Source of the DNA: Eubacterium sp.
GTDB lineage: Bacteria > Bacillota > Clostridia > Oscillospirales > Ruminococcaceae
Direction: 5' to 3'
Assembly (NCBI GenBank): GCA_022511265.1
Contig: JAFLRX010000005.1
Span: forward strand, 1-64,000
Length of the DNA: 64,000 bases
Of this stretch, positions 1 to 64,000 are shown one piece after another (the first letter of the stretch is position 1; each line of letters opens with the position of its first letter). The notes beneath the pieces were generated by a model, which was given only the letters and a program-made list of their open reading frames with translations, ran no database searches and was not told the origin of the DNA. The translations under genes were made by a program, and so were the position numbers.

Positions 1-141
1 ACATACGCTTTTCCGTACAGCGGTATATATAAGGTTTTATTTACGCTGTTCAAATCACTTCACCCCTGCAAATTCCGATTTACATCAGTACCAATTATAT
101 CCTATCGCAGCCGTTTTGTCAAACGTCACTCTCACAAAAAA

Positions 142-1392
142 CTACTTTTTCGCCCTGTCCTGAAATATGATATAACCTAAAGCCGCGACTGTGATAAATA
201 TGTAAACCCCTGCGGTTATCTTTGCGGAAAAGTACATTATCAAAACAGAAAAAAGCATTTTGGATATTATGTCCCCCAGCTGGAAATAGGTCGTCATACC
301 GCCGAACGCCGTCGCTAGTTTTGTTTGGTCGAGATTGTTAAATATCAGCGCGCCCATTTTCGGGTCGACACAGCCTGTCCATAGGCTTGCAATAAATAGG
401 GCTGCTAAAACGATATAGATATTTTGCAGTATTATCCCCGAAAACAAAACAACGATAAACAGCAGTATGATTTTTACCGCGTTAGTCAGCTTCAGCTTTT
501 TGAATGTAAAAATCGTCAGCGTGCTGCCCGCTATCCTGCCGACGGTTTCGCATATTGCAACAAGGGCAATGGTTATTTCGGGGCTTATCACACAAAAAGT
601 CGGATCATCCGCCATACACAATACCACGATTGACGTCACCACCGCAAGCCCAGCATTTAATACGGGTATGACCGCCAGCGTTTCCTTGATGCCGGGTATC
701 TTCCACAGCAGTCGCACCGCATCTGCTAATTCTTTCTTCAGCTGACTGAAAAGTTGGCTGAACGATTGCTTTTCCTTTGGTGTCGCCCTATTGTCGTTTT
801 GGCAATACTTACGTAATTCTTTTTTCGAGCAAAGCACTATCATCATGCTGACCGCAAAGGTAAGGGCATTCACCATTGCCAGAGCGCGAAAGGATATATA
901 GCAGATAAGTATTCCGCCGACCGCCTGAAAAAGTACGTTCAGGCTCATTGTCAGGGACTGGCGGAATGCCATGACCTGTTCCCGCGCCTCGTCTCGGACA
1001 AGCTGATTACTGATAGGATAATACAGACTGTTCTCATATTGTCCCGCCAAATCGGAAATAAAGTTGACAAGGCTGACCGCCGCCACGATAAAAAGACTGG
1101 GGTCAAATCCGATTATTACGGCGACAAATATATATGCGGCTGTTCTTATCACCAATGTTTTTATTATAGCCGCCACACGGTTTTGATTTTTGTCCGCGAA
1201 ATATCCGAGCAAAAACGAAAACAGTATCGGTATTATCTCCGACGTATTGATGATAGCGATGGCAAAATTGCTTTGCTCGATTTGCAAAACGTAATTCAGC
1301 AGTGCCAAATAATAGAGTATATCTCCGAAATTTGATATCAGATCAGCCGCTAAAATTTTTATGTATAATCTATTCTTCAGCGTTTCTTTCAT
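142..1392 (-). CDS. MFS-type membrane transporter
   Basis: The 416-residue product is hydrophobic throughout, with about twelve predicted membrane segments and a short charged loop near the middle (around residues 195-215), the usual shape of a major facilitator superfamily exporter. An early loop reads GYFADKNQNR, which resembles the conserved G-x-x-A-D-R/K motif between helices 2 and 3 of drug-efflux members. The ATG at 1392 is preceded by GGGGAGG, only four bases away. The phosphoesterase gene ends 34 bases upstream on the same strand, so the two may be co-transcribed. The substrate cannot be told from sequence; macrolide-efflux-like proteins have this layout. No clear hairpin terminator follows in positions 1-141. 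Confidence 0.8.
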   Translation of the reverse strand: MKETLKNRLYIKILAADLISNFGDILYYLALLNYVLQIEQSNFAIAIINTSEIIPILFSFLLGYFADKNQNRVAAIIKTLVIRTAAYIFVAVIIGFDPSLFIVAAVSLVNFISDLAGQYENSLYYPISNQLVRDEAREQVMAFRQSLTMSLNVLFQAVGGILICYISFRALAMVNALTFAVSMMIVLCSKKELRKYCQNDNRATPKEKQSFSQLFSQLKKELADAVRLLWKIPGIKETLAVIPVLNAGLAVVTSIVVLCMADDPTFCVISPEITIALVAICETVGRIAGSTLTIFTFKKLKLTNAVKIILLFIVVLFSGIILQNIYIVLAALFIASLWTGCVDPKMGALIFNNLDQTKLATAFGGMTTYFQLGDIISKMLFSVLIMYFSAKITAGVYIFITVAALGYIIFQDRAKK

Positions 1393-1426
1393 TAAACCTC
1401 CCCTATAATATCAGTGCGAAATTATA

Positions 1427-1978
1427 TTATCTTTGAGCTATGCCTTCCTTAAACAGCTTATTATTTATCACCATTTCCTCAAAGGTCACAGGCATATAGT
1501 TATTTACGTCAACGCCCGCGTTAAACATTACCTCCGACCGCCGGATAAGCGGCCAATATTCGTCAACAGTGTTGTTGTGGATATGACCGAACACCATATA
1601 CCCGCCGCTGCGCTTGTGCGGCCAGTCCATCATCGGATAGTGGCATAATACTACCTGCCTGCCGCCGTCAACGATATACAACAGATTGTCCACCGATTCA
1701 AAATAATTTTCGTAATCGCACTTCGGCATCCAGCTGCGGTCGTGGTTGCCGATGATAAGGTGCTTTTTGCCGCGCAGCTTTCGCAGATATTCCTCCGCGG
1801 GGGTCTTGTTGCGGAACATCATATCGCCGAGTACGTATACGTCGTCGTTATCGGTGACGCGGCTGTTCCAATTTGATATCAGCGTCCTGTCCATTTCTGC
1901 AGCGTCCTTGAACGGGCGGTTGCAGTGCTTTATTACATTTTCGTGGCCTAAATGCGTGTCGCTTGTATAGTAAATCAT
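1427..1978 (-). CDS. Calcineurin-type metallophosphoesterase
   Basis: The 183-residue protein has the metallophosphoesterase motifs in order: D-x-H (TSDTHLGH, near residue 6), GD (VLGDMMF), GNHD (IIGNHDRS), CHYP and a final GHIH (FGHIHNN). These residues bind the two metal ions in calcineurin-like phosphatases. I place the start at 1978 because AGGAG lies seven bases upstream of that ATG and the family normally begins right at this strand-turn; an open frame extends twelve codons further but lacks a ribosome site. Small stand-alone members act on phosphodiesters or nucleotides; the true substrate is unknown. It sits between pckG and the MFS gene. Confidence 0.85.
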   Translation of the reverse strand: MIYYTSDTHLGHENVIKHCNRPFKDAAEMDRTLISNWNSRVTDNDDVYVLGDMMFRNKTPAEEYLRKLRGKKHLIIGNHDRSWMPKCDYENYFESVDNLLYIVDGGRQVVLCHYPMMDWPHKRSGGYMVFGHIHNNTVDEYWPLIRRSEVMFNAGVDVNNYMPVTFEEMVINNKLFKEGIAQR

Positions 1979-2018
1979 AAAGTCTCCTTTCTTTTTTATA
2001 ATATCAAAAAGCAAAAAA

Positions 2019-2040
2019 ACGGAGCGCTTACGCGCTCCGT
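2019..2040 (-). terminator. Rho-independent terminator of pckG
   Basis: Nine-base-pair perfect stem ACGGAGCGC/GCGCTCCGT with a four-base loop, followed on the minus strand by a run of seven T. It lies about 20 bases past the pckG stop. Confidence 0.9.
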
Positions 2041-2060
2041 CAATTTAACATTTCCGTTTA

Positions 2061-3842
2061 TCAGCCAAGTCTTGCGCCGAGGTCAGCAAGCTCCTGCTTT
2101 AACTCGTCGGGCAGCTTGTCGCCGAACTGCTTGTAGAACTCGCCCATTTCTGCGACTTCCTTCTTCCACAGCTCCTTGTCAACTGCCAGCAGCTTATCCT
2201 CTATCTCGGAGGTAACCTCATCCTCGATACCCTCAAGGTTGATGTCGCCCTTCTTGGGGAGATAGCCGATGGGGGTCTTGTCTGCGTCGATAGTGCCTTC
2301 GCATCTCTTGATTATCCAGTCAAGCACTCTCATATTATCACCGAAGCCGGGCCAAATGAAGTTGCCGTCCTCGTCCTGCTTGAACCAGTTAACATTGAAG
2401 ATGAGCGGAGCCTTGTCGCCGAGCTTTTTGCCCATATCCAGCCAGTGTGCCCAGTAATCAGCCATATGATAGCCGCAGAAGGGCTTCATAGCCATCGGGT
2501 CGTGACGAAGCACGCCTACCGCGCCGGTAGCCGCCGCGGTGGTCTCGGAGGAAACCGCCGAGCCTACATAGGTACCGTGCTGCCAGCTGAAGGACTGGTA
2601 TACCAGCGGAGTGGTAGCCGCACGTCTGCCGCCGAAGATTATTGCGCTTATCGGCACGCCCTGCGGATTGTTGAACTCGGGTGAGATGCAGGGGCAGTTC
2701 TTAGCGGGTGCGGTAAAGCGGGAGTTGGGATGAGCCAGCTTGTTGCCTGCGGCGGTGTATTCCTTGCCGTTGACCTTGCTGCCCTTCCACTCGGTAGCGT
2801 TCTCGGGCGGGTTCTTGTCAAGACCCTCCCACCAAACGGTATTGTCATCGTTGTTCAGTGCAACGTTAGTAAATATTGTATTTTTCATTGTGGATGCCAG
2901 CGCATTGTAGTTGGACTTTGCGTTGGTACCGGGCGCTACGCCGAAGAAGCCGTTCTCGGGGTTGATGGCGTAAAGTCTGCCGTCAGGGCCCTGCTTCATC
3001 CATGCGATATCGTCACCTACGGTGAATACCTCGTAGCCTGCCTTCTTATAGCCCTCGGGCGGGATAAGCATTGCGAGGTTGGTCTTGCCGCAGGCGGAGG
3101 GGAATGCAGCGGTGATGTATTTAACATCGCCGTCGGGCTTTTTAACGCCGAGGATAAGCATATGCTCAGCCATCCAGCCCTCTTTCCAGCCCTGGTAAGA
3201 AGCGATACGCAGCGCGAAGCACTTTTTACCCAGCAGCACGTTGCCGCCGTATGCGGAGTTTATCGACCAGATAGTGTTGTCCTCGGGGAACTGTACTATG
3301 TATCTCTTCTCGGGGTCAACGTCAGCCTTGGAGTGCAGACATCTTACAAAGTCGTCGGACTCGTCGCCGAGGTTCTTGAACGCGTCTGCGCCCATTCTGG
3401 TCATGATATCCATATTAAGAACTACATAAATGGAGTCAGTCAGCTCAACGCCCACCTTTGCGATAGGAGAGCCTATCGGGCCCATCGAGTAAGGGATAAC
3501 GTACATTGTGCGTCCCTTCATTACGCCGTCGTAAAGAGGGGTCAGCTTTGCGTACATTTCCTGCGGGTCGCACCAGTTGTTGGTAGGACCTGCGTCCTCT
3601 TCTTTTCTGGAGCAGATAAAGGTTCTGTCCTCAACACGTGCAACGTCGTTCTCGGCGGTTCTGTGATACAGACAGCCGGGCAGCTTTTCCTGGTTAAGCT
3701 CAAGCATCTCGCCGCTGGCAACAGCCTCGTCGCGCAGAGCCTTGAGCTGCTCTTCGCTGCCGTCTATCCAGATAACCTTATCCGGCTTGGTGAGCTCTGT
3801 CATTTCCTGTACCCATTTAAGTACGTTCTGATTCTTGGTCAT
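2061..3842 (-). CDS. pckG: Phosphoenolpyruvate carboxykinase (GTP)
   Basis: The protein interconverts oxaloacetate + GTP and phosphoenolpyruvate + CO2 + GDP in the cytosol. At 593 residues it has the length of the GTP family. The P-loop FPSACGKTNLAM lies near residues 248-259 and includes the GTP-class active-site cysteine (about residue 251); GDDIAWM follows as the metal-binding kinase-2 motif. Start 3842 is chosen because AAAAGGAG sits just upstream; an overlapping out-of-frame ATG lies five bases earlier. The gene has its own promoter and terminator. In fermentative Clostridia this enzyme usually runs toward oxaloacetate, which would feed the transcarboxylase encoded at 59.9-63.1 kb; that link is inference. 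Confidence 0.97.
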   Translation of the reverse strand: MTKNQNVLKWVQEMTELTKPDKVIWIDGSEEQLKALRDEAVASGEMLELNQEKLPGCLYHRTAENDVARVEDRTFICSRKEEDAGPTNNWCDPQEMYAKLTPLYDGVMKGRTMYVIPYSMGPIGSPIAKVGVELTDSIYVVLNMDIMTRMGADAFKNLGDESDDFVRCLHSKADVDPEKRYIVQFPEDNTIWSINSAYGGNVLLGKKCFALRIASYQGWKEGWMAEHMLILGVKKPDGDVKYITAAFPSACGKTNLAMLIPPEGYKKAGYEVFTVGDDIAWMKQGPDGRLYAINPENGFFGVAPGTNAKSNYNALASTMKNTIFTNVALNNDDNTVWWEGLDKNPPENATEWKGSKVNGKEYTAAGNKLAHPNSRFTAPAKNCPCISPEFNNPQGVPISAIIFGGRRAATTPLVYQSFSWQHGTYVGSAVSSETTAAATGAVGVLRHDPMAMKPFCGYHMADYWAHWLDMGKKLGDKAPLIFNVNWFKQDEDGNFIWPGFGDNMRVLDWIIKRCEGTIDADKTPIGYLPKKGDINLEGIEDEVTSEIEDKLLAVDKELWKKEVAEMGEFYKQFGDKLPDELKQELADLGARLG

Positions 3843-3864
3843 GTCATTAGATCTCCTTTTCATT

Positions 3865-3915
3865 TTATTGCGGACGGAAATGCGTCCGCTTAAAATCAGA
3901 TTATTCTGATTGATT
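3865..3915 (-). promoter_or_regulatory. pckG leader hairpins
   Basis: Two small inverted repeats lie in the pckG leader: GCGGACG/CGTCCGC (3870-3876 and 3883-3889), a few bases before the ribosome site, and AATCAG/CTGATT near 3895-3912. They could affect translation, but neither matches a riboswitch I recognise. Confidence 0.3.
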
Positions 3916-3967
3916 TCTGTTACGGAAAGCAAGCGCCGTAAAATACGCCCCTTGTTTCCCTTATACT

Positions 3968-3996
3968 ATTATACCTCTTTTTTTGCAATAGGTCAA
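3968..3996 (-). promoter_or_regulatory. Sigma-A-type promoter of pckG
   Basis: On the minus strand TTGACC is followed after exactly 17 bases by TATAAT. The predicted transcript has a leader of about 120 bases before pckG. Confidence 0.8.
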
Positions 3997-4115
3997 TAGC
4001 AAAAAAGAGATTTTTGAAAAAATATTTTGATGTAGACAAAGATGTAAAAAACGGAAGGAAAGAGGGGTGTGGGGGGAAAACCATCAGGGTTTTCACCCCC
4101 ATTTGCAATAAAATA

Positions 4116-4192
4116 AGCCGCTCCAAAAATAAAAAAAGAGCGGCTGTACAGCTTGGTGAAAATCGACCGTAGGGCGACTTTTTGCCAAGCTG
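4116..4192 (-). terminator. Double hairpin downstream of the symporter gene
   Basis: Two inverted repeats follow the symporter stop. The first to be transcribed is CAGCTTGG/CCAAGCTG (4149-4156 and 4185-4192) with a partly paired interior (TCG/CGA). The second is AGCCGCTC/GAGCGGCT (4116-4123 and 4138-4145), whose loop carries the T-rich run. Together they probably end transcription between the symporter and pckG. Confidence 0.6.
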
Positions 4193-4207
4193 GATTTTTA
4201 TGATTTT

Positions 4208-5506
4208 TTATTCTTTATACTTGCAGATCTCTTTATTCATCAGTATCAGTGCCGCGAGGTTGGGTAATGCCATCAGCGCGTTGCACATATCGGATATCTC
4301 CCACACCGCCTGCGCCTTGGTCACCGCCCCGATAAACGCGGCGGCACAGTAAACGATCAGATAGGGCATAACGCTCTTTTCGCCGAAAAGATACACCGCG
4401 CAGGTCCTTCCGTACACCCACCAGCCGCCGACGGTAGATATTGCGAAGATGAACACCGACACACTGAGGAATATCCCCGCGTAGTCTCCCAGCACGTCCG
4501 AAAAAGCTATCAGCGCCATATCCGTGCCGTTTATCGACAGGGCGTCCGCGCCGCAGGACAGTATACACAGCGCGGTCATTGTGCACATTATTATCGTGTC
4601 AAGAAACACCTGCAACGCCGCCCAATTGCCCTCTTTGGCGGGACTGTCGCTGCTGCTGCCTGCGTGTATCATCACCGACGTTCCAAGTCCCGCCTCGTTG
4701 GAGAACACCCCGCGCTTTACCCCCCAGCTCAGCGCGCTTTGCAGCGCGGTGCCTGCCGCACCGCCTGCCGCCGCCCTGAACGAAAAAGCCTCGGTGAAGA
4801 TGCGGGCAAAGCACTCCGGCAGCCGCGCGGCGTTTATCACCATCACGCTGACACAGCAGATAATGTATATCGCCGAGGTGAGCGGTATCAGCCACGAGGT
4901 CAGACCCGCCAGCCGTTCCAGCCCGCCGCGCGCAAGGAAAAACGCCAGCCCCGCGCAGCACGCCCCCGTCACCGCGAGCGGCACACCCAGCGTGCCGTTC
5001 AGCACCGCGGCGGAGGAATTGACCTGCACCATATTCCCCGCACTGAATGAGGCGAGCAGACAGCACAGCGCAAACATCCCCGCCGCAAGGCCGCCCGTAC
5101 GCCCGCCGCCCAGTGCCTTTTTTATATACCTGAACGGTACGCCGCCGCGGTCCTTGCGGTATGCGATACCGAAGGCGTTCTCCCCATAGCAGGTCGCCAT
5201 GCCGAGCAGTGCCGCCGCCCACATCCAAAATACCGCCCCCGCCCCGCCGAACGCCAGCGCAGTGCCGACGGCGATAATGTTACCCGTGCCGAGCGTCGTA
5301 CCCAGTGCGGCGGTCAGCGTGCGAAAAGGCGAGATGCCGTCGCCGCCGCTCTTCCCCGCGAAAAGAGTATTTTTGAATATGCGCGGCAGATGCAAAAACT
5401 GAAAAAATCCCAGCCTGACAGTATAAATCACACCCGTTGCCGTGAATAATAACAGCATAGGCGCACCCCAAAGTATATTTTCGTTTATCCAACCGATAAC
5501 ATCCAT
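4208..5506 (-). CDS. Sodium:alanine/glycine symporter family protein (AGCS)
   Basis: The product is a polytopic membrane protein of about 432 residues with the features of the alanine-or-glycine:cation symporter family: an N-terminal NENILWG helix, the stretch TLTAALGTTLGTGNI typical of the Na+-binding region, and FSNEAGLGTSVMIHA later on. It should import alanine or glycine with Na+. Two starts are possible: a TTG at 5527, or the ATG at 5506, which I prefer because AGAGG lies five bases before it. A bacterial-PH-like gene diverges from it less than 60 bases away. It is slightly shorter than typical members (about 450-480). The actual amino acid carried is not known. Confidence 0.88.
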   Translation of the reverse strand: MDVIGWINENILWGAPMLLLFTATGVIYTVRLGFFQFLHLPRIFKNTLFAGKSGGDGISPFRTLTAALGTTLGTGNIIAVGTALAFGGAGAVFWMWAAALLGMATCYGENAFGIAYRKDRGGVPFRYIKKALGGGRTGGLAAGMFALCCLLASFSAGNMVQVNSSAAVLNGTLGVPLAVTGACCAGLAFFLARGGLERLAGLTSWLIPLTSAIYIICCVSVMVINAARLPECFARIFTEAFSFRAAAGGAAGTALQSALSWGVKRGVFSNEAGLGTSVMIHAGSSSDSPAKEGNWAALQVFLDTIIMCTMTALCILSCGADALSINGTDMALIAFSDVLGDYAGIFLSVSVFIFAISTVGGWWVYGRTCAVYLFGEKSVMPYLIVYCAAAFIGAVTKAQAVWEISDMCNALMALPNLAALILMNKEICKYKE

Positions 5507-5561
5507 AGCAACCTCTACATAAGACAAGTTTTTTTAATTATATTTTTTGCGAGGTCGATGT

Positions 5562-5948
5562 ATGACGGAAAAGCCTGACAAATTGCTGCTGATATACATT
5601 GGGGCGGCGGCGTTTATATTATGCGCGGCACTGTCGGCAGCAGCGTTTTTGCTGCTGCCGCGGCTGCTTGCGGTTATCGCGGGGATAGGCGCGGCGGTGC
5701 TGTTCGCGGCGGCTGCGGTGTATCTTGCGCTGATGTACAGATATACCGAATACACATTGGAGGACGGGCGGCTGACGGTACGCACAGGCATTGTGATAAA
5801 GCAGACCGGCTGTCTGTATCTTGACCGTGTAACAGTAATAAACCGCTACAGCCTGCCCGCGGGAGTGAAATTTATCACCGTGCATGTACCGGGCGGGAGC
5901 GCGGTAGTGCTGACGGGAAAAATTTTAATTCGGAATACGGAATTATGA
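5562..5948 (+). CDS. Small membrane protein with bacterial PH-like domain, possibly truncated
   Basis: This 128-residue protein has two hydrophobic helices (about residues 9-29 and 34-52) followed by a beta-rich segment reading YTEYTLEDGRLTVRTG and LYLDRVTVINRY, the signature of YdbS/DUF304 bacterial PH domains. The ATG at 5562 follows GAGG at a good distance; an overlapping ATG four bases upstream is out of frame. Family members normally continue 20-40 residues past the ...GGSAVVLTG strand. Here the last nine codons and the stop lie inside an A+T-rich repeat (5918-6024), so the 3' end looks replaced. The gene diverges from the symporter and converges on rsfS. Function unknown. Confidence 0.65.
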   Translation: MTEKPDKLLLIYIGAAAFILCAALSAAAFLLLPRLLAVIAGIGAAVLFAAAAVYLALMYRYTEYTLEDGRLTVRTGIVIKQTGCLYLDRVTVINRYSLPAGVKFITVHVPGGSAVVLTGKILIRNTEL

Positions 5949-6024
5949 TTTTTGCAGCTTTGCAAAAAAGCGGTGATGCGTTATGCATCACCGTTTTTTG
6001 TCAAAAATTTTATAATTCCGAATT
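5927..6024. repeat. Small inverted-repeat element carrying a terminator hairpin
   Basis: The left part (5927-5946) contains AATTCGGAAT and CGGAATTAT. The right part (6012-6024) is ATAATTCCGAATT, the reverse complement of a fusion of those two. AAAAATTTTA occurs just before the left arm and again just before the right arm. A strong hairpin sits between the arms. The layout resembles a short non-coding mobile or palindromic repeat. Confidence 0.45.
5971..5993. terminator. Bidirectional terminator between the PH-like gene and rsfS
   Basis: Perfect nine-base stem CGGTGATGC/GCATCACCG with loop GTTAT, preceded by an A-run and followed by a T-run, so it can end both converging transcripts. Confidence 0.85.
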
Positions 6025-6038
6025 GGAGAAGTTCTGCA

Positions 6039-6392
6039 TTACTTCAACAATTCCTCAACATCTATCTCTTCCCCGTCCTGCCAGAGCCTTTCGAGGTCGT
6101 AAAACTCCCTCGACTCGCTATGGAAGATGTGGAAGATAACGTCAACGTAATCCAGCACTATCCAGTTCGCACTTTGCCTGCCCTCATAGTGGCGGGGGTT
6201 TACGCCCTTTTCGCCCAGCTTGAACTCCACCTCATCGGCGAGTGCCTTTGCCTGCGTGGTGCTGGACGCGCCCGCGATAACAAAATAATTGCTGAGTATC
6301 GTCAAGTCGCGTACCTTGAGTACCTTTATATCAAACGCTTTCTTACTGTCGAGTGCCTTTACGCCCTCGGTCAAAATCTCATAATCTGTCAT
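6039..6392 (-). CDS. rsfS: Ribosome silencing factor RsfS (Iojap family)
   Basis: At 117 residues it has the standard RsfS length and fold markers: KVLKVRDLTILSNYFVIAGA, then a QAKALADEVE helix and NWIVLDYVDVIFHIF near the C-terminal half. In known relatives RsfS binds ribosomal protein L14 and blocks subunit joining when nutrients fall. The start overlaps the yqeK stop by four bases, so the two are translationally coupled. The nadD-yqeK-rsfS order is standard in Firmicutes. This is the last gene of the long minus-strand run and ends shortly before the bidirectional hairpin at 5971-5993. Confidence 0.95.
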   Translation of the reverse strand: MTDYEILTEGVKALDSKKAFDIKVLKVRDLTILSNYFVIAGASSTTQAKALADEVEFKLGEKGVNPRHYEGRQSANWIVLDYVDVIFHIFHSESREFYDLERLWQDGEEIDVEELLK

Positions 6393-6997
6393 TTGTTTTT
6401 CTTCCTTTCATTATGAAGTGCGGCATAGAAATTATACGCGCCCGCCGTGCAGGGCGGTATCAGTCCGTGCTTGCCGAGTGTTTCCTGTATCGAAAATTTC
6501 AGCGCGTCGTACATCGCCTCGTCAAGGTCATCCATGCATACGCGGCGGAACTTTTCGACGTCCTTATAGCTTCTGTCCTCGCTTGTCATATCGCCGAGAT
6601 ACACTATCTTTTCAAGCACCGTCATATCCGCGCGCCCTGCGGTGTGATATCGCACCGCGTTAAGTAAATCAGCATCGGTTATCCCCAGCTTGGTACGGAT
6701 ATGGTACGCGCCCGCGGGGGCGTGCCACAGCGCGGGGGTGTACAGTTCTTCCTCGCTGACGTCCATTTCGGAGAGTGCCGCCTGCGATTTCATCGCCTGC
6801 GGGGTCTCTTCCTTTTTTATGTCGTGGAGAAGTCCCGCAAGATACGCCTTTTCAGTGTCGCCGCCGTGCCTTTCGGCAAGTCTCAGGCACTGCTCGGCTA
6901 CATTCAGACTGTGGGTCAGCCGCTTTTTGGACAATGTGTCTTTCAGCAGCTGCTCGTATTCCTTATATTTTTCCTTATATTCCGTTAATTTAGACAT
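6389..6997 (-). CDS. yqeK: HD-domain Ap4A hydrolase-like protein YqeK
   Basis: This 202-residue HD-superfamily protein carries KRLTHSLNVAEQC followed by GLLHDIKKE, the paired metal-binding H...HD motif, then KIVYLGDMTSEDR. YqeK proteins split diadenosine tetraphosphate symmetrically into ADP. I start it at the ATG at 6997, which overlaps the nadD stop by eight bases; the open frame continues 15 codons upstream inside nadD, but that extension does not resemble the family. The ribosome site is weak, which fits translational coupling to nadD. Confidence 0.92.
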   Translation of the reverse strand: MSKLTEYKEKYKEYEQLLKDTLSKKRLTHSLNVAEQCLRLAERHGGDTEKAYLAGLLHDIKKEETPQAMKSQAALSEMDVSEEELYTPALWHAPAGAYHIRTKLGITDADLLNAVRYHTAGRADMTVLEKIVYLGDMTSEDRSYKDVEKFRRVCMDDLDEAMYDALKFSIQETLGKHGLIPPCTAGAYNFYAALHNERKKNK

Positions 6998-7589
6998 ACA
7001 GTTTGTTTTCCAGCAGATATTTTTCCACCGCGTCGGGGACAAGCCCGGAGACGCTCTCCCCCGCCTTCAGCTTTTCGCGCACCTCGGTAGAGCTTGCCTG
7101 TACCACATTAAGGTTAAGAACCTTTATCCTGCCGACACGCGCGGCGAACTCGCACATATCGCTGTACTCGCTGTCCTCGCGGGCGGCGGCGGTCACCTTG
7201 CACTCGCCGAGCAGAGCCTCATAGCGGTACCACTTTTCAAAGTAAAACAGCATATCCCCGCCGATTATCAAATAAAACTGCGTGTCGGACGGATACTGCC
7301 TTTTCAGCTCGCGGACGGTGTTAATGGTATAGCTTGTCCCGCCGAGCTGCTTTTCAACATCGCATATCTCAAACTGCCCTGCCGCTATCCTGTCCGCAAA
7401 GGCAAGTCTGCACAGCTCTGCACGGACGTCGTAATCCAACAGCCCCGCAGGGTCTTTATGCGGCGAGGTCGCGGTGGGGACTATCAGCATTTTCTTCAGC
7501 TTTAAATCCTTGAACGCCTGTGTGGCTATACTGATATGCCCGTTGTGTATCGGGTTGAACGCACCGCCGAAAATTCCTACCTTAATCAT
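6990..7589 (-). CDS. nadD: Nicotinate-nucleotide adenylyltransferase
   Basis: NadD joins nicotinate mononucleotide and ATP to make deamido-NAD in the NAD pathway. The 199-residue product opens with MIKVGIFGGAFNPIHNGH, which contains the nucleotidyltransferase GGxFxPxHxGH motif. IVPTATSPHKDP follows near residue 37 and an SSTEVREKL motif (ISSTxIR-like) lies near the C-terminus. Its start overlaps the yhbY stop by eight bases. The yhbY-nadD-yqeK-rsfS order is conserved across Firmicutes, which supports the call. Confidence 0.96.
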   Translation of the reverse strand: MIKVGIFGGAFNPIHNGHISIATQAFKDLKLKKMLIVPTATSPHKDPAGLLDYDVRAELCRLAFADRIAAGQFEICDVEKQLGGTSYTINTVRELKRQYPSDTQFYLIIGGDMLFYFEKWYRYEALLGECKVTAAAREDSEYSDMCEFAARVGRIKVLNLNVVQASSTEVREKLKAGESVSGLVPDAVEKYLLENKLYV

Positions 7590-7884
7590 TTATCTCCACT
7601 ACCCTCTTTTTGGGATTTTTATTCTGCCTGTACAGAACAATCTTTTGACCTATCACCTGCACCACAAGGCTGCCTGTACGGTCGGCTATCTCATGGGCAA
7701 GGACGTTTTTATCCTCGGGCGCGCTTTCCAGCACGTTTATCTTTATTATCTCCCTAGCCTCTATCGCCGCGTCAAGCTGTTTTATCAGCTCGTCGGTCAG
7801 CCCGTTTTTGCCTATCTGAAATATCGCGGGTGTGCCCGCGGCTATGTTTTTCAGCTTGGCACGCTGTTTTGATGTAATTTCCAT
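7582..7884 (-). CDS. yhbY: YhbY/CRM-domain RNA-binding protein
   Basis: A 100-residue single CRM domain: MEITSKQRAKLKNIA at the start, the family loop QIGKNGLTDELIKQL (GxxG-like) near residue 24, then EIIKINVL and VQVIGQKIVLYR. Bacterial YhbY binds pre-50S ribosomal particles. The ribosome site AGGAGATAC precedes the ATG. It is followed directly, with overlap, by nadD. Confidence 0.93.
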   Translation of the reverse strand: MEITSKQRAKLKNIAAGTPAIFQIGKNGLTDELIKQLDAAIEAREIIKINVLESAPEDKNVLAHEIADRTGSLVVQVIGQKIVLYRQNKNPKKRVVEIND

Positions 7885-7900
7885 ATATTAAGTATCTCCT

Positions 7901-8185
7901 TTATTTCAACAGAAAAAACCATACGGCGAATATTGCCGCCGCTTGCAGCACTATTATCAGCGGTATGCCTATCATAAAACGCTTGTGCTTTGTTTTATGA
8001 TGGAATATCCTCATTGATATGTACATTGCCGCCGACCCGCCCAGCAGCGAGACGATGAACAATGTTTTTTCCTGTATCCGCCATTTATCCTTTTTGGCTT
8101 TGCGCTTGTCCACGGCGGGCAATATAAAGCCTATCAGGCTTATCACCCCGATGTACGCAAGCAGCAGCCACTGCCACCACATCAC
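7901..8185 (-). CDS. DUF1294-family small membrane protein
   Basis: The 94-residue protein has three hydrophobic segments (about residues 3-23, 41-60 and 71-93) and the DUF1294 signature DKRKAKKDKWRIQEKTLF followed by LLGGSAAMYISMRIFHHKT. The start overlaps the rdgB stop by four bases (ATGA). No function is established for the family; the position in a housekeeping operon gives no firm clue. Confidence 0.85.
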   Translation of the reverse strand: MMWWQWLLLAYIGVISLIGFILPAVDKRKAKKDKWRIQEKTLFIVSLLGGSAAMYISMRIFHHKTKHKRFMIGIPLIIVLQAAAIFAVWFFLLK

Positions 8186-8775
8186 TTGGATATCTCCTGT
8201 GCCAACACATCGGCAAGCTTTTTCAACGCCCTAGCGCGGTGGCTTATCTTGTTTTTCTCCTCATCGTCCAGCATTGCCATACTGGTGTCCTCATCAATCA
8301 TGAAGATAGGATCATAGCCAAAGCCGTTATCGCCTATCGGTTCTTCGCCGATAAAGCCCTCGCACTCTCCTGTGACGCATATCTCATGCTCATCGTCACG
8401 GATAAAGTACAGCGCGCAGACGAACTTTGCCGCCCTCAGCGGCAGGTCTACGCCGTGCATCTCATCCAGCACCTTGGCGTTGCGCTCCGCATCGGTGGCA
8501 TGCTCGCCCGCATAGCGCGCTGAATACACGCCCGGCGCACCGCCGAGAAACTCTATGCACAGCCCGCTGTCGTCGGCTATCACCGGCGTTTTCGCTATTG
8601 CGTATATAGCCTCTGCCTTGATGTGCGCGTTTTCGCTGAAGGTCTCTCCGTCCTCGATTATCTCAGCGGTGATACCCGCCTCACGCATCGAGACAGGCTC
8701 GTACCCCAGCGGTGACAGCATTGCCTTGAACTCTTTGATCTTGCCTTCATTATTGGAGGCGATGATAACTTTCAT
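8182..8775 (-). CDS. rdgB: XTP/dITP pyrophosphatase (RdgB/HAM1)
   Basis: The enzyme removes non-canonical purine triphosphates (ITP, XTP) from the nucleotide pool. The 197-residue protein starts IIASNNEGKIKEFKAML, the Ham1 substrate loop, then shows ADDSGLCIEFLGGAPGVYSARYAG near residues 67-90 and GYDPIF further on. Two starts are possible, GTG at 8778 or ATG at 8775. The ATG has AGGA seven bases before it and is preferred. It lies 14 bases after ftsY and overlaps the next gene by four bases. Confidence 0.96.
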   Translation of the reverse strand: MKVIIASNNEGKIKEFKAMLSPLGYEPVSMREAGITAEIIEDGETFSENAHIKAEAIYAIAKTPVIADDSGLCIEFLGGAPGVYSARYAGEHATDAERNAKVLDEMHGVDLPLRAAKFVCALYFIRDDEHEICVTGECEGFIGEEPIGDNGFGYDPIFMIDEDTSMAMLDDEEKNKISHRARALKKLADVLAQEISK

Positions 8776-8792
8776 CACAATGTCCTTTCGTC

Positions 8793-9698
8793 TCAGTTAA
8801 ACAGAGCGTCCGCGTAATCCTGCGGTACAAACTCCTGTAGATCGTCTATCTTTTCGCCCACGCCTACCAGCTTTACCGGTATGCCCAGCTCTTGCTTTAT
8901 AGGTATTATTATACCACCTTTTGCCGTTCCGTCAAGCTTTGTCAGCACAATTCCGGTAATATCGGCGGTCTCCTTGAACAGCCGCGCCTGATTTACGGCA
9001 TTCTGCCCGGTGGTCGCGTCCAGCACCAACAGCGTCTCCTGCGTACAGTCCGGCAGATTGTTGCTTATTATGCGGGCTATCTTTTTCAGCTCGTCCATAA
9101 GGTTTTTCTTATTGTGCAGTCTGCCCGCCGTGTCGCAGATGATTACGTCCGCGCCGCGCGCCTGACCTGCCTTTATCGCGTCATATACCACGGCGGCGGG
9201 GTCCGCGCCCTCGGCATGCTTGATAATATCTACTCCCGCGCGGTCTGTCCAGACGTTCAGCTGCTCTATCGCCGCCGCGCGGAAAGTATCCGCCGCCGCG
9301 ACTATTACCTTTTTGCCCTCGTTTTTAAGGTTATAGGCGAGCTTGCCTATCGTGGTGGTCTTACCCGCGCCGTTTACCCCTATCATCAGGATAACAGACG
9401 GGGTGGTGTCCAGTCTGAGCGTATTATCGCCCGCAACTATATCGGCGATAATATTTTTCAGCAAGCCCTTTATCTCGGTGGGGTCGGTGGCGCCGGTGCG
9501 CTTGACCTCGCCGCGCAGCCGCTCGCATATCTCCGCCGAGGTCACCGCGCCGATATCGGATAATATCAGCGTTTCTTCCAGCTCTTCAAAGAAATCCTCA
9601 TCTATCTTGGTAAAGGAATTTATAACGCTTTCTATCTTGCCGCTGAGCGCGTCCTTGGTGTTTCTCAGTCCGTTTTTCAGCTTTTCAAAAAGTCCCAT
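8793..9698 (-). CDS. ftsY: Signal recognition particle receptor FtsY
   Basis: FtsY is the membrane-side GTPase that docks SRP-ribosome complexes. The 301-residue protein has the helical N domain (about 1-95) and the G domain with [15 protein letters not shown] (107-121), [20 protein letters not shown] and [10 protein letters not shown]. It lacks the long acidic A domain of Enterobacteria and starts almost directly with the amphipathic helix [11 protein letters not shown], as in other Firmicutes. It follows smc by 12 bases, the conserved smc-ftsY pairing. Confidence 0.97.
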
Positions 9699-9710
9699 TG
9701 CCTGTCTCCT

Positions 9711-12700
9711 TTAATCTAACTCAGCGTCTATATCGTCTGTCAGCTCCTGCTTTAACAAGCCCGACACGCCCTTTTCCTGCATAAACACGCCGTACAGCAC
9801 ATCGCAAAGCTCTATTGTGCCGCGGCGGTGGGTTATTACCATCAGCTGGGTGTCACGGGAAAAACGCTTTAGGTATGTAGCGTACTTCTGCACGTTTATC
9901 TCGTCCAGTGCCGCGTCCACCTCGTCCAGCATACAAAACGGCGTGGGTCGGTGCAGCAATATCGCAAGGTAAATCGTCAGCGCGACCATTGCCTTTTCGC
10001 CGCCGGAAAGTGACGTAAGGGTCTTTATTACCTTGCCGGGCGGGGCTGCGTATATCTCCACGTCAGAGCCCAGTACATCGTCCGGGTCGGCAAGCTGTAA
10101 TCTCGCCTCGCCGCCGCCGAATATCTCGGTAAACAATCTGCCGAAGTGGTCGTTTATAGCGTTAAAGCTCTCGGTAAAGCGCTGCTTGATGTCCTTTATC
10201 AGGTTATCTATCAGCTTTTCCAGCTCGCGCTTAGAGGTCTCAACGTCGCTGAGCTGTTTAGACAGCACACCGTAACGCTGCTGTACCTCCTCCAGTTCTT
10301 CTATCGAGCTGTAGTTGACGTTGCCCAACGCCGAAATATCGCGGCGCAGCTTGGCAAGCTCGGTCTTTGCGCCGGGTACGTCCTCCGGCACCTCATATTT
10401 GCCCAGTGCCTCGCTGCGGGTCATCTCGTATTTATCCCACAGCTCGGTGACTATTTTTTCTATCTGCTCGTCGGACGAACGCTTGCGCTCTTCCTGCCGC
10501 GCCAGCTCGCTGCCGAATTTTTCCTTTGCCTCGGTCAGCTCGCGTATATCGGTGTGTATCGCGCTGATACGCGCCTCGGCGGCGTTGCTCTTGGTGATGT
10601 TGGCGGATATTTCCTTCTCGCTCTGCTCTTGCTCGGTGTTCAGCTTTTCGCTGTCGGACAGCCGCTTGGCGATTCTTTCACGGATTTCCTCTATCTCCTT
10701 GGTATGCTCTTCTATCCTTTGCTGATAGTCTGTGCCGCCGTCGGTCAGAGCCTTTATTGAATTATCTATATTCTCCGCTTTGATATTTATAGCGTCAATA
10801 TCCTTATTAGATTCAAGTATGTCGATATTCAACGCGGATATTTTATCCGCTATATCTTTTTTACCGCTGTCGCGCGCGCTGATATCACTCTCACGGCGGA
10901 GCAGCTCTTCAGAATTTTTGCCTATCTCCACCAGCAGCACGTCAAGCTGCTTGCGGTATTCCTCTTTCAGCTTTGCCTGCTCGTCCACCGACAGCTCTAA
11001 CCTGTCAAGCTGCTCTGCGGCCGCGTCCAGCTGCGCGTTGAACTGCTTTATCAGCATCTTTTCGCCGTCCGCCTGCGCGGTCAGTCTTGCTATCTCCGGC
11101 TCGCAGCCCGCAAGTATCTCGTCATAGCCCTCCAGCTCGATAGTCAGCTTTGCTACCTCTGCCTTCAGCGGCTTTAACGCCTCGTTTTCCTTTGCTATCT
11201 TTTCGGACAGGCGCTCGGTGTCCTTTTCCAGCTTGGTCAGCTCCTGCTTGCGGGAGATAATGCCAGCGTCGGTCTTGACGCTGCCGCCCGTGAACGAGCC
11301 GCCCGCGTTTATTATCTGGCCGTCCAGTGTAACTATTCTGAAACGGTAGCCGTATTTCTTCGCGATATAGGACGCGCAGTCGATGTCCTCCGCCACCGCG
11401 GTCTTACCGAGGATAAAGCGGATAACGCCGTCGTACTTCTCGTCAAAGCCGACCAGCTCGCTTGCCATACCCTCAAAGCCGTCCTCGTCCTCCAGTCCGT
11501 CTATCTCCAATGTCTTGCCCTTGACAGATGTCAGCGGCAGAAATGTCGCACGTCCGAGGTTGTTATCTTTAAGATAACGCATGCTGCGCTTTGCCGCGTC
11601 CTCGTTATTTACCACTATGTTTTGCAGCACGCCGCCGAGGGTGGTCTCTATCGCTACGGTATACTTTGCGTCAACGGTGATTATGTCCGCCACCGTGCCG
11701 CATATCCCGCTCAGCTGACCCCTGCGGTATGCGCCCATTACCGACTTTACGCTCGCGCCAAAGCCCGCCATGCTCTTATCTATGTCATCCAGCACGGTAT
11801 AACGCTGACGCTTTGTCTCATATTCCTTTTGCAGTGATTCCAGCGTCTTAGACGCGTTAGTCAGCTTTTCAGAGCGATTGGCGAACAGCTGACGATAGCC
11901 GCCCAGTTTGTTTTCGGTCTCCTGCTTTTTCTCCTCGGCAGCCTCCAGCTCGCGGTTTATCTCTTTCAGCTTTTGCTTATGCTCGACAATAGAGCCTTCA
12001 AGCTGTTCGACAGAGGCGTTCAGCTCATCGCGGCGCTTGTCGATGTCCTGTGCGGAGGTCTCCGACTGCTCTATCTGTAATTGCAGCTGGGTACGCCTGA
12101 GGTACAGCTGTCCCTGCGCGCGGTCCAGCTCTTTATATTCCTCGTCCAGTGCTTCTCCCTGCGCGGAAAGACCGGTCAGCTGCTCGGACAGCTTTGCGGC
12201 TTCTTCATTTTTACGCTGTATATCAGCCCGTATTTCATCTATCTCTTTCAGCAGCTGTTGCTTGTCCTGCTCCAGTTTTTCCTTGCCGCTTTTGGATTCT
12301 TCTATATTTTTATTTAGGCTCTCTATCTGCTCGGTCAGGTGGCGTATGTCGTTTTCCATTACGGCAGTCTCACTCTTGATATCGGAGATAAGCTCCTTCG
12401 CCTTGTCACCCTTTTCACGGAGTGTCTCCAGCTCGGCGCGCAGACTTAACAGCAGCGCGTTCTGCTGCTCCTGCTCTGCTTCCAGCTTTTCTATATCGCG
12501 GTCAAGGTTTTCGACCTCCGCCTTGTTCAGCAGTATCTTGTCCTCGGTCTCACCTATCGCCTTTTCGGCGGCGGACAGGTCGTATACGCTGAGCGATATT
12601 GCCAGCTCCTGCTCGCGGTCAACTAACAGCTTTGCCTTCTTCGCCTTTGCCGCCTGTCTTTCCAGCACAGGCAGACGCTCTTCCAGCTCGGTGGCTATGT

Positions 12701-13277
12701 CGCGGATACGCAGCAGGTTGTCCTCTGCGCGTTTCAGCTTGTTCTCCGCGTCCTTTTTCTGCGCAAGAAATTTGGAGACGCCCGCAGCCTCTTCAAATAC
12801 CTCGCGCCGCTTTGACCCTGCGGACTCTACTATCTCGGCAACTCTGCCCTGTCCTACCACCGAATATCCGTCACGACCGAGACCTGTACCCATAAACAGC
12901 TCGTTGATGTTTTTCAGCAAGGTCTTGCCGCCGTTTATCATATATTCGCTTTCGCCGCTGCGGTACAGCTTGCGGCTGATGACTACCTCGTCGCTGTCAA
13001 TGTTCAGCGCGCGGTCGGTGTTGTCTATCGTCAGCGCCACCTTGGCAAAGCCCATTGCCTTTCTGCGCTGTGTGCCGTGGAATATCACGTCCTCCATCTT
13101 ATCTCCGCGCAGACTTTTTGCGCCCTGCTCTCCCATTACCCAGCGCAGCGCGTCGCTTATATTACTTTTGCCGTTGCCGTTAGAGCCGACCACGGCGGTC
13201 ATCTTTTTGTCGAAATTCAGCACGGTCCTGTCCGGAAAGGACTTAAAACCGTAGATCTCCATAGACTTAAAAAACAT
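9711..13277 (-). CDS. smc: Chromosome segregation ATPase SMC
   Basis: The 1188-residue protein has the SMC plan. An N-terminal ATPase half contains Walker A GSNGNGKS (31-38). A long coiled coil follows, then a hinge (about residues 510-680) with GGVLQNIVV and NAGGSFTGGS, and a second coiled coil. The C-terminal half has LSGGEKAMVAL and CMLDEVDAALDE. SMC condenses and separates chromosomes with ScpA/ScpB. The Walker A differs from the usual GPNGSGKS but keeps the G-x-x-G-x-G-K-S/T consensus. The ATG overlaps the preceding stop by one base (TAATG). Confidence 0.97.
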   Translation of the reverse strand: MFFKSMEIYGFKSFPDRTVLNFDKKMTAVVGSNGNGKSNISDALRWVMGEQGAKSLRGDKMEDVIFHGTQRRKAMGFAKVALTIDNTDRALNIDSDEVVISRKLYRSGESEYMINGGKTLLKNINELFMGTGLGRDGYSVVGQGRVAEIVESAGSKRREVFEEAAGVSKFLAQKKDAENKLKRAEDNLLRIRDIATELEERLPVLERQAAKAKKAKLLVDREQELAISLSVYDLSAAEKAIGETEDKILLNKAEVENLDRDIEKLEAEQEQQNALLLSLRAELETLREKGDKAKELISDIKSETAVMENDIRHLTEQIESLNKNIEESKSGKEKLEQDKQQLLKEIDEIRADIQRKNEEAAKLSEQLTGLSAQGEALDEEYKELDRAQGQLYLRRTQLQLQIEQSETSAQDIDKRRDELNASVEQLEGSIVEHKQKLKEINRELEAAEEKKQETENKLGGYRQLFANRSEKLTNASKTLESLQKEYETKRQRYTVLDDIDKSMAGFGASVKSVMGAYRRGQLSGICGTVADIITVDAKYTVAIETTLGGVLQNIVVNNEDAAKRSMRYLKDNNLGRATFLPLTSVKGKTLEIDGLEDEDGFEGMASELVGFDEKYDGVIRFILGKTAVAEDIDCASYIAKKYGYRFRIVTLDGQIINAGGSFTGGSVKTDAGIISRKQELTKLEKDTERLSEKIAKENEALKPLKAEVAKLTIELEGYDEILAGCEPEIARLTAQADGEKMLIKQFNAQLDAAAEQLDRLELSVDEQAKLKEEYRKQLDVLLVEIGKNSEELLRRESDISARDSGKKDIADKISALNIDILESNKDIDAINIKAENIDNSIKALTDGGTDYQQRIEEHTKEIEEIRERIAKRLSDSEKLNTEQEQSEKEISANITKSNAAEARISAIHTDIRELTEAKEKFGSELARQEERKRSSDEQIEKIVTELWDKYEMTRSEALGKYEVPEDVPGAKTELAKLRRDISALGNVNYSSIEELEEVQQRYGVLSKQLSDVETSKRELEKLIDNLIKDIKQRFTESFNAINDHFGRLFTEIFGGGEARLQLADPDDVLGSDVEIYAAPPGKVIKTLTSLSGGEKAMVALTIYLAILLHRPTPFCMLDEVDAALDEINVQKYATYLKRFSRDTQLMVITHRRGTIELCDVLYGVFMQEKGVSGLLKQELTDDIDAELD

Positions 13278-14266
13278 TATACTCTCTCCGCGCGGACCTC
13301 TGTCCCCGCCTCTTCCTTTATCACAAAGGTGATGCCCTGCTCGGCAAGCGCCTTTTTATTACAGCCGCCGTGCCCCGTCACCCTGCTTATATTTCGTTTA
13401 TCTGTGTAAACTATATATTTCCCGCCGGGCATCATCTGCCCGCGCATTTTCTCCAAAAACAATCCGCTCTCGCATATCTCCCTCAGCGCGGGGTGATATA
13501 CCCCGCCTGTCATGCTGTCCTTTACGTCGTCGCTGGCGTGTAGCCCCAGTCGTATTACGGGTATGCCCGCCTTGTCAAACATGCCCAGCAGTTCCGTACA
13601 CAGCTTTACCGTCTCGTCAAAGGTAAAGCTGTCGTATTCTCCCGCAGCGCGCAGCCTGTCCAGCTCTGTGTCCTTTAATATCACCGTCGGGTATATCCGT
13701 ACCGTGTCACAGCCGAGCGAGATAAACTCACGCGCGGTGTCGATACAGTATTCCGGCTTGTCCTTATACAGTCCGGTCATCATCTGCAAGCCCAACTCAA
13801 ACCCGCTGCCCTTTATCAGGCGGGAGGCATTGCGTACATCCTCGGCGGTATGCCCGCGCTGATTGGCGGACAGTATCTCGTCATTCATGCTCTGCGCGCC
13901 CAGCTCTATCGAGCGCATGCCGTAGCGTCCGAGTATATCAAGTATCTCCGTATCAATATAATCAGGACGGGTGGAACAGCGCAGCGACGTGTACTGCTTA
14001 GGATACCGCTTTATAAAGCTGTGCCCACATTCCAGCAGGCTAAGCATATATCCTCTGTCTATCGCGGTAAAGCTGCCGCCGAAAAACGCTATCTGCGCCT
14101 GCGTTTCGCTTTGCTCTAATATCGGCTGCTGCTCGGTCAGCAGTTTTTCCAGTTCTTCCGCCGTTATCGGGGCTGTTTGTCCGCTTATCGTCCGCTGATT
14201 GCAAAAGCTGCATATATGCGGACACCCGCTGTGGGTGACGAACACCGAAATATTAGTCTGTCTCAT
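13277..14266 (-). CDS. Elp3-family radical SAM protein
   Basis: The 329-residue protein carries the radical SAM cluster motif C-x3-C-x2-C in HSGCPHICSFCNQ (about residues 13-25), then FFGGSFTAIDRGYML, the glycine-rich SAM region, and SIELGAQSMNDEIL, a typical Elp3/HemN-class motif. It has no GNAT domain, so it is not a full Elp3. Clostridia regularly carry this protein between rnc and smc; its substrate is unknown and a tRNA or rRNA modification role is only plausible. It overlaps rnc by 14 bases at its start and smc by one base at its end. Confidence 0.88.
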   Translation of the reverse strand: MRQTNISVFVTHSGCPHICSFCNQRTISGQTAPITAEELEKLLTEQQPILEQSETQAQIAFFGGSFTAIDRGYMLSLLECGHSFIKRYPKQYTSLRCSTRPDYIDTEILDILGRYGMRSIELGAQSMNDEILSANQRGHTAEDVRNASRLIKGSGFELGLQMMTGLYKDKPEYCIDTAREFISLGCDTVRIYPTVILKDTELDRLRAAGEYDSFTFDETVKLCTELLGMFDKAGIPVIRLGLHASDDVKDSMTGGVYHPALREICESGLFLEKMRGQMMPGGKYIVYTDKRNISRVTGHGGCNKKALAEQGITFVIKEEAGTEVRAERV

Positions 14267-14933
14267 AGCCCATCAGCCCTACCGCCTCTTTGGCTGCCTG
14301 CTGCTCCGCCTGCTTTTTGCTCTTGCCTGTGCCGGTGCCTATCACCTGACCGTTAAGCAATACCTCGGCGGTAAAGGTCTTATTATGTGCCTGTCCGCTT
14401 TCTGATGTTATTTTATACTCAACGCTTTCCTCGGGGTTTTGCTGGATTATCTCCTGCAACAGCGTCTTATAGTCGCCAGGCATATACATACCGCTGGACA
14501 GCCTGTCCGGCTCGGGGATAAATGATAATATAAAACCCCTCGCCTTTTCGGTGCCGCCGTCAAGATATATTGCGGCGATAAGCGCCTCGAAAGCATCGGC
14601 GAGTATCGAGCGGCGGTCGCGTCCGCCTGTGTTTTCCTCGCCCTTGCCAAGCATGATGTGCCTGCCTAAATCTATCTTCTTCGCAAAGGTATACAACGCG
14701 TCCTCGCATACTAAGCTTGCGCGTATCTTGGTCAGTCTGCCCTCCGGCAGCCCTGTCAGGTTTTCAAACAGATACTCCGCGACCGTTATGCCCAGCACGC
14801 TGTCACCGAGAAACTCCAGCCGCTCGTTGCTTTTCAGATTTTTTCCGTTGGTGTAGGAGGAATGTGTCAACGCCTCCTGCAGCAGCTTCGGCTCGTTAAA
14901 GGTATAGCCGATAACCTGTTCTATCTCAGTCAT
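14253..14933 (-). CDS. rnc: Ribonuclease III
   Basis: RNase III cuts double-stranded RNA in rRNA processing. The 226-residue product shows the signature NERLEFLGDSVLG (37-49) with the metal-binding acidic residues, LADAFEALIAAIYLDGG in the second half of the nuclease domain, and a C-terminal dsRNA-binding domain with KTFTAEVLLNG and GKSKKQAEQQAAKEA. I start at the ATG at 14933 (MTEIEQV), which overlaps the plsX stop by eight bases. An upstream in-frame ATG at 14969 would add 12 residues that do not look like the family. acpP, which often lies between plsX and rnc, is absent here. Confidence 0.96.
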   Translation of the reverse strand: MTEIEQVIGYTFNEPKLLQEALTHSSYTNGKNLKSNERLEFLGDSVLGITVAEYLFENLTGLPEGRLTKIRASLVCEDALYTFAKKIDLGRHIMLGKGEENTGGRDRRSILADAFEALIAAIYLDGGTEKARGFILSFIPEPDRLSSGMYMPGDYKTLLQEIIQQNPEESVEYKITSESGQAHNKTFTAEVLLNGQVIGTGTGKSKKQAEQQAAKEAVGLMGYETD

Positions 14934-15936
14934 TGTTCTTTTCGCTTGCCTGCGATAATACCCTTTCAATTTCCTCTATTACGTTCTTCTCGCAAAATTC
15001 CTTTGCCTGACGTATCGCATTTTTGAACGCCAGCGCGTCGCTGCTGCCGTGTGCCTTGATAACGGGCTTGGCAGTACCCAGCAGCGGAGATCCGCCCGTC
15101 TCACGATAGTCCATCGTCTTGGTCAGCTCGTTAATGCCTTTCTTGGAAAGCAGCGCAGCTATCTTGGTGCCGAGGTTGCGGAAGAACAGTCGCTTTAACG
15201 CGGTCTTCATAAACTTGCCCATACCCTCGACTGTCTTTAAGTAGATGTTGCCTGTAAAGCCGTCGGTGACTATAACGTCCGCCGTGCCCAGCGCCGCGTC
15301 TCTGCCCTCAACATTGCCGATAAAGTTCAATCCGCTTTCCTTTAACGCCTCATATGCGCCCTGCTCCAGTTCTCTGCCCTTTTCTTCCTCCGCGCCGACA
15401 TTCAGCAGACCTACCTTGGGGCTTTTGGTACCCATTATTCTTTCCATATAGATGCTGCCCATAACCGCGAACTGCTTTATCATCTCGGGGCGGCAGTCAA
15501 GATTTGCGCCGCCGTCCAGCAGTATGTAGTTGCCGTCTGTGCCGGGCAGTATCGGCGCCATCGCGGGGCGCTTTACGCCCTTGATGCGCTTTACCGTCAG
15601 TGTTCCGCCCATAACCAGCGCCGCTGTGCTGCCCGCACTGACCATTGCGTCAGCCTCGCCCGACGCCGCCAGCGCAAGTGCCTTGCCCATCGAGCAATCT
15701 TTCTTTTCCTTTAATATCTGCTTGGGGTCGTCCTCTATCTCTATTATGCCGTCCGCATCGACTATCTCGATGCCGTCCTTTGACAGCCCCAGCCGTGAAA
15801 AGCACTCTTCCAGCTTCGATTTGTCGCCGGTGAGTATCACCGTCACGTCGTATTCTTTTACCGCCGAGACCGCGCCCTTTACGACCTCGTCCGGTGCGTT
15901 GTCACCGCCGAAAGCGTCTACTGCTATTTTTAACAT
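14926..15936 (-). CDS. plsX: Phosphate acyltransferase PlsX
   Basis: PlsX turns acyl-ACP into acyl-phosphate for phospholipid synthesis at the membrane. The 336-residue sequence begins MLKIAVDAFGGDNAPDEVV, the standard opening. It contains SMGKALALAASGEADAMVSAG, LLDGGANLDCRPEM and VTDGFTGNIYLKTVEG in family order. It overlaps trmFO by seven bases and rnc by eight, so it is deeply embedded in the operon. Length matches the family. Confidence 0.97.
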   Translation of the reverse strand: MLKIAVDAFGGDNAPDEVVKGAVSAVKEYDVTVILTGDKSKLEECFSRLGLSKDGIEIVDADGIIEIEDDPKQILKEKKDCSMGKALALAASGEADAMVSAGSTAALVMGGTLTVKRIKGVKRPAMAPILPGTDGNYILLDGGANLDCRPEMIKQFAVMGSIYMERIMGTKSPKVGLLNVGAEEEKGRELEQGAYEALKESGLNFIGNVEGRDAALGTADVIVTDGFTGNIYLKTVEGMGKFMKTALKRLFFRNLGTKIAALLSKKGINELTKTMDYRETGGSPLLGTAKPVIKAHGSSDALAFKNAIRQAKEFCEKNVIEEIERVLSQASEKNND

Positions 15937-17243
15937 ATAATCGACCTCCGATTTATTTCATCGCGCAGCCGTGCCAGCCCACGTTCGGACAGGGAGGCAT
16001 AGCGCAGCTTTTTATCCTTTATTTTTTCGCCCAGCGGCGGCAGCAAACCCATGCTCGCGCCCATCGGCTGAAAGTTCTTGCTCTCGGTGCTGATATGCTT
16101 TGACAGGGCGTACAGCATTGTCCACTCAGGCGGGATAAATTTATCCTTGCCGCAAAGCGTACGCGCAAGATTAAGCCCCGCGATGATACCGCTGGCGGCA
16201 CTTTCTACATAACCCTCTACACCTGTTATCTGTCCCGCGAAGTATATGTTGCCGCTGCCGATAAGCTTATAGCTGTCGTCCAGCAGTCCCGGAGAATTTA
16301 AGAACGTGTTGCGGTGCATAACACCATAACGCACAAATTCCGCGTTCTCCAGCCCTGTTATCAGTGAAAACACCCGCTTTTGCTCGCCGAATTTCAGATT
16401 GGTCTGAAAGCCGACAAGGTTATACATAGTGCCCTCGTTGTTTTCTTTTCTCAGCTGCACCGCCGCATACGGCCGCCTGCCTGTCCTGGGGTCGGTCAGC
16501 CCTACCGGCTTCATACAGCCGTAGCGTACACTGTCTATGCCGCGCTTTGCCAGCACCTCTACCGGCATACAGCCCTCGTATACCGTGAAATCCTCAAAGC
16601 TTTTCAGCGGCACGCTCTCGGCATTTACCAGCTCGTTATAAAAATATTCGTATTCTTCTCTGCTCATCGGGCAGTTGATGTAATCCGCACCGCCTTTGTC
16701 ATATCTTGCAGCGAAGAACGCCCTTGACATATCTATGCTGTCAAATGTCACTATCGGCGCCGCCGCGTCATAAAAGCTGAGCGTGTCGCCGCACTTTGCC
16801 TTTATCGCCTCGGCAAACTTGTCCGATGTCAGCGGACCTGTCGCGATTATAGTGTTCTCTGTAGGAAACTCGGTCACCTCGTCGCTGACTACTTCGATCA
16901 GCGGGTTTTCACGGACAGCCTTTGTCACCTCATCGGAGAACTGCTCGCGGTTTACCGCCAGTGCGCCGCCCGCGTCTACCTTGGTCTTTTCCGCCGCCTG
17001 CATGGTCAGCGAGCCGAGATAGCGCATCTCTTCCTTTAACATACCGCAGGCGCTGTTTACGTCGGCGGATTTCAAGGAATTGCTGCACACCAGCTCGGCA
17101 AAGCCCTGATATTTATGGGCGGGGGAATATTTCTTCGGCTTCATCTCTATCAGACGCACGGGAATGTTATGGTTTGCCAGCTGCCACGCAGCCTCTACAC
17201 CCGCCAGTCCCGCGCCGATGACGGTCGCTTTATATTCGTTCAT
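15930..17243 (-). CDS. trmFO: tRNA (uracil-54-C5)-methyltransferase TrmFO (folate-dependent)
   Basis: TrmFO makes ribothymidine-54 in the T loop of tRNA using methylenetetrahydrofolate and FAD. The protein (437 residues from the ATG at 17243) opens with a GAGLAGVEAAW Rossmann motif, then ELVCSNSLKSAD with the conserved cysteine, GCMPVEVLAKRG, and a C-terminal FAGQITGVEGYVESAASG. The ATG overlaps the topA stop by one base (TGATG); a GTG one codon earlier is also possible. The topA-trmFO pairing is typical of Firmicutes. Confidence 0.96.
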   Translation of the reverse strand: MNEYKATVIGAGLAGVEAAWQLANHNIPVRLIEMKPKKYSPAHKYQGFAELVCSNSLKSADVNSACGMLKEEMRYLGSLTMQAAEKTKVDAGGALAVNREQFSDEVTKAVRENPLIEVVSDEVTEFPTENTIIATGPLTSDKFAEAIKAKCGDTLSFYDAAAPIVTFDSIDMSRAFFAARYDKGGADYINCPMSREEYEYFYNELVNAESVPLKSFEDFTVYEGCMPVEVLAKRGIDSVRYGCMKPVGLTDPRTGRRPYAAVQLRKENNEGTMYNLVGFQTNLKFGEQKRVFSLITGLENAEFVRYGVMHRNTFLNSPGLLDDSYKLIGSGNIYFAGQITGVEGYVESAASGIIAGLNLARTLCGKDKFIPPEWTMLYALSKHISTESKNFQPMGASMGLLPPLGEKIKDKKLRYASLSERGLARLRDEINRRSIIC

Positions 17244-19336
17244 CACTTTTCTTCAGTTGCGCTGTCGGGACGGACGTAACCGCAGCCGTCCTTTGCGCAG
17301 TACACCTGCCCATTCTTGCCGGACTTTTTGAACAGCGTTGCTCCGCACTGCGGACACTTATCAGGTATGGGGGTGTCCCATGTCATATAGTTGCAGTCCT
17401 TGTAGTTTTCACAGCCGTAAAAGGGCTTGCCCTTTTTGGACTTTTTCGCCAGCATCTTTGCGCCGCATTTCGGGCAGTTGCCGCCCGACTCGTTTACTAT
17501 CCGCTTGGTGAACTTGCACTCCGGAAAACCTGAACAGCCCAAAAACTTGCCGTATGGTCCTATCTTTATCACCATCGGCTTGCCGCATTGCTCGCATACT
17601 ATATCCGTAGGCTCGTCGGGTATCTTTACCCGCTTGCCCTCCATGTCCTTTTCCGCCTTGCTCAGCGTCTTTTCAAAGCCTGTGTAAAAGCTGCGGAGTA
17701 TATCCACCCACTCTGCCTTACCTGCCTCTATCTTATCAAGGTCGGTCTCCATCTGCGCGGTGAACTTTGCGTCAACTATCCGCTCGAAATGGTCCTTCAT
17801 CAGTTCGGTGGTGACAAAACCCAGCGAGGTGGGCTTCAGCTGCTTTGCCTCACGCTCGACATAATGGCGGTCAAGTATCGTCGCTATGGTCGGCGCATAG
17901 GTAGAGGGACGGCCGATGCCGTTTTCCTCCAGTGCTTTGATAAGGCTGGCCTCGGTATATCTCGGCGGCGGCTGGGTAAAGTGCTGATTGCCGGACAGGT
18001 CTTTCACCGTCAGCTTTTCGCCGACAGTCAGCGCGGGCAGTGCGCCGCCCTCCTGCTCGTCATTGTCGCGGCTCTCCTCATACAATGCGGTAAAGCCGTC
18101 AAACTTTACTGTATATCCGCTCGCCTTGAACAGGCAGCCGTTGCAGTCTATGTCAACCGACTTGGTATCTAACAGCGCGTTTTCCATCTGGCTTGCCATA
18201 AAACGCTCCCATATCAGCTTATACAGCTTGTACTGGTCGTTGGTCAGCGAGCCCTTCAGCTTGTCGGGGGTAAGCGTTATTATAGACGGACGTATCGCCT
18301 CGTGCGCATCCTGCGCGTTGCTGCGGGATTTGTAGGTCCTGGGCTTTGACGGCAGATACTCCTTGCCGTAGGTCTGCTCGATAAGCTGTGCCGCCGCGTT
18401 TTTCGCCTCGTCGGAGATACGCAGGCTGTCGGTTCTCATATAGGTGATAAGACCCACCGCGCCCATATCCGGAACCTCTACGCCTTCGTACAGCTCCTGC
18501 GCCGCGCGCATGGTGCGGCGCGCGTTAAAGGACAGCTTTCTTGAAGCCTCCTGCTGCAACGTCGATGTAGTAAACGGCGGCGCGGGCGCCTTTTTACGGG
18601 TGGATTTCTTTATCGCCTTTATAACAAACTCTCCGCCCTCCAGCCTTGCCAGTACCTTATCAGTGGCCTCTTTGGTCTCGCTGGCGAACTTTTCGCCGTC
18701 CACCTCGGCAAGCTTTGCGGGAAATGCCTTTCTGCTCTTGCCTGACAGCAGCTTTGCGTCTATGCTCCAGTACTCGCGGGGTTTGAACTCTTCTATTTCC
18801 TTTTCCCTGTCAACGATAAGGCGCACCGTCACCGACTGCACGCGTCCCGCCGACAGACCTCTGCGCACCTTTTTCCATAAAAACGGGCTGAGCTTATATC
18901 CCACGATACGGTCAAGTATACGTCTTGCCTGCTGCGCGTTTATCAGGTCCATATCAAGTGTGCGCGGGTGGCTCATACCCTCTGACACGCCGCTCTTGGT
19001 TATCTCGCTGAAGGTAACGCGCACCGGCTCGTTCTCGCTTATATCAAGTATGTGGGCAAGGTGCCATGAGATAGCTTCGCCCTCGCGGTCCGGGTCGGTC
19101 GCGAGGTAAACGGTGTCCGCCTTTTTGGCGGCAGCCTTCAGTTCTTTTATCAGTGCCGCCTTGTCCCTTTTATTCTCATACATCGGGGCAAAGTCATGCT
19201 CTACGTCTACACCCAGCTTGGATTTCGGCAGGTCTCTGATATGTCCCACCGACGCGAGGACGGAAAAATCCTTTCCGAGATATTTCCCTATCGTTTTCGC
19301 CTTTGCGGGCGACTCAACTATTACAAGATTAGACAT
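17243..19336 (-). CDS. topA: DNA topoisomerase I
   Basis: Type IA topoisomerase that relaxes negative supercoils. The 697-residue protein has the Toprim motif LVIVESPAKAK with catalytic Glu9 and DPDREGEA (81-88). The nicking tyrosine lies in GLITYMRTDSLR (about Tyr299). Three C-terminal zinc-ribbon repeats follow (C-x2-C...C clusters starting near residues 580, 625 and 665); the last keeps C-x2-C and a spaced C-x4-C. A GAAAGGA ribosome site precedes the ATG. It leads the trmFO-plsX-rnc-smc run. Confidence 0.97.
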   Translation of the reverse strand: MSNLVIVESPAKAKTIGKYLGKDFSVLASVGHIRDLPKSKLGVDVEHDFAPMYENKRDKAALIKELKAAAKKADTVYLATDPDREGEAISWHLAHILDISENEPVRVTFSEITKSGVSEGMSHPRTLDMDLINAQQARRILDRIVGYKLSPFLWKKVRRGLSAGRVQSVTVRLIVDREKEIEEFKPREYWSIDAKLLSGKSRKAFPAKLAEVDGEKFASETKEATDKVLARLEGGEFVIKAIKKSTRKKAPAPPFTTSTLQQEASRKLSFNARRTMRAAQELYEGVEVPDMGAVGLITYMRTDSLRISDEAKNAAAQLIEQTYGKEYLPSKPRTYKSRSNAQDAHEAIRPSIITLTPDKLKGSLTNDQYKLYKLIWERFMASQMENALLDTKSVDIDCNGCLFKASGYTVKFDGFTALYEESRDNDEQEGGALPALTVGEKLTVKDLSGNQHFTQPPPRYTEASLIKALEENGIGRPSTYAPTIATILDRHYVEREAKQLKPTSLGFVTTELMKDHFERIVDAKFTAQMETDLDKIEAGKAEWVDILRSFYTGFEKTLSKAEKDMEGKRVKIPDEPTDIVCEQCGKPMVIKIGPYGKFLGCSGFPECKFTKRIVNESGGNCPKCGAKMLAKKSKKGKPFYGCENYKDCNYMTWDTPIPDKCPQCGATLFKKSGKNGQVYCAKDGCGYVRPDSATEEK

Positions 19337-19385
19337 CGCGTTTTCCTTTCTTTTTGTCTTTTTCTGATTTAATTATATAATATTT

Positions 19386-20174
19386 TTACATATCTTTTTT
19401 ATTCATTTCCCATGAAATTATCGCCGCCGCCACCGAGGCATTGAGGCTTTCCGCGCCGTGCATCGGTATGTATACCGAATCGCCGCACAGCGCACGGGTC
19501 GCCGCGGTTATGCCCGCGCCCTCGTTGCCTATCACCGCCGCAGCCTTTTGCGGGAATGTAAAGCTGCCGAGCGGCTGCGCCTTTTCGTCCAGCACTGCCG
19601 CGTATACGGCAAAGCCCGCCTCTTTCAGCAGCGGTATCGCTTTGTCGGGCGTCTCAAAATAAACCGGAACTCTGAATATCGACCCCATGGTCGAGCGGAC
19701 GGTTTTCGGCGAATATATGTCGGCACAGTCGGGCGACATTATCACCCCGTCTATCCCCAGCGCGTCACAGGTGCGGATAATAGTACCTATGTTGCCGGTA
19801 TCCTGCAAATTTTCCAAATACAGCATACGGGTACTATTATATATTGTACTTAAATTTAAGATTTTGTCAAGAGACTTGACGGTAATAAATATCCCCTGCG
19901 GGGTCTTTGTGTCGGAAATATACTCTGCCAGCGCGTCTGTTATCGTCATCGCGCCCCATTTTTCTTTTACCAGCTTTACGGTGTCGGGGTATTTTTTTGC
20001 CGCTGATTCGGAGATAAAGGCTATATCTCCTGCCTCACAGCCGCTTTGCACCGCCTCGCGGACGGATTTTTCCCCCTCGACAACGAACTGCCCCGCCGCC
20101 TTGCGTGCCTTGCGCTCGTTAGACAGCTCTTTATAACGCTTGATAAGCGGATTGCTCCTTGAAGATATTTCCAT
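19386..20174 (-). CDS. SpoU/TrmH-family RNA 2'-O-methyltransferase
   Basis: The 262-residue protein has an N-terminal substrate-binding domain (RSNPLIKRYKELSNE, FVVEGEKSVREA) and a C-terminal SPOUT knot with all three motifs: LQDTGNIGTIIRTCDA, VIGNEGAGI, and IPMHGAESLNASVAAAI. It should methylate a ribose in rRNA or tRNA; the RlmB/TsnR branch is likely but the exact nucleotide is not shown. The start at 20174 has GGAGG nine bases upstream; the frame is open further upstream without any family similarity. A divergent membrane-protein gene begins 86 bases away. Confidence 0.92.
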   Translation of the reverse strand: MEISSRSNPLIKRYKELSNERKARKAAGQFVVEGEKSVREAVQSGCEAGDIAFISESAAKKYPDTVKLVKEKWGAMTITDALAEYISDTKTPQGIFITVKSLDKILNLSTIYNSTRMLYLENLQDTGNIGTIIRTCDALGIDGVIMSPDCADIYSPKTVRSTMGSIFRVPVYFETPDKAIPLLKEAGFAVYAAVLDEKAQPLGSFTFPQKAAAVIGNEGAGITAATRALCGDSVYIPMHGAESLNASVAAAIISWEMNKKDM

Positions 20175-20192
20175 AAGACAATGCCTCCGTGC

Positions 20193-20221
20193 TTGACATT
20201 CTGACGGGTATATGTTAAAAT
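20193..20221 (+). promoter_or_regulatory. Promoter of the 306-residue membrane protein
   Basis: TTGACA, 17 bases, TAAAAT on the plus strand, about 40 bases before the ATG at 20260. Confidence 0.75.
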
Positions 20222-20240
20222 TTCTATATAAAATACTCAA
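20212..20240 (-). promoter_or_regulatory. Possible promoter of the SpoU-type methyltransferase
   Basis: On the minus strand TTGAGT, 17 bases, TAACAT. It overlaps the opposing promoter at 20193-20221, so the two would compete for polymerase. Confidence 0.4.
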
Positions 20241-20259
20241 ATCCAGAAAGGAAATGTGA

Positions 20260-21180
20260 ATGGCTTTTTCCGAACTAACGCAAATTGAAAAGCCCACCGG
20301 GCTTACCTTTGACGAGGAATACAACATCCTCGGCGGTATAAAAAACGACATACCTGTCGCTGTTTTCGACAACTACAACCGCCACCGTTTTGATATAATA
20401 TTCGGTGCGCTGGTCAGTGATAAGGTCATGCAGGAGGTATACCTGCTGACCGCGTCTTTCCCCAAAAAGACGGTACTCGGTGTGGAAAAGGCGGACGGCT
20501 GTTTGAGGGTGTTCTGCAAGGACTATAATCTCTCACAAGAGCGGCTGCCGCTTTTGATAGAATTTCTCGACCACGCGACCAAACTGATAGCCCGCAAAAA
20601 ATCCTCAGTCACCGAGCTGGATTACGAAAAGATACATTCTCTGTCGGTGTATATGGTGCTTACCCGCCGTGACAAAAGCACCGGCAACAAGAAAAAGCAC
20701 AAGACCCGCAAGCTGCAGATAACCGCAGAGGGCACCAAAAGCACCCTAAAGGGCGTTGTCGGCGGTCTGCTGGGGCTTATCATCGGGGCAAGCATTTTTA
20801 CGATATTTATAATGCTCGGCTCGCTGACCGGCTGGATAGGCGGCGTTGTAATGGCAGCCGCGATAATCTCGATGTACACCGTGTTTTCCAGGCGGCTCAA
20901 GACGCCTGATATCATCATCTGCACCGTGTTAGAGCTTGTCGGCTGGTTGTTTTCCACCGGATTTTCCTACCTGTTCAAGATATTCTTGGAGGAGGAAAAG
21001 GCAGGCAGCGGGCTTAACATATTCGGGATAATAGACAACCTTGGGTTGTTATCCACGCGTTATGCCCAGCTCACCGCCGAATATTCCGCCATGTTGACCA
21101 TTAGCTTTATATTCGTGTTTATCGGCGCGGTAGGCAGCTGTGTGTTCTACTTCCGTTTCCACCGCAGCGATATGTATTAA
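20260..21180 (+). CDS. Unknown four-helix membrane protein
   Basis: I do not recognise this 306-residue protein. Residues 1-115 form a soluble N-terminal domain with no Sec signal. Residues 140-152 are very basic (GNKKKHKTRKLQ). Four membrane helices follow (about 165-186, 190-208, 217-240 and 276-298), the first glycine-rich. The C-terminus ends FRFHRSDMY. The ATG follows AAAGGAAATGTGA. It has its own promoter and ends at a strong bidirectional terminator, so it is a single-gene unit. It lies between an RNA methyltransferase and the L20 operon, which gives no functional hint. Confidence 0.75.
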   Translation: MAFSELTQIEKPTGLTFDEEYNILGGIKNDIPVAVFDNYNRHRFDIIFGALVSDKVMQEVYLLTASFPKKTVLGVEKADGCLRVFCKDYNLSQERLPLLIEFLDHATKLIARKKSSVTELDYEKIHSLSVYMVLTRRDKSTGNKKKHKTRKLQITAEGTKSTLKGVVGGLLGLIIGASIFTIFIMLGSLTGWIGGVVMAAAIISMYTVFSRRLKTPDIIICTVLELVGWLFSTGFSYLFKIFLEEEKAGSGLNIFGIIDNLGLLSTRYAQLTAEYSAMLTISFIFVFIGAVGSCVFYFRFHRSDMY

Positions 21181-21200
21181 GCGATACAATATAAAAAATC

Positions 21201-21225
21201 ACACTCCCATTATACATGGGAGTGT
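21201..21225. terminator. Bidirectional terminator between the membrane protein and rplT
   Basis: Ten-base stem ACACTCCCAT/ATGGGAGTGT with loop TATAC, A-run before and T-run after; it serves both converging units. Confidence 0.9.
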
Positions 21226-21231
21226 TTTTTA

Positions 21232-21585
21232 TTAAAGGGCTGCCTTAGCCTTTTCTACAAGTGCAGTAAACGCAGCGGGATCGTTAATCGCGATCTCGGA
21301 CAGCATCTTTCTGTTAAGACCTATGTTAGCCTTCTTGAGACCGTTGATAAAGGTCGAATAGTTCACGCCGTTGATCTTGCAAGCGGCGGAAATTCTTGTT
21401 ATCCAAAGACGTCTGAAATCTCTTTTCTTTAAACGTCTGCTTATATAAGCATACTGACCGGACTTCATTACGGCGTTCTTAGCAGATTTGAATAATCTGT
21501 GCTTGCCGCCCCAGTAACCCTTTGCCAGCTTTAATGTTTTATTTCTTCTCTTACGAGTAGCGAGTGCGCCTTTAATTCTAGCCAT
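21232..21585 (-). CDS. rplT: 50S ribosomal protein L20
   Basis: At 117 residues with the conserved opening [26 protein letters not shown] (here positions 1-26) and the motif [19 protein letters not shown], this is L20. It binds 23S rRNA early in 50S assembly. In other Firmicutes free L20 also represses its own infC-rpmI-rplT operon by binding the leader RNA. GGAGG-type ribosome site (AAGGAGGATAAAAAAG) precedes the ATG. Confidence 0.98.
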
Positions 21586-21635
21586 CTTTTTTATCCTCCT
21601 TAATTATTGCGTCTGTCAAACAGCCGCGTTGGTTT

Positions 21636-21839
21636 TTATTTGTACGGAATGAGCTTCTTAACCTCTGCAACGTTTGTCTTGTCGCAATAGCCGGCTACAC
21701 GGTTGATACGTTTTCTCTTGGTAGCCTTCTGGGTCAGTCTGTGACGGCGGTTGGTCTTCTGATACTTAACATTGCCGTTCTTGGACAGCTTAAAGCGTTT
21801 CTTCGCACCGCTGTGGGTCTTGATCTTGTATTGTGCCAT
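21636..21839 (-). CDS. rpmI: 50S ribosomal protein L35
   Basis: A 67-residue basic protein matching L35: KIKTHSGAKKRFKLSKNGN followed by RRHRLTQKATKRKR. It begins four bases after the infC stop, and rplT follows after 50 bases. This gene order is universal in Firmicutes. Confidence 0.98.
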   Translation of the reverse strand: MAQYKIKTHSGAKKRFKLSKNGNVKYQKTNRRHRLTQKATKRKRINRVAGYCDKTNVAEVKKLIPYK

Positions 21840-21843
21840 TTTC

Positions 21844-22425
21844 CTATTCCTCCTTGTTCTGCTGCTGAGTATCGTTATCAGCGTTTTTCTTTGCTTTCTT
21901 TGCGCTTGGCGCAGCCTTGGGTGAAACTACCGCCATGTAATTTCTGCCCTCAAGCTTTGCGGGCTTATCCGCCGAGCCGTACTCAGCGACCGCATCCAGA
22001 AATCTTCTCATCAGATCCTCGCATATATTCATATGCGAAAGCTCTCTCGCACGTCTGAAACGAATTTTGATCCTTACCTTGTCGCCGTTGTTAAGGAACT
22101 TTATCGCGTGATTAAGCTTGGTGTTGAAATCGTTGGTGTCGATGTTTAACGACATCTGGATCTCTTTAAGCTCCGCCTGCTTCTGATTTTTTCTCGCTTC
22201 TTTTTCGCGTTTTGACTGTTCAAAGCGATATTTGCCGTAGTCCATTATCCGGCATACCGGCGGCTTTCCCTGCGGGGCGATGAGGACCAAGTCAAGATCC
22301 GCCTCTTCCGCCATCTGAAGTGCCTGTGCCGAGGACATTATGCCGAGCTGCTCGTTATCCTGCCCGATTACGCGAACTTCTTTTTCGTTTATCTCTTCGT
22401 TGATGAGCTGTTCCTTTGTGCTGAT
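21844..22425 (-). CDS. infC: Translation initiation factor IF-3, probable ATC start
   Basis: IF-3 keeps ribosomal subunits apart and checks initiator tRNA and start-codon choice. The 193-residue product has the N domain (EQLINEEINEKEVRVIG), the linker with CRIMDYGKYRFEQSKREKE, and the C domain KVRIKIRFRRARELSHMN. The family begins at M-I-S-x-x-x-x-INEEI. Here that position is an ATC codon at 22425, and a strong GGCGGTG ribosome site lies seven bases before it. The nearest upstream start is a TTG at 22452 that overlaps the ribosome site. A non-AUG start is the known autoregulatory device of infC in other bacteria. The C-terminus has an extra Lys/Ala-rich tail. Confidence 0.93.
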   Translation of the reverse strand: MSTKEQLINEEINEKEVRVIGQDNEQLGIMSSAQALQMAEEADLDLVLIAPQGKPPVCRIMDYGKYRFEQSKREKEARKNQKQAELKEIQMSLNIDTNDFNTKLNHAIKFLNNGDKVRIKIRFRRARELSHMNICEDLMRRFLDAVAEYGSADKPAKLEGRNYMAVVSPKAAPSAKKAKKNADNDTQQQNKEE

Positions 22426-22613
22426 CGTAAAGCACCGCCTTTCTGAAAACAAAAATGTTTATGCAAAAACAAAAGCGCGAAAGTACAAAGATACTCTCAC
22501 GCAAATACTACTCTCCCTGCCTTTGGCGGGGAAACTAATATGCCTACCTCACTTGCTGCCCTGTGGCGCGTGTGGGTGAGAGTGCTTCTCTGCTTTTGTT
22601 TTACAACTGTTAC
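22426..22613 (-). ncRNA. Structured infC-rpmI-rplT leader, probably an L20-type leader
   Basis: About 187 bases separate the predicted transcription start from infC. The leader has ACTCTCAC near its 5' end and GTGAGAGT about 85 bases later, which can form a long-range stem. A second GTGAG copy in between could compete for pairing. A GCC-rich hairpin (CCCGCC...GGCAGGG) lies inside. L20 leaders of Firmicutes sit in exactly this place, but I cannot run a covariance search. Confidence 0.45.
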
Positions 22614-22619
22614 CGTGTT

Positions 22620-22648
22620 ATTGTAGCATAAATCCAAACGGTTGTCAA
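22620..22648 (-). promoter_or_regulatory. Promoter of infC-rpmI-rplT
   Basis: Minus-strand TTGACA, 17 bases, TACAAT, with a TG two bases before the -10 (extended -10). A near-consensus, strong vegetative promoter. Confidence 0.9.
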
Positions 22649-22735
22649 TAGGTTTTTCAAAATTTTTTGCGTTATTTGACAAATACCGCCGAATATTTTG
22701 TACTATACCTGTCGGCTTCTTCCGAAAGGAAGGGG

Positions 22736-22906
22736 GTGAAACCCTTGGAAATCATATCCTTCATTTCCGACTTTAATATAACACACCTTTGCGGTTCAGT
22801 TATTTTAATCCACACTGTCCCCTGCCAGCTCCTCCGCGGTCAGCTCTATCGGCTTGTCGTCGGTCTCTTCGTCGTCCGGTCGGGCTATCTTCATCACCTT
22901 GCCTAG
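22736..22906 (+). other. Small ORF remnant with strong ribosome site, resembling holin-like toxin leaders
   Basis: A sequence AAAGGAAGGGGG precedes GTG (22736) and TTG (22745) start codons and the peptide GVKPLEIISFISDF. That opening resembles the short hydrophobic peptides of small holin-like/type I toxin families, but the frame then runs antisense through the 3' end of the flippase gene with no membrane helix. Upstream, TTGACA and TACTAT are spaced 19 bases apart. It is best read as a decayed remnant or chance. Confidence 0.25.
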
Positions 22907-23929
22907 GAACAGCGAGATTACCAGTCCGACGATTATCGGCAGATAGAAGGTCAGAAAACGCCATATAAAGGTGGATATTCCCACAAAAGAATGTGTGCCC
23001 TTTCTGAAAATATCACCGAAGAACATCGTATAGCTGCCCTCTGCCGCACCCAGTGCGCCCGGCAGCGGAACAAATCCGGATATCATCAACACGAACGCCT
23101 GACAGGAGATTATCGTCAGATAATCGGTGCCGCTCAGCCCAAATCCGAGATATATTACATACGATATCGAGAAGTAGGCGGTAAGCTGTATGACAGTGTA
23201 GAATATCATACGGATTATCAGCCACGGCTTTCTCTTGATAAAGTTGAAATTTTCGTGGTACTGGTCGATTATTTCGTTGACCTGTGCGGTACGGTCGTCC
23301 ACTACTTCCTGCGTCTTGAATATACGCAGCTTGCCCAGCAGCTTGATTATCCACCCGGCGAGCTTTCTTACCGGGGCCCTGAAAAACGCCAGCATAATAA
23401 GGAAAACTATAACCAGTGTGTTTATCGCAAAGCCCACCATTACCAAAAACATCAGCGGCGCGAACTGCTCGGAAAAGCTGTTAAACCTTATCAGCAGAAC
23501 AAAAACAGAGTATACCGTAAGCACGAACTGATATACAATAAAGCGGCTGAGCAGCGCGGCGACGCCGTTTGACAACGGTACTCCGAATTTCGAGAAATAA
23601 TACGCCTGCATCGGCTGTCCGCCGGTGGAGGAAGGGGTTATACAGTTAAAGTACTGACCGAGTATCGCGACTATCAGCGACTTGTAAAACTTCTGCCCCG
23701 GCGATAATGTCTGCAGCACCGCGTGCAGCTGCAAAGCCTCCATCGTCCAATAGACCACCATAAGCAGCATCGCAACAAGAAGAAAGCCTACGTTTATCTG
23801 CTGGATAGAAGAGACGATATTGTCAAATCCGTCCACAAAATAAACATAAACCAACATAAACACAAACGCTATCGCACATATGATAAGATTAAGCTTATTT
23901 GAATTTTTCTTTTTCTTCTTCTTTTCCAT
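22805..23929 (-). CDS. Lysylphosphatidylglycerol-synthase-TM / YbhN-like membrane protein
   Basis: The 374-residue protein begins with a run of lysines (MEKKKKKKNSNK) and then has about eight membrane helices. It carries the family marks NCITPSSTGGQPMQAYYF, where the PSxxGG motif is typical, and ISGFVPLPGALGAAEGSY near residue 300. This is the flippase-like half of MprF without the aminoacyl-transferase domain. Such stand-alone proteins are often linked to lipid or glycolipid export. The start at 23929 is chosen over an open frame that runs 38 codons upstream through the promoter. It has its own promoter. Confidence 0.85.
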   Translation of the reverse strand: MEKKKKKKNSNKLNLIICAIAFVFMLVYVYFVDGFDNIVSSIQQINVGFLLVAMLLMVVYWTMEALQLHAVLQTLSPGQKFYKSLIVAILGQYFNCITPSSTGGQPMQAYYFSKFGVPLSNGVAALLSRFIVYQFVLTVYSVFVLLIRFNSFSEQFAPLMFLVMVGFAINTLVIVFLIMLAFFRAPVRKLAGWIIKLLGKLRIFKTQEVVDDRTAQVNEIIDQYHENFNFIKRKPWLIIRMIFYTVIQLTAYFSISYVIYLGFGLSGTDYLTIISCQAFVLMISGFVPLPGALGAAEGSYTMFFGDIFRKGTHSFVGISTFIWRFLTFYLPIIVGLVISLFLGKVMKIARPDDEETDDKPIELTAEELAGDSVD

Positions 23930-23939
23930 TCTCTGCCTG

Positions 23940-23991
23940 ACGGGAAAACCCGTTATCCTGATATATAGAGTCCGTCCGACTAATCGGACGG
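23940..23991 (-). promoter_or_regulatory. Two hairpins in the flippase-like gene leader
   Basis: CCGTCCGA/TCGGACGG (23972-23979 and 23984-23991), an eight-base stem with loop CTAA on the plus strand, lies about 25 bases past the promoter -10. ACGGG-AAAA-CCCGT (23940-23953) follows next to the start codon. They may be an operator or an RNA structure masking the ribosome site. Confidence 0.4.
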
Positions 23992-24014
23992 CTGATTTTA
24001 TTACCGTAACAATA

Positions 24015-24043
24015 ATTATACTCCATATAAGAGAATTTGTCAA
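24015..24043 (-). promoter_or_regulatory. Consensus promoter of the flippase-like gene
   Basis: Minus-strand TTGACA, 17 bases, TATAAT: a perfect sigma-A consensus. Confidence 0.92.
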
Positions 24044-24067
24044 CGGGTAAAAGCGCGTACAAAGTAA

Positions 24068-24092
24068 AAAGGCGGGAGATTTTCCCGCCTTT
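24068..24092 (-). terminator. Terminator of the HTH regulator gene
   Basis: Ten-base stem AAAGGCGGGA/TCCCGCCTTT followed on the minus strand by T5, just past the regulator stop at 24109. Confidence 0.85.
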
Positions 24093-24108
24093 GTCGTAAA
24101 AGCCCCGT

Positions 24109-24798
24109 TTATTCTATCGCAATAAAAATATCCATGTAGGTCACACCGTCTGCAACATATTCCTTTTCATAGCAAGGGATGATATTTGATGCGCACTTTC
24201 CTTTTATCCCGTTCATGGACATGTGCGTCATCAATGTCTTATATGCGTTAGGGATAAGGGTAAACGGCGAATCAAACGGCTCTTTTATCGTAATGGTGAT
24301 GTACTTTTGCTTTTCCTGACTGATTATCTCCGTCTCTATATCACCGATATCCTGACCGTCCTCCAACACCAAAGCCGCGACATAGCCATGCATATTGAAC
24401 ACATTGATCTGCTCCTGAGAAACATTAGGAAAATCCCAGCCGATTATCAGCGGGTTTTCTATATTCAGACGCTTTGCCCAGCCCTCGACATGGGTGATGG
24501 CGTCCGCCTCTGGATCACCGCTTATCACCGCATATCTGATATAACGCATCGGCTCTACGGTCACCGTGCTTATTTCCGAGTACGCCTCGTCAAGGCTGTT
24601 CATATCCTCACGCAGCATCTGATCCAGCGAGCAGGAAAACAACGCACACAGCCCTATCAGCGTCTCCGTCTCGGGATATGCCGAATCATTCTCCCATTTT
24701 GATATGGTCTGTCGGCTGACGTTCAGTTTTGCGGCAAGCTCCTCCTGTGTCATGCCTTTCATCTTTCTTAAAAATTGCAGGTTTTTTCCGAAGCACAT
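24109..24798 (-). CDS. HTH (Cro/CI) transcriptional regulator with GyrI-like sensor domain
   Basis: The 229-residue protein has an N-terminal helix-turn-helix (residues 5-60, with MTQEELAAKLNVSRQTISKW), then a short linker. A C-terminal GyrI-like/effector-binding domain (about 78-229) has VTVEPMRYIRYAVISGD at its start and repeated strand patterns ending in VTYMDIFIAIE. This pairing usually means a regulator that senses a small molecule in the GyrI-like pocket. A GAGGAGG ribosome site precedes the ATG. A TACAAT -10-like box lies about 35 bases upstream with a poor -35. The neighbouring flippase gene is a possible target; this is inference. Confidence 0.82.
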   Translation of the reverse strand: MCFGKNLQFLRKMKGMTQEELAAKLNVSRQTISKWENDSAYPETETLIGLCALFSCSLDQMLREDMNSLDEAYSEISTVTVEPMRYIRYAVISGDPEADAITHVEGWAKRLNIENPLIIGWDFPNVSQEQINVFNMHGYVAALVLEDGQDIGDIETEIISQEKQKYITITIKEPFDSPFTLIPNAYKTLMTHMSMNGIKGKCASNIIPCYEKEYVADGVTYMDIFIAIE

Positions 24799-24910
24799 AT
24801 TACTTCCTCCTCTTTATTTTGTAAGAATATTGTACCATGACTACAGGCGCACATCCACCAATCCAGCTGTGCTTTTTCCATGGGTAGTGCAACTTGAGGT
24901 TGCGTTGTCG

Positions 24911-25098
24911 TTAAAACACCCAGCCCGCCGCGGTTATGAAAAGCAAATTTGAAAACTCGGTTTCGGTCAGACCGATTTTTTTCATCGCCTCGGCTTTATT
25001 TTTCTCATCGTAAGGCTTTCCGTCGGTGCGCATTGCCCATCCCTCAAAATTCCTGATAAGCTGCACTCCGAAATCCTCTCTTGTTTTCTTTCAGACAT
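24911..25098 (-). pseudogene. Frameshifted small gene remnant
   Basis: An ATG at 25098 with GAGGTG upstream opens the peptide MSERKQE, after which the coding-like sequence shifts into another frame and continues as EDFGVQLIRNFEGWAMRTDG and then KKIGLTETEFSNLLFITAAG to a stop at 24911. The second part has a natural amino-acid composition and ends cleanly. One base loss or gain near 25078 would rejoin a protein of about 60 residues. I do not recognise the family. Confidence 0.45.
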
Positions 25099-25116
25099 AA
25101 ACACCTCAGAAAATAC

Positions 25117-25143
25117 AAGGGCGCGTTTTAACTACGCGCCCTT
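25117..25143 (-). terminator. Terminator of the glg operon
   Basis: Nine-base stem AAGGGCGCG/CGCGCCCTT downstream of glgD, followed on the minus strand by a moderately T-rich tail (GTATTTTC). Confidence 0.7.
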
Positions 25144-25162
25144 TTCAAGTTTCAATTTTGAA

Positions 25163-26284
25163 TTATACTTTTGCTCCCTTATTTACATAAACGGGATAAT
25201 CCTCGGTGCCTGCCAGCGAGCGGTAATCGCTGATGACTACGTTCTTATCGGTGATAACGTAGTTCATCTCTGCCTTTTCACCGACCTCGGTGTTCTGTAA
25301 CAGGATGCAGTTCTTGATATGCGCGCCCTTGCCGACCTTTACGCCTCTGAACAGCACGCAGTTTTCAACGGTGCCCTCGATAACGCAGCCGTCAGCAACC
25401 AGTGAGTTGGTGACCACCGAATCCAAGCCGTACTTTGCGGGTGCTTCGTCCTTTACCTTGGTGTATATAGGTGCGTCGCTGTTGAATATCTCAGCACGCA
25501 GCTGCTTGTCAACCAGCTTCATATTACTCTTGAAATATGTGTCAATGCTGTCTATCTGGAAGAACGGACCGTCAAACTTATAACCCAGCACCTTCATCTC
25601 ATTCAGCTTATGCTGAAGCACATCGACCTCAAAGCTGTACAGGTTGCGGCTCTGTGCCTCTCTGATGATATCCAGCAGAAAGTCCTTTGCAACCACGAAC
25701 ATATTAAGGCTTACGTTATGCTCGCCGCTTATCTCGGGACGCACCAGCACATCATATACCTCGTTGCTCTCGTTAACGGCAAGTACCGTCTTGGTCATAC
25801 TCTGCTGTGCGGTGAACACGCCGCGTCCGTAAACCACGGTGATGTCAGCCCCGTTCTTCTCATGGAAGTCAACTATCGGGCGATAGTCGATGTTGGCGAT
25901 AACATCCGCGTCGGACAGCAGAACGTAATCTGCGTTGCTGTCGGCGATAAACGGCTTTATCTGAGCCATAGCCTCCAGCCTGCCGCGGTACAGTCCGCCG
26001 CTGTTGCCGTAGGGCGGCAGCAGATGCAGTCCGCCGGTCTTGCGGGAGAGATCCCACTCGTCACCGTTGCCGATATGGTCTATCAGCGACAGGTAGTTAT
26101 CCTTGGTAACTATGCCGACATTGGAGATATCGGAATTTACCATATTGGAAAGCGGGAAATCCACCATTCTGTATCTCGCGCCGAAGGGCACACTGCCCAG
26201 CGCGCGGATCTTGGTAAGGTCCGGCACGTTGGTGTCGTGCATATTAGCAAATACCAGACCTAAAACACTTGACATATTAGCCAT
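25163..26284 (-). CDS. glgD: Glucose-1-phosphate adenylyltransferase, GlgD subunit
   Basis: The 373-residue protein belongs to the GlgD branch of ADP-glucose pyrophosphorylases. It has a nucleotidyltransferase fold (FGARYRMVDFPLSNMVNS) and a C-terminal left-handed beta-helix with hexapeptide-like strands from about residue 285. The usual GGxGxRL pyrophosphorylase loop is replaced by SSVLGLVFANMHD. GlgD of Firmicutes is therefore thought to be a regulatory partner that raises GlgC activity. It follows glgC by 18 bases with GGAGG nine bases before the ATG. Confidence 0.95.
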   Translation of the reverse strand: MANMSSVLGLVFANMHDTNVPDLTKIRALGSVPFGARYRMVDFPLSNMVNSDISNVGIVTKDNYLSLIDHIGNGDEWDLSRKTGGLHLLPPYGNSGGLYRGRLEAMAQIKPFIADSNADYVLLSDADVIANIDYRPIVDFHEKNGADITVVYGRGVFTAQQSMTKTVLAVNESNEVYDVLVRPEISGEHNVSLNMFVVAKDFLLDIIREAQSRNLYSFEVDVLQHKLNEMKVLGYKFDGPFFQIDSIDTYFKSNMKLVDKQLRAEIFNSDAPIYTKVKDEAPAKYGLDSVVTNSLVADGCVIEGTVENCVLFRGVKVGKGAHIKNCILLQNTEVGEKAEMNYVITDKNVVISDYRSLAGTEDYPVYVNKGAKV

Positions 26285-26302
26285 TTTCTTTCTCCTCCCC
26301 GC

Positions 26303-27508
26303 TTACACATTCTCGGAGATCATAGCCTTGGGGCCTATCTCCGCGTTATCGCTTACCGTTACCTGGTGTCCTACTACCGCAACACCCCAGGTGTCCTTGT
26401 CCTCGATGGTCTCGGGACGTGCGCCTATGTGGGCGTTCTCGCCTATTACGCAGTCCTCGCCTATGATAGCGTATTCTATAACCGCACCCTTTTTGATAAC
26501 GGTGTTAGGCATAATTATACTGTCACGGACAACCGCGCCCGGCTCGATGGTAACACCCGCGAACAGCACCGAGAATTCTATCATACCCTCGATGTCACAG
26601 CCCTCGCTTATCATCGAGTTCTGTATCTTGCTCTGTGTGCCTGCGTAATGCGGCGGCATAACGGGATTTCTTGAATAGATGTTCCAGTTGCTGTCATGCA
26701 GATCCAGCGGAACGTTGGGATCCAGCAGATCCATATTAGCCTCCCAAAGGCTGTCTATCGTTCCTACATCCTTCCAATAGCCGTCAAAGTGGTATGCAAC
26801 CAGCTTGTTGCCCTCTGCCAGCATTGCGGGGATGATGTTCTTACCGAAGTCCTTGCTTGCGCCCTCGTCGTTTTCGTTGGCGATGAGGTGCTTTTTAAGG
26901 TTCTGCCAGGAGAATATGTACACGCCCATTGACGCAAGGTTGGATTTAGGCTCCTTGGGCTTTTCCGCGAACTCGTAGATTATATCGTTCTCGTCAGCAC
27001 TCATGATACCGAAGCGTGAAGCCTCTTCCCACGGAACCTCCAGCACCGCGATGGTAGCGTCCGCGTTGTGCTGTTTGTGGAAGTCCAGCATCTTGCTGTA
27101 GTCCATTTTATAGATGTGGTCGCCGGACAGGATAGCAACATACTCGGGGTTGTATCTGTCTACAAAGCTGATGTTCTGATAGATAGCGTTAGCGGTACCC
27201 TCAAACCACGACTTACCTGCCGAGGTCTCATAAGGCGGCAGCACATGCACGCCTCCGTGTACGCGGTCCAGTCCCCAGGGGTGACCGTTGCCGATGTACT
27301 CGTTAAGTACCAGCGGCTGATACTGCGTCAGTACGCCGACCGTGTCGATACCGGAATTAACGCAGTTGGACAGCGGGAAGTCGATTATCCTGTACTTTCC
27401 GCCGTAAGGAACGGCGGGCTTTGCCATATCCTTGGTAAGGGCATACAGTCTGCTGCCCTGACCGCCTGCAAGCAGCATTGCTACACATTCTTTTTTAACG
27501 TGTTTCAT
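26303..27508 (-). CDS. glgC: Glucose-1-phosphate adenylyltransferase, catalytic GlgC
   Basis: GlgC makes ADP-glucose from glucose-1-phosphate and ATP, the committed step of glycogen synthesis. The 401-residue protein has the pyrophosphorylase loop [14 protein letters not shown] (13-26), then [19 protein letters not shown], the [10 protein letters not shown] metal site, and [11 protein letters not shown] beta-helix domain follows from about 290. It lies 23 bases after glgB and before glgD, giving a glgB-glgC-glgD operon. glgA and glgP are not in the window. Confidence 0.97.
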
Positions 27509-27531
27509 ATTATCCTCTTTTCCTCTTAAGT

Positions 27532-29604
27532 TTATTTGTCAGCCTTTGCGGGTTTTTCCGTCTTGGGCTTTTCAGTCTTTTTTGCGGGTTCCTTCTTCGC
27601 CGTCTTTGCCGCAGCCTTTGCGGTTGATTTTGCCTTTGCGGGAGTCTTAGCCGACGCTTTAGTCTCCGCCTTTGCAGCCTTTTTGACCTTATCGTCCTCA
27701 GGACTGCGCTTGTTAACAGGCTTTAAGTATATAGCGGACATAGCGGGTATCTTCATGGTGATAGAATACTCAAGTCCGTGCATAGGCTCGCACTTTGCGG
27801 TTATCTTGCCGCCTGCCTTGCTGTCGCCGCCGTACTTTTGGTTATCGGTGGTGAACACCACCTGATAATCCGCGTAGTACGGTACGCCGAAGCTGTACAG
27901 CTCCTGCTCCTGCGGCAGGAAGTTGCATACCGCGATTATCTCGTCGCCCTTTGAGTCGATACGGCGGAACACGATGATGCTGTTCTTATAGTCGTCGTTG
28001 GATATCCAGCTGAAGCCGCTCCAGTCGTAATCTATCTCCCACAGCGGTTTGTTTTCAACATAGAAATTATTGATATCCTTGACAAAGTCCTGATACTGCT
28101 TATGCTCGGGGAATTCCAGCACATCCCAGTCAAGTCCTGTCTTATAGTTCCACTCTCTGAACTGGGCGAATTCCTGTCCCATAAAGGTCAGCTTTTTGCC
28201 GGGGTGTGCGGTCATGTACGCAAGGAAAGTCCTCAGCGACGCAAAACGCTTTTCCCTGGGTCCGCTCATCTTGTCCAGCATGGAGCATTTGCCGTATACT
28301 ACCTCGTCATGCGAGATCGGGAGAATGAAGTTCTCCGAGAACGCATAGTAGAACGAGAATGTCAGCTTGTCGTGGTTGTACTGACGGTATTCGGGGCTCA
28401 TGGACATATAGGAGAGCATATCGTTCATCCAGCCCATGTTCCACTTGAAGTTAAAGCCCAGTCCGCCGATATCGGTCGGCTTGGTCACCATCGGCCACGC
28501 GGTGGATTCTTCCGCTATCATCAGCAGGCCCTTATGTCTTGAGAACAGTGCCGCGTTCAGCTTTTGTAAAAACGCCACCGCCTCAAGGTTCTCGTTGCCG
28601 CCGTGTACGTTGGGCGTCCACGCACCGCCCTGCCTGTCATAGTCAAGGTACAGCATTGACGCAACCGCGTCAACACGCAGACCGTCTATATGATACTCGG
28701 TTATCCAATAATTTGCGTTGGAGATAAGGAACGACTGCACCTCCGGCTTGCCCCAGTCAAACACGCGTGTGCCCCAGTTGTAATGCTCGCGCTTGTTGGG
28801 GTCGGAATACTCATAGCAGTAGTCGCCGTCAAACTCGTACAGACCCGCCGCGTCCTTCGGGAAATGCGCGGGTACCCAGTCAAGTATAACGCCGATACCG
28901 TGGGTGTGGCAGTAATCCACAAATTCCATAAAATCATGCGGTGTGCCGAAACGTGATGTAGGCGCATAATAGCCTATCTGCTGATAGCCCCAGCTGCCGT
29001 CGTACGGATATTCCGCCACCGGCATCATCTCGATATGGGTATAGCCCATTTTCTTTACATAAGGCACCAGCTTTTCAGCCAGCTGCATATATGAGAACAG
29101 CTCGTCCTCGTCCGCCTTTTTGAACCACGAATTGAGATGCAGCTCATACACGTTCATCGGAGAGCGGTAAACGTCCGCGGTCTCCTTCTTTGCCATCCAG
29201 TCTTTGTCCTTCCACTTATAACCGGAAATGTCATAGAGCTTGGAAGCCGTGTTGGGTCTGGTCTCCATATGGGTGCCGTAAGGATCGGCCTTCAGCTTTA
29301 TCTGACCGTAGGGGGTCTCAATGCTGTATTTGTAATTGTCGTACGTCTGCAGACCCGGCACAAAGGTCTCCCATATGCCGCCGTCGCTGACCTTGTTCAT
29401 ACGGTTGGCGTATCTGTCCCAGTTGTTGAAGTCGCCTACAACGCTGACACTTTTCGCCTTGGGTGCCCATACTCTGAAGGTCGCGCCCGCCTTGCCGTCT
29501 TGAACCGTAAAATGTGAGCCGAATACCCTGTACGCCTCTGCGTTATTTCCCTGATGAAACAGGTAAAGAGGCACTTCCAGCTCGTTAGGAACAGTGATTG
29601 ACAT
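27532..29604 (-). CDS. glgB: 1,4-alpha-glucan branching enzyme with a Lys/Ala-rich tail
   Basis: GlgB transfers glucan chains to form alpha-1,6 branches. The protein (690 residues) has the N-terminal CBM48 (about 30-110, with [20 protein letters not shown]) and the GH13 barrel. Catalytic motifs are [18 protein letters not shown] (nucleophile Asp), AEESTAWP (Glu) and ISHDEVV. A C-terminal beta domain follows. The last 59 residues (about 632-690) are an unusual tail, almost only K, A, P, T, E and S, resembling histone H1. The ATG follows AAAAGGGGT. It has its own promoter and leads the glg operon. Confidence 0.96.
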
Positions 29605-29640
29605 TTATATTTACCCCTTTTACTGTAAATTTATATTATA

Positions 29641-29669
29641 AGTATAGCACTATTGCCAAAAGTTTTCAA
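29641..29669 (-). promoter_or_regulatory. Promoter of the glgBCD operon
   Basis: Minus-strand TTGAAA, 17 bases, TATACT, about 37 bases before glgB. Confidence 0.75.
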
Positions 29670-29738
29670 TAGTTTTGTGCTGATTTTATCAATATCGCCT
29701 TAATTTTTTATCAAAGTTTGTGCAGTTTAACGAAAGCT

Positions 29739-30788
29739 TTAATGATATAATCCTCGAATATACGCAGCCAACTCGCACGCCATCTCTTCCTGCTCGGGTA
29801 TGCGGGGGTGTCCGGGGGTGGCCGCGCCGTTTCTGGTAAAGCGATAGCGGGTGACGTTCTTGTCCGCCAGCTCGTCGCGTATCTCGTCCAGTGCCTCGTC
29901 CCAGTCCTTCTCATGCATAAGCACCGTTGTTATCAAAATGAACTTTGTCTTATCCCCGTACTTTTCCTGTAGGTCAAGCACTATCTTTTTATAGGCGGAC
30001 TTCCACCTTTCACGGTAGTCGGGTCTTTTGATGCAGTCGGGGTCGGGGTTGGCGTCGTTCTGCCCGATAGCTATTATAACGATATCGGGCGTATAGCGGG
30101 AAAAGTCCCACGGCGTCGGCGAAAACGGCGGAGCGTAAGACAGCTTGTCGTACACCGACTCCATGCCGATATAATCCGGACCGTTGAACCAGCCGGTCTT
30201 GTCAAACAGCGCGATGCCGCCCTGCGCTATGTCGTGCACCCGCGCGTTCAGCTTGCGCGCCAGCGACAAAGGATACGCAAACCAGCTGTTGTCGTACTGA
30301 GAATGATGCTGCGGGTCAGAGCAGCCGGTGTAGTTTACCGCCTCTACCACCTCGCCCGCCGAGACGCTGTCGCCGTACACCTCTATATTAAGGTCGTATT
30401 CTTTGCCGTCCGGCAGCAGCTGCGCACCCTCGTCCAGTACCAGTCCGCAGAAATTGAAGTAGCAGTGAGAGCCCGCTGTACGCTTGAACACCGTGATGCT
30501 GTGCTCTGTGTCCTCCAGCCCTTCGGCAACGGGTATGTATATAAGCTCCGGTATATCGGCGCGCTTTAGCTGATAGCAATACTGCACACCGTCCAAGATA
30601 ACGCCGAACTGAGTTTCATCGTAAATCAGTCTCGGGATAAGCCGCACACCCACCGATGTTCCGGTGAACTTTGCGCTGACCATACTGCCCGCATAAACAA
30701 ACAGCGGGCTGTCCGGCTCGGAAAAATCTATCCTGCCCATGTAGGAAAAAGCACTGTCGGATGCCCCTATTATTTTTGTATTTTGCAT
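29739..30788 (-). CDS. Cytoplasmic CE2-type SGNH acetyl esterase
   Basis: The 349-residue protein has the two-domain plan of carbohydrate esterase family 2. An N-terminal jelly-roll (about 1-130, including FSYMGRIDFSEPDSPLFVYAG) is followed by an SGNH hydrolase domain. The nucleophile motif is EVYGDSVSAGE, with IAIGQNDAN as the block III Asn and a late GHPRIPEQ supplying the histidine. CE2 enzymes remove acetyl groups from xylan, mannan and their oligosaccharides. There is no signal peptide, so it should act on imported acetylated oligosaccharides. GAAAGGATAATAAA precedes the ATG. A lipoprotein esterase diverges from it. Confidence 0.85.
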   Translation of the reverse strand: MQNTKIIGASDSAFSYMGRIDFSEPDSPLFVYAGSMVSAKFTGTSVGVRLIPRLIYDETQFGVILDGVQYCYQLKRADIPELIYIPVAEGLEDTEHSITVFKRTAGSHCYFNFCGLVLDEGAQLLPDGKEYDLNIEVYGDSVSAGEVVEAVNYTGCSDPQHHSQYDNSWFAYPLSLARKLNARVHDIAQGGIALFDKTGWFNGPDYIGMESVYDKLSYAPPFSPTPWDFSRYTPDIVIIAIGQNDANPDPDCIKRPDYRERWKSAYKKIVLDLQEKYGDKTKFILITTVLMHEKDWDEALDEIRDELADKNVTRYRFTRNGAATPGHPRIPEQEEMACELAAYIRGLYH

Positions 30789-30824
30789 TTTATTATCCTT
30801 TCCGTCAGCAATATTCTTTTGTAC

Positions 30825-30853
30825 ATTTTACCATAAATGCGGCTTTTTTTCAA
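30825..30853 (-). promoter_or_regulatory. Promoter of the CE2 esterase gene
   Basis: Minus-strand TTGAAA, 17 bases, TAAAAT, about 36 bases before the ATG at 30788. Confidence 0.75.
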
Positions 30854-30894
30854 TAAGTTTATTGAAATTTGTATAAAAACTTTGCGGTTTTATC

Positions 30895-30923
30895 TTGACA
30901 ATTGTATAAAATAATGGTATATT
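30895..30923 (+). promoter_or_regulatory. Promoter of the SGNH lipoprotein gene
   Basis: TTGACA, 17 bases, TATATT, about 50 bases before the ATG at 30973. Confidence 0.8.
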
Positions 30924-30972
30924 TTCATATGTAAAAGCCTAGGCTGAATACAAATCTATAAGGAGAATAATT

Positions 30973-32319
30973 ATGACAAAAAGAATACTTGCCGCTGTCT
31001 GCGCTGCCGCAATGGTCATCTCACTCGCAGCTTGCTCTGACAGCACCGATACTTCATCATCCGCCCCCGCGGACAGTAAGGTATCGTCCGAACAGACCGA
31101 CAGCACCGTATCGGAGGACGCTTCGTCCGACGAGGCTTCATCCAACGAGACATCCGATGAGACATCTGAAGACACATCTTCAGAGGAGGAGGAATATGTG
31201 AGCTATCAGCTTGACGGGGAGCTTACCCCCAACATGATAAGCAAATCCCGCCTTATCGAGGGCAACAAGGTAAGACTTGCTAACGTAATCAAGAAATTAC
31301 AGGCAGGCGAAGAAGTGACCGTAGGCTATATCGGCGGCTCTATCACACAGGGCACCAGCGCGGGCGACCAGCTGTGCTATGCAAAGCTGACCACCAACTG
31401 GATAGCCGAGCAGTACCCTGACGCAAAGGTAAATTACGTCAACGCGGGCATAGGCGCGACCGGCTCTTACATCGGTGTACACCGTGTTACCGACCAGCTG
31501 CTTTCCAAGAACCCCGACCTTGTATTTGTTGAGTTCTCGGTAAATGACACCTACGCCAATACCGAGCGCGATAAAGAGTCTTACGACAGCCTGCTCAGAA
31601 CGATATGGGCGCACGAGACTAACCCCGCGATAATCACCATAGTCACCACACAGGACAACGGCACCAGCATGCAGGCGGTACACTCTGAGGTGGCAGAGCA
31701 TTATGACATTCCTATGATCTCCTACCACGACAGCATACTTGACGTAATCGCGCACGGTGACATAAAATGGTCGGATATTTCCAACGATAACATCCATCCC
31801 AACGTACCCGGTCACAAGATAGTATCGCAGCTGCTTCAAAGCTATCTTTCGGATGTTGCGGCTGACGTCGATAACATCAGCGGCGACGAGAGCGACTTCT
31901 CCACCCCCGCGACTAACGCGGGCTTTGTCGGCGGCAAGCTGCTCGGCTTCAACGATATCGAACCCACTGAAACCACCGGCACGGTAACCAAAAAAGAGAG
32001 CGATTTCGGCGGATTTCACGGTGTGACCATCTGCATTGCGGGAGATGAGGGAACCTCGCTGACTTATGAGGTAGAAGCTAAGAGCATAGGTCTCCTGTAC
32101 GGAATGAACACCGCAAACGGCGGTATGGCTGACGTATATATCGACGACGAGTTAGTCACCACCCTCAACAGCGACTTCGCCGGCGGCTGGGGCAACTATG
32201 TTGAGTGCGCGCACTTAAAGACCTTTGACGAGAGCGGAAAACACACCGTAAAGATAGACGTGAGAGAGGGTGCCAACGGCGGAAAGAACTTTATCATTTC
32301 CTCGCTGGCAATATCTTAA
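30973..32319 (+). CDS. Secreted SGNH-esterase lipoprotein
   Basis: The 448-residue protein starts with a lipoprotein signal (lipobox SLAAC, Cys21) and a disordered Ser/Asp/Glu/Thr linker (about 22-76). The SGNH hydrolase domain spans about 95-295: nucleophile Ser123 in YIGGSITQG, NAGIGATGS as block II, VFVEFSVNDT as block III, and DNIHPN with Asp272 and His275. The C-terminal part (about 300-448) looks like a beta-sandwich, possibly a carbohydrate-binding module. It is most like xylan or mannan acetyl esterases and would be anchored on the outer face of the membrane. AAGGAG precedes the ATG. Confidence 0.85.
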   Translation: MTKRILAAVCAAAMVISLAACSDSTDTSSSAPADSKVSSEQTDSTVSEDASSDEASSNETSDETSEDTSSEEEEYVSYQLDGELTPNMISKSRLIEGNKVRLANVIKKLQAGEEVTVGYIGGSITQGTSAGDQLCYAKLTTNWIAEQYPDAKVNYVNAGIGATGSYIGVHRVTDQLLSKNPDLVFVEFSVNDTYANTERDKESYDSLLRTIWAHETNPAIITIVTTQDNGTSMQAVHSEVAEHYDIPMISYHDSILDVIAHGDIKWSDISNDNIHPNVPGHKIVSQLLQSYLSDVAADVDNISGDESDFSTPATNAGFVGGKLLGFNDIEPTETTGTVTKKESDFGGFHGVTICIAGDEGTSLTYEVEAKSIGLLYGMNTANGGMADVYIDDELVTTLNSDFAGGWGNYVECAHLKTFDESGKHTVKIDVREGANGGKNFIISSLAIS

Positions 32320-32336
32320 AAAGCAATAACAATACC

Positions 32337-32361
32337 GAAGCAGTGCCATAGGCACTGCTTC
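32337..32361. terminator. Bidirectional terminator between the SGNH lipoprotein and spoIIP
   Basis: Eleven-base stem GAAGCAGTGCC/GGCACTGCTTC with a three-base loop and a T7 run. Confidence 0.9.
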
Positions 32362-32369
32362 TTTTTTTG

Positions 32370-33647
32370 TTATCCTTTTATCAACTCCGCCAGTGCGTTG
32401 CCCATCAGCGTGCCGCTGTATCTCGCCTGCTCCGGGCTGTTGCCGAAAGCGCCGACCTCTATAAGTACGTTATAGTTGCCTAAGTCCTGATTATATATGC
32501 GATAGTCAAACAGCAGCGGACGGGTAAGCCCCGGGTACATTTGCTCTGCGGTCTGCTGTACCGCCGCCGCAAAGCCTAAGTTATCAAGATAGTCCGGCAA
32601 TATCCCGCTGCCGTCGTCCGCGCCGCAGATTATCATTACCTGTGCCGCCTGCTGTCCGTCTATATCGGCGACAGGGGCAATGCGGGTGTCGCCGTCCGCT
32701 ATGCCGTCGCGGTGGAGGTCTATCACTATCCTTATTGACGGGTATTCCGTCAGCAGCTCTTTTATCCGCTCTCCGCTGCGGGAATATGCGCCGTTGTACA
32801 GCGGCTCGTCAAACAGCGTACCGTCATGCACCACGCCTATCCCGTTGTCGGCAAGCGCCTGCGCCATCGCCGCCCCGACACCCACCACGCTGTAGCCGGG
32901 GTCTAATGTCCGCCCGTCAAAGGATTCATCATAATATCCGTCCTCATAATTCGGCTCGTATGCCTCGGTGGTATGGGTATGTATTATCAGCACCTGCGGT
33001 CCGCCGTCAGGAACGCCGCCGAAGGTCGGGGCATTCTGCGCGGCATGGTATACCTCGGTGTTTGACAGCTCGGTGAGGTTTCTTATCTGCCCATGTTCAA
33101 GATCTATCGCCGTGCTGTCTGTCGCCCTGCCGTAGGTCAGCTCTCTTATCGGTCCGCTGTGCGCGGTATATTTTTCAGCATCCATATACTCCACGGTGAT
33201 GTTTTTTGACACTAGCAGCGACTGCGACTGCGGGTGCGAGTCTACAGGTATCTGCGTTTCCTCCGCGTCGCCGGTGACTGGCTCGGATGGCGTGGAGATT
33301 TCAGAGGTATTATCCTCTTTATCGTTATCGGGAGCGCTGTCGCTTTCCGTCCGGCTGTCTGTTCTGTCAGCACTTTCCGTATCGGTATCGTCCGTCACAC
33401 CGACAGAGTCCCCTACCGTCTGCACTGCTTGTCCGCCCGGCAGGGCGATATCTATACCGTTTGACGGCAAAGTCATATACGCGCTTAGCTGCGCGATATT
33501 CACCAGCAGGCCTGCCGCCGCGTCCTCGTAATATTCGATGTCCGACACCGTGCTTTCCGCCACACCGGTAAACACGAACGAGACAACCGCCGCGACCAGC
33601 AGCACCGGCACTGTTTTAGCCTTCCATGACATATTATATCTTCTCAT
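32370..33647 (-). CDS. spoIIP: Stage II sporulation protein P
   Basis: SpoIIP is an amidase/endopeptidase that, with SpoIID and SpoIIM, thins septal peptidoglycan during engulfment. The 425-residue protein has one N-terminal membrane anchor (about 12-30) and a disordered acidic linker (about 75-140). The catalytic domain contains LIIHTHTTEAYEP and IVIDLHRDGI, with zinc-binding histidines, then NVLIEVGAFGN near the C-terminus. The start at 33647 is preceded by AAAGGA; an upstream in-frame ATG at 33728 overlaps the gpr stop and would put charged residues ahead of the anchor. It lies 77 bases after gpr, the normal gpr-spoIIP pairing. Confidence 0.95.
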   Translation of the reverse strand: MRRYNMSWKAKTVPVLLVAAVVSFVFTGVAESTVSDIEYYEDAAAGLLVNIAQLSAYMTLPSNGIDIALPGGQAVQTVGDSVGVTDDTDTESADRTDSRTESDSAPDNDKEDNTSEISTPSEPVTGDAEETQIPVDSHPQSQSLLVSKNITVEYMDAEKYTAHSGPIRELTYGRATDSTAIDLEHGQIRNLTELSNTEVYHAAQNAPTFGGVPDGGPQVLIIHTHTTEAYEPNYEDGYYDESFDGRTLDPGYSVVGVGAAMAQALADNGIGVVHDGTLFDEPLYNGAYSRSGERIKELLTEYPSIRIVIDLHRDGIADGDTRIAPVADIDGQQAAQVMIICGADDGSGILPDYLDNLGFAAAVQQTAEQMYPGLTRPLLFDYRIYNQDLGNYNVLIEVGAFGNSPEQARYSGTLMGNALAELIKG

Positions 33648-33724
33648 TTTGTACCGTCCTTTCTCCGAACCGCACGCCGGTTCGTTAATTAAAAATATGA
33701 AAAGGACGGGACAAATAGAACTGT

Positions 33725-34525
33725 TCATGAGAAGTCCTTCAGCATACGGCAGTCATCCTCCGACAGCGCGGGGCTGAGCACGCGGTTTATCGCCCGTGAA
33801 ATGACGTAAGAATACCTGCGGATATAGCTGTCAGCGTCACGGCGGGTGACGGTATAGCACTCGCCGCGCTCGCGGTGCTCCATTGCGGTGGGGACGCCGA
33901 TAGCTATCACGGGTATGCCCGCGGTGCTTTTGTCAAGGCGCTTTCGCGGGTTGCCCGCGCCGCTGCCGGGGCAGATGCCGGTGTCGGTCACCTGTATGGT
34001 AGAGCACAGCCTTTTCGGTGACGAACACGCAAGGCTGTCCACCGCGATGATATAGTCTGCGCCGATACCCTCGGCAGACAGCTTTGCCTGCAGCGAGCTG
34101 TCAATCCCCGAATTTGACGAAACATTGGTGCGTATCACCGACACGCTGCCTATCCCGTCTCCGCCCAGCCCGTTTTCCTCAAACTGCGAGGTGGCGAGTA
34201 TCCCCTCCGCAGCCTTCCATCCAAGGCTGTCGGCGGTGATGTCCGGGTTGCCCAGCCCCACCGCAAGACACTTGCCCTGCGGCAGCAGCTTTCTCAACAC
34301 CACACTCAGCGCGTATATTTCGTTATTGAAGTCAGGCACCTGCTCGGAATACAGCGTGTAATAGTGCCCCGCCGCCTTGCCCAGCTTTTCCGCCGTCTCT
34401 TCCGACAATTCAGTCTCGGTGACGTCCATACCGTACAGCTTGCACTCGGTATGGCGTACACCCTCTTTCTCCCCCGTTTTCGCGGAAAATTCCAGCGCGA
34501 GGTCAGTCCTTGAGGTAAAAAACAT
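33725..34525 (-). CDS. gpr: Germination (spore) protease GPR
   Basis: GPR degrades small acid-soluble spore proteins when spores germinate. The 266-residue product begins MFFTSRTDLALEF; RTDLALE matches the region around the zymogen self-cleavage site of known GPRs. AVGLGNPDITADSLGWKA and YIIAVDSLACSS carry the conserved acidic catalytic residues, and QVTDTGICPGSGAGNPRK is the family's later motif. It is shorter than the Bacillus protein (about 370). GGGAGGA lies seven bases before the ATG at 34525. spoIIP follows. Confidence 0.94.
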   Translation of the reverse strand: MFFTSRTDLALEFSAKTGEKEGVRHTECKLYGMDVTETELSEETAEKLGKAAGHYYTLYSEQVPDFNNEIYALSVVLRKLLPQGKCLAVGLGNPDITADSLGWKAAEGILATSQFEENGLGGDGIGSVSVIRTNVSSNSGIDSSLQAKLSAEGIGADYIIAVDSLACSSPKRLCSTIQVTDTGICPGSGAGNPRKRLDKSTAGIPVIAIGVPTAMEHRERGECYTVTRRDADSYIRRYSYVISRAINRVLSPALSEDDCRMLKDFS

Positions 34526-34587
34526 ACAAAAATCCTCCCAAAAAAGCGTTATGTAAAATATTTTTCTCAAAAATTTCAAAAAAAGTA

Positions 34588-34616
34588 TTGCATTTTCAAA
34601 AAAAACGTGTTATAAT
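34588..34616 (+). promoter_or_regulatory. Promoter of rpsT
   Basis: TTGCAT, 17 bases, TATAAT on the plus strand, giving an rpsT leader of about 85 bases. Confidence 0.8.
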
Positions 34617-34627
34617 ACTCTAGCATG

Positions 34628-34646
34628 ATTACAGCATGGCTGTAAT
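34628..34646 (+). promoter_or_regulatory. Palindrome at the start of the rpsT leader
   Basis: ATTACAGC-ATG-GCTGTAAT is a perfect eight-base inverted repeat starting about five bases after the expected transcription start. It could be a repressor operator or an RNA hairpin for S20 feedback. Confidence 0.45.
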
Positions 34647-34707
34647 TTAACAACCGCACGTAACGTAAAGTTTATGTATAACTGCTATTGAAAAGGAGGT
34701 GCGCTAA

Positions 34708-34950
34708 GTGCCTAACATTAAGTCCGCTAAGAAGAGAGTGCAGGTTTCCAGAGCAAACCAGGCGCGCAACAAGGCCGCAAAGACCGCTCTTAAGACCGTT
34801 ATCAAGAAGGTTGACGCTAACACCAACGCTGAGACCGTAAAGGCTGCAGTAAGTGCAGTTGACAAGGCTGCTGTAAAGGGTCTTATCCACAAGAACGCTG
34901 CCGCAAGGAAAAAGTCGCAGCTTGCCAAGAAGCTTAACGCAGCTTCCTAA
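34708..34950 (+). CDS. rpsT: 30S ribosomal protein S20
   Basis: The 80-residue basic protein begins [18 protein letters not shown], the S20 opening, and ends with the helix [17 protein letters not shown]. It starts with GTG, preceded by a strong AAAAGGAGGTG; rare starts are known for S20 in other bacteria. It diverges from gpr, as in many Clostridia, and is a single-gene unit with its own terminator. Confidence 0.97.
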
Positions 34951-34969
34951 GGCTAACAGAAAACAATAC

Positions 34970-34988
34970 CCGCTCTTTCAAAGGGCGG
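34970..34988 (+). terminator. Terminator of rpsT
   Basis: Stem CCGCTCTT/AAGGGCGG (one G-T pair) with a three-base loop, followed by TTATTTTTTT. Confidence 0.85.
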
Positions 34989-35009
34989 TTATTTTTTTGC
35001 AAAATATTG

Positions 35010-35035
35010 CCCCGCCCATTTAATTATGAGCGGGG
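35010..35035. terminator. Terminator of the 38-residue peptide gene
   Basis: CCCCGC/GCGGGG stem, extendable through CAT/ATG, with A+T-rich flanks on both sides. It backs up the rpsT terminator and ends the minus-strand peptide transcript. Confidence 0.65.
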
Positions 35036-35079
35036 ATTTTTATTTTATTCAATTTTTGTCAACAACAATAGGAGGCGCA

Positions 35080-35196
35080 TCACATCATATTATACATAAA
35101 CCCCTGTGCGATGACACCCAGCACCATGATCACCGCAAGTACAAGCGCGCCTATCTTAATGCCTAAGCTGAGTTTTTCTCTGGTTTTGTTTTTCAT
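35080..35196 (-). CDS. 38-residue single-helix membrane peptide
   Basis: A short gene with AAAGGATTGATATATT before its ATG encodes MKNKTREKLSLGIKIG followed by a membrane helix (about residues 14-34, ALVLAVIMVLGVIAQGF) and the end MYNMM. Basic N-terminus plus one helix suggests an N-in inner-membrane peptide. It resembles small DUF4044-like peptides in length and layout, but I cannot confirm the family. It lies between rpsT and sigK with its own terminator. Confidence 0.6.
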   Translation of the reverse strand: MKNKTREKLSLGIKIGALVLAVIMVLGVIAQGFMYNMM

Positions 35197-35298
35197 AATA
35201 TATCAATCCTTTTTTGTTAAAATGCATTTTCTACCGATAAGTATAGCACATTGCCCCGTGCAAGTCAAGAAAAATCAAAAAATCAACTTATAATGCGT

Positions 35299-35320
35299 TT
35301 GTCCGATGAATAACGGACAA
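35299..35320. promoter_or_regulatory. Inverted repeat upstream of sigK
   Basis: TTGTCCG-ATGAATAA-CGGACAA, a seven-base stem about 65 bases before sigK. No clear promoter is visible; the sporulation sigma factors expected here have weak consensus. Confidence 0.3.
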
Positions 35321-35384
35321 TTATCGACGAATAAAATTAAATTGAAATTTTTCGACAGCATATAAAAGGAGGCATGCTCATAAA

Positions 35385-36092
35385 ATGATAATTTCGGCTA
35401 TGCTTTCGGCGTTGCAGGGGCTTATTTTTTTCGCGCTGCATTATGAAAATCAAAACTCGTTTCCGCGTCAGCTGACCGCCAAGGAAGAGCGCGAGTGCAT
35501 CGCGCTCGCCGCCGAGGGCGATAAAGAGGCGCGCGACAAGCTGATACAGCACAACCTGCGGCTGGTGGCATTCATCGTAAAAAAGCACTACCCTGACTTC
35601 CGCGATCAGGACGACCTTATCTCGATAGGGATAATCGGGCTGATAAAGGCGGCGCAGACCTTCGACTACCAGCGCAGCATAAGCTTTTCCACCTACGCGG
35701 GCAAATGCATAAACAACCAGATACGCATGTATTTCCGCAAGATAAAGCACCAGCAGACCGAGGTATACATGAACGAGCCGGTAGACTGCGACAAGGACGG
35801 CAACACCGTGACCCTCGCGGATATTTTCTGCGACCCTACCGACGTCGCCCAGCAGGCAGACCTGAATATAAACATAGAAAAGCTTTACCGCTATATCACC
35901 GAGGAGCTGGACGAACGGGAAAAGGAGATACTCACCAAACGCTATGGGCTGAATTTCGCCACCTACCGCACGGAAAAGATACTCACCCAGCGGGAGGTGG
36001 CAAAGCAACTCGGCATAAGCCGAAGCTATGTATCGAGGATAGAGAAAAAGGCATTGGAAAAATTAAGAGAGCGTTTTGAGAAGAACGATTAA
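35385..36092 (+). CDS. sigK: Sporulation sigma factor SigK
   Basis: SigK directs late mother-cell transcription (coat and cortex genes). The 235-residue protein has a hydrophobic N-terminus (MIISAMLSALQGLIFFALH) that matches the pro-sequence tethering pro-SigK to membrane, then SFPRQLTAKEE. Region 2 includes DLISIGIIGLIKAAQTFDY and STYAGKCINNQIRMYFRK. Region 4 has an HTH at about 199-219 (LTQREVAKQLGISRSYVSRIE). The gene is continuous, with no skin-type element. A short ATG-CTC-ATA-AAA-TGA mini-frame overlaps the start just behind GGAGG and may affect its translation. Confidence 0.93.
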   Translation: MIISAMLSALQGLIFFALHYENQNSFPRQLTAKEERECIALAAEGDKEARDKLIQHNLRLVAFIVKKHYPDFRDQDDLISIGIIGLIKAAQTFDYQRSISFSTYAGKCINNQIRMYFRKIKHQQTEVYMNEPVDCDKDGNTVTLADIFCDPTDVAQQADLNINIEKLYRYITEELDEREKEILTKRYGLNFATYRTEKILTQREVAKQLGISRSYVSRIEKKALEKLRERFEKND

Positions 36093-36095
36093 AAA

Positions 36096-36163
36096 TTTCA
36101 ATCCGCGCGCTTTGCGCGCCACCTTTCTTCTTCACTATTCACTATTACTTTTTACTTAAAAAA
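36096..36163. repeat. Intergenic GC palindrome plus CACTATT repeats
   Basis: After sigK comes GCGCGC-TTT-GCGCGC (36105-36119), then TTCACTATT repeated as CACTATTCACTATTAC. Such stretches recur between genes in Clostridia genomes and look like decayed small repeats. Confidence 0.4.
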
Positions 36164-36183
36164 TCCGCCCCTTTCGGGGCGGA
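36164..36183. terminator. Bidirectional terminator between sigK and purL
   Basis: Eight-base stem TCCGCCCC/GGGGCGGA with loop TTTC, A-run before and T-run after. Confidence 0.9.
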
Positions 36184-36190
36184 ATTTTTA

Positions 36191-39100
36191 TTATTTAAAG
36201 TAGTCCACGCCGCCCTTAAACAGCAGCTGGTCTTTTTTGCCGTCAACGTTGATGCAGGTGCCGTCCGAGATACGCTCGCTGTGTCCCATCTTGCCGAGCA
36301 CGCGTCCGTCGGGTGAGATAATACCCTCTATCGCGTACATCGAGCTGTTGGGGTTATACGCAAGATCCATTGAGGGCTTGCCGTCAAGGTCAACGTACTG
36401 GGTGGCTACCTGTCCGTTTTCTATCAGGCCGCGTATCACCTCGTCGCTTGCGACAAAGCGTCCCTCGCCGTGGGATATCGGGATATTGTACACCTCGCCG
36501 GGCTTGCAGTGCATAAGCCACGGAGACTTGTTGGTGCATATCTTGGTCAGCGTCAGCTGCGACTGGTGGCGGCCGATACGGTTATAGGTCAGCGTCGGGC
36601 TGTCGGGGCTCATCGGTACTATCTTGCCGTACGGAACAAGTCCCAGCTTGATAAGCGCCTGGAAGCCGTTGCAGATACCTATCATCAGACCGTCGCGGGC
36701 GTACAGCATTTCTTCTACCGCCTCTTTTATGCGCGGGTTGCGGAAGAACGCGTTGATGAACTTTGCCGAGCCCTCTGGCTCGTCACCGCCGGAAAATCCG
36801 CCGGGTACGGCTATCATCTGGCTGTCGGCTATCTTTTTGGCGAATGCCGCAACGCTCTCCTCCATGCTGCTTGCGGTAAGGTTGCGGATAACGAATATCT
36901 CCGCCTCGCCGCCGTATCTCTCGAATGCCGCCGCGGTATCATACTCGCAGTTGGTGCCGGGGAATACCGGTATCAGCACCCTGGGCTTTGCTATGCCGCG
37001 CGCGGGGCGGTCAATAAGCAGCTCGCAGCCCTTGTCGTACTTTATCTCCTCGGGTGCGGGCTCTTCCGGCAGAGAGTTCTTGAATATCGGCTCAAGCACC
37101 GCGTCGTATTTCTTCTCCAGACCTGCCACATCTATCTTGACGTCGCCGCAGGTTATGGTGTAATCCTCTACCGTCTCGCCTATCTTCTGCGCGCCGTCTA
37201 TCGGGTGATTTGCTTCGATGATGAACGCGCCGGGGCAGTTGGCAAACAGCTGCTCGTCGGTCAGCTCTTCCAGCGCCGCGCCTATCCTGTTGCCGAGCGT
37301 CATCTTAAAGATACCCTCGGCGATACCGCCGCCGGTGACAGCCCATACCGACAACGCCGTTTTGTCCGCTATCGCCTTTTCGACGGTAGCGAATACCTTT
37401 TTAACACTGTCATAGTCGGGCATGCCGTTTTCTTTATATTCGGGGGCGATATAATATATACCGCTGTACGGCAGCTTGAACTCCGCCGAGATTATCTTAT
37501 CTATCTTTGCGGTGGATACAGCGAAAGATACCAGCGTGGGCGGTACGTCTATATCCTCGAATGTGCCTGACATCGAGTCCTTGCCGCCTATCGCGCCGCT
37601 TGACAGTGCTATCTGCGCGTCGTACGCGCCGAGCAGTGCCGCAAAGGGCTTGCCCCAGCGCTCGGGCTTGCCGTTGGTGCGCTCGAAATATTCCTGGAAG
37701 GTCAGCCAGCACTTTTCGCTTGTACCGCCTGCCGCAACCAGCTTTGCCATGCTCTCCACAACAGCAAGCGCCGCGCCGTGATACGGCGACTGTCTGCTTA
37801 TCGCGGGGTCATAGCCCCATGCCATTATAGATGCGGTGGTGGTATTGCCGCCCTTTACCGGCAGCTTTGCCGCCATTGCCTGCACGGGTGTCTGCTGGGT
37901 CTTGCCGGAATACGGCATCAGCACCGTTGCCGCGCCTATAGTAGAGTCAAAGCGCTGTACCAGTCCCTTTTGCGAGCAGACGTTGAGGTCGGTCGCCATA
38001 GCCTCCCAGTCTTGCGCGGTGTTCTTTCTGCCGCCGTAATAGCTTACGCTGGGTGCGGGGACATATATATCGGTGTGCTTTTCCGCACCGTTGGAATTCA
38101 AAAATTCTCTTGAAATATCGCAGATGGTCTTGCCGTTCCAGTTCATCCTAAGGCGCGGCTCTGCGGTAACTACCGCAACGGGCGTAGCCTCAAGGTTTTC
38201 CGCCTCGGCAAGCGCGATGAATTTATCGGCGTTTTCCTTGTCAACGACTACCGCCATTCTCTCCTGCGATTCGGAAATAGCCAGCTCGGTGCCGTCAAGT
38301 CCGTCGTACTTTTTCGGTACTGCGTTGAGGTCTATCTCCAGTCCGTCGGCCAGCTCGCCGATAGCCACCGACACGCCGCCCGCGCCGAAGTCGTTGCAGC
38401 GTTTTATCAGCAGCGTTGCTTCTTTATTTCTGAACAGACGCTGCAGCTTTCTTTCCTCGGGGGCGTTACCCTTTTGCACCTCTGCGCCGCAGGTCTCAAG
38501 CGATTCAACACTGTGAGACTTGGACGAGCCGGTCGCGCCGCCGCAGCCGTCACGTCCGGTTCTGCCGCCCAGCAGGATAATGATATCGCCCGGCTCGGGG
38601 CGTACCCTGACTACATTCTCGGCGGGTGCCGCGCCGATGACCGCGCCTATCTCCATACGCTTTGCCATATAGCCGGGGTCATATATTTCAGCGACATGAC
38701 CTGTCGCCAGTCCTATCTGGTTGCCGTAAGAGGAATAGCCCTGTGCCGCTGTAACGGTTATCTTGCGGGGCGGCAGCTTGCCGGGGATGGTCTTGTCCAC
38801 CGGCAGCAGCGGGTCGCTGGCACCGGTAACACGCATCGCCTGATAAACGTACGAACGTCCCGACAGCGGGTCGCGGATAGCGCCGCCGAGGCAGGTCGCA
38901 GCGCCGCCGAACGGCTCTATCTCGGTCGGGTGGTTGTGCGTCTCGTTCTTGAACATCAACAGCCAATCCTCGTCCTCGCCGTCCACGTCAACGGTTATCC
39001 GTACCGAGCAGGCGTTTATCTCCTCGCTCTCGTCAAGGTCGGGCAGCAGGCCGTCAGCCTTCAGCTTTCTTGCCGCCATAGTGGCGATATCCATCAGGCA

Positions 39101-39895
39101 GACAGGCTTGTTTCCCCTGCCCAGCTCTTCTTTATGTATCTTGTACTGTTTGTAGGTATCTTCTATATAAGGTGCGTCTATTTTAACATCGTCGATTATC
39201 GTACCGAAGGTGGTGTGGCGGCAATGGTCCGACCAATAGGTGTCCAGCATGCGTATCTCGGTCAGCGTCGGGCTGCGGTTTTCTTTCTTGAAATACTCCT
39301 GACAGAACGTGATATCGCCGAGGTCCATTGCCAGCGCGTACTGCTTGATAAAATCCGCCAGCCCGCCTTGGTCAAGCTGGAGGAAGCCGTCCAATACGGC
39401 TACATCCTTGGGTATATCGTATTTTACGTCCAGCGTCTCGTACTGCTCAAAGCCGCACTCTCTGGACTCTACCGCGTTGATAAGATAATGCTTTATCCGC
39501 GCGAAATCCTCATCCGACAGCTTGCCGCTGAGGATATACAGCTTTGCGTATTTTACCGTGGGACGCTCGCCCTGGCACAGCATCTGTATACACTGCGCCG
39601 CGGAATCCGCCCTCTGGTCGAACTGTCCGGGTAAAAACTCCACCGCGAACATACGCTCGTCCTCCGCAAGCTCGGGCAGTGAATAATAAACATCGTCAAC
39701 CGGCGGCTCGGAAAACACCGTAGGTGTCGCCTTTTCAAAGTTTTCCTTTGAAAGTCCCTCGGCGTCATAACGGTTTACGATGCGCACGTCCTGTATGCCC
39801 TTTACCTGCAACGCGGTCTGTAGGTCAGACAGCACCGCTTTCCCCTCTACCGCGAACTGCGGCTTTTTCTCTACATAGATACGATAAACTGACAT
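36191..39895 (-). CDS. purL: Phosphoribosylformylglycinamidine synthase (large PurL)
   Basis: The enzyme makes FGAM from FGAR, ATP and glutamine in purine synthesis. At 1234 residues it is the single-chain form. It has an N-terminal PurS-like part, then the two AIR-synthase-like halves (DTYWSDHCRHTTF, NETHNHPTEIEPFGGA, GNQIGLATG, GGNTTTASIMAWG). A C-terminal glutaminase domain has VFPGTNCEYD, PGGFSGGDE, catalytic Cys in GICNGFQAL and His in ISHGEGRF. It stands alone here, not in a pur operon. AGGAGGAGT precedes the ATG. Confidence 0.96.
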   Translation of the reverse strand: MSVYRIYVEKKPQFAVEGKAVLSDLQTALQVKGIQDVRIVNRYDAEGLSKENFEKATPTVFSEPPVDDVYYSLPELAEDERMFAVEFLPGQFDQRADSAAQCIQMLCQGERPTVKYAKLYILSGKLSDEDFARIKHYLINAVESRECGFEQYETLDVKYDIPKDVAVLDGFLQLDQGGLADFIKQYALAMDLGDITFCQEYFKKENRSPTLTEIRMLDTYWSDHCRHTTFGTIIDDVKIDAPYIEDTYKQYKIHKEELGRGNKPVCLMDIATMAARKLKADGLLPDLDESEEINACSVRITVDVDGEDEDWLLMFKNETHNHPTEIEPFGGAATCLGGAIRDPLSGRSYVYQAMRVTGASDPLLPVDKTIPGKLPPRKITVTAAQGYSSYGNQIGLATGHVAEIYDPGYMAKRMEIGAVIGAAPAENVVRVRPEPGDIIILLGGRTGRDGCGGATGSSKSHSVESLETCGAEVQKGNAPEERKLQRLFRNKEATLLIKRCNDFGAGGVSVAIGELADGLEIDLNAVPKKYDGLDGTELAISESQERMAVVVDKENADKFIALAEAENLEATPVAVVTAEPRLRMNWNGKTICDISREFLNSNGAEKHTDIYVPAPSVSYYGGRKNTAQDWEAMATDLNVCSQKGLVQRFDSTIGAATVLMPYSGKTQQTPVQAMAAKLPVKGGNTTTASIMAWGYDPAISRQSPYHGAALAVVESMAKLVAAGGTSEKCWLTFQEYFERTNGKPERWGKPFAALLGAYDAQIALSSGAIGGKDSMSGTFEDIDVPPTLVSFAVSTAKIDKIISAEFKLPYSGIYYIAPEYKENGMPDYDSVKKVFATVEKAIADKTALSVWAVTGGGIAEGIFKMTLGNRIGAALEELTDEQLFANCPGAFIIEANHPIDGAQKIGETVEDYTITCGDVKIDVAGLEKKYDAVLEPIFKNSLPEEPAPEEIKYDKGCELLIDRPARGIAKPRVLIPVFPGTNCEYDTAAAFERYGGEAEIFVIRNLTASSMEESVAAFAKKIADSQMIAVPGGFSGGDEPEGSAKFINAFFRNPRIKEAVEEMLYARDGLMIGICNGFQALIKLGLVPYGKIVPMSPDSPTLTYNRIGRHQSQLTLTKICTNKSPWLMHCKPGEVYNIPISHGEGRFVASDEVIRGLIENGQVATQYVDLDGKPSMDLAYNPNSSMYAIEGIISPDGRVLGKMGHSERISDGTCINVDGKKDQLLFKGGVDYFK

Positions 39896-39936
39896 ATGTA
39901 CTCCTCCTGTTTCTACGGCTTGTCCGTATATATTAA

Positions 39937-39965
39937 ATTATACTATATTTATGTTCAAAATACAA
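39937..39965 (-). promoter_or_regulatory. Promoter of purL
   Basis: Minus-strand TTGTAT, 17 bases, TATAAT. It lies around the end of mtaB and gives a leader of about 35 bases, too short for a riboswitch. Confidence 0.65.
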
Positions 39966-39968
39966 GTA

Positions 39969-41255
39969 CTATATTTCCGTCCCGATACAAAAATCTCCGC
40001 CGCATGCCGATGTTATGCGGACTTTTACTATATCGTGTTTTTTTGCGCCGCTGCCATATATTCTTACCGGGACATACTGCGGGGTCAGCCCGTTGGCGTA
40101 CTCCTCGCTCTCCCTGCGCTGGACCAGCACCTCTCTCACCTGCCCGACCTGTGCCGCAAAATAGTCCGCCTTTAGTTGCGCGACAATGCCGCTCATTATC
40201 TTGTACCGTTCGGCGGCGACAGCCTTGGGGACGAAGTCGGTGCGCCGCGCGGCGGCAGTCCCCTCTCTCACCGAGTAGGTGAATACATGCCCGCCCGCAA
40301 AGCCGACGCTTTTGACGAACTCGCAGCTTTCGGCAAATTCTTCCTCCGTCTCCCCCGCAAAGCCCACCATTATATCTGTAGTTATCGCCGCATCGGGGAA
40401 TGCCGTGCGTATCATATTCACTATCCCCATGTATTCCTCAGGGGTATAGCGGCGGTTCATACGTTTGAGTGTCTCGCGGCCGCCTGACTGCAAAGACAGA
40501 TGAAAGTGCGGGCAGAGCTTTTCCTCGGCGGCAAAGCGGGCAATATCCTCCTGTGTCAGCAACTCCGGCTCCAGCGAGGACAGCCGCACACGCTCTACCC
40601 CGTCTACCGAGCAGGCGGCGTGCACCGCGTCCGCCAGCCGCAGCCCGATGTCCTTGCCGTAGCAGGACATGTTTATCCCGACCAATATGATCTCCTTGTG
40701 TCCGCAGGACGCCTGAAACCGCGCCTCGGCAATTATCTCCTCAATCGGGCGGGAACGCACCGAGCCGCGCGCGTACGGGATTATACAGTATGAACAAAAG
40801 CGGTCACAGCCGTCTTCTATTTTAATATAGGCGCGGGTCTTGCCCATGTCGGCTGCGTCCATCCGCTCGTACGGCACGCCGACAGGACGTTCGGGTATCA
40901 GCGCGTATCTTTCGCCGCAGGTCAGATGCTCGCATATCAGCTCGGCTATCCTGCCCTTGTTCTCGGTGCCGATAAGTATATCCGCGCCCAGCTCTTTCGC
41001 CCTTTCGGCAAACGCCTGCGGATAGCATCCCGCCAGCACAGTGACGCAGGCGGGGTTGTCCCGCTTTATCTTGGCAAGCAGCTGACGCGCCTTTTTATCG
41101 CTGTTTTCGGTGACGCAGCAGGAATTTATCACCACCGCGTCGGCGGCAAAAATATCCTCAGACCGCTCAAATCCGCGCTCTTTCATCGCCTTTTCCACCA
41201 CGGCGCTTTCGTATTGATTGACCTTGCACCCAAAGGTAAATATAGCGTATTTCAT
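39969..41255 (-). CDS. mtaB: tRNA t6A37 methylthiotransferase MtaB
   Basis: MtaB converts t6A to ms2t6A at position 37 of tRNAs reading ANN codons. The 428-residue protein has the UPF0004 domain with three cluster cysteines (FTFGCKVNQ Cys10, NSCCVTE about Cys46, LAGCYPQ Cys77). The radical SAM core follows with the C-x3-C-x2-C motif in EDGCDRFCSYCIIP, and then a C-terminal TRAM domain. The start at 41255 (MKYAIFTFGCK) has GGTGAT upstream; a longer open frame adds 13 residues that are not family-like. It has its own promoter. Confidence 0.93.
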   Translation of the reverse strand: MKYAIFTFGCKVNQYESAVVEKAMKERGFERSEDIFAADAVVINSCCVTENSDKKARQLLAKIKRDNPACVTVLAGCYPQAFAERAKELGADILIGTENKGRIAELICEHLTCGERYALIPERPVGVPYERMDAADMGKTRAYIKIEDGCDRFCSYCIIPYARGSVRSRPIEEIIAEARFQASCGHKEIILVGINMSCYGKDIGLRLADAVHAACSVDGVERVRLSSLEPELLTQEDIARFAAEEKLCPHFHLSLQSGGRETLKRMNRRYTPEEYMGIVNMIRTAFPDAAITTDIMVGFAGETEEEFAESCEFVKSVGFAGGHVFTYSVREGTAAARRTDFVPKAVAAERYKIMSGIVAQLKADYFAAQVGQVREVLVQRRESEEYANGLTPQYVPVRIYGSGAKKHDIVKVRITSACGGDFCIGTEI

Positions 41256-41286
41256 AAAATAATCACCACTGTTTTGTGCAGTTTCA

Positions 41287-41300
41287 CTAAACAAGTTTAG
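41287..41300 (-). promoter_or_regulatory. Operator-like palindrome upstream of mtaB
   Basis: CTAAAC-AA-GTTTAG lies directly downstream of the mtaB -10 box, a position where a bound repressor would block transcription. No regulator is identified. Confidence 0.35.
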
Positions 41301-41311
41301 CCTTTTTCTAT

Positions 41312-41340
41312 ATTATAATTCTTTTTAACGAATTTTGCAA
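41312..41340 (-). promoter_or_regulatory. Promoter of mtaB
   Basis: Minus-strand TTGCAA, 17 bases, TATAAT. Confidence 0.75.
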
Positions 41341-41367
41341 GTTATTTGAAAAATCGCCAAAAATCGC

Positions 41368-41396
41368 TTGACTTATCTCCCTTTAACTGCTATTAT
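41368..41396 (+). promoter_or_regulatory. Promoter of the HPr-like gene pair
   Basis: TTGACT, 17 bases, TATTAT on the plus strand, about 90 bases before the first gene. Confidence 0.75.
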
Positions 41397-41400
41397 GTAG

Positions 41401-41437
41401 GTGCGATGAGGGGAAACGCAGATGAAACCCATCGCAC
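41401..41437 (+). promoter_or_regulatory. 5'-end hairpin of the HPr-like transcript
   Basis: GTGCGATG (41401-41408) pairs with CATCGCAC (41430-41437), with an inner GGG/CCC. It begins right at the expected transcription start, so the mRNA would carry a hairpin at its 5' end, which could protect it from decay. Confidence 0.5.
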
Positions 41438-41487
41438 GGAAAGAAAAGTAAAGTAAATCGATACGTTATCGAAAGGAGATTTTATCA

Positions 41488-41721
41488 ATGACAGAAATCA
41501 ATATCAAGCTGGCTGCAATCAATGATGTTAAGGAATTCGTCAACATCGTAAACCTCTACGAACACGACTGTGACATTACCGTCGGCAAGTACGTCGTTGA
41601 CGCAAAATCCATAATGGGACTGTTCAGCCTCGACTTATCCAAGGAATTAAAGCTCACCGTTCACGGCGGAGATGACGAAGCCGAAGCATTTGTAGGAAAG
41701 ATAAAGAAGTTTGTTGTTTAA
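41488..41721 (+). CDS. HPr-like protein without the catalytic histidine (copy 1)
   Basis: The 77-residue protein has the length and the Ser-46 region of HPr: DAKSIMGLFSLDLSK (38-52), where Ser41 is equivalent to the serine phosphorylated by HPr kinase. The histidine loop that should read GLHARPA is replaced by INDVKEF, so it cannot carry phosphate from Enzyme I. It therefore resembles Crh, a regulatory HPr homologue of Bacillus that works with CcpA. GAAAGGAG precedes the ATG. A paralogue follows 112 bases downstream, and a mannanase lies beyond that. A carbon-catabolite role is inference. Confidence 0.8.
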   Translation: MTEINIKLAAINDVKEFVNIVNLYEHDCDITVGKYVVDAKSIMGLFSLDLSKELKLTVHGGDDEAEAFVGKIKKFVV

Positions 41722-41794
41722 TTATTAAATCGTTAAATAACCGTGCGGCGTGCGCGGCGGTCATCTGCGGTCGACGCCCAGCCGTACAAAACCT

Positions 41795-41833
41795 AAAGAA
41801 GAAAAGAAGAAAAGAAGAAAAGGAGAAAAGAAA
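41795..41833 (+). repeat. Eight-base tandem repeat containing a ribosome site
   Basis: Three copies of AAGAAGAA are followed by the variant AAGGAGAA, which supplies the ribosome site of the second HPr-like gene, and then AAGAAAATG with the start codon. Copy-number slippage would change the sequence around the site. Confidence 0.6.
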
Positions 41834-42064
41834 ATGAAAACCGTAAATGTTGAGATCAATACTATTGACGATGTAAAGAAGTTTGTAAGCACCGTTACCA
41901 AGTGCGACTATGATGTAGACGTTGTCAGCGGCAGATACGCTATCGACGCAAAGTCGATAATGGGCCTGTTCTCGCTGGATCTGTCCAAGCCGCTTGAGGT
42001 ACGCATCCACTCTGACGAGTGTGACGAGCTGCTCGCAGCTATCGACAAGTTCATCATCAAGTAA
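41834..42064 (+). CDS. HPr-like protein without the catalytic histidine (copy 2)
   Basis: This 76-residue protein is a paralogue of the gene before it. Both share DAKSIMGLFSLDLSK exactly and differ in the rest. The His-15 loop reads IDDVKKF, so Enzyme I phosphorylation is again impossible, while Ser41 is kept. The rapid divergence outside the shared segment suggests that this face binds a common partner. The start at 41834 follows AAGGAG in the tandem repeat. A strong terminator ends the pair, so it is a two-gene unit. Confidence 0.8.
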   Translation: MKTVNVEINTIDDVKKFVSTVTKCDYDVDVVSGRYAIDAKSIMGLFSLDLSKPLEVRIHSDECDELLAAIDKFIIK

Positions 42065-42075
42065 GAACACACAAA

Positions 42076-42100
42076 AAGGCTGCCGCACTGCGGCAGCCTT
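42076..42100 (+). terminator. Terminator of the HPr-like pair
   Basis: Eleven-base perfect stem AAGGCTGCCGC/GCGGCAGCCTT with loop ACT, then T6. Confidence 0.92.
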
Positions 42101-42111
42101 TTTTGTTTGAA

Positions 42112-42140
42112 TTGACATCCGCGGGGTTTTGTGGTATACT
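42112..42140 (+). promoter_or_regulatory. Promoter of the mannanase operon
   Basis: TTGACA, 17 bases, TATACT. The spacer contains GCGGGG; a CCCCG-CAGTA-CGGGG hairpin (42153-42167) follows in the leader and could pair with it, suggesting an operator or switch. Confidence 0.8.
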
Positions 42141-42196
42141 GATTTTAACAATCCCCGCAGTACGGGGACGCAATTCACGGCGAAAGGATAGAAACA

Positions 42197-43669
42197 ATGA
42201 AAAAGATAATATCAACCATTTTGCTTGCATCTATGCTGCTGTCTTTGGCTGCGTGCGACCAGCAGACCGCTGAGCCGCAGGACAGCAACGGCTCGCAGAC
42301 AACAGACAGCTCACAGCCGACCGACAGCTCGCAGCCGACTGACAGCTCTGACGAGGGAACAGACAACCGCGAGACTACTCAGGACGGATGGTATATACAG
42401 CCGGGTCTGACAGGCTCGTTCTCCGAACACCCAGTGGCTTTGGACGAAAACGGCGAGGTGGATATGGATGTGGCACTTGCGTATGAGACCGACATTGACG
42501 CGCTTATCAAAGAGCTGGAGGCGCAGCCGGTGGACGGCAGCAAGCCTGTATCCAAAAACGCCAGCGAGGAGACTGTCGCGCTGTTCAACTTCTTAAGAGA
42601 AAACTACGGCAAGAAAATATTCGCCGGACAGCAGATATTTGACAACGCGCAGTATGAGGATATCCTCTACTACATCGAGACCGGTGATCTTCCTGCGATA
42701 AAGGGCTTTGATATGATCTTCTCTACCGGAAATCAAAGCATAAACGATTATCAGATAGAAGAGGCTATCAAGTGGCACACCCAGCAAAACGGCATCGTTG
42801 CATTCTGCTGGCACTGGCAGGTACCCATTGATATAGACGTCGAGAATACCACCGCGATACATTTCTACACCGAGCATATTACCAACTTCAGTCTGGAAAA
42901 CGCGGTTACCCCTGGCACAAAGGAATATGAAATAGTTATCAAGGATATAGACACAGTTGCGCTGAAGCTGCAAAGGCTGGAGGCGGCAGGCGTGCCGGTG
43001 CTGTGGAGACCTCTGCACGAGGCAAGCGGCACATGGTTCTGGTGGGGTCAGACCAGAGAAGCATACGAAAACCAGCTTTATCAAAAGCTGTGGTATATGG
43101 TATATGACCGTCTTGAGAATTATCATAAGCTTACCAATCTTATCTGGGTATGGAACGGTCAGAATGCCGCTACAAAGGTAAACGCCAACACCTATGACAT
43201 AGGCGGTATGGACATTTACCCGAACAATGAGGATCACTCCGCACAGGCGGGACAGTATAATGCCCTGTCAAACATTATGGACGAAAACAAGATGGCGGCA
43301 ATATCCGAATGCGGATATATCCCCGACGATGACGAGGTATTCGCGGAGGACAGTGACGTAAAGTGGCTTTACTTTATGCCGTGGTACGGTGACTTTATCT
43401 GCAACGCCACCGACAGCGGTATGATAATCACCTCCCTTGGCGGCACACCGACGGTAAACGAGAAACGCATCTCATCCGAGCTGCTGAAAAAGATATATGC
43501 GTCGGACAAGGTGATCACCCTGAGCGAGCTGCCCGATTGGGACGGCACCCCTAAATATCTCCCGCAGTATATAAGGACATGGAAGTTCAACAATCAGAAC
43601 CGCGAGACTGCCGAGTCCAAGCTGACCGATTATCTGGACGAGGACCCCGGCATAGACCTGCACGAATAA
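42197..43669 (+). CDS. GH26 beta-mannanase lipoprotein
   Basis: The 490-residue protein has a lipoprotein signal (SLAAC, Cys20) and a Ser/Thr/Asp/Gln-rich linker (21-62) with the tandem repeat SSQPTD. A GH26 barrel follows (about 125-470). The acid/base Glu275 lies in LWRPLHEASGTWFWWG, which matches the family almost exactly, and the nucleophile Glu371 in AAISECGYIP. It should cut beta-1,4-mannan on the outer membrane face of the cell. The ATG follows GAAAGGAT. An aldose-epimerase-like gene begins 15 bases downstream, so the two form an operon. Confidence 0.93.
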   Translation: MKKIISTILLASMLLSLAACDQQTAEPQDSNGSQTTDSSQPTDSSQPTDSSDEGTDNRETTQDGWYIQPGLTGSFSEHPVALDENGEVDMDVALAYETDIDALIKELEAQPVDGSKPVSKNASEETVALFNFLRENYGKKIFAGQQIFDNAQYEDILYYIETGDLPAIKGFDMIFSTGNQSINDYQIEEAIKWHTQQNGIVAFCWHWQVPIDIDVENTTAIHFYTEHITNFSLENAVTPGTKEYEIVIKDIDTVALKLQRLEAAGVPVLWRPLHEASGTWFWWGQTREAYENQLYQKLWYMVYDRLENYHKLTNLIWVWNGQNAATKVNANTYDIGGMDIYPNNEDHSAQAGQYNALSNIMDENKMAAISECGYIPDDDEVFAEDSDVKWLYFMPWYGDFICNATDSGMIITSLGGTPTVNEKRISSELLKKIYASDKVITLSELPDWDGTPKYLPQYIRTWKFNNQNRETAESKLTDYLDEDPGIDLHE

Positions 43670-43684
43670 TAAAGGAGCTGCAAT

Positions 43685-44539
43685 ATGGAACTCACCTTAA
43701 CTAACGGTAATAACCGTGCGGTCATCTCCTGCCACGGTGCAGAGCTGAAAAGCCTTGTCATAGGCGGCAGAGAGCTGATATGGCAGACGGATGAAAAGTA
43801 TTGGAACAAATCCTCGCCCGTGCTGTTCCCCGCGATAGGCAATGTAAAAAACAATCTCACCACGATAAACGGAGAAGAAATAAAGCTGTCAAAGCACGGC
43901 TTTATGCGGGATAAGGATTTTATCCCGACGCAGCACGGCGAAAGTGCCGCCGACTTTTCCTACACCTACAGCCCGGTTAAGGGAGAATATCCTTTCGCCT
44001 GCTTGCTGACTATGTCATATCACCTTAGCGAGGACGCGCTGACAATAACCTATATTGTCGAAAATCTCGACAACGGCACAATGTGGTACTGCATAGGCGC
44101 ACATCCTGCTTTTGCCTGCGACGATCTTGACAAATGCTCGGTAAAATTCGAGTACAGAGAAGTAGCCGCTACACCAGTAAAAGACGCGGACGGAATTTTC
44201 CAAGACGGCAAGCGTGTAGAGCGTATCAACGGCAATACTCTCCTACTGCTTTACTACGATATGTTTGACGAGGACGTGGTATATTTTGACAGGCTGAGGT
44301 CGCACACCGTGACGTTTATGGATAACATCAAGACGCTCGCGGTAATAAGCTTTGAGGGCTTTGAGACACTGGGACTGTGGACGCCCGCGGGCAAGCGCGC
44401 GCCGTTCTTGTGTATCGAGCCGTGGTGCGGCAGTGACGACTACGACACCGACGACGGAATATTCGAGCATAAGCGCGGCATACAATCGCTTGAGCCGAAA
44501 GGGACAAAGCGTTACAGTATGACAATAAAAGCGGAATAA
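43685..44539 (+). CDS. Aldose 1-epimerase family protein
   Basis: The 284-residue protein has the galactose-mutarotase fold: SCHGAELKSLVIGGRELIWQ at the start, SPVLFPAIGNVKN, then IGAHPAFAC with the conserved histidine and a C-terminal LCIEPWCGSDD with the acidic catalytic residue. Members interconvert alpha and beta sugars. Located right after the mannanase with AAAGGAG before its ATG, it may speed use of mannose or related sugars released from mannan. It belongs to the LacX-like branch, whose exact sugar is uncertain. Confidence 0.88.
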   Translation: MELTLTNGNNRAVISCHGAELKSLVIGGRELIWQTDEKYWNKSSPVLFPAIGNVKNNLTTINGEEIKLSKHGFMRDKDFIPTQHGESAADFSYTYSPVKGEYPFACLLTMSYHLSEDALTITYIVENLDNGTMWYCIGAHPAFACDDLDKCSVKFEYREVAATPVKDADGIFQDGKRVERINGNTLLLLYYDMFDEDVVYFDRLRSHTVTFMDNIKTLAVISFEGFETLGLWTPAGKRAPFLCIEPWCGSDDYDTDDGIFEHKRGIQSLEPKGTKRYSMTIKAE

Positions 44540-44568
44540 AAATTTGCCGCATAAGAAGGTTGCAATTA

Positions 44569-45078
44569 TTGACAAGGATTATAGTCACTGACAGACTAAT
44601 ATTAAGACCGCTTGATGAAAATGACGCAGAAGATGTATTTGAATGGGTTGGCGACCCCATTGTAAACAGATATATGCAATATTCCGTGTACAAAGATATC
44701 GAGCAGGTAAAAAAGTGGCTTGAACAGGCAAAAAACAAAGATTATGAATTTGGTTTTGCGCTGAAAGAAACCGGCAAAGTTATCGGTGCCGGCAGCGTAA
44801 CGCTTGTTCCCGAGCAGAACGCATACGAATTAGGATATAACTTAAACAGAGCCTTTTGGCGTAAAGGATACGCTACTGAGGCGGCTAAGGCTATGATTGG
44901 GTGGGCTTACGATACTCTTGGCGCAAGAGACTTTACGGCGACCCACGCTAATGCAAATACTGCTTCGGGAAATGTAATTCGTAAGTGCGGGTTTCAGTTT
45001 GAAAAATACGGAAAATATTCTAAATTTGATGAAAGCGAAGTTTTTGACGCATCCTGTTACAGACTGCATTTAGATTAA
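44569..45078 (+). CDS. GNAT-family acetyltransferase (RimJ/RimL type)
   Basis: The 169-residue protein opens TRIIVTDRLILRPLDENDAE, typical of RimJ/RimL-like N-acetyltransferases, and has the acetyl-CoA loop region ELGYNLNRAFWRKGYATEA followed by HANANTASGNVIRKCGFQF. The start is a TTG at 44569 preceded by GAAGG nine bases away; another TTG lies three codons upstream. Codon use is visibly more A+T-rich than in its neighbours, which may mean recent transfer. Substrate unknown. Confidence 0.85.
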   Translation: MTRIIVTDRLILRPLDENDAEDVFEWVGDPIVNRYMQYSVYKDIEQVKKWLEQAKNKDYEFGFALKETGKVIGAGSVTLVPEQNAYELGYNLNRAFWRKGYATEAAKAMIGWAYDTLGARDFTATHANANTASGNVIRKCGFQFEKYGKYSKFDESEVFDASCYRLHLD

Positions 45079-45149
45079 CAACCACACTGCGAAACCGACT
45101 GAATAGCAGCAAGCGGAACAGAAAAATCAACCGCCTATTAAGACACAAA

Positions 45150-45174
45150 AATCCCCCGATTATATCGGGGGATT
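45150..45174. terminator. Bidirectional terminator between the GNAT and SDR genes
   Basis: Ten-base stem AATCCCCCGA/TCGGGGGATT with loop TTATA and T-runs on both strands. Confidence 0.9.
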
Positions 45175-45187
45175 TTTTATATTTACA

Positions 45188-46210
45188 TTAGTTAAGCAAA
45201 CTGCTTTTCGCCTTTTCCAGTGCGGCTATCACATCATCGCACCACTTGTCAAATTCCGGGTCTTCCGTCTGACATTCCTCGGGGTGAGAAAGGATATAGT
45301 CCAGTGCCTTGCGCACGCCCTCGCTGAACGGTACAATGGCGTTGTACTCGGGCACTATCCGTTTCAGCTTGCTGTTGTCGAAAACCACCGACACCGCCTT
45401 GTCGCCCAGCAGTCCGCCCTCAAAGTCGTACTGCTTTCCTACCTCGGCAAGAAAATCGGCGGAGACATGATACGCCTTCAGCTGTACGCCCAGCGCGTCC
45501 GCTATCGTCTGATATATCTGATTCCATGTCAGCGATTCATCACTCGTTATATGGAACGCCTCGCCTATCGCGTGAGGATTGCCCATAAGCCCGGTAAAGC
45601 CCACGGCAAAATCGGTGTTGAAGGTCACCGTCCACAGTGACGAGCCGTCGCCCTGTACTATCACCGGCTTGCCCTCCTGTATACGCTTTATCACCTGCCA
45701 ATAGCCCTTGTGTCCGTGCGCGCCGACAGGGATATTCTTTTCGTCATAGGTATGGCTGGGGCGGACTATAGTCACGGGGAAGCCGTTTTCGCGGTACATC
45801 TTCATCAGATATTCCTCGCAGGCTATCTTATTGCGGGAATATTCCCAGTGCGGATTGGCAAGGGTCGTTCCCTCAGTAATGATATGGCTGCGTGCTGGCT
45901 TGTGATATGCCGATGCAGAGCTGATAAAAATATACTGGTTTGTCTTATCCGCAAACAGTCTGTAGTCGCGCTCGACCTGTGCGGGGACGAACGCGATAAA
46001 ATCGCAAACGCAGTCAAACCGCATGCCCGCCAGCTTTTCGGCGACAGCCTGTTCGTCGTTTATGTCGGCGGTTATCTGCTTTACCCCGTCGGGCAGCGGC
46101 TTTCTGCCGGTGCCGCGGTTAAGCACATATACCTCCCAGCCCTTTTCGATAAGCCTGCACACAACCGCGCTGCTTATCGTGCCTGTTCCTCCGATAAGTA
46201 ATGCTTTCAT
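45188..46210 (-). CDS. Extended SDR, NAD-dependent epimerase/dehydratase family
   Basis: The 340-residue protein starts with MKALLIGGTGTISSAVV, a Rossmann NAD(P) motif. It has FISSASAYHKP as the catalytic serine region and YSRNKIACEEYL as the Tyr-x3-Lys pair, then TIVRPSHTYD. It is most like a UDP-sugar epimerase/reductase branch common in Clostridia, but the substrate is unknown. It lies 18 bases after alr on the same strand, so it is probably co-transcribed from the alr promoter and ends at the bidirectional hairpin. Confidence 0.85.
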   Translation of the reverse strand: MKALLIGGTGTISSAVVCRLIEKGWEVYVLNRGTGRKPLPDGVKQITADINDEQAVAEKLAGMRFDCVCDFIAFVPAQVERDYRLFADKTNQYIFISSASAYHKPARSHIITEGTTLANPHWEYSRNKIACEEYLMKMYRENGFPVTIVRPSHTYDEKNIPVGAHGHKGYWQVIKRIQEGKPVIVQGDGSSLWTVTFNTDFAVGFTGLMGNPHAIGEAFHITSDESLTWNQIYQTIADALGVQLKAYHVSADFLAEVGKQYDFEGGLLGDKAVSVVFDNSKLKRIVPEYNAIVPFSEGVRKALDYILSHPEECQTEDPEFDKWCDDVIAALEKAKSSLLN

Positions 46211-46228
46211 TTTTGTACCTCCGTTATT

Positions 46229-47377
46229 TTATGGCTTTAACTCCATATCTCCGTATCTTACCACATCGACGGGCTTGCCGCCCTCGATTATCACGCGCGG
46301 CACACGGCATGACACCGCACAGGTCAGCTCATATCCGATAGTGCCGATAAGCGCGGCGTTATAGTCCGTGCCGACCTCTTTGCACCCGCCGCCGTAGACC
46401 GTCACCTCGTCGCCTGTCTTTACATCGGTGTCGGTCACATCAACCACCGTCTGATCCATACACACCCTGCCCAGTACGGGACACAGGCTGCCGTTTATCA
46501 ACATCTGCCCCTTTGAGGAAAAGTCTCTGAAATATCCGTCCGCATAGCCGATAGGAACCACCGCTACGGTCATTTCCCTATCGGAACAGAATGTCCTACC
46601 ATAGCTGATATATGTACCCGCAGGTATCTTTTTTATCTGCTGTACGACGGATTTCAGCGTCATTACGTTTTTCAGCTTGAACGGCACCTCCAGCGGATAG
46701 TTGGGTGACAGCCCGTACAGAACTATCCCCGCCCTTGCCGCGTCGGCGGCAAAATCTCCGTGATACGCTATCCCCGCGCTGTTTTGAGAATGGAGCATAA
46801 GTCCCTTGTCCTTGGCAATTTTCAGCAGCTTTGCCTGCTGTGCCGCGGTGTATTCGCCATCTGTACTGTCAAGGCTGTCGGCGCAGGAAAAATGCGTGTA
46901 TGCCGCCTTGCAGTCCAGCCCGCCGAGAGACAGTATCTCGTCCAGCTCTTCCTCGGTGTCTATGCCGACGCGGTTCATGCCCGTATTCACCTTGATATGC
47001 ACCGGCAGTCGAATATCGTTAGATACCGCATATCCGCTCAGCTGCTTTGCGTATTCTGTACTTCCGACGGTCTGGGTGAGGTCATACTGTCTTATCTCCT
47101 CAAAAAAATCCTCCCCGGTATAGCCGAAGATAAGTATCTCGCCCTCGAGCCCGCATTTACGCAGCTTGACAGCCTCCCATATATTAGACACAGCAAAACG
47201 GCGCACGCCGAGGCTGTACAGCTTGCGGCTGACCGATTTGTCGTCGTGACCGTAGGCGTCCGCCTTTACTATCGCTATTATCTCTCTGCCGCCAGAAAAG
47301 TCTTTTATGTTGTTATAGTTATATTCCAGAGCGTCAAGGTCTATCTCCGCCCAGGTGCGCTTTAGCAATTTTTCCAT
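46229..47377 (-). CDS. alr: Alanine racemase
   Basis: Alr makes D-alanine for peptidoglycan with PLP. The 382-residue product has IAIVKADAYGHD with the PLP lysine (Lys38) and MNRVGIDTEEE. The second catalytic tyrosine lies in the region around SYGRTFCS and VPIGYADGYFRD, and VCMDQTVVDVTD follows near the C-terminal beta domain. The start at 47377 has GGAGG five bases upstream; a longer open frame (to 47422) lacks a site. The promoter is 80-110 bases upstream. Confidence 0.96.
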   Translation of the reverse strand: MEKLLKRTWAEIDLDALEYNYNNIKDFSGGREIIAIVKADAYGHDDKSVSRKLYSLGVRRFAVSNIWEAVKLRKCGLEGEILIFGYTGEDFFEEIRQYDLTQTVGSTEYAKQLSGYAVSNDIRLPVHIKVNTGMNRVGIDTEEELDEILSLGGLDCKAAYTHFSCADSLDSTDGEYTAAQQAKLLKIAKDKGLMLHSQNSAGIAYHGDFAADAARAGIVLYGLSPNYPLEVPFKLKNVMTLKSVVQQIKKIPAGTYISYGRTFCSDREMTVAVVPIGYADGYFRDFSSKGQMLINGSLCPVLGRVCMDQTVVDVTDTDVKTGDEVTVYGGGCKEVGTDYNAALIGTIGYELTCAVSCRVPRVIIEGGKPVDVVRYGDMELKP

Positions 47378-47457
47378 CGCTGCCTCCGCTTTTTGCAAAT
47401 AAAGTATTGTTTTTTTTTTCATTTTATGGTATTATTATTTATAGTATTGTTAGTAGT

Positions 47458-47486
47458 AGTTTAGCACGATTTTTCCGTCGTGTCAA
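47458..47486 (-). promoter_or_regulatory. Promoter of alr
   Basis: Minus-strand TTGACA, 17 bases, TAAACT, giving a leader of about 75 bases with a T- and A-rich stretch. Confidence 0.75.
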
Positions 47487-47534
47487 GGCTGCAAATCAAA
47501 TAAAATGTCACAAAAGCTATTGGAGGCTGATCTC

Positions 47535-48413
47535 TTGAATACAAAAAGACGTAGCAACTGGTACATCTATCTTATCACCTTTGTAATAACGGGCGTTTTG
47601 CTGTTTATCGTGTCTCAGGCACTGTTAAGCTCTTACTACAGCTCTCAGCAGGCACAGAACGTCAACGACCAGCAAAACCACGGCACTATCTTTGTACCCG
47701 ACTCAAACTATAATTTCACCATGCTGTTAATGCTGGGCAAGTCCATTGACGCGACGCCGGATTATTATATGACCCTTACCTACCGCGCGGATAAATCCCA
47801 GTTTACCGTTATGCCGTATCTCGGCAACTCGTACATCGGCGGCAGCACGCTGAAGGGCGCATACAACAGCGGCGGCGCGGAGTCAGTCATGCGGGCAATA
47901 TCCGCAGGCACCGGCATTGAGATAAACAAATACATCCGCTTTACCGCCTCGACGGCAGTACAGCTGTTTGACACGGTGGGCAACACCACCCTGTCGGTAC
48001 CTAAGAATATAAAGTACGAAAACGACGACCACACGCTGACCATAATCAATTCCGGCACAAGCATCTTTTCGGGAAAGCAGCTGTATGAGTACCTCTCTCT
48101 GCCGGACTACGGTGAAAAGGACATGCAGTATCCCTGCAAGGTGCACGCCACCGCGATAAGCAGCTTTATAAATCAGAACTTCACCGACATCAGCGAGTCC
48201 TCGCTGGACGAGTACATGGATTTTATCATCGGCTTTACCTCTACCAATATAACCGAGCAGGATTATCTTTCCAAAAAGGCGGCGTTGCTTTACTCCTTTG
48301 ATGACGCACCCACCCCCTGCGACTATTATATCCCGTACGGCGACCTCAGCGGTAACGAATACGTGATAAGCGAGGGAAGCGTTGATTCGATAAAGGATAT
48401 CGTGAATAGATAA
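47535..48413 (+). CDS. LCP-like (LytR-CpsA-Psr) membrane-anchored protein, divergent
   Basis: The 292-residue protein has a basic start, one membrane helix (about 10-31) and an extracytoplasmic domain that follows the LytR-CpsA-Psr pattern: SDAT-like PDYYMTLTY, then LKGAYNSGGAESVMRAIS, which corresponds to the family's lxxAYxxGG segment. The PRD motif that binds the polyprenyl pyrophosphate head in active LCP ligases is absent. It may therefore be a degenerate or regulatory member. The start is a TTG at 47535 with GGAGG eight bases before it. It diverges from alr; a cell-wall role is plausible but unproven. Confidence 0.7.
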   Translation: MNTKRRSNWYIYLITFVITGVLLFIVSQALLSSYYSSQQAQNVNDQQNHGTIFVPDSNYNFTMLLMLGKSIDATPDYYMTLTYRADKSQFTVMPYLGNSYIGGSTLKGAYNSGGAESVMRAISAGTGIEINKYIRFTASTAVQLFDTVGNTTLSVPKNIKYENDDHTLTIINSGTSIFSGKQLYEYLSLPDYGEKDMQYPCKVHATAISSFINQNFTDISESSLDEYMDFIIGFTSTNITEQDYLSKKAALLYSFDDAPTPCDYYIPYGDLSGNEYVISEGSVDSIKDIVNR

Positions 48414-48426
48414 GAATAGAATATAA

Positions 48427-48456
48427 AAATTCCCGCCTGTATTCAGGCGGGAATTT
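48427..48456. terminator. Bidirectional terminator after the LCP-like gene
   Basis: Thirteen-base perfect stem AAATTCCCGCCTG/CAGGCGGGAATTT, loop TATT; it ends the LCP-like and LRR/FN3 transcripts. Confidence 0.92.
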
Positions 48457-48508
48457 TTTATGTTTTAATTAATAGTTGTTTAAAAACGTGTATCTCACAA
48501 GTCGGTGA

Positions 48509-50881
48509 TTAATTGTAGCTTGTAAAGCCTAAGTTATTGATACTTAATCCTGTTCTTTCAAGAAGGAAAAGTTTAAAAATACGTAATGATAAGTGCATAT
48601 GAGAATTTGTAAGAGACGATACTTTTGAAGCGCTTATCAGATTGGACGAACGGTAAGTAACGTCAAAATAAACAGTGGTATCTTCAGTTAAAGCCGATTT
48701 TTTCACTGTCGCATCAGCGATAGAATGGAAATTATCAACCAAGCTCATACTGATTATATCAATATATGATGAATTGCTGAAGGTTATAGTTGTGAAAGTC
48801 GCACCGGTATCTGATGCAGATAACGCTGCCACTTCAAACTCAGCAGTCGATGACAGATATGTAACTGTCATATATGTATCCAGATCTCTCGTATTGAATG
48901 AATAATCTACATAGTAATTTCCGTTACTGTCGATAGATCCGTACCTCAAAATATAATTCTTTAAGGTGGAATAGCCTGTTTGAGTAGTAGAACCGGATGT
49001 AGCCGCTGAGCCACTGGTCATTGCTGTCAAAGTGGTATAATTACCGTAAAGTGCCGTGCTGCCGGACATCTTGTACGCGCAGATACGGAAAGTATAGGAT
49101 GTTCCCGCGGATAAACCGGATTTCTTAAATTCAACGGTAGAGTTATTGCTTATCTTGCCTACACGTTTCCATGTGCTGCCGCTCTTTTGCTCTATTATGT
49201 AACCGTCAGCAGTGGTGTTCTTTGTCCAGGTCAGGCGAAGCGCGTCTTTGGCAGAATTTTTCAGCTTAAAGCCTTTTACAACAGTCGGATTTGTACGATA
49301 GCTTACAGTAGTATATTTACCGTAAAGCGCCGTGTTGCCGGACATCTTATATGCGCAGACACGGAAGCTGTAAGCAGTGCCTCCGGCAAGACCGGACTTC
49401 TTAAATTCAACGTTAGAATTGCCGGTTACCTTTCCTGCCCTCTTCCATACGCCGTTTACCAGCATTTCAACAATATAACCGTCTGCTGAGGTGTTGCGCG
49501 TCCATGTAAGACGCAGCGCGTCAGCGGCGCGGGCTTTCAGCGTCACGCCCTTCATTGCGGACGGATTGGTGCGAGCCGATATAGTCTTGGTGTTGCCGTA
49601 CAGTGCGGTGCTGCCCGACATTTTGTATGTCTTGATGCGTATATTGTAAACAGTTCCCGCAGACAGTGTCTTGCCATTAACCTTTGTAAACTTAAATTCT
49701 GTTGTGTTGGGGTTGGTTACCTTGCCTACTCTTACCCAGTCGTTGCCAGACTGTACTTCAATAATGTATCCGCTTGCGGTAGGATTCTTTGTCCACTGCA
49801 CGCGCAGTGCGTCAGCAGCACGCGCCTTCAGCTTAAAGCCGCTTACTATCGTGGGGTTTGTTGTGTATGAAACGGTTGAAGTCTCACCGTATACTTTTTT
49901 GCCATTATCTAAATAATACGGCTTTATCCTGAAGCTATACTTTGTACCGCCGTTAAGATCATCTACACGGTATTCAGTAGTATTTGCACTCAGCGAATCG
50001 GAAACGGTCTTCCACGCCCCGTTTTTCTGCACCTCCAGAACATAACCGTCTGCACCGTAGGTCTGCTCCCATTTTACTCTGATTGCATCAGCTGCGCGTC
50101 CTTTGAGGTTGAAACCATTCACAACAAATCGTGTAGTAGTGGTGTCGACATATGAATAATCGCTGTAAACCGTCTCTTCCTCATTATCATTATATGAGCA
50201 TATACGGAAGCTGTAGGCAGTATTGACATTCAGTCCAGTAACCTCATATTCGGTCACGGAGTTGTCGCCAATTTTAGTAACTTCTTTCCAAGATGAACCG
50301 ACCTTCTGTTCGAGTATGTAACCGTCAGCGGTATAGTCTCTGTCCCATGTCAGGTACAACGATGTTGCATATGCTTTTTTAAGTTCAAAGCCGGTAACCG
50401 GATCGCCAAAGAAATGTATGTTTGCATCTTCTAGAGTTGTATCATAAGATGGATATGTCGTAACCGCTTTCCACTGTTCCTCTGTACCGCTATAATACAC
50501 ATCCTTGAAACTATTGCAATACATGAAAGCATATACGCCAATCTCTGTTAAGCTATCAGGTAAAGCTATCCATTCAAGCTTTGAGCAATATTCAAAAGCG
50601 TAACTTCCAATGCTTTTTACTCCGTCTGGAACCGTTATATCAGTAATAGACGAACATCTGTAAAAAGCTTGAGAACCTATTGCACTGACCTGCTTGCCGC
50701 CTAAAACAGACGGTATTTCCAAACTGGTATCTGTTCCGTTATATCCACTGATAGATACAGTCCCATCGCTTTTCACGCTATAGGTATAATCCCCATACGT
50801 CTCCGCCCCCGCGCACACGGCACATATCGCGCACATAGCAATCGCGCCGATAAGCACGGCTAAAAATTTTTTAACTTTCAT
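48509..50881 (-). CDS. Secreted BspA-type LRR protein with five FN3 modules
   Basis: The 790-residue protein has a Sec signal (about 1-26). A short LRR_5/BspA-like block follows (about 60-140, with VPDGVKSIGSYAFEYCS and LPDSLTEIGVYAFMYCN). Then come five fibronectin III modules (about 161-250, 251-341, 342-438, 439-530, 531-622), a Ser/Thr/Gly linker, and an unrecognised C-terminal domain (about 640-790). The FN3 units share the core ADGYIIE and YKMSGSTALYG with those of the neighbouring GH5. No dockerin or sortase signal is seen, so it is probably released. It may bind fibre or cells. AAAGGAGAG precedes the ATG; the frame is open for 102 codons upstream, but that part lacks a signal. Confidence 0.85.
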   Translation of the reverse strand: MKVKKFLAVLIGAIAMCAICAVCAGAETYGDYTYSVKSDGTVSISGYNGTDTSLEIPSVLGGKQVSAIGSQAFYRCSSITDITVPDGVKSIGSYAFEYCSKLEWIALPDSLTEIGVYAFMYCNSFKDVYYSGTEEQWKAVTTYPSYDTTLEDANIHFFGDPVTGFELKKAYATSLYLTWDRDYTADGYILEQKVGSSWKEVTKIGDNSVTEYEVTGLNVNTAYSFRICSYNDNEEETVYSDYSYVDTTTTRFVVNGFNLKGRAADAIRVKWEQTYGADGYVLEVQKNGAWKTVSDSLSANTTEYRVDDLNGGTKYSFRIKPYYLDNGKKVYGETSTVSYTTNPTIVSGFKLKARAADALRVQWTKNPTASGYIIEVQSGNDWVRVGKVTNPNTTEFKFTKVNGKTLSAGTVYNIRIKTYKMSGSTALYGNTKTISARTNPSAMKGVTLKARAADALRLTWTRNTSADGYIVEMLVNGVWKRAGKVTGNSNVEFKKSGLAGGTAYSFRVCAYKMSGNTALYGKYTTVSYRTNPTVVKGFKLKNSAKDALRLTWTKNTTADGYIIEQKSGSTWKRVGKISNNSTVEFKKSGLSAGTSYTFRICAYKMSGSTALYGNYTTLTAMTSGSAATSGSTTQTGYSTLKNYILRYGSIDSNGNYYVDYSFNTRDLDTYMTVTYLSSTAEFEVAALSASDTGATFTTITFSNSSYIDIISMSLVDNFHSIADATVKKSALTEDTTVYFDVTYRSSNLISASKVSSLTNSHMHLSLRIFKLFLLERTGLSINNLGFTSYN

Positions 50882-50998
50882 TTTCTCTCCTTTGAAATTC
50901 ATCCGGTGACATTTCAGGCGTACAGCCGCAGGTCGCCGTGCCGCGGCTGCCGCAAAGCGGTCATGCGCGCCCTGAGAGAAAAAATCCGCAATCAAAAA

Positions 50999-51022
50999 GC
51001 GCGCAGCAAACGAGCTGCGCGC
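50999..51022 (-). terminator. Terminator hairpin inside the LRR/FN3 leader (attenuator candidate)
   Basis: Nine-base stem GCGCGCAGC/GCTGCGCGC with a six-base loop, followed on the minus strand by T5. It lies about 118 bases upstream of the start codon and downstream of the promoter, so it should cut off transcription unless suppressed. Confidence 0.75.
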
Positions 51023-51044
51023 TGAAAAACGAGGCTCATTTGCT

Positions 51045-51152
51045 GCGACACAAACCTTTCCGATTATACTGAAAATCGTTAAGAAAAAGCCTACGTTTTT
51101 ACCATAGCTAAATTGTTTCCAGTAACGGAAAGGTTTATTCAGTTTGTGTCGC
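51045..51152. repeat. Inverted repeat around the LRR/FN3 start region
   Basis: GCGACACAAACCTTTCCG (51045-51062) is present inverted at 51126-51152 as CGGAAAGGTT and GTTTGTGTCGC, with six inserted bases between. The two copies are separated by 63 bases. Confidence 0.75.
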
Positions 51153-51158
51153 AATTTT

Positions 51159-51187
51159 ATTTTACCACAGTTTTCCCAAAAAATCAA
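51159..51187 (-). promoter_or_regulatory. Promoter of the LRR/FN3 gene
   Basis: Minus-strand TTGATT, 17 bases, TAAAAT. Transcription would begin at or next to the outer end of the inverted repeat. Confidence 0.65.
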
Positions 51188-51201
51188 TAAAAAATGAAAA
51201 A

Positions 51202-51234
51202 ATATACCGCCGCCCCTGTGGGACGGCGGTATAT
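51202..51234 (-). terminator. Terminator of the che-GH5 operon
   Basis: Eleven-base stem ATATACCGCCG/CGGCGGTATAT plus inner CCC/GGG pairs, followed on the minus strand by T6, five bases past the GH5 stop. Confidence 0.9.
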
Positions 51235-51238
51235 GTTG

Positions 51239-53506
51239 TTACTTTGTTTTTGCGCTTATTGTTGCCCAGCCGCCGTAAAGGGCGGTGCTGCCGGACATCT
51301 TGTATGTCCTTACTCTGAAGTTGTAGGAGGTTGCCTTTTTCAGTCCGGTTATTCTCAGCTCGGTGACGGTGTTGTCGGTTATCTTGCCGACACGTACCCA
51401 TGTGCTGCCTACCTGCTGTTCTATGATATAGCCGTCCGCGCTGGTATTCTTTGTCCAGCCGATACGTATCGCGTCTGCTGCGGTGCCCTTTACGGTCAGC
51501 CCAGTAATAGGTCCGGGATATGTGCGCCAGCTGCCGGTGGTATAGCCGCTGTACAGTGCGGCGGTGCCACTCATCTTATACGACCTTACTCGGAAGCTGT
51601 ATGCATTGCCCGCCTTCAGCCCGCTGATGCGGTATTCGGCGGTTGAATTGTTGGTTATCTTGGCGATGCGGGTCCAGGTGTCGCCTACCTTCTGCTCGAC
51701 AATATAACCGTCCGCAGAAGTGTTTTTATCCCACGCTATGCGCAATGCGTCGCTTGCCCTGCCCTTAAGATAAAGTCCGGTTATACCCGACGGCTTGGTG
51801 TCATAGGTGCCGGTGGAATATGCGCTGTAATAAGCGGTGCCGCCCGATACTCTGTACGCCTTGATGCGGAAGCTGTATGCTGTGCCTGCCTTCAGTCCGT
51901 CGATACGGTACTCGGTGGTGGCATTGCTTGTCAGCTTTGCGATGCGGGTCCATTTGCCGCTTATCTGCTGCTCGATTATATAGCCGTCAGCCACGCTGCT
52001 CTTGTTCCAGCCGAGACGCAGAGCGTCTGCGGCTCTGCCCTTGAGATACAGTCCGCTGACGCTGGACATATATGTACGGTAGGTGCCGGTGGTGTATGCA
52101 CTGTACATTGCGGTGCTGCCGAACATCTTGTACGCCTTGACACGGAAGCTGTAATCGGTGTCAGCCTTTAATCCGCTGATACGGTATTCGGTGGTGGCGT
52201 TGCTTGTTATTTTCGCAATGCGGGTCCATGTGCTGCCGACCTTCTGCTCGATTATGTAACCGTCGGCGGAGGTGTTTTTGTTCCACGCTATGCGCAGCGC
52301 GTCGCTCGCCTTGCCCTTGAGGTAAAGTCCGGTGACATTAGCGGGCGGGGTGGGCGGCAGATAGTTCTGCACCATACGGTCAACAAAGTTTTTGTCGTAC
52401 CATGAGAGATTTTTTCTGTCAAGGTGTCCGTGTGCCTCGCCCTTGTCGCTGTTGTTGTAGGCGTTGTTATCCCACAGAACGCAGGGTATGCCGAGATCGG
52501 ACGCTTTGCCGAAAAAGTAGTCCGCCCATTTGAGACGCTCGCTCGCGTTGCCCTTGTTGGATGCGCTGGTCTCACCGATAACTACCGGGATATTCTTGGA
52601 TATGAACTTGGTGTTTAAGGTATCGAAGAGGTAGTCCACCTCGCTCTTCAGCGAGTCGGAGAATACAGATGTCCCGCTGCCGTTAAGGCAGAAGTTGTAC
52701 GGCGTATACGCATGTACAGAGACCATTAGGCGGTTGCTCGCGCTGTCGGTCGGCATCTTAAAGGTCGGTGTGGTGCAGCCGTCTATCGACGCGTCATAGC
52801 CGGGTACCATTATGCAGCGGTCGGCGTTGTTGCCGCCGGACGCCCTTATCACGTCAACCGAAGCCTGGTTAAGCTCGTTTATCACGCTTATCGCGTCTTT
52901 AACGTTAGCGTTGGGGCTGTTCACCGGGAACCACCATTCGTCGCTTGTTCCGACAAGGCGGGGTTCGTTCAGCGTCTCAAAAATGAGATGCTGGTCGTAA
53001 TTTTTAAATGTCGCGCTGACCTGTTTCCATATCGACTTTACAAAGTTCAGCGACTGGGTCTTGTACGCACTGCTGGGGTAATAATAGTTCTTATCGTTGT
53101 CGTGATGGATATTGAGTATTACATACATATCGTTGGCTATGCAATAATCAACGACCTCTTTTACCCTTGCCATCCAGGCGGAGTCTATCGTATAGTTAGA
53201 GCCGGAGGTGTGTCTACCCCACGAAACAGGTATTCTCACCGTGTTAAAGCCCTCTGCCTTTACAGCGTCAATCATCGCCTTTGTGGTCTTGGGGTTGCCC
53301 CATGAGGTCTCGCTGGAGACACCGCTGCCGCCGGTGGCGTCAAGGGTGTTGCCGAGGTTCCAGCCTGCGCCCATTTCTGCGGAGATCTGCTTTGCGGTCT
53401 TTCCGGTCAGAGCCGCAGAGGCAGGCTGCGAGGAAAGCGCTGTCAACGACATAAGCAAGATCACAAATGCCAGAGCAGCCAAAGATAATTTTCTGATTGC
53501 AGTCAT
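51239..53506 (-). CDS. Secreted GH5 endoglucanase with four FN3 modules
   Basis: The 755-residue protein has a Sec signal (cleavage likely after ASA, residue 31). A GH5 catalytic domain follows (about 35-380) with MGAGWNLGNTLDA, INIHHD-like LNIHHDND, acid/base Glu181 in FETLNEPR, VHAYTPYNF and nucleophile Glu312 in VVIGETSA. The pattern fits subfamily GH5_4, enzymes acting on cellulose, xyloglucan or glucomannan. A short proline hinge leads to four FN3 modules (389-755). No CBM, dockerin or anchor is present. It starts 36 bases after cheB, with GAAAGGA before the ATG, and no promoter or terminator between them, so it appears to be the last gene of the chemotaxis operon. Confidence 0.92.
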   Translation of the reverse strand: MTAIRKLSLAALAFVILLMSLTALSSQPASAALTGKTAKQISAEMGAGWNLGNTLDATGGSGVSSETSWGNPKTTKAMIDAVKAEGFNTVRIPVSWGRHTSGSNYTIDSAWMARVKEVVDYCIANDMYVILNIHHDNDKNYYYPSSAYKTQSLNFVKSIWKQVSATFKNYDQHLIFETLNEPRLVGTSDEWWFPVNSPNANVKDAISVINELNQASVDVIRASGGNNADRCIMVPGYDASIDGCTTPTFKMPTDSASNRLMVSVHAYTPYNFCLNGSGTSVFSDSLKSEVDYLFDTLNTKFISKNIPVVIGETSASNKGNASERLKWADYFFGKASDLGIPCVLWDNNAYNNSDKGEAHGHLDRKNLSWYDKNFVDRMVQNYLPPTPPANVTGLYLKGKASDALRIAWNKNTSADGYIIEQKVGSTWTRIAKITSNATTEYRISGLKADTDYSFRVKAYKMFGSTAMYSAYTTGTYRTYMSSVSGLYLKGRAADALRLGWNKSSVADGYIIEQQISGKWTRIAKLTSNATTEYRIDGLKAGTAYSFRIKAYRVSGGTAYYSAYSTGTYDTKPSGITGLYLKGRASDALRIAWDKNTSADGYIVEQKVGDTWTRIAKITNNSTAEYRISGLKAGNAYSFRVRSYKMSGTAALYSGYTTGSWRTYPGPITGLTVKGTAADAIRIGWTKNTSADGYIIEQQVGSTWVRVGKITDNTVTELRITGLKKATSYNFRVRTYKMSGSTALYGGWATISAKTK

Positions 53507-53542
53507 AATTTATTCCTTTCGTTTTAAGCGGCGTTGCCGCAA

Positions 53543-54112
53543 TTAGCCATTGATCAGCCCGCTCAGCAGGATAAATATTTCCTCCGGCGGCGCCTGTACG
53601 TCTACAGCACCCAGCTCATATGCCGCGCGCGGCATACCGTATACCACGCAAGACTCTTTATCCTGCGCAACGGTGGTACAGCCTGCCTGCTTCATCTCCA
53701 GCAGACCCTGTGCGCCGTCCTTGCCCATACCTGTCAGCAATACGCCTACCGTGTCCTTTTCGCCGAGCTTTGCCACCGACTGAAACAGCACATCTACCGA
53801 GGGGCAATGCCCCGATACCTTTTCGCCTGTGCCGACCTGAAGATAAAACCTGTCGCCGTCGCTTATCACCCTCAGCTGTCTGTCGGCGCGGGCGGTGACT
53901 ATCATTCCTTTTTCAAGGCGGTCGCCGTCGTCCGCCTCTTTCACACGCATTTTGCACACCTTTGACAGCCGCTCGGCATATATCGAGGTAAACATATCCG
54001 GCATATGCTGCACGATCACCACCGGCGGACAGTCGGCAGGCAGCCCCTTTACCACCTCGATTATCGCGTCGGTGCCGCCTGTGCTGGCGCCTATCGCTAT
54101 CAGCTTTATCAT
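53543..54112 (-). CDS. cheB: Chemotaxis methylesterase CheB, catalytic domain only
   Basis: CheB removes methyl groups from chemoreceptors. The 189-residue protein is only the methylesterase domain: IGASTGGTDAI with catalytic Ser10, VIVQHMP with His36 and LLTGMGKDGAQG with Asp132. The N-terminal receiver domain that normally controls CheB by phosphorylation is missing; the start is clear because the sequence opens directly with the first strand of the catalytic domain. It follows cheR by 25 bases. Confidence 0.93.
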   Translation of the reverse strand: MIKLIAIGASTGGTDAIIEVVKGLPADCPPVVIVQHMPDMFTSIYAERLSKVCKMRVKEADDGDRLEKGMIVTARADRQLRVISDGDRFYLQVGTGEKVSGHCPSVDVLFQSVAKLGEKDTVGVLLTGMGKDGAQGLLEMKQAGCTTVAQDKESCVVYGMPRAAYELGAVDVQAPPEEIFILLSGLING

Positions 54113-54137
54113 AAGATCAGCTCTTCCTGTTATGTCG

Positions 54138-54974
54138 TCAGTCTAACGGCTTGCGATAGACTGCGGGGGCAATGTACTCGAATTTCTTCATCTCTCTGGG
54201 TATCCCCTCAGAATGCCCGATAAACAGATATCCGCCGGGGCGCAGCACGTCATAAAACCGCTCCAGCAGCTTTGCCCGCGTTTCCTTTTCAAAATATATC
54301 ATCACATTACGGCAGAAGATAAGGTCAAACGGCTCTTTCTTGAACGGTATCTCGTCCATAAGGTTGAACATCTTGAAAATAACGCCGTCGCGTATCTCCT
54401 TTGATATCTTTATCCGCTCGCCGTCTACGTCGGTAAAGTATCTGTCCACCCAGCCGTCGGGCAGCTGTTGCGCGCTTTTCCTCGGATATACGCCGTTTTG
54501 CGCCGCGGCAAGAATTTTTACCGAAATGTCGGTGGCGAGTATGCGGGTGTCCCAATAATGCTTTTCCCGCCCGAGATATTCGCTGATGAACATTGCGGCG
54601 GTGTATGCCTCTTCCCCGCTGGAGCAGCCCGCGCTCCAGATACGCATACTGCGCTTTGCGCTGTTTTTGCGCACCATGTGCGGCAGCACAGTGTCGTTCA
54701 GAAATGTAAAATGCTCCGGCTCGCGCATAAAAAACGTATGGTTGGTGGTCAGGCTGTTTACCATCTGCTGCATCTCGCTGCCGCGCAGGTCCATAAAGCA
54801 ACGGTCGAGATATTCGGTATATCCGTTAAATCCGCGCTCGGTCAGCATGCTGCCCAGCCTGCCCTCTACCAGCGCGCGCTTTCCCTCAAGGTTTATCCCG
54901 TACGCGTCCTTTATATAGTTTACCAGCCTGTCAAAGTCTCTGTCGTCTATCCTCAGTACACCGTCCACGGTCAC
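54138..54974 (-). CDS. cheR: Chemotaxis protein methyltransferase CheR
   Basis: CheR methylates glutamates on chemoreceptors using SAM. The 278-residue protein has the N-terminal helical domain (about 10-80, with VEGRLGSMLTERGF) and the Rossmann domain with TTNHTFFMREPEHF, RIWSAGCSSGEEAYTAAM (SAM motif), ATDISVKIL and FDLIFCRNVMIYF. It starts with GTG and overlaps the cheW stop by four bases. It lies between cheW and cheB in an operon. Confidence 0.95.
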   Translation of the reverse strand: MTVDGVLRIDDRDFDRLVNYIKDAYGINLEGKRALVEGRLGSMLTERGFNGYTEYLDRCFMDLRGSEMQQMVNSLTTNHTFFMREPEHFTFLNDTVLPHMVRKNSAKRSMRIWSAGCSSGEEAYTAAMFISEYLGREKHYWDTRILATDISVKILAAAQNGVYPRKSAQQLPDGWVDRYFTDVDGERIKISKEIRDGVIFKMFNLMDEIPFKKEPFDLIFCRNVMIYFEKETRAKLLERFYDVLRPGGYLFIGHSEGIPREMKKFEYIAPAVYRKPLD

Positions 54975-55501
54975 ACCAACGGCTCGGGGGTGCGGTCGCC
55001 CAGCAGTCTTTCTACGTCCAGCACCAGATTTACGCCGTCCTCCGTCTCAACGATATACTTTATGAATTTATCCGCGTTGACATTCATCGCGTCGGGTGTT
55101 GCCGACATATTGCTCTCCCTTACAGGCAGCACGTCCGACACGCTGTCCGCGATAAGTCCCACCGTCATATCCAATGCGTTGACGATTATCACGCAGGTGC
55201 GGTCGGTGTATGCTGTCTCCGGCTTGTTAAAGCGGGTACGCATATTCATCACCGGCACTATCTTACTGCGCACGTTGATTATGCCCTTTATGTACTCCGG
55301 TACGGCAGGCACAACGGTGATGTGGGGTATCTCTATTATCTCGGTGACATACTCTATCTCTATCGCATAGGTCTGCTCTGCCACCTTAAAGGTCAGCACC
55401 TTTGATATCTCTTTATCATAGTCTTCCTGCTGCGCCAGCTGCGCCTTCATACGCAGGTCGAGCAGCTCTTCAAAGGTATCCATCGGTTTTTCCGTCGGCA
55501 T
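54971..55501 (-). CDS. cheW: Chemotaxis coupling protein CheW
   Basis: CheW links chemoreceptors to CheA. The 176-residue protein has a short helical N-terminal extension (about 1-35) and then the SH3-like CheW fold: VLTFKVAEQTYAIEIEYVTEII, YIKGIINVRSKIVPVMNMR with the conserved NxRG-like turn, and a closing ILPV-like LPVRES. It follows cheA by 13 bases and overlaps cheR. Confidence 0.94.
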   Translation of the reverse strand: MPTEKPMDTFEELLDLRMKAQLAQQEDYDKEISKVLTFKVAEQTYAIEIEYVTEIIEIPHITVVPAVPEYIKGIINVRSKIVPVMNMRTRFNKPETAYTDRTCVIIVNALDMTVGLIADSVSDVLPVRESNMSATPDAMNVNADKFIKYIVETEDGVNLVLDVERLLGDRTPEPLV

Positions 55502-55514
55502 AATATCCTCCGTA

Positions 55515-57584
55515 TCAGTCTGTATTTATCAGATTATTTACGTCAATTATCAGCGAGATGCTGCCGTCGCCCATTATCGTACAGCCGGACAGACCCTGCT
55601 GCTTGATATTGTATCGGCTCAAAAATTTCGGGAACGGCTTTACCACCACCGGCTGCTCGCCTATCAGCTTATCCGCGAACAGGCATATGTCCTTGCCGCC
55701 CGCTTTGACTACAAGTAAAATGCCCTGTTTCAGGTCGGTGACATCGGTCTGCATTTTAAATTTTTCATGCAGCCGCAGTATCGGATAGCAGGTGCCGCGT
55801 ATCATTATCATCTCGCCGCTTTCGGTGTCAGTCAGCAGGCGGTTTTCGTTGACCATAAGGCTCTCCCGCACCGAGGATATTGGCACGGTCAGCACGGTGT
55901 CGCCCACCTGCAATTTCATACCGTCAACTATAGCGAGCGTCAGCGGTATCTTTATGATAAAGCTTGTGCCCTTGCCCTCTTCACTCTCAACGGTGAGGGT
56001 GCCGCCTATCTGCTCGATATTGCTCTTTACCACGTCCATACCAACGCCGCGGCCGGAATATTCGGTCACCTGCTCGTTGGTGGAAAAGCCGGGCAGCAAT
56101 ATCATATTAAGTATCTCTTTAGCGGAATAATCCTCAGCGGGGCGTGACAGCATGCCGTTTTTCTGTGCCTTGGCAAGCACCTTTTTCTTATCTATTCCCG
56201 CGCCGTCGTCGCTGACTGTGATTATTACCTCACCTGAGGCGTTGCGCGCCGCCAGCTTTACGTATGCCTTGGCGGGCTTGCCCTTTGCTATACGCTCGTC
56301 GACGGTGTCCTCTATTCCGTGGTCCATACAGTTGCGGACAAGGTGCATCAGCGGGTCGTTCAGCATATCGACAATGCTCTTGTCCACCTCGGTGTTTTCA
56401 CCCTCTAATATCAGCTCCGCGTCCTTGTTCAGCTTGACCTTCATGTCGCGGACAACACGCCCCATTTTCTGGAACACGCCCGCCAGCGGCACCATGCGTA
56501 TCGACATAACGGTGTCCTGCAATTCGTCAGTCAGCTTTCTCAGCTGTCTTGCCGCCTTGGAAAAGTTCTCCAGTTTCAGTCCCTCAAGGTCGGGGTTGGC
56601 GGTCACCATAGACTCGGTGGTGATTATCTCGCCCACTATGTCATGCAGCAGATCCAGCTTGGCAAGGTTTACGCTGATAAGGCTTTGCTTTTGTCCGCTG
56701 CCTGCCGCCTTTTTTATCTCCTCCTGCGTCTTTTGCGCGGCGGATTTTTCCGCTTTGGGTGCGGGGGTGCTTTCCGGCTTAGTCTCTTCCGGCTTGGCTT
56801 CTGCCTGCACGGGTGCGGACGGCTCGGATTTTGTATTTACCACCTCGTAGGATTCGACATTCACCGCATCCTCGATAAGCGTTAAAATATCCTCGTTGGT
56901 TACCTCTGTCGCCCTGAACACCACGATAAAACCGTTTTCTATGATATCCTTTGCGGTGTCGGCATTGGTCTCTACATCAGGCGGAACGCACGCCAGTATC
57001 TCTGCGTCGTCCTTTATCTTGTTAAGCAGCAGGAAAGCGCGGAGGTTTTCCATACCGCAGCCCGCCTCAAAATGTACTCTGACGGTCATTGCGCCGTCTG
57101 CGGCACTTTCGGGCGGCAGCTCGCCGCTGCCTGTTGCCGCCGCGGGGGCTGCGCCGCCGTCTTCCATCGCCTTCAGCTGCTTTGCGGCACTCTCAAGGCG
57201 GGAGATGATATCCGAAAAATCGGTCGGCTCAAAGTCCTCGGGACTGGACTGTATTATGTCTATCTCCGCCTTATACAGGTCGGAGACGGTGAATATCAGC
57301 TCGTACACAAACTGCGCGTCCTTTACCAGCTCCGGCTTTTCACGGATGATAAAGAACAGGTCCTCGCCCTTGTGCGCTATCTTTTGCAGATTGTCAAAGC
57401 CCATCATCGCTGACGAGCCCTTTATCGTGTGCATTATGCGGAACACCTCGTTGATGTCCTCTTCGATAAAAGTATTTGCGCCTTCGGTGCGTATAAGTAT
57501 CTCGTCCAACTGCTCTAACATCGAGCCGGTCTCAAATATGTACATATCCAGCATGGATTCCATGCCGGGTTCTATTTTTGCCAT
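55515..57584 (-). CDS. cheA: Chemotaxis histidine kinase CheA
   Basis: CheA is the kinase that passes receptor signals to CheY. The 689-residue protein has the Hpt domain (P1, with phospho-His52 in RIMHTIKGSSAMMGF), a P2-like region (about 165-255) and a Glu/Pro/Lys linker. The dimerisation domain P3 follows, then the kinase core with LMHLVRNCMDHGIED (N box), VSDDGAGID (G1) and GRGVGMDVVKSN (G2), and a C-terminal CheW-like domain. It leads the cheA-cheW-cheR-cheB-GH5 operon. No cheY, receptor or flagellar gene is visible in the window. Confidence 0.96.
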   Translation of the reverse strand: MAKIEPGMESMLDMYIFETGSMLEQLDEILIRTEGANTFIEEDINEVFRIMHTIKGSSAMMGFDNLQKIAHKGEDLFFIIREKPELVKDAQFVYELIFTVSDLYKAEIDIIQSSPEDFEPTDFSDIISRLESAAKQLKAMEDGGAAPAAATGSGELPPESAADGAMTVRVHFEAGCGMENLRAFLLLNKIKDDAEILACVPPDVETNADTAKDIIENGFIVVFRATEVTNEDILTLIEDAVNVESYEVVNTKSEPSAPVQAEAKPEETKPESTPAPKAEKSAAQKTQEEIKKAAGSGQKQSLISVNLAKLDLLHDIVGEIITTESMVTANPDLEGLKLENFSKAARQLRKLTDELQDTVMSIRMVPLAGVFQKMGRVVRDMKVKLNKDAELILEGENTEVDKSIVDMLNDPLMHLVRNCMDHGIEDTVDERIAKGKPAKAYVKLAARNASGEVIITVSDDGAGIDKKKVLAKAQKNGMLSRPAEDYSAKEILNMILLPGFSTNEQVTEYSGRGVGMDVVKSNIEQIGGTLTVESEEGKGTSFIIKIPLTLAIVDGMKLQVGDTVLTVPISSVRESLMVNENRLLTDTESGEMIMIRGTCYPILRLHEKFKMQTDVTDLKQGILLVVKAGGKDICLFADKLIGEQPVVVKPFPKFLSRYNIKQQGLSGCTIMGDGSISLIIDVNNLINTD

Positions 57585-57614
57585 ACTGTTCCGCCCTTCC
57601 GATTTTATTATGTC

Positions 57615-57628
57615 AGCGCATATGCGCT
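57615..57628. promoter_or_regulatory. Perfect 14-base palindrome upstream of cheA
   Basis: AGCGCATATGCGCT lies about 30-45 bases before cheA. TTGACT precedes it on the minus strand but no -10 stands at a normal distance. It may be a repressor or activator site. Confidence 0.45.
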
Positions 57629-57690
57629 AAAAAAGTCAAAACTACCCTATATTAATATAATACACTAAATCGTATGGAAAATCAAGTGGA

Positions 57691-57725
57691 AAATGAAAAA
57701 AGCCGCGCTGCGGCTTTTTTCATTT
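57691..57725. terminator. Terminator of the Nudix gene
   Basis: Sixteen-base stem AAATGAAAAAAGCCGC/GCGGCTTTTTTCATTT with loop GCT. It directly follows the Nudix stop and separates it from the che operon. Confidence 0.88.
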
Positions 57726-58249
57726 TATTCATTTTTCGTAAACGTCCCTCTTTGGTTTCTCATAAAGAACAACAGACGGATGATCTCCTTATGATACGGG
57801 ATAAATATACCCTCGTCTATCATTGCGATTATCTCGTCGGCGGTCGCCCATTTCACCGTCTTGACCTCCTCGGGCTGGAGTGTCAGCTTGTCTATGTCAA
57901 GGTCGGCATGCACCGTATAGATATCGTCAAAGCCCTCGTCATAGTGTATGGTTATCACCGGGCGGGCATTTTCAAAACTGATATCCGCGCCCAGCTCTTC
58001 CAGCGTCTCGCGGTGCGCGGCAGAGGTGCTTGTGTCTCCCGCGACGGCAGAGCCGCCGACAGACACATCCCACATTCCCGACCAGCCGGCCTTAAACGGC
58101 TGACGCTGCTGTATCAGCATCTTCCCCTCAGAGTTGAATATGCAGACGTGTACCGCAAGATGATAATACCCCGCGGGGATAGGCTCGCCGCGGGGGATGG
58201 TTTTACCTGTCCTCTCCCGCTCGGCGGTGTATAGGTCGAATATTTCCAT
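57725..58249 (-). CDS. Nudix hydrolase
   Basis: The 174-residue protein has the Nudix box GSAVAGDTSTSAAHRETLEE plus LGA, with Asp in place of the usual first Glu but REx2EELG intact. The N-terminal EIFDLYTAERERTGKTIPRG is typical of the YfcD/isopentenyl-diphosphate-isomerase-like branch that hydrolyses nucleoside diphosphate derivatives. The ATG lies a short distance after the hairpin at 58287-58312. Substrate unknown. Confidence 0.88.
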   Translation of the reverse strand: MEIFDLYTAERERTGKTIPRGEPIPAGYYHLAVHVCIFNSEGKMLIQQRQPFKAGWSGMWDVSVGGSAVAGDTSTSAAHRETLEELGADISFENARPVITIHYDEGFDDIYTVHADLDIDKLTLQPEEVKTVKWATADEIIAMIDEGIFIPYHKEIIRLLFFMRNQRGTFTKNE

Positions 58250-58286
58250 AATATATCACTCCTTTGCTTTCTCACAATTATGTAAA

Positions 58287-58312
58287 CGGGATACCCTGCT
58301 TCGGGTATCCCG
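58287..58312 (-). terminator. Terminator of the aldo/keto reductase gene
   Basis: Ten-base perfect stem CGGGATACCC/GGGTATCCCG with a six-base loop; the T-run after it on the minus strand is weak. Confidence 0.7.
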
Positions 58313-58320
58313 CCGATCTA

Positions 58321-59445
58321 TTATTCTTCAAACTGCTCCGCGCACGCCTTTAGCCGCGCGATAACGTCTATCTGCTGGGGGCAGGCACTTTCGCACTGGC
58401 CGCATTCGATACAGTCAGAGGCTTTGCCCCTGTCGGTGGTCGAAATGGTATATTCACGTCTGCCGCGGAATGCCTCGTTGCCCCTTTGATGATTTGCCAC
58501 ATGGAATATCTCAGGTATCGGGATATTCATCGGGCAGCCGTCGGTGCAATAATGGCATGCCGTGCAGGGTATCGACGCGTCCCCGTTCAACGCTGACTGC
58601 GCCCTCAGGATGACCGCCTGCTCGTCGTCAGACAGCGACTTGAAATCCTTCATATACGAGAGGTTGTCCTTCATCTGCTCGATATTGGACATACCCGAAA
58701 GCACTGTGATAATGCCGTCCAACGACGCGGCATAGCGTATCGCCCAGGACGCTGTCGACGCGTCGGGGTTTGCCGCCTTTAATATCTCTTTTACCTTGGG
58801 TATGGGGTCAGCCAGCGCGCCGCCCTTGACAGGCTCCATAATGGTGATGGATTTGCCGTGTTTTCTTGCTATCTCATAGCACTCGCGGGACGCTACGCCC
58901 GGGTTTTCCCAGTCGGCGTAGTTTATTTGCAACTGTACAAAATCCACGTCGGGATGGTCGGTCAGCAGCTCTTCCAGCAGTGCGGGGTCGGCATGGAAAG
59001 AAAAGCCGTAGTATTTGATAAGCCCCTTTGCCTTCTGCTCTTTAACAAAATCCCATATATGATATTCGTCGTAAATCTTATAGTTGCCGCGCTGTAACGC
59101 GTGAAGGAGATAATAATCAAAATAGCCCGCGCCGGTGCGCTCGAGACTGGTGTAAAACTGCTGCTTTGCTTTTTCCTCACTGTGGTCGCCCATCCATGCG
59201 CACAGCTTGGTGCATAAAGTATAACTCTCGCGAGGATAGCGGTCTACCAACGCCGCCCGTGCCGCCTTTTCCGACTCACCTCCGTCATAAACATAAGCGG
59301 TGTCAAAGTATGTAAGACCTGCGTCCATAAACATATCGACCATCTCTTTTGTCTGCTCGATGTCTATTTTGCCGTCCGCCAGCTTGGGCAGACGCATAAG
59401 CCCAAAGCCCAGCTTGGGCGTGTTTTCTCCGAAATAACGTTCCAT
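58321..59445 (-). CDS. Aldo/keto reductase with C-terminal 2[4Fe-4S] domain
   Basis: The 374-residue protein has the AKR barrel: LGFGLMRLP, GLTYFDTAYVYDGGESE with catalytic Asp and Tyr, TKLCAW with Lys, LLHALQRG with His. A ferredoxin-like C-terminal part follows, with two cluster motifs, IPCTACHYCTDGCPMNI (about 290-306) and DCIECGQCESACPQQI (about 343-358). This fusion is common in anaerobic Clostridia and suggests electron transfer from ferredoxin; the substrate is unknown. It lies 67 bases after the VOC gene. Confidence 0.92.
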   Translation of the reverse strand: MERYFGENTPKLGFGLMRLPKLADGKIDIEQTKEMVDMFMDAGLTYFDTAYVYDGGESEKAARAALVDRYPRESYTLCTKLCAWMGDHSEEKAKQQFYTSLERTGAGYFDYYLLHALQRGNYKIYDEYHIWDFVKEQKAKGLIKYYGFSFHADPALLEELLTDHPDVDFVQLQINYADWENPGVASRECYEIARKHGKSITIMEPVKGGALADPIPKVKEILKAANPDASTASWAIRYAASLDGIITVLSGMSNIEQMKDNLSYMKDFKSLSDDEQAVILRAQSALNGDASIPCTACHYCTDGCPMNIPIPEIFHVANHQRGNEAFRGRREYTISTTDRGKASDCIECGQCESACPQQIDVIARLKACAEQFEE

Positions 59446-59512
59446 ATTTACCTCCTGCGGTTATCAGGTCAATTTCTCGTATTGTAACATAATTTTAACG
59501 CAATGTCAAGAT

Positions 59513-59896
59513 TTACTCGGTCAGCTCTATCAGGTTATCCTCAAACCCGCGGATACAGCTCTCATAATATCCGTCGCCCGTCACCCTCGGTCCGCTGACA
59601 ACTGCATATCCGTCATTTCTGAGCCGCTCGGTCAAGCTGTCAACAGCTTCACGGCTGCCAAGGCTGAAAGCTATATGGATATAGCCTGTCTGCAAAAGCT
59701 CTTTTTGCTTATCAGCAACATCGGGTCTTGTCATCAGCTCTATCCTCGACCCGTCATCAATCACAATAAAATAAGATTGAAAGCCTGTTTTCGTATTGTG
59801 ATACATCTGATTGGACGTTGCCCCGAAATACTGAATAAAAAACTCTTTTGCTTTTTCAAGGTCGTTTACATACATTGCGATATGGTCTATTTTCAT
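59513..59896 (-). CDS. VOC-family (glyoxalase/dioxygenase fold) protein
   Basis: The 127-residue protein begins MKIDHIAMYVNDLEKAKEFF, the standard VOC opening with a metal-binding His, has HIAFSLGSREAVD in the middle with the second His, and ends GNxIELxE-like EDNLIELTE with the metal-binding Glu. Members include lactoylglutathione lyase and epoxide-resistance enzymes; function here is open. CAGGAGACTG precedes the ATG. Confidence 0.9.
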   Translation of the reverse strand: MKIDHIAMYVNDLEKAKEFFIQYFGATSNQMYHNTKTGFQSYFIVIDDGSRIELMTRPDVADKQKELLQTGYIHIAFSLGSREAVDSLTERLRNDGYAVVSGPRVTGDGYYESCIRGFEDNLIELTE

Positions 59897-59921
59897 ATTC
59901 AGTCTCCTGTTATTTTAACTC

Positions 59922-59952
59922 AAAAAGGCTGTTGCACCGCAACAGCCTTTTT
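59922..59952. terminator. Terminator of the transcarboxylase operon
   Basis: Fourteen-base perfect stem AAAAAGGCTGTTGC/GCAACAGCCTTTTT with loop ACC, right after the oadA stop. Confidence 0.93.
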
Positions 59953-59958
59953 CCACTT

Positions 59959-61356
59959 TTATACCGGCATAACCTTATTGGTCTTATCCGCATGCTCCGC
60001 GTCGATGCCGAGCTGCTTATCCTTGCGCTTTTCAAAGAACTTCTCCGCTACCTGACCGAACATCGCATAGCTGAGTACGTCCTCCTCCTGCTGGGTCCAC
60101 TTTGCCGCCTCTGCCTTCAGCTTTTCAAGCTCAGGCTCGATAAGGTCGGCGGGACGGCAGTCTATCGGCTCTTCGTCGCCGAGTATCTTCTTTCTGAACT
60201 CGGGGTCGATGGGCGCGGGGGTCTTGCCGTAGTTGCCCTTTACTATATCCTTAAATTCCTTGGTTACCATCTTATAACGCTCGCCGGTGATAACATTGAA
60301 CACCGCCTGAGTGCCGACTATCTGCGAGGTAGGAGTAACCAGCGGCGGATAGCCCGCGTCGGCTCTTACCCTCGGTACTTCTCTCAGCACGTCCTCGAAC
60401 TGGTCGGATTTGCCCGCCTGCTTTAGCTGTGACAAGAGGTTGGACAGCATGCCGCCCGGAACCTGATATATCAGTGCGTTTGCGTCGGCTGCCAGCATCT
60501 TGGGGTCAAGCAGACCGTTGTCAAGGTACTTCTGACGTACCTTCATAAAGTATGCGCGCAGCTCTTGCAGCTTGATAAGGTCAAGTCCTGTATCGTATTC
60601 GGTACCCTGCAGCGCAGCGACCATAGATTCGGTCGGGGTGTGCGAGGTACCCAGCGCCAGCGGAGACAGTGCGGTGTCTATCATATCAACGTCAGCCTCT
60701 ATCGCCTTGAGCAGGCACATTGAGGACAGTCCCGAGGTACTGTGGGTATGCAGCTGTATCGGGATATTTACCGCGCCTTTAAGTGCCTTTACAAGGCTTG
60801 CCGCATTGTAGGGTGTAAGCAATGCTGCCATATCCTTTATGCAGATAGAGTCAGCGCCTGCCGCCTCGATACGCTTTGCGTAATCCACATAATAGTCCTC
60901 GGTGAATATCTCGCCGAGCGTGTAGGAAATAGCTATCTGCGCGTGCGCACCCTCTTTCTTGGCAGCCTTTACGGCGGTCTCAAGGTTTCTTATATCGTTC
61001 AGCGCGTCGAAAATTCTGATTATGTCGATACCGTTAGCGACCGACTTCTGCACGAAATATTCCAGCACGTCGTCCGCATAGTGGCGGTAGCCCAGCATAT
61101 TCTGTCCTCTGAACAGCATCTGCAGCTTGGTGTTGGGCATTTCGCGTCTTAAAATACGCAGTCTGTCCCACGGGTCTTCGTCTAAGTAACGCAGGCAGGC
61201 GTCAAAGGTCGCGCCGCCCCAGCATTCTACCGAGTAGAAGCCTATTTTATCCATCAGCGGCAGCGCGGGCAGCATATCCTCCATTGCCATACGGGTGGCA
61301 AACAGGGACTGATGCGCGTCACGCAGCACCGTTTCGGTAATTTTTACTTTAGCCAT
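59959..61356 (-). CDS. oadA: Oxaloacetate/pyruvate carboxyltransferase subunit (OadA/5S type)
   Basis: This 465-residue subunit moves CO2 between oxaloacetate and enzyme-bound biotin, releasing pyruvate. It has the DRE-TIM barrel with ETVLRDAHQSLFATRM (metal and substrate site), GGATFDACLRYL, the carboxy-lysine region SICIKDMAALL, and the metal ligands in QLHTHSTSGLS. The conserved C-terminal PYC-type domain follows (VPGGMLSNL). It has no fused biotin domain, which is encoded just upstream. It is the last gene of a three-gene operon. Confidence 0.94.
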   Translation of the reverse strand: MAKVKITETVLRDAHQSLFATRMAMEDMLPALPLMDKIGFYSVECWGGATFDACLRYLDEDPWDRLRILRREMPNTKLQMLFRGQNMLGYRHYADDVLEYFVQKSVANGIDIIRIFDALNDIRNLETAVKAAKKEGAHAQIAISYTLGEIFTEDYYVDYAKRIEAAGADSICIKDMAALLTPYNAASLVKALKGAVNIPIQLHTHSTSGLSSMCLLKAIEADVDMIDTALSPLALGTSHTPTESMVAALQGTEYDTGLDLIKLQELRAYFMKVRQKYLDNGLLDPKMLAADANALIYQVPGGMLSNLLSQLKQAGKSDQFEDVLREVPRVRADAGYPPLVTPTSQIVGTQAVFNVITGERYKMVTKEFKDIVKGNYGKTPAPIDPEFRKKILGDEEPIDCRPADLIEPELEKLKAEAAKWTQQEEDVLSYAMFGQVAEKFFEKRKDKQLGIDAEHADKTNKVMPV

Positions 61357-61374
61357 AGGTATTTTCCTTTCGCC

Positions 61375-61743
61375 TTATGCGTTAATGGTAGCTATGAGCG
61401 CGCCGGTCTCTACCGACTGACCCTTGGTCACATTTACGCTGGCAAGTGTTCCGTCACAGCTTGCAACTATGTCGTTTTCCATCTTCATAGCCTCGAGTAT
61501 AGCTATTACAGTGCCGTTGCTTACCTTTGCGCCGGGCTGCAGCTTAACGTCTACGATAGTGCCGGGCATGGGCGCGGTCACCTTTACGCCGCCCTCTGCG
61601 CCGGTCGCAGCGGGTGCTGCAGCGGGCTTAGCCGCGGGCTTTGCGGCGGGTGCGGGTGCTGCCGCAGGTGCTGCTGCCTCGCCCGCCTCTTCAACGGTTA
61701 CGTCGTATGCGGTTCCGTTTACGGTGATATTGTACTTCTTCAT
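61375..61743 (-). CDS. Biotin carrier protein (1.3S/BCCP type)
   Basis: The 122-residue protein has a short N-terminal strand region, a flexible Ala/Pro linker (about 22-48) and a biotinyl domain with AILEAMKMENDIV; Lys87 should carry biotin. The linker lets the biotin swing between the two carboxyltransferase subunits encoded on either side. GGAG lies before the ATG. It sits 20 bases after the carboxyl transferase gene and 18 before oadA. Confidence 0.95.
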   Translation of the reverse strand: MKKYNITVNGTAYDVTVEEAGEAAAPAAAPAPAAKPAAKPAAAPAATGAEGGVKVTAPMPGTIVDVKLQPGAKVSNGTVIAILEAMKMENDIVASCDGTLASVNVTKGQSVETGALIATINA

Positions 61744-61763
61744 ATCTCAAAACTCCTTTTAGA

Positions 61764-63128
61764 TTAATATACAAAGTTAATGTGCTTTCTCGCGGGGGAT
61801 GCGACCCTCTTGCCGGAGGACGACTCAACAGCGGATATGATAGCCGCCTTGGTCTCCTCGGGGTCTATCACCCTGTCGATATAGCCGTAAGACGCCGCGG
61901 TGAACGGGCTTGCCTCGTTCTCCTCATACTGTGCTACGCGGCTTGCGGTCTCTGTCGCGTCAGCGGCACCCTGTAAGAAGGTGACAGCCGCCTCGGGGCT
62001 GGCGGGTGAGATCACCGCGCTTGCCCATGCGATGCTGATATCGCTGCCGGCGAATGCCACATACGCACTGCCGTATGCCTTGCCTGTGATAAGCGCTATC
62101 TTGGGGGCGGTGGCGGAGGCGTATACCTGCGCCAACTTTGCGTTATCGCGTACCGCTCCCGACAGCTCGTCAGCGCTTGACAGTACAAAGCCCTCGGTAT
62201 CTATCAGTGTGATTATCGGGATGGAAAACGCGTCGCAGAAGCCGACAAAGCGCGCTATCTTTGCGCTGTCGCTCTTGGACAGGCGGTTGCCGCTGTCCGC
62301 GCCGACAAAGCCGACCGTGCGGCAGTTAAGGCTGCCGAGTGCGGTAACAGCATTCTCGCCGAAGTCCTTGCCCAGTACAACCGCGCTGTCGGTATCGGCT
62401 ATCGCCTTGATAAGGTCGATACCCTTTGCCGATGCGGTTATCTCAGCGGAATTTTCAGCAGTCTCATAGAAATAATCGGCAGGCTCGAGGTTATTGGCGG
62501 GCAGTAACGCGATAAGCTTTTTCGCGGTCTGTAACGCGTCTTCGCCGTCCTTTGCGATTATCGAAGCAACGCCGGACTTTGCGGCAGCTGCCGCAGTGCC
62601 TGCACCCTCTGTCTTGTCCTCGGCAACAAACGGAGCGGTCATAAACAGCTCGGACTTCTCAGTCATTATCACGATGTCCGCCATGCATGCGGTCATTGCC
62701 GCAGTGCCTGCGCAAACGCCGTCAACGACAGCTATCTGCGGTACAACGCCTGACAAAGCCGCACTTGCCGCGGTTATCTCCGAATAAGCGGCGAGCACCT
62801 GCATACCCTCGTTCATATCCGCACCCTTGGAATCAAATATCCCTATCACGGGCGCGCCGTTTTTCTGAGCCAGCTCGTAGATTTTCTTGATCTTTACGGC
62901 GGCACTGACGCTCATCGCTCCGCTGTTTACCGCGCTGTCCTGCGCGTAGGCGTACACCGATATACCGTCCACCGTGCCGTAACCGCTGATAACAGCGGCA
63001 TCCTTACCGTCCTTGGAAACATACTTGCCCAGCTCGACAAAGCTGTCCTCGTCAAACAGCGAGACGAGTTTGTCTCTCGCTGCGCTTTGAGCGAGGTTCT
63101 GTTCCATTTCGGCAGCAGTTTTCTTCAT
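61764..63128 (-). CDS. Carboxyl transferase subunit (MmdA/12S-like), short form
   Basis: The 454-residue protein has two crotonase-type halves of acyl-CoA carboxyl transferases: VISGYGTVDGISVYAYAQD and KIKKIYELAQKNGAPVIGIFDSKGA in the first, FSIPIITLIDTEGF and GKAYGSAYVAFAGSDI in the second. It should move CO2 between biotin and an acyl-CoA (methylmalonyl- or malonyl-CoA). It is about 50-60 residues shorter than MmdA, and the CoA-binding GGGRIG-type loops are not clearly present. With the next two genes it forms a transcarboxylase. GGAAGG precedes the ATG. Confidence 0.88.
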   Translation of the reverse strand: MKKTAAEMEQNLAQSAARDKLVSLFDEDSFVELGKYVSKDGKDAAVISGYGTVDGISVYAYAQDSAVNSGAMSVSAAVKIKKIYELAQKNGAPVIGIFDSKGADMNEGMQVLAAYSEITAASAALSGVVPQIAVVDGVCAGTAAMTACMADIVIMTEKSELFMTAPFVAEDKTEGAGTAAAAAKSGVASIIAKDGEDALQTAKKLIALLPANNLEPADYFYETAENSAEITASAKGIDLIKAIADTDSAVVLGKDFGENAVTALGSLNCRTVGFVGADSGNRLSKSDSAKIARFVGFCDAFSIPIITLIDTEGFVLSSADELSGAVRDNAKLAQVYASATAPKIALITGKAYGSAYVAFAGSDISIAWASAVISPASPEAAVTFLQGAADATETASRVAQYEENEASPFTAASYGYIDRVIDPEETKAAIISAVESSSGKRVASPARKHINFVY

Positions 63129-63189
63129 GTATGGTTCATTCCTTCCTATCTATGTAAGCGCGTAAAAGTACGCACAACTATTCCATTTA

Positions 63190-63218
63190 ATTATAACTCA
63201 AAACACGGCGAATAACAA
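63190..63218 (-). promoter_or_regulatory. Possible promoter of the transcarboxylase operon
   Basis: Minus-strand TTGTTA, 17 bases, TATAAT, about 60 bases before the first gene. Confidence 0.5.
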
Positions 63219-63229
63219 GATATAATCCG

Positions 63230-63559
63230 TTATTTTCCGCAAGTTTTATGAGATGTGAAAAAATAATCAATATCGGGGATATAATTATCGTCGTTTTTCA
63301 CAAAACCGAGCCGGATAAGCTCGGATTTTATCTCTCCGTCCTCTATATCAAAGCGGCAGGAATTTATCACCCGATTGTAGGCGTAATTCATCGCCGCGCG
63401 GCACAGCCCGTCTATCAGAAATTTTTCCGATGAAATACCGCTGATTATAAACAGCCCGTCCTCAAAGCGTCCGGTGAGTGTGCCCAGCACCTCTTCCCCA
63501 TCCTTTGCCTCAAACAACAGCGCGTCCGGCTTGTCCGAGGTGTTGAGTATAGTTATCAT
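63230..63559 (-). CDS. Unknown 109-residue protein, GNAT-like C-terminal half
   Basis: I do not recognise the family. The N-terminal half is beta-rich (ALLFEAKDGEEVLGTLTG) and the C-terminal half has a helix GLCRAAMNYAYNRVINSC followed by ELIRLGFVKNDDNY, which recalls the end of a GNAT fold (a helix, then GF). The acetyl-CoA loop is not seen. It overlaps the pseudouridine synthase stop by four bases (ATGA), so it is translationally coupled to it. Confidence 0.6.
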   Translation of the reverse strand: MITILNTSDKPDALLFEAKDGEEVLGTLTGRFEDGLFIISGISSEKFLIDGLCRAAMNYAYNRVINSCRFDIEDGEIKSELIRLGFVKNDDNYIPDIDYFFTSHKTCGK

Positions 63560-64000
63560 TTGCTCTCCTTTTTAGCGTTCAGCCCGAGCTGGGAGAACAG
63601 CCCCTTCAGCTCCTGCTCGGTGAGGTCGCGCCATTCGCCCGGCTTTAGCATACCCAGCTTGATGTTGGCTACGCTGCTGCGTTTCAGCCGTACTACCTCC
63701 AGCTTTACCGCCTCGCACATCTTTCTTATCTGGCGGTTTTTCCCCTCGCTTATCACAAATTCCAGTACGGTGCGGTTTTCCTCCTCGGCGAGTATCGTGA
63801 TAGTGCAGGGCGCGGTCACGCCGCTGTCTATCTTTACGCCGGAGGCTAACGTCAACAGCTTGTCCTCATTGACGTCACCGCGCACGGTGACGCGATAGCG
63901 TTTTTTTATCTTGTGAGAGGGGTGCATTATCGCATTGGCAAGATTGCCGTCGTTGGTTAGGATAAGCAATCCCTCGGAGTTTTTGTCCAGTCTGCCGACG
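63556..64000 (-). CDS. RsuA/RluB-family pseudouridine synthase (3' part, cut by window edge)
   Basis: The frame is open to the window end, so the N-terminal part (S4 domain and first catalytic strand) lies outside. What remains opens with VGRLDKNSEGLLILTNDGNL, the RsuA/RluB motif with the catalytic Asp, then KKRYRVTVRG and EGKNRQIRKMCEA. RluB acts on 23S rRNA, RsuA on 16S; RluB is likelier in Firmicutes. The C-terminus ends in a lysine-rich tail. The small gene downstream overlaps it. Confidence 0.9.
   Translation of the reverse strand, partial: VGRLDKNSEGLLILTNDGNLANAIMHPSHKIKKRYRVTVRGDVNEDKLLTLASGVKIDSGVTAPCTITILAEEENRTVLEFVISEGKNRQIRKMCEAVKLEVVRLKRSSVANIKLGMLKPGEWRDLTEQELKGLFSQLGLNAKKESK

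Follow-up and report, generated by a model that had tools for sequence, protein, structure and literature searches.

A GH5 endoglucanase gene ends the cheA-cheW-cheR-cheB run in flagellated and flagellum-less genomes of one sub-clade

In the window (the whole 64,000-nucleotide stretch of contig JAFLRX010000005.1 that was analysed, from the genome called G000 below), a gene for a secreted GH5 endoglucanase directly follows cheA, cheW, cheR and cheB, and the five genes very probably form a single operon, as judged from sequence. Of the 71 genomes of the genus set, 13 have GH5 as the last gene of the che run, some of these 13 with flagella and some without. The explanation that we favour as a whole, with somewhat better than even confidence, is a foraging operon whose GH5 gene would have been acquired in the ancestor of the sub-clade and which would later have been reused without flagella. 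The features of the locus are as follows.

57690-57726, strand given as "." (the scan lists + only): terminator-like hairpin, near-palindromic, separating the operon from the NUDIX gene upstream
57657-57685, minus strand: putative sigma-A promoter before cheA, TTGATT-17 bp-TATTAT
57584-55515, minus strand: cheA (Pfam Hpt, P2, H-kinase_dim, HATPase_c and CheW)
55501-54971, minus strand: cheW (Pfam CheW)
54974-54138, minus strand: cheR (Pfam CheR_N and CheR)
54112-53543, minus strand: cheB (Pfam CheB_methylest only, 189 aa, without a receiver domain)
53507-53542, minus strand: cheB-GH5 spacer of 36 bp, containing a hairpin of 5 bp and AAAGGAA as a ribosome-binding-like site
53506-51239, minus strand: GH5 endoglucanase, secreted (Pfam Cellulase PF00150 and four fn3 stretches)
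51202-51234, minus strand: intrinsic terminator at the operon end (-27.1 kcal/mol for the stretch folded)

All genes lie on the minus strand and are separated by 13, -4, 25 and 36 bp from cheA through cheW, cheR and cheB to GH5. An initial annotation had given this order and these gaps, and every place and Pfam identity was confirmed. The clear terminator that it placed 3' of GH5 was also found by the scan, as a strong one on the minus strand. At the other border, a T-rich sequence follows the 57690-57726 hairpin on the minus strand as well.

The last gene had been described as a signal-peptide GH5 endoglucanase, a description borne out by the match to PF00150 (E=3.8e-72) and by a signal-peptide-like N-terminus ending in ...PASA, as read by eye from the sequence. 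Four FN3 stretches accompany the catalytic part, which covers about residues 33-382. Among solved structures the best match, over the length of the catalytic domain, is Cel5C (PDB 4nf7, E=2.7e-129), and the second best is 6xsu, named GH5-4; the window enzyme is probably a member of subfamily 4. Both catalytic Glu residues (in LNEPR and IGETS) are present in the window GH5 and in the 14 other aligned rows. The FN3 stretches resemble those found in other proteins of the same genome.

The genus set of 71 genomes was searched for cheB, which was found in 59, and likewise for GH5. Loci were then read in 14 genomes besides G000 and annotated by comparison with the window genes. Far from being absent in all relatives, the cheB-GH5 junction for which the initial annotation proposed a synteny search occurs in nine genus genomes besides that of the window, GH5 following cheB directly in 10 of 71 (G000, G001, G021, G024, G026, G032, G034, G049, G052 and G053; the count leaves out G005, whose cheB is cut off where its contig ends). 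No cheB match was obtained in G063 and G064, where GH5 comes directly after cheR, a count that leaves out six further genomes lacking cheB (G003, G004, G010, G028, G040 and G051). In G065 a gene is inserted between cheB and GH5; it was considered as a receptor gene and turned out to encode a 5'-nucleotidase. The start of the same 5'-nucleotidase gene follows cheB in G069, where the contig stops inside it. A suspected CheB-GH5 fusion in G034 (open frame 1175) was discarded, since the cheB stop codon lies 15 bp before GH5. With 10 of 71 genomes showing the direct junction and 13 of 71 a che run ending in GH5, the adjacency of cheB and GH5 is more than chance.

Outside these genomes the arrangement was not encountered. 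No same-strand GH5 follows cheB in 46 other cheB-bearing genus genomes over a stretch of up to about 5 kb (three of these loci had less than 300 bp readable after cheB), and one of them carries a 42%-identical GH5 on the opposite strand, about 3.3 kb away. In the public genome set, GH5 comes after cheB at 7 of 80 cheB loci and is lacking from the available stretch at the 73 others, three of which have less than 500 bp of sequence after cheB. A 500-base comparison identified the seven GH5-bearing loci as seven of the ten genus genomes; they are deposited as Ruminiclostridium sp., Oscillospiraceae bacterium or uncultured Clostridia bacterium, and four come from the gut of goat, roe deer or water deer. 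At the 73 outgroup loci a same-strand gene after cheB was scanned in 48, none was present in 21, and 4 were set aside where a larger opposite-strand frame overlaps. The 48 scanned genes include FliD (10), GtrA (6), receptors (3), CheW (3) and response regulators (3), and no hydrolase was seen among the 25 of 34 families listed. Among the 25 best-matching non-genus genomes, drawn from 396 genomes of the family and represented by their best GH5 copy each (one without readable upstream sequence), none has a che gene within about 1.5 kb of GH5. As far as searched, immediate linkage between che genes and GH5 is a trait of one sub-clade. Two of the 73 outgroup loci (L057 and L090) hold, on the strand that carries cheA, a 29-31%-identical match to the GH5 catalytic domain at 2.8-3.0 kb upstream of that gene, a second case of GH5 near che genes, though distant and non-adjacent.

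The CheA tree splits the flagellum-less genomes G000, G063, G064 and G065 from the nine flagellated carriers with support of 100/100. The tree of GH5 catalytic domains is less resolved, 7 of its 14 inner forks being left open; it groups G021, G024, G026 and G034 firmly (100/99) and the flagellum-less genomes weakly (89/32). Within the flagellum-less group, identities are similar for GH5 catalytic domains (76-83%) and CheA (77-84%). The window GH5 is 80-83% identical to those of the flagellum-less carriers and, not far below this, 70-79% identical to those of the flagellated ones, which speaks against the favoured explanation. Trees and identities fit acquisition in a common ancestor followed by vertical descent, which is what we infer. 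All junctions may come from one event, and the genomes would then not be independent trials.

Among the genes compared, no flanking gene is common to flagellated and flagellum-less carriers, the che-GH5 block being what the two groups share. The gene upstream of cheA varies among flagellum-less carriers. Beside cheA in all nine flagellated carriers lies a divergent gene, which shares 79-100% identity with its G001 counterpart. In five of the nine, GH5 is followed by a glycosyltransferase gene, two of the other four being at contig ends. The divergent gene, of about 621 aa, was considered as a receptor; the G001 copy, the one scanned, has no Pfam or NCBIfam match. Because neighbours are also conserved inside the flagellated group, conservation of the block there is partly general synteny, and it is most telling across the two groups.

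These observations bear on the strongest alternative, namely that GH5 is a passenger, kept behind cheB by the slowness of rearrangement or by the benefit of borrowing a well-expressed transcript, with no functional tie to sensing. Conserved outside neighbours in the flagellated carriers are in line with it, as is the possibility that the whole clade derives from a single insertion. Other secreted proteins have also settled at the same spot, a second GH5 downstream in G026 and G053 and the 5'-nucleotidase in G065. Moreover, GH5 can exist without the che pathway, since G050 has the gene alone and shows no match for CheB, a CheA orthologue, CheD or MCP. Against this reading, GH5 stays in place while the flanks change, both between the carrier groups and among flagellum-less carriers, and it is still attached where cheB is missing (G063 and G064). 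We regard a passenger gene as unlikely on this balance, though it is the alternative that fares best, and we give even chances to sensing and fibre cutting being functionally linked.

Returning to the operon, the TTGATT-17-TATTAT element upstream of cheA is present in all five flagellum-less genomes of the che-GH5 clade (G000, G063, G064, G065 and G069), and in four of the five it ranks first or second among the upstream matches. No convincing flagellar sigma-28 promoter was found before cheA in the flagellated relatives, the best match being 8/11. The initial annotation had described the spacer before GH5 as devoid of both promoter and hairpin. The first part holds, no minus-strand promoter-like site being found in the window scan between 55334 and the GH5 start; the second does not, as the 36 bp contain a small hairpin (GCGGC-AAC-GCCGC, -6.9 kcal/mol). 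Because no T-run comes after it, this hairpin does not look like a terminator. Could GH5 nevertheless have its own promoter inside cheB or the spacer, the block being two transcription units? Sigma-70-like matches of 9/12 do start within 60 bp of GH5 in G001, G049 and G064, and small hairpins occur in the spacers of G000, G063 and G049. Nevertheless, the best such match in the last 150 bp before the GH5 of the window is only 7/12, and the scan found no strong minus-strand terminator ahead of GH5, the only candidate being one of 5 pairs within cheR. Furthermore, the spacers at the 10 cheB-GH5 junctions measure 15-62 bp, and 8 of the 10 are below 30 bp if the probable start is used for G001, which leaves little room for a promoter. 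Two transcription units are improbable, and we infer a single transcript.

The window genome itself appears to have no flagella. Its assembly, 99.87% complete, contains no match to flagellin (PF00669) or to the FHIPEP export protein (PF00771). Flagellin is absent from 11 of the 71 genus genomes, including G000, G063, G064, G065, G069 and G050. FHIPEP was found in 9 of 18 genomes tested, which are exactly the nine flagellated operon carriers. In G021, G052 and G053 flagellin is represented by a single weaker match (E 1e-11 to 1e-13), possibly a hook-associated protein, and the flagellated status of these three genomes rests mainly on FHIPEP.

The sensing chain is nevertheless retained in G000. 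Three proteins with an MCP domain are encoded, one of them with dCache (L176, 7695-9917) and one with PocR, and a single-domain response regulator, CheY, lies beside CheC and CheD (L180, 9155-8793). The cheA gene of the window keeps the phospho-acceptor His motif and the ATP-binding motifs, and its cheB keeps GASTGG, VQHMP and TGMGKDG. The CheA motifs looked for are kept in the 13 genomes checked. CheD matches occur in 13 of 18 genomes. Four genomes, G050, G066, G067 and G068, have no CheA orthologue.

CheB departs from its usual form throughout the clade, in flagellated genomes as well. Of the nine flagellated clade members, eight had their CheB scanned with Pfam (all but G034); each shows the methylesterase domain and none a receiver, whereas three outgroup CheB proteins scanned alongside all have Response_reg. 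A strict phospho-Asp motif is present in none of the nine clade CheB proteins and in 62 of 68 from the outgroup (the 73 minus five with a short or cut N-terminal part); of the six outgroup proteins missing it, at least two keep the Asp in a near variant. Comparison of the N-terminal part of the clade CheB with the outgroup receiver by hhalign gave E=0.0005 with a probability of 31.5%, and in an hmmsearch of this part 2 of 9 passed the inclusion threshold. This weak similarity in sequence suggests that the N-terminal part may be a decayed receiver. The receiver of CheB normally restrains the esterase until it is phosphorylated by CheA, and its loss would cut this feedback; feedback through CheA phosphorylation appears to have been lost across the clade. 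That receiver decay and GH5 linkage are found in the same clade may be coincidence, both possibly being single events on one branch.

The least probable reading, that the che operon of the flagellum-less lineage is a decaying remnant with selection on GH5 alone, could appeal to the lack of flagellin, FHIPEP and a CheB receiver, to the missing CheB of G063 and G064, to CheR and CheB motifs not found as written (the CheR motif in G064 and G065, CheB VQHMP in G065) and to the missing CheA orthologue of G050, but it is set against CheA proteins that keep their His and ATP-binding motifs in the four flagellum-less genomes checked and are 77-84% identical among them, MCP matches and CheD in all five flagellum-less che genomes, an upstream promoter-like element conserved in those five, and a receiver decay that is already present in flagellated relatives.

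In the reading that we prefer, cheA, cheW, cheR, cheB and GH5 would share one transcript that starts at the sigma-A-type promoter upstream of cheA and stops at the terminator 3' of GH5. The GH5 gene would have come to lie behind cheB in an ancestor common to the sub-clade and been inherited with the che genes. Expression of the operon would then supply a secreted beta-glucanase along with the chemosensory core, so that a sensing cell would free plant-fibre sugars nearby, a foraging role. For flagellated relatives, swimming is the presumed output. The window lineage would have lost its flagella but keeps receptors and CheA, CheW, CheR, CheB, CheY, CheC and CheD; this sensing chain, maintained without flagella, presumably acts on something else.

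The initial annotation had tied co-expression of the cellulase with the che genes to taxis toward the sugars that it frees. Co-expression is well supported, by the gaps, the borders and the conservation in the clade. The taxis part finds no support for G000, whose nearly complete assembly has no flagellin or FHIPEP match; for the nine relatives with the same operon and FHIPEP, taxis toward freed sugars may still apply.

For the output in the window lineage, our leading guess would be type IV pili used on fibre, a tentative proposal made by co-occurrence. PilT-family motors pass the cut-off in G000, as they do in 18 of 18 genomes tested, and a related ATPase gene beside one of the G000 PilT-family genes is probably PilB. 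PilT is also present in the four genomes that lack a CheA orthologue, so that pili are tied to the che pathway by co-occurrence alone. A bolder version, a rewired fibre-foraging chemosensory system in which CheB would be freed from CheA, flagella dispensable, the products of the cell's own enzyme sensed and type IV pili or another surface appendage steered, seems to us rather doubtful.

To our knowledge, coupling of sugar release from insoluble fibre to sugar sensing has usually been argued from ecology. Such coupling becomes testable with simple mutants through an operon that combines both functions and occurs in 13 genomes, flagellated and flagellum-less. The genomes around flagellum loss also offer a natural series, running from decay of the CheB receiver to a missing receiver, a missing CheB and the enzyme alone in G050.

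The initial annotation knew of no standard che operon with a glycoside hydrolase at its end, and among the matches listed from the open-licence literature, in titles and the starts of abstracts, we found no published example. The nearest earlier proposal joining chemotaxis-type signalling with GH5 and other hydrolases concerns fosmid contigs from a biogas digester, where receptor genes lie near glycoside hydrolase genes and a chemotaxis-like regulation of cellulose degradation was proposed (PMC4466528). It differs in that methyl-accepting receptor genes stand there amid hydrolase and transport genes; cheB has no occurrence in the text available, and the passages concerned describe no glycoside hydrolase ending a che operon.

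Type IV pili or alternative cellular functions are among the outputs of known chemosensory classes (PMC3447774). The window genome resembles such pathways in having a che set and pilus motors without flagellar matches; it differs from them in that the gene content of its operon is as in flagellated relatives, and no pilus genes were noticed adjoining. In Ruminococcus, a gut fibre degrader, type IV pili take part in adhesion to fibre and a pilus protein is increased on cellulose, in a report whose main text mentions neither chemotaxis nor CheA (PMC3672088).

Compared with a flagellar chemotaxis system, the window genome has CheA, CheW, CheR and CheB together, as well as CheY, but lacks flagellum genes among those searched and a phosphorylatable CheB receiver. 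The che operons of Clostridia and Oscillospiraceae have the same core genes, in the order cheA-cheW-cheR-cheB at 51 of 73 outgroup loci; unlike them, the operon of the window has GH5 appended and a CheB without a recognisable working receiver, in a genome without flagellin or FHIPEP. The enzyme resembles known GH5 endoglucanases in that its catalytic domain aligns over its length with Cel5C (4nf7) and keeps both catalytic Glu residues, and it is set apart from others of its family by its place in a che operon and by FN3 stretches of the type of its own genome.

The window holds carbohydrate-related and secreted-protein genes besides the GH5 endoglucanase gene that ends the che run:

48509-50881, minus strand: LRR protein of the BspA type that looks secreted and carries five FN3 stretches (Pfam scan)
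42197-44539, plus strand: GH26 gene, then an aldose epimerase gene
25163-29604, minus strand: glycogen-type genes (one for a branching enzyme resembling GlgB, two for nucleotidyl transferases)

The FN3 stretches of the LRR protein are similar to the FN3 of the GH5, and arrays of like kind occur in several further frames of the same genome. The ORF list starts the LRR protein at a TTG at 51187; the signal peptide-like start is the ATG at 50881.

All nine flagellated carriers of the che-GH5 arrangement have, next to cheA, a divergent gene that codes for about 621 aa (L130-L132, L134-L139), and one copy (from G001) had no match in a Pfam and NCBIfam scan. In each of two outgroup cheB loci, a stretch that matches the GH5 catalytic domain distantly, at 29-31% identity, lies 2.8-3.0 kb upstream of cheA:

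L057, 68-925
L090, 11-991

Two further signalling loci have these neighbours:

L180 (window's genome), 4866-7568, minus strand: secreted-looking repetitive protein of 900 aa
L181, 4061-5411, minus strand: second single-domain response regulator gene and an adjoining gene for a protein with an MshE-type motif

The former gene lies 91 bp past cheD, on the same strand as cheY-cheC-cheD. The MshE-type motif of the latter protein is of the c-di-GMP-binding kind, accompanied by a weak CheX match; the L181 pair is a candidate link to pili.

Among relatives, an insert and an additional domain were found at the che-linked GH5:

L133, 8227-9957: 5'-nucleotidase gene that separates GH5 from cheB in the flagellum-less G065
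L132, 6259-9009: GH5 with a CBM65 domain, flagellated carrier G026
L138, 162-2933: GH5 with a CBM65 domain, flagellated carrier G024

The beginning of the same 5'-nucleotidase gene is also seen at the end of L143 in G069, another flagellum-less genome. The 5'-nucleotidase signal peptide in G065 resembles that of the GH5 next downstream, as if one had been copied from the other. CBM65 is a xyloglucan binder.
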